Below, in pieces: positions 1 to 25,469 of a stretch of DNA of 25,469 bases. A program made the translations under genes and the position numbers. The notes under the pieces are model-generated. The model was not told the origin of the DNA, ran no database searches, and worked only from the letters and a program-made list of their open reading frames with translations. Every line of letters starts with the position of its first letter. The first letter of the stretch is position 1. Source of the stretch: Pigoraptor vietnamica (lineage: Eukaryota; Opisthokonta; Filasterea); the NCBI GenBank assembly GCA_943704525.1, contig CALSCQ010002178.1, positions 1 to 25,469 of the forward strand. The letters run 5' to 3'.

Positions 1-280
1 CGATTCCAACCAATAGGAATCATTCGCGCGCAAGGTCCACTGATCAAAATCCACTAAACCGCAAATTCGCAGACTCGCGTTCCCGGTAACGCGAGTTCTC
101 GGCAGACGCTGTCTTTGAGTTGAAATCGGCGTAACACGGCCTGATCACACCCCCGGATGCTACGCCGCATGGGCCAATTGTTGAACTCGGCATGCTCTCT
201 GCGTCGCTTCCCGCGAAAGCGCGAAAGCGTGTTGCGTGGGTGTGCATGCGTGCGTGCGTTTCTCTCCCTGCGCTGTCACC
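1..280. promoter_or_regulatory. 5' flank of the mS26-like gene
   Basis: No gene was recognised here. A perfect 9-bp inverted repeat (ACTCGCGTT at 73-81 and AACGCGAGT at 88-96, 6-nt loop) could form a hairpin. An E2F-like 11-mer TTCCCGCGAAA lies at 208-218, 62 bp before the start codon. A CCAAT sequence lies near position 10, flanked by GATTCC/GGAATC arms. Open frames crossing this stretch on either strand look like chance frames in GC-rich DNA. The promoter role is inferred from position only. Confidence 0.35.
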
Positions 281-1576
281 ATGTTGTCCCTCGCACGGAA
301 CGCGCGCGTGGCGTTCCCATGCACGCGCGCCCTGCGATTTTACTCGCTGCCGGCCGCGCCCCCGCCGAGCACGGCCGAAGGGCGCGGGCTCGAGGGCCTC
401 ACGCCGGAGATGGCCGCAAAGCTCACTGCCGTTGCGCCCGCGCCGGAAGTGTTCGAGTATGTGCGCATCCAGCACTATGACCCACCCCTGCGCGGCGCCG
501 AGACTATCGTGTCGCGCGAGCGGGCAATTTTCCGCCGGGAAATGGCTGCGCTGCGGAGGCAGTACTTTGCCGAGGCCCAGCGCGTGAAGGAGGCCGAGGC
601 CTTGCGGAAGGAGCAGAAGCTGACGGAGCGCGAGGACCGCGAATCACGGATGGTGGTGCTGACGCAGGAGTACCGTAAGCACAAGCGGGCGCTCTACCGG
701 CAGTACAGCCAGGCCGCGGGGTATGTTTTCCCCTTCATGCCGAAGACCGAGGCGATCAGGAAGCACATAGAGGCGACGCGCAGCGCACTCGGAAGGCCCA
801 AGTCGCCGCGAATGCGCCTCGCGCTGGGAAAGTTCACCGCGGAGGACCTCGGCGTGAGCGAGGAGGTGTGCGAGAAGGTGCGCCGGGCGTTTGCCGAGGC
901 CACGCGGCCCCAGCGCGAGTTGGTGGAGCGCGCGAAGCTGACGGCGCCGACGCTTCTCACGCGCGAAAACATGCTCGTGCGCGTGTCTGAGTCCGTATTG
1001 AAGATTGGGACGGCGAACCCTCCTCTCGAAACGACGCGGCTACCGAAGCCGTGGACGGTGGCGGACGCGCGACAGCAGCGCCAGGAGACCATCGATGCCA
1101 AGGTGAAGATTGCGACCGAATTTCGCGACAAATTTGCGGCGGAAGAGGCGGAGCGTGTGAAGTTGACGGCGGCGGAGACCGAGAGGGTCGCTGCGGAGGC
1201 GGCGAAGGCAGCGGAGGCTGCGAAGGCTGCGAAGGCTGCGAAGGCTGCGAAGGCTGCGGAGCAACGAAAGCTCGCGAAACGGTCGGCTCGGAGGGCTCGG
1301 AGGACGGAGAAGAAGATGGCCATGATGGCCGCGAACAGTGTGAGTTTCAACAGGGCGGCGGGTGGTGAGGGCGTGGGGCGCCCCAAGGAAGCGCCGGAAG
1401 TCGCCGCCAAACAACCCGCGAAGGACGCCCCGGAAACACGCCGCGGCGCAAAGGCCCCCGCCTCCGACAAGCAAAGCGCGAAGGAAGCCCCGAAAGGCGC
1501 CGCCAAGCAGCCTGCGAAGGACGCCGCGGCTGCAGGCGCTCCGACGGCACGTGGCGGCACTGCCAACGGGCGATGA
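281..1576 (+). CDS. Mitochondrial small-subunit ribosomal protein mS26-like, single exon
   Basis: Predicted 431-residue basic protein, no intron seen. The start at 281 has a CACCATG context and gives an Arg-rich N terminus (MLSLARNARVAF, then RALRFYSLPA) typical of a mitochondrial targeting sequence. An earlier in-frame ATG at 236 would bury it. The body is helical and rich in Glu, Arg and Gln. Two stretches resemble animal MRPS26: a heptad-like block (REMAALRRQYFAEAQRVKEA) and the motif LLTRENMLVRVSESV, comparable with ITRENLEARVEAAL in human mS26. In that family the protein sits in the mitoribosomal small subunit. The C-terminal third is Ala/Lys low complexity (runs of EAAKAAKAAK, then repeated AKQPAKDA), making it about twice the length of the animal protein. 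The large antisense frame here is a compositional shadow. The identity rests on remembered motif similarity and is moderate. A generic coiled-coil mitochondrial protein is the alternative. It is convergent with the ankyrin gene, 210 bp apart. Confidence 0.5.
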   Translation: MLSLARNARVAFPCTRALRFYSLPAAPPPSTAEGRGLEGLTPEMAAKLTAVAPAPEVFEYVRIQHYDPPLRGAETIVSRERAIFRREMAALRRQYFAEAQRVKEAEALRKEQKLTEREDRESRMVVLTQEYRKHKRALYRQYSQAAGYVFPFMPKTEAIRKHIEATRSALGRPKSPRMRLALGKFTAEDLGVSEEVCEKVRRAFAEATRPQRELVERAKLTAPTLLTRENMLVRVSESVLKIGTANPPLETTRLPKPWTVADARQQRQETIDAKVKIATEFRDKFAAEEAERVKLTAAETERVAAEAAKAAEAAKAAKAAKAAKAAEQRKLAKRSARRARRTEKKMAMMAANSVSFNRAAGGEGVGRPKEAPEVAAKQPAKDAPETRRGAKAPASDKQSAKEAPKGAAKQPAKDAAAAGAPTARGGTANGR

Positions 1577-1786
1577 ATAGAGTGTGTATGACCGACGGGC
1601 TCTCGTGTGTGCTTGATTGGTGAAGCGTGCACGGTTGCGACTGGGGTTTGTGGGCATCGTCGAACAGCTGCAAACACGCGGGCCCACTGACACACGCGCT
1701 GCACCAACATGCGCAAAGTGGGATCGAGACACGCCTTAATTGCACGCAAATACAAACGCACGCACGCGCACGCACCCCAGAGCACT

Positions 1787-3091
1787 TCAAAGCCACGCGT
1801 CGCGAGTGCCCATGTCGGTTACGCTCACAGTTTGCACGACATCGTCCGCGTCCCCGCGCTCCGCTGTGCTCGCACGCCGCACGCGCGGACGCCCGCGAGC
1901 ACCTGTTTCGCCCTCCGAATCGCTTCCGTCGGCGGGATGTCCGATGCGGGTGACCGCGTTGCCGTCAGTCACGTGCTCGACCGGGATGGTGTTGGTGACG
2001 GCCGACGAGAGGCGCGAAAGCGATATGTGGCTCTTGAACTACACAGTGGGTAAAATAAGCAAGTGACACCAACACATACACCTGCACACGCACGACGCCA
2101 ACACGCGCACACAGTAGTAATGCGGCACAGTAAGCAATAGAGCAGACACACAGGGACATCGCACTAGCACCACAGTAACAGAGTGACCGGCTGTGACACG
2201 ACAACGTCACACTGACACGAAGTGCCAAACAGCAGCCACAGCCTGAATAAACCGGCACTTTGCACACAGGCCAAGCGCCCATGCATGCAATGGCTCCATT
2301 AGCCCACGCACCTTCGCAGCCTTCTCCTCACGCCTGCGCGCCTCCAAGTAACGCGCGGCCTCCTTCTTTCCCGCCATCCGCGCGCGGTGCTTTGCCTTGA
2401 GACCGTAGAGGTCGCGCGCGTTAATGTCCGCCCCACCCTCCACGAGCGCCTTCACCACCTCCACGTGACCGTTCTGCGCAGGGGATCCATTCAGCCGATT
2501 GCATCCAAGCAACAACATCAACGCACCCTCGAAAGCACACAGCTGCTGCTGTCCACGACCGCCAGCGCACCTTCGCCGCTGCCATGAGGGCCGTCTCGCC
2601 GTTCAGATCTTTGAGCTCGGGATCAGCATGGCAGGCAAGCAGCAGCGACACCACCTCCGCGTGACCGTTGTGCGCGGCTGCGCAGTAAAATAAGAACTGT
2701 CATACGCTACTCACATTTCCACACGCATATAAAACGCACACACAGATTGTGAATCGGCGTGCGTTTAGTATGTGTGCGGTGTGTGTGAGAGTGCGCCTTT
2801 GTGCGGCGTGTGCGAGTATTTTTGTGTGCGAGTGTTTTTGTGTGTGTGTTTGCGAGTGTGTCACGTGTCTGTGAGTGTGTAAGTGTGTGTGCGCGCGCGT
2901 GTGTGTGTGTCTGCTTGTGTGTATTGCCGGTTTCAATGTGTTTAACGAAGCAACTTGCATGGATCCGCACCATTGATCAGTGGCGTATGGCCGTACGCAT
3001 TCGCCTCGTTCGGGTCCGCGCCCTCCGCAAGCAGCGCCTTGACAGCGGCCGCGTTGCCAACAGTCGCGAGGTCCAGTAGCACGTCGCGCAT
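1787..3091 (-). CDS. Ankyrin-repeat protein, four exons
   Basis: Exons on the minus strand are 3091-2971, 2677-2571, 2473-2312 and 2038-1787. Phases join cleanly to 213 residues. ATG is at 3091 and TGA ends at 1787. Three ankyrin repeats are plain: residues about 1-36 (VGNAAAVKALLAEGADPNE), 37-70 (TPLINAAHNGHAEVVSLLL...GETALMAA) and 71-104 (KNGHVEVVKALVEGGADINA). A Lys/Arg/Glu-rich helix (about 105-130, ARYLEARRREEKAAK) and an unstructured, acidic then basic tail follow. Introns 1 and 2 fall at the same position relative to the repeat (just before the xNGHxEVV helix), so each repeat is nearly one exon. Ankyrin repeats bind proteins; no partner or enzyme domain is visible, so function is unknown. 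Intron 1 holds TG/CA-rich low-complexity DNA. The last exon is the least certain part, supported only by a good donor (AAG|GTGCGT), an acceptor (TGTGTAG) and phase. Confidence 0.75.
2678..2970 (-). repeat. TG/CA-rich low-complexity intron 1 of the ankyrin gene
   Basis: This intron consists largely of interrupted TG, TGCG and TGAG dinucleotide-like sequence on the + strand, densest about 2760-2930. Frames reading through it give His/Thr-rich or Cys/Val-rich strings typical of simple sequence, so I treat them as non-coding. Confidence 0.6.
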
Positions 3092-3416
3092 TTCGCCCAC
3101 TCTCTCCGAGGCAAGTACCACCCTCTCGCTGTAATCGCCACACGCTCGCCAACTGTCTCACTATTACACACGCACTTCGTTGTCAATGCACGCACTGTGC
3201 CACTGCTTGGGGGTGAAAAAAAAAACACTCTGGCGTCGTTCCGTGTGTGTGCGCACACAGTCACTTTGTTTCACATTTCAAATTTCGCAGAACCAGAAAT
3301 GGCGTACTGACGACATCATGACGACAAATAAAGCGGACAAAGATGCGCACGTGACTTGACAGCTGACTCAAAGAACAAAAGTGCTGCGCTTGCCGTTGTG
3401 TCTTCTTCCCGCGAAA
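3092..3416. promoter_or_regulatory. Divergent intergenic promoter region, ankyrin gene / TMX3-like gene
   Basis: This 325-bp gap separates two start codons pointing away from each other. It contains GCACGTGAC (E-box CACGTG at 3348-3353) about 65 bp upstream of the TMX3-like start. An E2F-like TTCCCGCGAAA at 3406-3416 directly abuts that ATG. A short poly-A run lies near 3218. No open frame with protein character was seen. Shared promoter use is inferred from geometry. Confidence 0.4.
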
Positions 3417-5087
3417 ATGGCGCGCGTTGCTCTCGCGTGCGTGATCGTGTGTGTCGTGGCGCTTGCTACGCATGCCACTGCAGATGCCGACGATGGACCG
3501 GCGTTCATCGGGAGCAGCGTCGTGACGCTGACGGACGCGACGTTTGACGAGTCACTCGCGCACGGCAGCTGGTTTGTCAAATTCTACGCGCCGTGGTGCC
3601 ACTTCTGCAAGAAGCTCGCGCCCGTGTGGGAGGAAGTGGCGTCCGATCTCGAGACCCCCGACGCCGACGTGCACGTGGGCAAGGTGGACTGCACCACAAG
3701 CAGCGGCCCCTGCGACGCCCAGAACTTGCGCGGCTACCCGACCCTCCTGTTCTTCCGCAGCGGCGCGGAGAAGCCCATCTCGTACGAAGGTCCGCGCACA
3801 CGGGAGCGCCTCGTGGAATTCGCACGGCGCGCTGCGGGTCCGACCGTGGCCGACGTGCGCAACGGGAATGCGCTTCAGCGGCTGAGGGACGCCGCGGACG
3901 TCGTGTTTCTGTACATTGGGCGCCCTGCCGGCAGTGCTTATGCGGCCTTTTCAGCGGTCGCCACCGAGCAGTACGTGTCGCCGGGTCTGTCGTTTGCACG
4001 CGCGGACAGTGTCGAGGCTGTGGGGCTGAACACAGCAGGCGAAGCGCCGCTTGTCCTTGCGCTAAAGGATGGCACCTCGGTGCGGCTGGACGGTGACATT
4101 ACGGAGGAAAGTATGCGCGCGTTCTTCTCTCGGGAGCGGTTCCCGCGCGTTGCGCACATTGAGAGCGCTTCGTACGGTGCGCTGTGGGCGAAGGAGGCGC
4201 CGCTGGTGCTGCTGGTCGCCGACCCTGCGAACGCGCGCGCCACGCGCCACGCACAGGCGGCACTGCGGGCGGCGGCGGACGGCGCGGGTCCCGAGCAGTT
4301 CGCGTGGATTGACGGGGCGTATTTCAGCAACAAAGTGCGCACGACATGGGGCCTGTCGGTCGCGGATCTGCCCGTGGTCGTGTACGAGGCGGCGTCGCGG
4401 CGCGCCCACGCAGTGCTGCGGTCGCCCTCGCGGGAGGAGATTTTCACGGAGAAAGACATTGGTGCGTTTGTGGACGCTGTGCGCACGGGAAAGCAGGAGG
4501 TAAGTGTTGCCCGTGTGACGCGCACACTGTGGCTGGAAGTGAGCCTTTGTCTGACTGCGATATTTTGTTGCAGCTCACGGAGCGATCGGCTGGCGGCATT
4601 CTGGGCTTTTTCCAATCCGTACGTCACGTGCATCTCATCCGTCTGCTACAGGCGTGTCCATCCACAGAGGCATACATGGACGTCCACGCAAGCATACTTC
4701 ACCTGCATACGCACACGCACGCGAAGGAGCACCGATAAGAATTCTTTTATCTCTCTCGCCGGAGACCATTCTCTCAGTACACTCAGACATGCCTTATCTC
4801 TCCATGCATCCGCATTCGCCTGTTGCTCAACGATTTCTTTCCTTTGTCGCAGGGCCTTGAGGAGGTCAACATGGCATTCCAGGTCCGTCTGCTGTTCAGT
4901 CTGACCCTAACCGTAACCCGCAGTTTCTGTTCATTTACGACGGTCCCTCTGATGCACACTTCTTTGTACCGCACAGGCGCTCTACTCGCAGTACCCGGCC
5001 CTTGCCATTATGACCGTCGTCTTCCCCGCACTCATGATTTTCATCCTCTTCCTCATGCCCGGTGCGGGCCACGCAAAGACGGAGTAA
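3417..5087 (+). CDS. TMX3: TMX3-like transmembrane thioredoxin-related disulfide isomerase, four exons
   Basis: Exons are 3417-4499, 4574-4618, 4853-4882 and 4977-5087, all phase 0, giving 422 residues (human TMX3 has about 454). A signal peptide (residues 1 to about 22, VALACVIVCVVALATHATA) precedes a thioredoxin domain with FVKFYAPWCHFCKKLAP (CxxC at 61-64) and cis-proline RGYPT (Pro108). YEGPRTRERLVEFARR then follows, matching the YRGPRTKDDIIEFAHR region of TMX3. Two further thioredoxin-like, redox-inactive domains follow (FFSRERFPRVAH; then FAWIDGAYFSN). A membrane segment near 394-414 (ALAIMTVVFPALMIFILFL) ends in a short tail (GAGHAKTE) without a KKxx signal. The family catalyses disulfide exchange in the ER lumen. 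The active site reads CHFC rather than the usual CGHC, and an extra Cys pair (92, 99) is present. The tiny exons 2 and 3 (45 and 30 nt) are supported by good splice sites. Confidence 0.85.
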
Positions 5088-5568
5088 AGTGCTGTACTGC
5101 CGCACAAGGCAAATGAATGCCAGTGCAGCCCTCAAATGGGCATCGACAGAAGAAGTTGTCCTCACTCTACTGCCGCAGAAGGCAAATGAACGCCAGTGCA
5201 GCCCTCAAATGGGCACCGACAGAAGAACTTGTCCTCACTCTACTGCCGCAGAAGGCAAATGAACGCCAGTGCAGCCCTCAAATGGGCATCGACAGAAGAA
5301 GCTGTCCTCACTCTACTGCCGCAGAAGGCAAATGAACGCCAGTGCAGCCCTCAAATGGGCACCGACAGAAGAAGTTGTCCTCACTCTACTGCCGCAGAAG
5401 GCAGTGAGGCCATGACAACAGGTGTGGTTCGATTGCTGCGAAGCACTCGTGGCAAACCGAGGAACATACGGAACAAAATGGAAACAGCCAAATGTACACA
5501 GCCCAGTCACGGACACTTTTGCTGCATATTGCCAAAGCAAAAAGTGCAATCCGAAGTAAACAGCGGCT
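5088..5568. other. Convergent intergenic gap between TMX3-like and uL13m genes
   Basis: The 481 bp between the two stop codons hold the 73-bp tandem array (listed separately) and, from 5404 on, about 165 bp of unremarkable sequence that must contain the 3' end of the uL13m transcript. I saw no clear AATAAA on either strand. Confidence 0.6.
5092..5403. repeat. 73-bp tandem repeat, four full copies plus a partial one
   Basis: Full copies start at 5112, 5185, 5258 and 5331, each 73 bp, beginning AATGAACGCCAGTGCAGCCC (AATGAATGCC in copy 1). A partial unit (CTGCCGCACAAGGCA type) precedes them at about 5092-5111, only a few bases after the TMX3-like stop codon. Copies differ at only a few positions (CATCGA/CACCGA, AAGTT/AACTT/AAGCT), which implies recent expansion. 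Because 73 is not a multiple of 3, the frames crossing the array shift with each copy and are not genes. The array lies in the likely 3' UTR or downstream flank. Confidence 0.95.
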
Positions 5569-7098
5569 TTACTTCTTCGCTGCGGGTGCCGCTTTGGTCG
5601 GTGCTGGTGCTGGTGCTGGTGCTGCCGCTGCCGCCGCCGCCACTGCCGCCCGCCTGGCCACCTTTGTGTGCCACGGATTTGTGTGCGCAAAGGTCGCCGC
5701 CTGACCCTCCGGCACTGCAGTCTTGTACGGGATGGTGGGGGGACCGGGCATGCGCACCACGTGACTAATGTTGGCCTCATAAGGGTGGGTCGCACCCGCG
5801 AAAACATAGAGGCGATCCATCAGCCGATCGCGCCGCTTCGACTGCGGCAGCATGCCTCGCACGGCAAATTCGATGATCTGCGGATGGGGTGCGTGGACGC
5901 GTCAGACGTGCTTACGAGAGACATGGCATCGCCTCAGAGTGACGACGGTCGGCGCACAGCACACAGAGTACGCGAAAAGGGTTGCGAGAGGGTAATCGAA
6001 GGGCAGTAACCCCTTCCGGCCGGGGGCGTAACAAATGCGCGCCTGACCTTGTTGGGGGCCTTCGTGTGCAAGTCCCTTGCGGTGGTCCACTTCTGCGAAC
6101 CGGGGTAACCGGAGTACCGCACGTACTCCTTGTTGTACCATTTTCGCCCAGTGAATGCCACCTTGTCCACGTTGGTTACCACCACGTGATCGCCCACGTC
6201 CACTGCGCACGGCAAGCCAGCTCACATGAGACACAAGTGCGCACAATACACAACAACATCGCCCACGTCCACTGCGCACGGCAAGCCAGCTCACATGAGA
6301 GACTAAACACAACAACATCGCCCATGTCCACTGCGCACGGCAAGCCAGCTCACATGAGAGACTAAACACAACAACATCGCCCACGTCCACTGCGCACGGC
6401 AAGCCAGCTCACATGAGAGACAAGTGTGCACAATACACAACAACGTGCGCTTTTGCACATGACCCGAATAATTACACGAGATCCCCGCCTGTTCTGCCAA
6501 CAAGACACTCCGCAGAACACAGACAGCAAAAGGCACACGCCCCAGCCGCATGCCCACCGCCGGGTTCGTACGTGGGCTTGTACTTTCCACGCAGCAGGAT
6601 GGAGATGACCGCGGCAAGCTTCCCCGGCTGGTAGTGCGAGGCGTCGATATGGTGCCAGATGCGCCCGTGGACGCCGTGCATCTGCAGCGCAAGCGCACGT
6701 GTGTCAATAACCCTCGACAATGTGCCGTCGACACACGCACTGCACGAAAAAGGGGTCCACAAACATTCACAGCGAAGCCGAATATCAACGCATGACGGTA
6801 ACGAGACATAATCGCGGCTCAGTAGAGGGTAGGGAGGCGAGAAGGAGACACCATAGAGAGAGTGGCACTTGTTCGTCCCCGCACGCACCCGCTGCGCCTC
6901 CAGTCCCCCCTGCGCAAGGCTCATGTTCCGCGAATCCTTCCTCAATACGACCCCAGCGGAGGCTGCCGTCGTCGTCGCCTCGTCAAACACGAACACGCCC
7001 GTGTCCTTCGGCGGCGGTGGAAGCGCGCGCACTTCGCCCACGCGGTGCCCAAGCCGCTGCACATTCTTGCGCAACACAGCGCGCAAGGGATTCACCAT
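5569..7098 (-). CDS. MRPL13: Mitochondrial large-subunit ribosomal protein uL13m, four exons
   Basis: Exons on the minus strand are 7098-6889, 6681-6558, 6202-6048 and 5877-5569. They join in phase to 265 residues. The uL13 core is clear across exons 2-4: HGRIWHHIDAS, LLRGKYKPTYEPG, then VDVGDHVVVTN, FTGRKWYNKEYVRYSGYPGS, then EFAVRGMLPQSKRRDRLMDR and LYVFAGATHPYEAN. These are the same blocks, in the same order, as bacterial L13 and fungal mitochondrial MRPL23. The protein binds 23S-type rRNA in the mitoribosomal large subunit. Exon 1 adds about 70 residues (MVNPLRAVLRKNVQRLGHRV) that fit a targeting presequence plus extension. The C terminus carries an Ala/Pro-rich tail (about 30 residues, ending KAAPAAKK) absent from bacterial L13. 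The 3' splice site of intron 2 is part of a tandem repeat. The gene is divergent from the RhoGEF gene. Exon 1 is the least certain exon. Confidence 0.9.
6189..6444 (-). repeat. Four-copy tandem repeat carrying the exon 3 splice acceptor of uL13m
   Basis: Copies start at 6189, 6258, 6317 and 6376 on the + strand. The inner two are 59 bp. The outer two are about 69 bp, sharing a longer variant segment (ACAAGTGYGCACAATACAC). Read on the minus strand, each copy contains GCTTGCCGTGCGCAG, the intron 2 acceptor, followed by TGGACGTGGGCGAT or, in one copy, TGGACATGGGCGAT. This is the first 14 bases of coding exon 3. Only the copy at 6189-6257 runs into the rest of exon 3. The other three lie upstream in intron 2 as complete duplicate acceptors. 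Confidence 0.92.
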
Positions 7099-7119
7099 TG
7101 CGCCGAATATGTGCCACGC

Positions 7120-7171
<52 letters not shown>

Positions 7172-7466
7172 GTGCGTGTGCCTGTGCGCACACCTGATGT
7201 TCTTTCAAAGTCTCACCCACGGCACATGCAAACGAGCGTCATTGAATCGTCACTTTGCAAATGCCGTCATCCATCACGTGATGTCAACAAAAGAGTGTGG
7301 GTTTGGTTTGAAGGGACCACCACTAATTTAACAGCAGCGACAGTCCCTCTCAGTCCTGTTCGCCTGCATTACAGCCCCATTCGCTAAGCATGCATGCGCC
7401 CCTTCCTCTCCCACCGAGCACGCGTTGAGGCGGCAACGGATCTTGCACGCATGCTTCGCCTGGAAA
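7099..7466. promoter_or_regulatory. Divergent intergenic promoter region, uL13m / RhoGEF
   Basis: This 368-bp gap lies between two oppositely directed start codons. It holds the (TG)22 tract close to the uL13m start and a perfect 12-bp palindrome CATCACGTGATG at 7272-7283 centred on an E-box CACGTG. I saw no open frame with protein character. Shared regulation is inferred from geometry. Confidence 0.4.
7123..7166. repeat. (TG)22 microsatellite
   Basis: Uninterrupted TG dinucleotides run from 7123 to 7166 and are followed by imperfect TGCG units to about 7190. The tract lies 25-70 bp upstream of the uL13m start codon, so within its 5' UTR or core promoter. Such tracts are often length-polymorphic and can adopt Z-DNA. 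Confidence 0.95.
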
Positions 7467-10400
7467 ATGTCCGGCGTCCCTGAGGTACGGCGACTGTGCC
7501 TACTCGACGTCATGTGCGCTCGTTGTTATGCACTTGTGCGTGAATTTTACACATGCATCGCGTCCCCGCGTGGAGTTTAATTTGCGGCAGTTTGCCGTCA
7601 CTTTCCGTCACATGGGTTTGAGTGGGACAGGTCGCGCGCACATTCTGACTTGCGTTGTGCGCGCAGGTGGACGGTAGTTTTGGCTTTCTGCTGGAGGGCA
7701 CCGCATCGACACTGATTTGGGTTGCCGTGCGAGACACGCACCTTACCCTCTTCAAGGTTCGTCGCTGCTGGAACAACCGTTGGGCGCCCAGTTGCGCCCG
7801 CGTGTGCGTCGGCGCATTGCGGTGTTGCCATGTGTGCACTCTGAGGCAGTGTTGTACTGTTACGCTCTCATGCTTTTGCCTTAGTCGACTCCTGCTTATG
7901 TGTTAATCGACTCCTGCTGGCGTTGTGCTGTGTTTGAGGTAATCCAATTCAGTCCCGGTTCAATTTAACGGCCCGTGTGACGCAGGATGTCGCGGCTGTC
8001 CCCGCCGGCGATCGCACGGTGCATCTGCAGCGGGGCCCTACTGGCTTTGGTCTGACGATCAAGGGGGGCGTCGACTACCGTCAGCCCGTCACTGTCGCCA
8101 GCGTCAACTCGGTGGCCGCCGCGTCCCACCTGTGGGTCGGCGACCGCATCAAGTCGATCGATGGCGCCGACACGAGTGCCATGCAGCACAAGGACGCCGT
8201 CGCCGCGCTCAAGGCTGCGGAGGGTCACGTGCGCCTTGTTGTCGAATTTGACGCCGGCGGTGGGTCACACGTGGTGTGTGCACGCTGCATGCTGTGTGGC
8301 GTTTCGTTTTGTGTGTAAGTGTCGTCGTTCCAAGGGCGGATGGATGATTACTGCGCTTCAAAGTCCATCGCTCTTCACACTTGTTACACAGTGTTATACA
8401 GCATGAGAGTTCTGTGCTAACGCGGACATTCACAGCGCGAGCCAAATTTGGGACGTGCCCCGAGGCTGTTTCCGACATGCCGGTGCTCTTCTCGTTCCGT
8501 CTGGACACGCTTGTCGCCACCGCCTGTCGCCTGCCGAACGAGAAGCCAAAGTGGGTGTTGGCGTGTGAACCTAGCTGTGGTCGGTAACACTGCCAACCTG
8601 TCTCTCGCACTCTCGCTTACTCCCTCGCTCGCCGATTCGTCGCCCCTTCATTTCCTCGCGTGTCGCCCTCACCACTGCTGCATTCTCATGACTGATGCGC
8701 TCTCCCAACACAGCCGGCCTTTCCACCGCGCCTGCCGCCTCCTCTCGCCGGACTACCCCGGGCGCATGTTCCTCATCAAGGCACCAGACGATGCGCGCAC
8801 GCTTCAGTGGCTCGAGCAGCTTGGGGCGGCTTTTGCAGAGGGTGAGGACGACGCCTGTCCGCTCTCGCCCGCGTCGCCAGGGGACTCGGCGTTTCCCTTT
8901 CCGATCATGCCGGCATGGAAGATGCCGTCCCCGCGCCCCACCCCCGCACCCACACCAGCGCCCGTCGTGACGGAGCCCAGCCCGTCGCCGACGCCCGCAC
9001 CCACGCAGCCGCAAACGCCCGTGACGTCCAAGTCACTCTCGCCGTTCGGCCGCAGTCCATCGCAGCGCCGCGCGTCCGTGGATGTGGGTGTCATGATGCA
9101 GGCCGCGTCACCGCGCACAATGCGGTCGGCCGCGTCCGCCATGTTCTCGCGCACGGACATTCACCCGGCGATCGCTGCGATGGGATTCGGCGGTGCGCCG
9201 TCCACGCGCGCGACGATTGCGGAGGTGAACGCGCAGAGCATGCCGTCGGTGGACCCGTCGCGAAGCCCCACAACACACCGCGCCTCGTTTGATGCTACGG
9301 CGCTGCTCAACACGCGCGGGGTGGGCACGCCCCCGTCGCGCTCTCCGCTGTCCATCAGTCTTCTTGCGTCCGCATCGCCAATGCCCCGCGAGGCACAGCC
9401 GCTCTCGCCGGCATCCCCGACGCGCCCGACGTCCTCGATGGGGTCCGGATCCGACACGCACGTGACCCGCCGACCCTCGACCGTGCGCGACGAGGTGGAC
9501 GCCATGCGCGCGCGCCTGGTGAAACTGGGCGATGCGAAGAAGGCGAAGGCGGCGCACGCGGTGGAGGAGATGCGACGCCGCGTGAGTGCCTGTTCACAAC
9601 ATGCGTGTTGTCGTAGCTGCATCTGTTTGTGAGTTTGTTGGGATGGACTGGTGTGCGGAATGGATAAGCTCGGATTAGTACGCTCACATTGATGTTAATC
9701 CGGTGCAGGTGGCGGCGATGGAGGAGCGGCGCGCGAAAGAGACGCAGGCGTGCCACGAGCACTTCTCGCGCAAGTACTCGTGGCTCGCGATGAAGGACGC
9801 GAGCCTCCGAGACCTCGCCGAGAAGCTCGAATTTTACCGGCAGGGCGTCATTCTCATGGCTGGTGTGTGTGTGCCCTTGGGGCTTGGGATGTGCTTGAAA
9901 GGCGCTTGTGGGGCTTGGAATGTGCTTGGGATGCGCTTGGGGCTTGGGATGAGCTTGAAACGCGCTTGTGGGGCTTGGGATGAGCTTGGGATGCGCTTGT
10001 GGGGCTTGGGATGTTCGTGTAATGCGCACGTGGGGCTTGGGATGTGCTTGAAAGGCGCTTGTGGGGCTTGGGATGTGCTTGTAATGCGCATGTGGGGCTT
10101 GGGATGTGCTTTTATTGCGCATGTGGGGCTTGGGATGTGCTTTTAATGCGCATGTGGGGCTTGGGATGTGCTTGTAATGCGCTTGTGCGCTTGTCGGGCT
10201 TGGGATGTGCTTGTAATGCGCATGTGGGGCTTGGGATGTGCTTGTAATGCGCTTGTGGGGCTTGGGATGTGCTTGTAATGCGCTTGTGGGGCTTGGGATG
10301 TGCTTGTAATGCGCATGTGGGGCTTGGGATGTGCTTGGGATGCGCTTGTCGGGCTTGGGATGTGCTTGGGATGCGCTTGTCGGGCTTGGGATGTGCTTGT

Positions 10401-13400
10401 AATGCGCATGTGGGGCTTGGGATGTGCTTGTAATGCGCTTGTGGGGCTTGGGATGTGCTTGTAAAGCGCTTGGGGCTTGGGCACGCTTTGGGTGGGGGCT
10501 TAATGCTAGGTCGCCACTGATGGCGGGCGAGAGAATGGGACTGGTGCTTATGAACCTGTCGACGAAGGGGGCGACGGTGCGTGCAACTCTATGTGTATCC
10601 GAACGCTAACTCACACGGCACTCGCAGAGCGCACTGCGACGGAGATTGACAAGACTGTCGAGGAGTTCCGCAATCGCTTCCGTGCATCTGCTCGCATTAC
10701 GCGCGCGCCGCGACTGGAGTCGGTCCGAGTTCGGGTGAGTTGTCCCTTGTCTCGAAGTGCGAGTTGTGCGTCTGTGAACGAGTAACAATTTGGCTTTGTG
10801 CGTCGCTGTGTCGTACTCGTTCTGCTGCTAAACCACGCCCACGTGCCACAGACACGCGCACCGCGGTTAAGCATCAACGAGCGCATCGAGCAGCTTGCGA
10901 AGCACAAGGCGAAGCGCTGGAACATTGCGTCGGAAATAAAGAAGACGGAGGAGACGTACGTCAGCGACCTCAGGACGCTGGAGGTGAGTGCCTGGCATGG
11001 CGCGATGGCCACGCGACCGATGCGATTACTGGACAGAGCGTGGTCGTTTGTTGGATGTTGGTGCTGTTGCAGTCCGTTGAACCGACCCTCGCCTAGGCAA
11101 TGCGCCAAGATCTCGCTGCCAACGCGGCATCGCCACGACCGCTCGTCAGCGCGGCGCAAGTGCGGGTCATTTTCGCGAATGTCGAGACGCTGCTCGGCTT
11201 CCACTCTGAGTTTCTTGCGCGGGTGAAGGAGCGCGTGGACAACTGGTTTGACGACCAGTGCATCGGCGACCTGTTTGTCGGCGTGGTGGGTGGCGGTCAC
11301 GTGGCCGGCGTCTCACGGCGGCGCGTATTGACGGCACTCGTCCATACCTCCCCTGCAGCTCAATAATCTCAAGCAGTACACGACGTATATCAACAACTTC
11401 GATGCCGCCGACGCCCTCGTGAAGCAGCTGTCGGACACTCTGCCGCCCTTCCGCGACTATCTTGCGGTGCGTTGTAGGAAAGCGACTGTTTATTAATACT
11501 TCCCCCGTCAACCCGGGATGTGCGCTGATGTGGCGCCTGTTGTATAATTTCGTGAACCCCTTGGCGTGACACGCCGATTCGCGCCTTGCTCGCAGGTGAT
11601 GCGCACGCGCAACCGCAACATTCACCTCAACGGGTTCATGCTGACGCCCATCCAGCGAATTCCGCGCTACACGCTGCTTCTCACGGGTGCGTCACCTCTT
11701 CTTTTTTTGACGTGCGCGTGCTGCTGCGATGGTGTGTTGCGACAACTAACATCCACCCTGCGCTGCACAGAGCTCCTCAAGTACACGCGCCAGGACCACC
11801 CGGATTTCCAGCACCTCTCGTCGGCGGTTGAGGGCATCAAGAGCGTCACCGAATTTTTGAACGAAGCCAAGTGGGCGGCACTGCGTTTCTGCGCGTGACG
11901 GCGTCCCTTTGACCTTGCTTTCGCTTGTCACGTCTTTTCTTGCTTTGGGCCTTTCCTTGCTGCTACTGTGCGCCCTCCACTGCGCTCGTGTGTTGCACTT
12001 GCGCTTCGTCGCTTGTTACTGTTATTATCGCCGCGTGGTCTCAGGAACGGTTTTTCTGCAGGCGAGAGGCCGAGCGCCAGGCGCGTGCTGTGGAACTCTT
12101 GAAGGGTATCAAGGACATTCCGGTACGTTGGTGCAATGCGCTGATGATAGCATGGCGCCGTCGCGTGTGCGAGCCGCGGCTCGTGTAGTTGCATCGTTGC
12201 CAACCGATTTGTGTTCTTTGAAAACCCAGGTATTGCTTAATACGACGCGAAAATTTGTGGCCGAGCTCTCGGCGCAGGAAATCCAGCTGCGGCCAGGGTC
12301 CAACCCGCCGGTGGTGTTGAAGGTGCGTGTCGCCTTCGCCTTTCACATTGGCGCCGTGTGATGCATCAGTGTTCGATGGTGTGGAGGGTTGGACCGAGTG
12401 ACACAGTTAAGTTTTCGATGGTGTGTGGAGGTTGGACCGAGTGACCTAGACGGATCAAGTGTTCGATGGTGTGGACGGGTTTTAACGTTTTTGTTCTGCG
12501 TGGACGCGAATTATATCATTGCGTGGACGTTGGCGCGTGCAGTCCTCGTGCACTGCATTATCACGCACGGTCTGCGGTGGCTGACGGAATGGCGCGCGCA
12601 GATCAAGCAGGGCGTCATGCTGCTCCTGTTCGACGACATTGTTGTCCAGCTCACGAAGACGCGCAACTTGCGAGGGGGCGTCAGGCTGCAGTTTGAGGAG
12701 GTCATGTCTGTCGCGGAAATACGGGAGGAGGACTTTGGCGAGAAATACCCGCGCGACGCAGGTGCGCACGAGCCGAGTGTATTACCCCCCCCCACTCCCT
12801 GCTTCCCTCCTCCCCTCACTGTTTTGGCCCGATGCAGCCTCCCGCTGCTCATTGATTGGACGCAGTTCATTGACGCGACGTGGTGTGCAGAGGCATCCAC
12901 AATTTTCCAATTCCAGAAGATTAGCGGCGTGCGAGCATATCGCACAAAAACCATCTCGGAGAAGGCGCAGTTCATGGCAGACCTCCGCCGCGTCCGGCGC
13001 GACTACAGCGCGCTCGCAGGGCTTGAGTCGAAGCAGCCGGCGCATGCTCCCGAGGACAGCGGCTTTGTCGTCGTCAACCGCGATCTTCTAAAGGCACGTC
13101 TTTGCCTGTTTGCTCTGAACGGGAACGCTTGCTGGTGTCGATGGACGTGTGCTTATGCATTTGATGCGACCACACCGAGCGCGCACTGTTGGATGGTCTG
13201 TTGACTTTGTATGCGACGCCTTGCAGCCTGACCCCACTGCGGCCATTCCGTCGTCGTCCTCGTTTGATCCGCTCTTCCCGATCAAGCGGTCGTTTGTGGG
13301 ATTGTTTGGCCTTGGGTCCCCGCAGGCGCCGCGCTCCCTCAAGCACTCGCGCAGCCAGAGCCAGACGTTTGCGCGCGCCGAACCGCCTGCGAATCCGAAT

Positions 13401-13912
13401 ACGCTCGTCCGGCGCGAAAGCGACAAGCCAACGTACGAAGAGCGGGGAGACCGCGCCGCGGGCGGCATCGTCCGCCGCCAGAGCGACAGGGAAGAGCAGC
13501 GCTTGCGGTCGAGTTCCGGACGCAGTCCCTCGCTGCAGAGCGCCGCCGTGCCGCCGACAGTGTACGTGGAAGGGGACGCGGCGTCTGTCCGCGCGGTCGA
13601 CTCGATGGACGATCTCCTTTCGCTTGCGGAGGTGTGCGACGTGGTGAGTCCGCTGCCCGACACGCTGTCGGACTCGTTCTCGCGCAAGGGCTCCGTCAAC
13701 CGCGCATCTCCGACGTCGTCGGTGGATTCGAGCGAGGCGGTGTCGCGCACGGATTCCCACAAAGGTAAGCGCATGAATGTCTTGCTCGCTTGCATATGTT
13801 CAGAGCGCGGACTAACGGCGGCTACCGGCAACTCCTCACAGCACCCGCTGACCTCCCCCTGGAGCTTCACTATGTCGACCCGAAAAAGATTGACTTTCTC
13901 CTCGACTGGTAA
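7467..13912 (+). CDS. Dbl-family RhoGEF with syntrophin-like split PH/PDZ module, about 19 exons
   Basis: Exons: 7467-7484, 7667-7756, 7986-8259, 8436-8550, 8714-9581, 9709-9862 (or 9864), one near 10510-10576 (5' end unresolved), 10628/10630-10734, 10852-10983, 11097-11285, 11359-11466, 11596-11686, 11771-11870, 12062-12122, 12230-12322, 12602-12761, 12891-13093, 13227-13764 and 13842-13912. All junctions except those around exon 7 are phase-consistent; total about 1,140 residues. Order: half a PH domain (to about 36), PDZ (about 45-127), second PH half (to about 205), Pro/Ser linker, coiled coil (about 430-505), DH (about 575-790), PH (about 800-940), Ser/Arg-rich tail. DH proteins load GTP onto Rho-family GTPases; the conserved DH helices are SEIKKTEETYVSDLRTLE and LTPIQRIPRYTLLLTELLKY. 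Intron 17 has a GC donor. AATAAA lies at 13931, 19 bp past the TAA. A donor overlapping the stop (G|GTAACG) with an acceptor before 13979 could give another C terminus. A short first exon of six codons is the weakest call. Confidence 0.85.
7667..8845 (+). other. Split PH domain with inserted PDZ (syntrophin-type module) in the RhoGEF
   Basis: Exon 2 encodes FGFLLEGTASTLIWVAVRDT then HLTLFK, the early strands of a PH domain. Exon 3 is a whole PDZ: VHLQRGPTGFGLTIKGG with the carboxylate loop at FGLT, LWVGDRIKSIDG, and helix B MQHKDAVAALK. Its leading His predicts class I (S/T-x-hydrophobic C terminus) ligands. Exons 4 and 5 return to PH: FSFRLDTLVATACRLPNEKP, MFLIKAPDDARTLQWLEQLG with the terminal-helix Trp. 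Human syntrophins have this same PH-PDZ-PH nesting (MSLKMAYVSKRC, then [20 protein letters not shown]). The nesting is seen in the sequence; homology to syntrophin rather than convergence is inference. Confidence 0.75.
9877..10490. repeat. 31-bp minisatellite, about 19-20 copies, in intron 6 of the RhoGEF gene
   Basis: The consensus core is TGGGGCTTGGGATGTGCTTG followed by TAATGCGCWTG, about 31 bp per unit. The 5' units are shorter and more diverged; those from about 10030 on are nearly identical. Variation falls mainly in the TAAT/GGAT/TTAT position and TGGGG/TCGGG. The array fills almost all of the intron between 9863 and about 10510. Frames crossing it encode repetitive strings only because of the repeat. 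Confidence 0.95.
10852..13093 (+). other. DH-PH catalytic unit of the RhoGEF
   Basis: The DH domain is spread over exons 9-14: IASEIKKTEETYVSDLRTLE (first conserved region), VIFANVETLLGFHSEFLARV, CIGDLFVGVLNNLKQYTTYI (joined across 11285/11359), LNGFMLTPIQRIPRYTLLLT then ELLKYTRQDHPDF. The following PH domain uses exons 15-17: GVMLLLFDDIVVQLTKTRNL, IFQFQKISG and the final helix KAQFMADLRRVRRDY. In the family the PH domain packs on DH and helps membrane targeting or GTPase contact. Confidence 0.88.
12371..12480. repeat. Short direct repeat in RhoGEF intron 15
   Basis: GTTCGATGGTGTGGAGGGTT then GGACCGAGTGAC starts at 12371. It recurs with small changes at about 12413 and, in part, at 12461. 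The unit spacing is about 42-48 bp, so this is a two-and-a-half-copy tandem duplication. It is intronic, with no visible role. Confidence 0.85.
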
Positions 13913-14430
13913 CGCTCAGCCAAACGAGCCAATAAATGACCCATGCTTGACATGTGTTGCCGAGTCTCTGTCGCAGGTCGTGGCTATTGGGGGTTTGTCC
14001 GTCACACCAAGCTGTGAGGGTGATCGACCGGCGTAGCGGTCAACCCACGGCTGTGCGTGTGGCTGAATAATGGCTGAATGTGTGCATCGATTAAGTGCCT
14101 CGGCTACGGCGGAGTGCGGCCTCTCGTGGCTGATCGTCTAGGTAACTGCCCATGCGGCCGGTGACTTCGGCTCGTAGATGGCGTCATGTCCGTCGTCACC
14201 CAAGGCAACCATTCTATGCAATGATGAACAGGCATGTGCCGTAGTGTTTTTCCTGTTACCCGGTGCCCAGACGGACCGACGAACGAATCCGGACAAGGAC
14301 GGTCACCCCGGATGACCTATGGGCGGTGGCTGTTGTGACTGCTCCTTTGTCACGCGCATCTTTCCAGTTTGCAACGCTCGAGTTGAGTTATTTTTTTGAC
14401 CCGCGTCGGCAGCAGTCGTCGCAAGCAGCG
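13913..14430. other. Intergenic: RhoGEF 3' end and 5' flank of the receptor gene
   Basis: AATAAA at 13931-13936 is a likely polyadenylation signal for the RhoGEF gene. The rest up to 14430 should hold the promoter and 5' UTR of the receptor kinase. I saw no TATA box, repeat or convincing gene. An in-frame upstream ATG at 14263 would extend the receptor N terminus by 56 residues, but these look non-coding and would displace the signal sequence. Confidence 0.5.
13931..13936 (+). terminator. Polyadenylation signal AATAAA of the RhoGEF gene
   Basis: A canonical AATAAA lies 19 bp after the TAA stop codon at 13910-13912. The position suits a polyadenylation signal, but it is a single hexamer and no transcript end is visible. 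Confidence 0.4.
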
Positions 14431-17400
14431 ATGCATTCTCCAACACGCTCCACGTGCCCCACCAGTGGCGCGTGGAAGCGGCGTGCTCCCGCACTGCGCA
14501 CACACGCGTGCACGCTCTCTCTGTGTCAGGCAGTTTGCATCGTTCTCCTTCTTGTGGGCATGGTGGGTGCTCAAATGCCTGCTATGCCGTGTGGCGCTCC
14601 TCTGCGCGACTGCACGTGTAGCGCGGACGGGCGCACTGTCGAATCGTGCGCTTTCAATCCGAGCCTCACGAGGTATGTATACGCAACTGTTATGAGCCGT
14701 GGCAGTAATTCACCGACGCTGTGTGGTGCATCGCTGCTGAATGTGTAACTGTACTCGTCTGTCAACGACCGTATGCGCTGTTCTTATTGTTACGTTTGTG
14801 AGTCGTCATGGTTGCGTTGCACTCGTATGGCGCTCGATGGCGTAATGTCGGGCGTCCATTGACACTCAATCGCTGCGTCTCGGTCACAGCCGTTGAATTT
14901 GCGCTAGTGGCACTGGCACACGCTGGAGGCCAATGGCCGGGCTCAGCCCTCGCGCAGCCTCTGCCGTGTTGCCTTGCTTGACCTGTTTGCTAGCGGTCCA
15001 GTTGTCCACCGAACCCCAGTGACACTATAATCCTAAACAGCCATTTCTCATTGCCTCCACAGGCTCATCTTTCGATCGCAAGGACGCCTCCTCGCGCCCG
15101 GCCTGTTCAACCAGCTTCCCAACTTAACGACCATGTGAGTCTCTGTGTTCCTGCACTGAATGGCTGTGACAGAGGCCCGCACGGCAGGCAGCACCTTGGC
15201 ACTGCCGGCTGTTCAGTCCGGGCGCTTCGTGGCTCCAGCGGCCACGTCCGATTGGGCGCCATGCTTTGCGCGTCCCAGCGTTGTGATGTCTACAAAATGT
15301 AGTGCAGTTCTTCACGACATGCTTAGTCAGTGCCGATGTCGTTGTCCCGTTGGGCACATGGCCGGCCTAATGGACCTCGCGTGTGCGGCGTGTGCGGGCG
15401 TGTAAGCGTGTGCGGGCGTGTAAGCGTGTGCGGGCGTGTACTTATTTGCGCGTCGGCAGTATTGGCCTATTTTGTTTCTGTTTGGGCACACATTAACGTG
15501 ATATCTGCACAGTGACCTCTCGTACAGCGGGCTGCCTGCTCTTCCCCCTGGGATATTCGACGGGTTGACGGCCCTGCAGCGAATGTGAGTGGCGTTCAGT
15601 GTGAGCGGCGTGGTATTTGAAGGACGGAATGCGCGCGCGTTTTGCAATGGATATTGGGGAGTTCCACATGTCACGCTCTGTCGCACGCTGGTGTCGCGGG
15701 ACTGGCAAGAGCGATTTTGCTGCTGTGTTAGAAGCGGATTCAGTTGCGGGCGCCTCAAAATCTCGATATGGTGCGGGTTGTACCCGTTGTCAGTGGCATC
15801 GCATGCGGTGCGTGCGGACGCAAACCCAATTTCTCATGCCTGCGATGGCGATTCTCTCTGTACGTTTTACGTGTCAATGGCGCGCGGCTCGTCTGCTTAT
15901 GCGTCTACTGTATGCAAGCGCACAGGGTTTAACTTCTAGCAATTCTCTTCTCAAAGTGCGTGCGCGCGTGTTCTGTCCGTGCTGCAGATTTTTGAGCTCG
16001 AACCGCCTATCGCAATTGCCGGCTGGCCTTTTCGATAATCTCAATTCTCTGAACACCCTGTGAGTTGCGTCTTGGTTCGGCGAATGCTTTGATTGCGTTG
16101 TTGTTAATGTCAATGTATATAGAAGTGGGTCGCTTGCGGGTCACTCACGGTGTGCAATATGCGTGTTTTCAGTTATGTGTCGGGATGTTCGCGCGCGTGT
16201 ATTTGGCGAAAAAGTGTGTTGCGTGTGTGCACGGTAGTGTGTGTGGTAACGTGCGTGCTTGTCATGGTGCGTCTTTGCGTTAGCAGTCAGTGCCGGCACA
16301 CGCCGGCTGTGGTATATATCAATGTGAGAGCGTCAGTATGCATGTGTGTGTGCGTGTGCGTGTGCGTGGTATGTAGCCGGTGCGTGTGCGTGTGCGTGTG
16401 CATGGGAGTTCGTGGGCGGATGAGTGGGGATACTGTGTCCTGTGTGCAGTGCCTGGTGTCTTGTGTGCCCGGCCCCCCATTGTCAGTCACGTGAGCAGCG
16501 CCGGTCTAGCGCACCCGGGCGAACATTATCATTAACTGCAAACTGTTGTCGAACGGTACAGGGTCATCAAGGGCAACCCGTTGTTGGATAGCGTCCCCGA
16601 AGGCTTTTTTGACCGGCTCACTTCCCTCACCACGCTGTGGGTTGATGCGTCCTCATGTGCGCTATGGTTTTTGCTGAGGCGGACCGATGTGCGTTTAACG
16701 GGGCGATGGCACTGTACTTACCACGTGCTCATCGGCCCTAGTGCTGACTGAATGAGTTGCGGGCCTGCTCACTCCGCAGCGATCTGCAAATTGCTCGGCT
16801 GCGCCCGTCGACATTCGACAGGCTCACAAATCTACATTCATTGTGAGTTACAACTCTATCGCGCGTAGAAACCGCTGCCCAACCCCTTGCCGCTTGCAAC
16901 GTATTACGACCCCGCCGGCTGTGCCGCGCATGTAATGCGTGCTTTCCGTGCTTTCCCACGTCACTGCATCCCGACCACCGGACGCGTGCATTTCACCGCG
17001 TAAGTTCTTGTGATTGACGACCTCCGGTTGCAGGACTCTCTCTGCGGCAGACGGTAACTCAGAAGTCTCCGCCGGCATTTTCGCTAATGTGACCAGCCTG
17101 CAAGTTCTGTGGGTGACGAGGCATGAAATTGGCAATAACTCAGGCGTTTGTTCGTGACAATATCCTGCCCTCTCCTCATATTTCTTTATGCTGCAGGTCC
17201 ATAAGAGGCTTTCGCGTCGTCGGCTTAATGCCGCGAGCCTTTGCTACGCTAACAAATCTCGGCTACATGTGAGTCAGCTGCGCCTGCGGATCCAATGTGA
17301 CTGAGTGTTGTTAGGTTAAAGGCCCCATGGGGACGTTTGATCCCCGACCATAGCGATTGTGCTGATGACGCCAGTTGGCAATTATTAGGGCGATATCTGG

Positions 17401-17697
17401 TTGTTCCCTGGTGCCCGCCACGCTCGACGGCGTTTTCGATGGCCTGACCTCCCTTACGACGCTGTAGGTTGATCATGTGGCTGTCGTGTCGCAATATGAA
17501 GTGTGATGAGCACGCGAGTTCATTCACATGCAGACATTGTTTTGTTGTTCACGTCCTTTCGCTGATTCAATCCTCCGCAATTAAAGGGAACTCTCCAACA
17601 ACGGGCTGACCGATGTGCCGGTGCGGCTGCTTGCGGGAATGCCGCGGCTAAACTGGCTGTGAGTGCTACCGATCTCACTTCGGGCGCTGAGCCCCCT

Positions 17698-17729
<32 letters not shown>

Positions 17730-20700
17730 GCGCCGTCACCTTCCTGCACATCACGTAGAAACGATGCCGTGAATCCAGTTACTTGAGGTCTCATCCTCGT
17801 ATGGTTCTGCTGCAGAGTGATGCGCGCGAACAGCCTTACTGTACTACCCGACAATATCTTCGATGGCACTTTAGATGCGTTCACGTGGTACGTGCGCTCT
17901 GTCGATAGTTGTCTGGTGTGTCTGGTGGACAGTTCCTCGTCTCCGTTGCCAAACCTGTTCATTCTCTTTGTAACTCCGCTCGGGTAAATCGCATTTTCTC
18001 AGATTGTGTACTGGGCACCCTTGCAGTGACGTTTCCGGAAACCCAGGATCGAAGGGTAACCTTTGCGGAAATCCGGGTAGCGTTTGCGTACCCGGAACGT
18101 GCCAGGAGTGCTTCTGCATGTCCGGATACGATGGGCCCCAGTGCCTCTCCACGAACAGCACCGGTCATGGAACTATCCGATACGCAACACCAACGACATT
18201 TGTCAGCACGCTTGCGGCGGCCGCGAATGGTGACATCGTCTATCTCGCTGCTGGCACGTACTCGAACGCGATTACGTCGGGACCAATTGTCTTGTCGAAT
18301 CGCACCGTGACCATCGCGCGTGACCCTGCGGCAGACTCCTCACCCCTCTTTCGCTGCAAGACCGTCCTGTTCGCGTCGCAGCTGTCCGTATCGAGCGCTT
18401 TCAACGTTCGCCTCGGCAGCACGGTCGTGTTTGACGGCATCACGATTTCGGGTTGTGGAAAGGGCGGCGTATCGACGCGAACTCGCTCTGCTGTTGAGGT
18501 CGGATTTGACGAGAGCGTCACCGATTCTAGGAATGGATACACGACGAGGAGCAGGGTGACGTTTGCTAATTGTATCTTCACCGGTAGGTGGCTTTGACCC
18601 TCAGGAAAGCAATGTGTTTCGCCCGTGCATGACTTTAGATCTGACTCTCGTCTCGCGACTGTGTCAGTCGTCTGTTTAATGCTGTTGTTGGCCGTTGATG
18701 TCATCCAGGCAACGGAAAGGTTTTGGACGTGCGCAATGGCGGGCAGGTTGCTTTTATCTCGTCGACCGTAACAGGTGCGCACGGCTTTTTTTTCTGCTGG
18801 GTAACATCGCACCCGCGCACTTCTCTGCAGATTGTGATGGTTGAAATTGCGAGCCATTCCATTACGCTAATTTTTGGCCATTGTTCGTAAACAGCTAACA
18901 ATATCGTGTGCTGCACGGCGTCGACGTTCCTTCTTCCGATTGAGATGATAGCCATCGCTGGGAAGGTCACGATGCGGGATACGGTGATTAGCGGTACGTA
19001 TTTTGTGTTGTGCGGTGTGGAGCGGAGGCTTCAATTCTAGCAGATTGCCAGCGCCTAAGTGGTACATTTACGCTGCGTCCGACTGCAGACAACAACGGGC
19101 ACCTCTCGCTCATGCTCGACAATGGCGGTGGTTCAGTTGTTGAGATGCGAAACACAAACATTTCCAGTGGGTTTAGCATGCTGTTGCATTATTATTGTAG
19201 TGTCGGCGGGTGTGAAATCCGGAAAATGCGAGATTGCGCCTGTTGCGACGAACCTTGACGTGACTGATCATGACGCTTTGTTGGAATCCTTAGACAATGC
19301 TGGTCCAGCCGACGTGAAGGGGTCTGCCAACACCAAGATGCTTGTCGCCGCCACGGGTACCCTCACGTCTTGCCACATCTCCGGTGAGCATTCAGTTGTT
19401 GGCTTTTACTTTAATCTATCCTGGTCGTTACTCGCAAGCATGAAACGCTGCTCTGTTTCGTTTGCCACAGTGTAGTAGTGCCTTGCTCACCGCACAGCCG
19501 TGTGGGTCGCAAGACTCTTCACCATAGTGTTCTTGACGGCTTCAACTGTCAATGCGCAGGCAACCGGTACACTGTCATGATGATATTTTCGTCGGCAGCG
19601 CAAATATCAAACTCGACAATGGACGCTGGCGCAAGGGAGGGTGGGCATGTGCGAGCGGCCGTCTGACTCAGTCACCTGTATGTTAGCCACTTTGACACAT
19701 TCGTGCAATAAGCTTAATTGCGTATTCCGTGAGTATCATTGGGAATCTGCGGGACGTTTGCATGATGTCACGCACGTGGGTCTTGTCTGCGCGGCCACTG
19801 CATCTGCCGATTACTCAAAATAATCACAGGTGAACCGCCGAGTGGCAACGATTTTCTGCGGCTGTCCAGCGCGGCTACCTTGACAATAACGGACACCATC
19901 TTCAACGGTGCGATAGTTGTCTATTATGCTCGGCGGTTACTATGCGCATGGGTGTCGAGGTGCACATGGCGTGAAATTTTACCTCACCGTGTTGTGACAG
20001 ACTTTCCAATGTTTTCAATCGTCTCTGTCACCAATCGTCTTGGTTACTGTGTGTGCCGGCGGCCGGCCGCCTAAATTTAATCTTATGCCCGAACAGACAC
20101 AAGAGTGCTTTCGCGCGCGATGATATATGCAACGCGCGCAAGCAGTATCACACTCACGCGGGTGACATTTCGAGGTGGGGACCATTTCGTTGCCTGTCCT
20201 ATTGATTGATGCGCTGTCATACTGCAGCGACGTCTAGTTGTTCACAGTATTGTAACTCAAGCCCCACCTGGTCGGTGTCGCCATTCTTGATTGCTTACGC
20301 TTGTCGCGTTCTCGCCCAATCAACTTGGCTGTGCATATCATGCAGGGGTAAATGCGCAGCAGACACTCTTCGTTGACGCCACTGGGACAGTCGTCACTGT
20401 CACTGACAGTTTCTTTCAAGGTGTGTACCGTTGGCCGAACTGAAGTTGAAAGCTGATCTCGACGCCATATGCCCATTCAACAATCCCATTCCCTTTTTTT
20501 GCAGATTCAAACGTGCGATATGTGGTAAATTTCGCTGTGGCAGTGCCCTTGGACATCACCGAGGAGACATTGGGCGTGCCAACAATCTGTGGGTACGCTG
20601 GTCACGGTCACGTTCGCCACATCACCAACACTTATTTCAACCACGCGGCATCCATTGTAAACGAGTACGTTGTCTGATCTCGCTCTGCGCCTGTTCAACC

Positions 20701-23700
20701 AGTCCGATCAGTTGTATTTTCCGGCAATACCGTTGCCGAAAATGTGGTGCGGGCTGTGGATTACCTCGCCATTACAATGCTACAAACCGTCTTTCACGGT
20801 GAGTGACGCTGCGACGAAGCGTTGGATTTAAAGTGCATTCACGTTGACTTCACTTGTGTTCCGTGGCGCGTGTTTGACTTGCGCGAAGTGCTTTTTGCGT
20901 ATCTAACGCGTCGCAGTAACGTTCAGCCTGCTGTTCATCTCAGCTGACTCGAGTCTCTGTTTGCCAGACAATATGGTCAGCAGCTTGCTTTCTTTCTCTG
21001 GGACATCACGTGCCGTCGTGCAATTGTGCTCGTTTCACGGTATGGTTCACTCCTAATCTACGTCAGCACGTACTTGCCAAACACGGCATGTGACTGCATT
21101 TTATCCGCCGCGGTCCAACAGTCGTGTTGCGGACGTTTAGATCAATCGGCGGTGCCGTGGGCCAGTTTACTAACCCACTATCGCTTTGTATCGACCTTTG
21201 TTTACGACCATCTCTTCCAACAGGAAACCGTGCGTTGGTTATGTTCGACCTGTCCGGACAATCTTCCTTGGTCGTGGACGGCACTCTCATTGGTGTGTGA
21301 TGCATTCAGTTAATTTGAAAATGCGCGCATCTATTCCGAAATGCTGAATTCTTGCCCTCACAGACCGCAATGCAGTCTCCGGCGTTCTGTCCTTGCAACA
21401 AGGCGCAGTGTCATACATCACCAATACTCACGTGACGGGTATGTAGTACTGTGTTTCTGACTGCACGCGAGGCAGCGTGGCCGGTGCTTGGGAGTGCACG
21501 CACGTGTCAGTATTGTAGATTCACTGAGCAGTGCCTCTGATTGTTGCGTAATTTGCCTGCCTTGTGTGGCAATCTCATCATGCATCCGTTCCTTTGCGCA
21601 GGTTTGCACGCGTATGTGGCTGTTGTCTCTGCGTCGGGTGCATCGGCGTGCAGTTTCTTGAACACAACATTCGATGGTAATTGCCGACCGGGCTGGTGCT
21701 GTGCATGTGTTCATTGACAGTCGGATTTTTCTTCCTGATGCCTGCCTCCTCGTCTGTTGTAGTCTTGTCTGTCATAGTCGAGTAGGGTGTGTCTATGGCC
21801 TATGCTTCGCGGGTCCGCACGCCTGGCCCATCGCACTAGCACACGTGCGATTGTTCGATTGTTGTTAACTAACAGTGGCACTATGAATTTGCGATAAGGT
21901 TCTTTTATTATCTGTGGATACCTGCGACTGTGATGTGTGATGTGCGTGCAAGTCGTGCTCTAACACGTTTGTGTGTCGTCCAGACAACGACGCGTATGGC
22001 TCTGAGGGCACCATTATCCACGCGGGCGGACAGGCGACTCTGATTTTGTTCGGATGCATGGTTGGAGGTGCGTCTGAATCAGCGGCACAGCTGCGCATGA
22101 TCAGAATTCGAATTCATCGACACAGTTAGACATTGAGTCTACTCTCTGTGTGTGCCGTAAGGCGTTTGTTCGTACGTTCTCATTCACTCCATTTGGGGCC
22201 CGGCCTGTTTCTTCAAATTGGATGAAGCCGGTGATCAGATTGCCCGCGTTGCCCCGTTTCCATCATTTGACTCTGCAATCGCACGCAATGCAAACCTCAA
22301 CACGTGCGCATTCTCCGAAAAGGCGACTGTTTTCATTTCGGAAACAACTTTCTATGGTTTGTATTGCCCCCGTCATTATGCCCATCGTTTCGTTCGTCGC
22401 GCTAAAGGCTCTGCGTTCATCGGAGAAATGCTACCAAGCGATTTTATGTAGACTCCTCACCCCTTCGTTCAGTTGGGCCCGTGACTTATTTTTGCTACAC
22501 CACATCTTCACGCTGCAGACAATAAGGCTACAGAAGGCGGTGGCTTTCGATCGTCTGGATTGGCCGCAATCTACGTAATTTCATCATCGTTCTCGGGTAC
22601 GTCCGTCGTCAACGGTTGTGCAAACGAAATGCGCCTCGGATGTGCTGGCGATGTCATTCGTCACTGATGCTGCCGGGATGTCTTGTTTGTTCCACGCAGG
22701 TAATCGTGCCGAGGATGGCGGTGCCGTGTGTGCGTCAGGATTATCTCTAATGCACTTTGCGACGACTCTGTTCAGTGGTGAGCATCCCACACGCGGGCGA
22801 CCGCCGTGATATGCCTCTGTTTTTGCGTTTGCTCCAGACCTGTTCCCTATGCTTTGGCTCTGTGCGGCTCTGCGTGCGCCCTGAATACGAAATGTTTCAA
22901 CTGACTCTATTAATACTGTCTCGTCTCCAGGCAATACGGCTGGCCAAGGAGGGGCCGTGGCGTTGAAGAAATCCGCCAACTTCATCTGCTACGACTCGTG
23001 CAGCTTTACTGGTGGGTCGGCCATCGCCCTTGCACCACCTGATCGGAGACGGTGCATTTTTCGGAGTGTGGTTGCTGACATGTTTTTGCCTCTCTATTTA
23101 CACAGCGAACTCTGCAATCCGCGCTGGCGCGCTTGACAGCTTTGCGGGTGCCGGAGGTGCCATCCGACTGCAGGAGACGTCGTCGTTTGCAATGCGCAAT
23201 TCTAGCGCGCAAGGCGAGTACTATCTGTAGATTTTTTAAAGGGGAGAGCACAGTTGAGTAGTTTTCGGAAATAACTGACAAAGCAATTGCATTTGTATTT
23301 ACTAGGCAATTCAGCGCAAGGGACGGGTGGCGCTTTCTACTTGGACGGATCCGCGTCGCTTTCGGTCGCGAACGTCAACATCACGGGCAATGTTGCACGC
23401 GGCACTGATGGAGGCGCAGTGTTCTCAGCCAGCCACTCGCTTCTTGAGTTCAATTCTACGTCATTCCAGCACAACTCTGCGGTGTTCGCGGGCGGTGCTC
23501 TGTGCGTGTGGAACAACCGGCCGGACGATATTCGCTGCAACGACTGCGTGCTCGGCAACAACAGTGCGAAAGAGGGGCCCGACGTGTACCTTACGAACCC
23601 ACGCGTGCGCCCCGCCGACTTTCTTGGGCGCTCAAATATCTCCATTTCAAGTCGGCCGGCCACATTGCGCATCACGCCATCGCGCTCCTCTCTCTACAGC

Positions 23701-25469
23701 GGCGAGTCCGGGAATGAGGTTTACGTCGAAATACTGGACGCCTTCGGGAAAAGGGCTACTACGCCCGATGCAACGCCAGCGGTTCTGCGCCTGTCCGTGC
23801 GTCCGTTCGCACTCTCGGCGTACTCTCCCGCTGTGGGCAATTCGTCGCTGCTGCGGGCGAGACTTTCGGGCGATACGGTTGCGTTTGTGACCTCTGGCAG
23901 CGCAAAACTTCTCGTCGGCATTGTGGCCGACCCGGGGCTCTATTACGTGTCTGTTTCTGGCAGCGACGACTCCACATCAGGTGCAGACCCCGTGAGCGTC
24001 CCCGTTGTCGTCACTGCATGCCCGTTGGGCTTTGTGAGTCCGCCCGTCGATGCAAGCTCCAGCGAACCGGCAACGTGTGTGCCGTTTTCCCAGTGTGAGT
24101 GCCCCGATGCGAGTGTTTTCGCACTGAGCTCGATTGGTGGATTTTCTCACGCGAATGACTGCCAGTGCATCAGATTTTCGCTATTGGTTTTTGTTGTTGC
24201 CCACAATGGTGCATTTTCAATGCCATTAATCATTTCGTGCCTCTCCAAATCACCCGGCAGCCCATTCGAATGCTCTTCCGATTGCGCTTGGCGTCGCCCT
24301 TCCTGTTGCCGCCGTTGCGCTTGTAGGCTGCTTCGCCATCGTGCGTTGGCAGCTGGCTGTGTCTCGCAAGAAGAACAGCCAGGCCATCCAGCAGAAGTTC
24401 GTCGAGGAACACCTATCAAAGAAGCCACAGATATCCGAAATGGAGATTGACAGGAACCGCGTCCAAATTCTGAGCGAACTGGGACACGTGGGTAAATGTG
24501 CACTTGAAATGAATGCGTTCGCAGTGGCTTGATGGGGCCGGAGGCGTTGCTTAACTCTCGTCTTGGTCCTTCAGGGCGAATTTGGCGTTGTGTATCAGGC
24601 CCGCGTCGTGATTCCCGGTGGTCGGCCACGCGTATGCGCCGCCAAATCGGTGAAGGAGGGTGCCACATTGGAACAGAGACTTGCGTTCATATCCGAGGCT
24701 GAGATTATGTACGGTGAGTTTTGGTAGAGGCCGTCATATTGCAACGTATGCGTTCCAGTTTATCTGAGCCCTTGTGAGAGACCCATGGTGCCTTATATTA
24801 GAGCGCCTCGGCTTTGCGTCTCACAGCAATCGACGTGCAGGATTATCCAACCCATATGTCGTTGGCCTCTGTGGCGTCGTCACATTTGAAGAACCGGTAT
24901 GTATGTCAATTCCTGTTTGCGGGTGCGGGTCAGATTGTAGCGTCTGCTAAAAGAATTGATTAAGAACTATGAAAGCCACTGACATTTATCGTATCTTGCA
25001 CGGTCTATTTTTCTATGTCGCGATCCTTCCGGCCCATGCGCACCTCGATCTTTCTAGATGCTTGTGCTCCTGGAGTTTGCTGCGTACGGCAACATAAGAT
25101 CGTTTGTACGTGACATTCCACGTGAGAGTCGCACGTCCGACGTCACGTCTAGTATGTTTGCCACCTTTGCTCATCAGGTGAGTTGTGATGACGACTTTTC
25201 GATGTGTCATACCTTTTGATGAGTAGTTTTTGTAACTGAGTGGTGTGAATTTTCTGTGGCACGTGTGCGTCTTTTCACTCGGCGCTGCTAACGTATTCGT
25301 GGTGAATTTACACCAGCGCGGAGTTGGGTTCTTGACTACTGTAGTAACACACTACCGTGCACAGATTGCCTCCGGAATGGCGTATCTTGCGAGCCTCAAC
25401 ATTGTGCATCGGGTATGCCAGCGCCGGACGCATTAGTGAACACCCTCACCGGTGTTGCCTTGTCAGCTG
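14431..25469 (+). CDS. Receptor tyrosine kinase with LRR, EGF-like, beta-helix and PMP-repeat ectodomain; 3' end outside the window
   Basis: About 1,524 residues are readable before the window ends. Exons: 14431-14672; LRR 15063-15134, 15513-15584, 15988-16059, 16562-16636, 16780-16842, 17034-17108, 17197-17268, 17389-17463, 17587-17658, 17816-17887; 18027-18583; 18709-18774, 18895-18993, 19089-19166, 19294-19383, 19560-19640, 19830-19907, 20097-20174, 20346-20420, 20505-20588, 20703-20798, 20968-21039, 21224-21292, 21364-21438, 21602-21676, 21984-22067, 22228-22356, 22519-22596, 22700-22777, 22931-23011, 23106-23213; 23306-24094; 24261-24487; 24575-24713, 24841-24896, 25058-25177, 25365-25412. 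The start at 14431 gives a signal sequence (AVCIVLLLVGMVGA) after about 35 basic residues. Kinase marks: GHGEFGVVYQA loop, AAKSVKEG lysine, ASGMAYLASLNIVHR entering the catalytic loop. The role is presumably ligand sensing at the plasma membrane by tyrosine phosphorylation; the ligand is unknown. The junctions most open to doubt are 19383/19560, 20588/20703 and the 22228 start. Confidence 0.82.
15135..15512 (+). other. Receptor intron (378 bp) with an 18-bp tandem repeat
   Basis: Three copies of GCGTGTGCGGGCGTGTAA or close variants lie at about 15388-15440. No further LRR-like exon was seen in this intron on either strand. Confidence 0.6.
15585..15987 (+). other. Receptor intron (403 bp), nothing recognised
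   Basis: The intron lies between LRR exons 2 and 3. Open frames cross it, but none carries an LRR signature bounded by phase 2 splice sites. I see no repeat or other element. Confidence 0.5.
16060..16561 (+). other. Receptor intron (502 bp), GT-rich
   Basis: This is the largest intron of the LRR block. About 16340-16410 is TGTGCG/GTGTGT simple sequence. No exon-like LRR or other feature was seen. Confidence 0.55.
17699..17724 (+). repeat. Poly(C) tract, 26 bases
   Basis: An unbroken run of 26 C residues lies in the intron between the ninth and tenth LRR exons, preceded by GCCCCCTT. It is a likely site of length variation and of sequencing error. The flanking exons are intact. Confidence 0.95.
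18027..18583 (+). other. EGF-like segment and first beta-helix section of the receptor
   Basis: One 557-nt exon enters in phase 2 and leaves in phase 1. It begins with a Cys-rich EGF/laminin-like segment (CGNPGSVCVPGTCQECFC, then GYDGPQC). It continues with a parallel beta-helix entry typical of pectate-lyase-fold repeats: TFVSTLAAAANGDIVYLAAG, IVLSNRTVTIARDP, VVFDGITISGCGKGG. The phase change inside this exon is what joins the two exon classes. Confidence 0.75.
18709..23213 (+). other. Beta-helix repeat array of the receptor: about 20 symmetric phase 1 exons
   Basis: Each exon (66-129 nt, all multiples of 3, phase 1 at both ends) encodes about one or two coils. They share a loose pattern: [G/D/A]N at the start, a hydrophobic V-x-[VF]-x-x-x-G core and a [T/S]-x-[VIF]-x-G end. 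Examples are NGKVLDVRNGGQVAF..STVTG, SGNDFLRLSSAATLTITDTI and NAVSGVLSLQQGAVSYITN. The last three exons turn into PMP-type units (GNRAEDGGAV, GNTAGQGGAV, GAGGAI). Confidence 0.75.
23306..24094 (+). other. PMP-type repeats and membrane-proximal ectodomain of the receptor
   Basis: One large exon opens with three GGA-type repeats (GNSAQGTGGAF, GNVARGTDGGAV, HNSAVFAGGAL). These resemble Chlamydia polymorphic membrane protein repeats. It then carries an Ig/filamin-like beta segment (LRITPSRSSLYSGESGNEVY) and a Cys-containing stalk (ACPLGFVSPPVDASS, ATCVPFSQ). N-glycosylation sequons occur (NITG, NSTS, NNSA, NSSL). The exon ends at 24094 at a phase 1 donor (CAGT|GTGAGT). Confidence 0.7.
24261..25412 (+). 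other. Transmembrane segment and N-lobe of the tyrosine kinase domain
   Basis: The exon 24261-24487 encodes the membrane helix (LPIALGVALPVAAVALVGCF) and a basic juxtamembrane start (RWQLAVSRKKNSQ). The kinase follows. The Gly loop GHGEFGVVYQA is formed across 24487/24575; VCAAKS holds the ATP lysine; SEAEIMYGLSNPYVVGLCGV is helix C to strand 4; LVLLEFAAYGNIRSFVRDIP is strand 5 to hinge; QIASGMAYLASLNIVHR leads into the HRD motif, cut before the Asp. The hinge and pre-HRD wording is tyrosine-kinase type, not TKL. Confidence 0.88.

Follow-up and report, generated by a model that had tools for sequence, protein, structure and literature searches.

The window analysed here, a 25,469-nucleotide stretch of Pigoraptor vietnamica DNA, carries on its forward strand between 7467 and 13912 what we read, with a probability of roughly two in three, as the gene for a RhoGEF in which a PDZ domain is nested in the beta3-beta4 loop of an N-terminal PH domain and would act with it as a receptor-docked membrane module. 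The reading frame, the PDZ, the DH (Dbl-homology) domain and the PH after the DH are established computationally, and the evidence supports a single gene whose product is a RhoGEF of the DH-PH kind, with a class I-type PDZ between PH-like flanks at its N-terminus. The predicted order of domains would be a PH interrupted in its beta3-beta4 loop by the class I-type PDZ, a Pro/Ser-rich linker, an extended helical stretch, the DH and the PH that goes with it, and lastly a tail rich in Ser.

The phase-consistent exon chain proposed in the sequence-only reading was borne out as a single open protein of 1143 amino acids, encoded by 18 exons on the forward strand without internal stops and beginning with the start codon in exon 1 (7467-7484, residues 1-6). 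Of the 18 exons, 17 were of sufficient length for scoring and had coding-like codon use, with 0.16 to 0.93 bits per codon in the chosen frame, and all 17 introns scored negatively in all three frames; it should be noted that the training set took in 15 of the 17 scored exons. Exons 6 and 7 (9709-9862 and 10628-10734), which connect both ends of the gene, were held out and scored 0.68 and 0.32, respectively. The exon 14/15 junction can be read in two ways, giving 1143 amino acids or, with an alternative start of exon 15 at 12602, 1122 amino acids, and the score for the DH-associated PH profile described below is identical in both (11.8 bits). The shorter reading has a more typical donor, while the longer exon 15 is favoured because its 19 extra codons are in frame with a score of 0.11 (matched by 42 of 2045 likewise open intron windows). 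The donor of exon 16, after 13093, is GC instead of GT. Exons 17 and 18 (13227-13764 and 13842-13912) encode a Ser-rich low-complexity C-terminal tail and end with a TAA stop codon; a likely polyadenylation signal, AATAAA (13931-13936, forward strand), starts 19 bases past this. A search of Rfam gave no match.

The same region might instead hold two genes. The first would encode a short PH-PDZ protein that stops around exon 5 or 6, and the second, for the coiled coil, DH and PH, would have its start at an in-frame ATG shortly before exon 7. Such an ATG is present (10591-10593) and is open into exon 7, and exons 6 and 7 are separated by a 604-base minisatellite with a 31-bp repeat (9878-10481, forward strand) which occupies most of intron 6. 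We consider this division very unlikely, as exons 5, 6, 7 and 8 splice in frame, the held-out scores of exons 6 and 7 indicate coding sequence on either side of an interval that is non-coding by codon use, and an unspliced exon 6 reads into the repeat before meeting a stop. Furthermore, no forward-strand AATAAA is found from 7467 to 10934, and the only one from 7467 to 14432 besides that at 13931 is located at 10935, within exon 8. The single gene that we prefer encodes a long charged helix-like region (residues 421-532) across exons 5-7, with a helical hydrophobic periodicity that 13/1000 shuffles equalled when the region was taken whole and 72/1000 and 15/1000 when its two parts were taken separately. 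This region is possibly a coiled coil.

The Dbl-homology domain was confirmed. It is encoded by exons 8-12 (10852-10983, 11097-11282, 11359-11466, 11596-11686 and 11771-11870) and spans residues 567-745 (10924-11862), matching the full Pfam profile (PF00621, positions 1-180, E 1e-42). The domain aligns over its full length with those of ECT2, P-Rex2 and collybistin and has the conserved blocks which surround the catalytic residues, with 'TE..Y' and 'NE.KR' present in each of these proteins, while the Thr-Pro of 'LTPIQRI' is common to P-Rex2 and collybistin (the Thr is absent in ECT2). When the DH was compared with solved structures, the best 60 of 65 matches included ECT2 (E 5.5e-24), ARHGEF12 (E 8.6e-10) and, in 49th place, Tiam1 (E 5.6e-9), and among these listed matches it appears closer in sequence to ECT2, P-Rex and collybistin than to Tiam.

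This ranking bears on a possible origin from a Tiam-type Rac exchange factor whose PDZ left its place next to the DH and was relocated into the PH at the N-terminus. Tiam1 and Tiam2 contain a PH, a coiled coil, a PDZ, a DH and a PH, with the PDZ separate and immediately before the DH, and this set of modules is identical to the one predicted here. TIAM1 is also listed among the protein families that made their first appearance in ichthyosporeans, filastereans and choanoflagellates (PMC4265756). Against this stand the 49th place of the Tiam1 DH, behind ECT2, and the Pfam search, which found neither a Tiam-specific nor a Ras-binding domain. Membership of the Tiam group was rejected on both counts, and we regard a Tiam origin as scarcely credible.

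Exons 13-16 (12062-12122, 12230-12326, 12543-12761 and 12891-13093) encode the DH-PH linker and a second PH at about residues 795-915. This gave 11.8 bits with a DH-associated PH profile, a score reached by 0/2000 shuffles; six known members left out in turn, two of them closely related, scored 18 to 74 bits. A beta7-helix motif at residues 889-908 (12935-12994) scored 11.3 bits (9/5000 shuffles). The domain was, on the other hand, not matched by Pfam (E up to 10), and neither a general PH profile (241/2000 shuffles) nor the beta2-beta3 motif (979/5000 shuffles) was significant. On balance the second PH claimed in the sequence-only reading was upheld, and the protein has a PH directly behind its DH, as Dbl-family RhoGEFs do.

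At the N-terminus, the class I-type PDZ lies wholly inside exon 3 (7986-8259, residues 37-127) and covers residues 48-123 (8019-8246; Pfam PF00595, E 2e-12). It has a GFGL loop and an aligned His opening helix B, the latter being a class I hallmark of PDZ domains, in agreement with the class proposed earlier. The top syntrophin in a comparison with known PDZ domains was gamma-1, in the 11th of 223 rows (E 1.5e-8), behind DLG4, InaD-like, GRIP1 and PDLIM-type domains with small differences in bits. By this comparison the PDZ is no nearer to syntrophin domains than to InaD-like, GRIP or PDLIM ones.

The flanks of the PDZ were compared with PH domains one half at a time. The second half of the proposed split PH starts in exon 4 (8436-8550, residues 128-165) and ends in exon 5 (8714-9581), which also encodes the Pro/Ser-rich linker to about residue 420 and the start of the helical region. 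This C-terminal half, which has a PH-like strand-plus-helix end, scored 6.3 bits with a PH profile (0/1000 shuffles), with 1/2000 shuffles as good in another profile test and a weaker 10/200 with a larger PH panel. Beta7 and the C-terminal helix are placed at residues 186-205 (8772-8831), where the beta7-helix motif gave 9.4 bits (7/5000 shuffles; the lowest of 20 left-out known PHs gave 10.2) and ranked second of 1124 20-mers, the best two being residues 889-908 and 186-205; the windows of this and the beta2-beta3 motif were picked after the profile tests had been run.

The first half, proposed to hold beta1-beta3, is encoded by exon 2 (7667-7756, residues 7-36). Its beta2-beta3 motif WVAVRDTHLTLFK (residues 24-36, 7718-7756) scored 7.1 bits with 22/5000 shuffles and ranked second of the 1131 13-mers in the protein, behind residues 709-721, a match inside the DH which we take for chance. 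The motif stops at the final codon of exon 2 and the PDZ match is confined to exon 3, and the PH-like elements occupy the predicted places. A weak local profile match (11/1000 shuffles) falls in the expected region of the model (positions 20-34), and a further profile test gave 8/200. Two other tests were not significant (375/2000 shuffles and 44/178 decoy segments; 69/500 shuffles and 43/178 decoys), and Pfam PH did not match this half alone (E up to 1). The N half of syntrophin, from a solved split PH, did worse in the motif test (1053/5000) and better in both of the tests where ours lacks significance.

Joining the two halves gave 5.9 bits, compared with 20 to 76 for 16 known PHs each left out in turn and 6.3 for the C half alone, and the N half adds nothing to the local profile. 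The split PH had no clear match to the DH-associated PH profile (59/2000 shuffles), and a pairwise comparison of the joined PH with the alpha-syntrophin split PH was not significant (68/1000 shuffles as good). An HMM search of both halves, suggested earlier as a check, went against the nested fold, as Pfam PH matched neither half, separate or joined. The proposal of a PH interrupted by a PDZ is supported by the PH-like C half and the beta2-beta3 motif and not by Pfam or two of the N-half tests.

These negative results are also what would be expected if residues 1-43 merely extend the PDZ and the segment behind it is PH-like or an incomplete PH, giving a PDZ-PH-coiled coil-DH-PH RhoGEF with no nesting. 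We think this unlikely: the first half has the ungapped beta2-beta3 match and the weak profile match at positions 20-34, the C half of 85 residues would leave scant space for beta1-beta3, and a genuine syntrophin N half does worse in the motif test, even if better elsewhere. Judging from the sequence, the flanking halves likely fold together as one PH with the PDZ nested inside. There are precedents: human alpha-1-syntrophin has its split PH at residues 6-86 and 171-268 with the PDZ between them at 87-170 (PMC3754965), and a crystal structure of P-Rex1 DH-PH-DEP1 was obtained with lysozyme inserted in the beta3-beta4 loop of the PH (PMC11668296).

If nested, the split PH and PDZ would most likely form a single membrane module, in which the PDZ would bind the C-terminal tail of some receptor or channel in the membrane and the PH face a phosphoinositide, and the protein would settle only where tail and lipid coincide. 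The helical region may dimerise the protein or keep the DH closed in an autoinhibited state, and docking would then free the DH for GTP loading of a Rho-family GTPase beside the receptor. The protein is most likely a membrane-anchored exchange factor predicted to sense receptor tail and lipid jointly, and its earlier description as a scaffold linking receptor C-termini to Rho activation is a reasonable one. A more tentative suggestion, possible rather than probable, is that the PDZ-in-PH arrangement had an independent second origin here, in a RhoGEF of a probably single-celled eukaryote, as a coincidence detector for receptor tail and lipid. By analogy with the split PH of PLC-gamma2, which binds Rac2 (PMC4358224), and the PH of p190RhoGEF, which binds active RhoA (PMC6767298), the nested PH of such a protein may also sense the active GTPase and produce local positive feedback. 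Should the fold be true, the PH-PDZ supramodule would be a reusable means of coupling lipid to receptor tail beyond the syntrophins, wired directly to Rho activation, and the invention would be dated or duplicated outside the dystrophin complex; should it not, this is another PDZ-bearing RhoGEF.

Among known proteins, alpha-1-syntrophin (PDB 1z87) is similar in having an N-terminal class I-type PDZ between two PH halves and differs from the protein here in being without a DH, and in the syntrophins the PH-PDZ module is followed by a second PH and then the SU region (PMC3754965). Pfam found no syntrophin-type second PH or SU here, where the linker, helical region and DH-PH are found instead, and syntrophin membership was rejected. 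Because the DH-PH replaces the syntrophin second PH and SU region, the protein is classed from its predicted domains as a Dbl-family RhoGEF and not as a syntrophin. The earlier term 'syntrophin-type' survives as an analogy of layout, and fails for the PDZ, which is not syntrophin-specific, for the PH halves (68/1000) and for the second PH and SU.

The closest DHs in solved structures (best 60 of 65) include those of ECT2, P-Rex1/2, collybistin (ARHGEF9) and ARHGEF4, and we know of no PDZ inside a PH in any of these. P-Rex proteins begin with the DH-PH, followed by DEP, PDZ and phosphatase-like domains, and this order rules out membership. ARHGEF11 and ARHGEF12 (PDZ-RhoGEF and LARG) have a free-standing N-terminal PDZ, then an RGS-like domain, and a C-terminal DH-PH. 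They resemble our protein in the N-terminal PDZ and C-terminal DH-PH and differ in their more distant DH, and membership was rejected as no RGS-like domain was found between the PDZ and DH (Pfam, E up to 1). PH domains are also interrupted by other domains in PLC-gamma and ROCK, where the inserts are not PDZ domains (that of ROCK is a C1) and neither protein is an exchange factor. The split PH of PLC-gamma holds an SH2-SH2-SH3 insert (PMC4358224), and P-Rex likewise combines DH-PH with PDZ domains (PMC11668296). Searches by tblastn gave no confirmed relative for the whole protein among bacterial and archaeal contigs (12 pattern matches) or for a 226-amino acid DH piece among viral contigs (5 pattern matches), and no PDZ-in-PH RhoGEF is named in the titles and abstract openings of the publications among the matches listed, a set outside which most subscription literature falls. 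The parts of the protein are ordinary, and their combination seems unusual.

We read 7467–13912 of the forward strand as a RhoGEF gene of 18 open exons and 1143 amino acids with a single stop at its end; its introns are GT-AG in sixteen cases and GC-AG in the one that follows 13093. An AATAAA starts at 13931, 19 bases 3′ of the stop; the only other forward-strand AATAAA in 7467–14432 is at 10935, within exon 8. We trained a codon model on this gene minus exons 6 and 7. The 17 exons long enough to score, 15 of them in-sample, ranged from 0.16 to 0.93 bits per codon in their reading frame, and the 17 introns were negative whichever frame was used (-0.14 to -1.43). Exons 6 and 7, left out of the training, were coding-like (0.68 and 0.32 bits per codon), and because they connect the PDZ end with the Dbl-homology (DH) end, a single predicted gene is the better reading, in keeping with the one exon chain drawn in the sequence-only reading. 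Intron 6 is mostly a 31-bp minisatellite (9878–10481, about 19 copies).

Some 370 bases with a TG repeat separate the inferred starts of this gene and a split ribosomal protein L13 gene, probably organellar, which runs away from it (5569–7101, reverse strand, three stretches matching PF00572) and has a 59-bp repeat between its stretches (6248–6421, about three copies, 98% matching). A thioredoxin-domain (PDI-like) gene lies at 3360–4670 on the forward strand, with a 73-bp repeat downstream that is open in overlapping frames (5095–5403, about four copies, 96% matching) and ankyrin-repeat exons on the opposite, reverse strand (2207–3157). The long gene at 14400–25469 is truncated where the window stops, and its domain matches suggest a receptor kinase. 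They comprise a weak leucine-rich one (E 0.086), a PMP-type repeat just under the cut-off at E 0.00056 and, after these, two PK_Tyr_Ser-Thr pieces (E 3e-4 and 1.5e-4, both under cut-off). A run of 26 C occurs at 17699–17724.

The claimed DH domain is borne out by a Pfam RhoGEF match (residues 567–745, E 1e-42) and by the five alignments listed, to ECT2, P-Rex2 and collybistin/ARHGEF9 (three), each of which spans the domain. ECT2 (5.5e-24), collybistin (4e-22) and P-Rex2 (4.3e-22) were the closest solved structures among the matches listed, whereas the Tiam1 DH was distant (rank 49 among the best 60 of 65 structure matches). The PDZ (Pfam, residues 48–123, E 2e-12) carries a GFGL loop and a helix-B His, the mark of class I domains, as had been claimed. 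Its best rows were DLG4, InaD-like, GRIP1 and PDLIM PDZs; the gamma-1-syntrophin PDZ was only 11th of 223 (E 1.5e-8), and there is therefore no pointer to syntrophin descent.

The predicted second PH, claimed to follow the DH, had no Pfam match (E up to 10), and neither the general PH profile (0.4 bits, reached by 241/2000 shuffles) nor the beta2-beta3 motif (3.6 bits, 979/5000) was significant there. We accept it because of its place after the DH, a profile of six DH-associated PHs (11.8 bits, 0/2000 shuffles; the six, two of which are closely related to each other, gave 18 to 74 bits when each was withheld from the profile) and the beta7-helix motif (11.3 bits, top of 1124 20-mers, 9/5000 shuffles), noting that all motif p values are optimistic as the motifs were picked after earlier PH tests. 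Along the whole protein (102 windows) the DH-associated profile peaks at this PH.

The finding would be unusual if a PH were indeed split around the PDZ, and we therefore give all tests of that claim. Pfam matched neither half nor the two joined. Against a 16-PH profile the joined halves scored 5.9 bits and the C half alone 6.3 bits (each 0/1000 shuffles), with 0.3 bits for the N half alone (11/1000); known PHs left out one by one gave 20 to 76 bits, and the joined syntrophin split PH 20.8 bits. The model positions matched, 20–34 by the N half and 72–98 by the C half, are in the order expected for one PH. Half-profiles gave 6.0 bits for the C half (1/2000 shuffles, 0/169 decoy segments) and -1.3 bits for the N half (375/2000 shuffles, 44/178 decoys), compared with 2.8 bits for the syntrophin N half (4/2000). 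In global profile alignment the observed score was reached by 8/200 shuffles for the N half, 0/200 for the C half and 4/200 for the syntrophin N half. A larger PH panel weakened the window's halves (N half 69/500, C half 10/200) but not those of syntrophin (9/500 and 0/200), and 43 of the 178 segments taken from the RhoGEF protein itself scored at least as high as the N half. The DH-associated profile on the joined halves was reached by 59/2000 shuffles.

With the same optimism in the p values, the beta2-beta3 motif WVAVRDTHLTLFK (residues 24–36) scored 7.1 bits (22/5000 shuffles, rank 2 of 1131 13-mers), where known PHs, 17 in all and each withheld when scored, ranged from -2.1 to 25.8 bits and the syntrophin N half was not significant (1053/5000). 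The beta7-helix motif at residues 186–205, in the C half, scored 9.4 bits (7/5000), slightly below the minimum of 20 left-out known PHs (10.2 to 31.2), and the top two of the 1124 20-mers are exactly both predicted PH ends. From these scores we consider the C half to be PH-like and the N half probably so, and judge it likely, at about three in four, that both close into one predicted PH fold. The nesting claim stands in part: the C half agrees with it, the N half is mixed in the shuffle tests, and Pfam finds no PH.

The N half stops past a beta3-like strand, its final motif residue being the final codon of exon 2, while exon 3 contains the whole PDZ match and exons 4–5 the remainder, and the PDZ would therefore sit in the beta3-beta4 loop of the putative split PH, the loop that holds the insert in syntrophin and PLC-gamma PHs. 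The human alpha-1-syntrophin PH is described as split at 86/171 around the PDZ (PMC3754965), and a P-Rex1 crystal structure is reported with lysozyme put in the PH beta3-beta4 loop (PMC11668296).

In the mechanism we propose, the PDZ and lipid would place the protein at the membrane, the helical region (residues 421–532) may dimerise or restrain it, and the DH would catalyse exchange on a Rho-family GTPase. The periodicity of the helical region was reached by 13/1000 shuffles for the whole and by 72/1000 and 15/1000 for its parts. Full-length P-Rex1 is reported to be inactive in vitro and DH-PH alone active, with autoinhibition in numerous other GEFs (PMC11668296). The p190RhoGEF PH is described as sensing the GTPase directly (PMC6767298), and the PLC-gamma2 split PH as binding Rac2 (PMC4358224). 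Feedback through a GTPase-sensing PH in the window RhoGEF would therefore be a testable extra.

A PDZ and DH-PH occur in one protein in ARHGEF11/12, Tiam and P-Rex. The P-Rex PDZ is described as joined to DH-PH (PMC11668296), and TIAM1-type proteins have been reported from before animals (PMC4265756). The window RhoGEF would be composed of known parts, PDZ with DH-PH and PDZ in PH, in a combination that we did not find in the open-licence literature, its PDZ probably sitting inside a PH as it does in the syntrophins.
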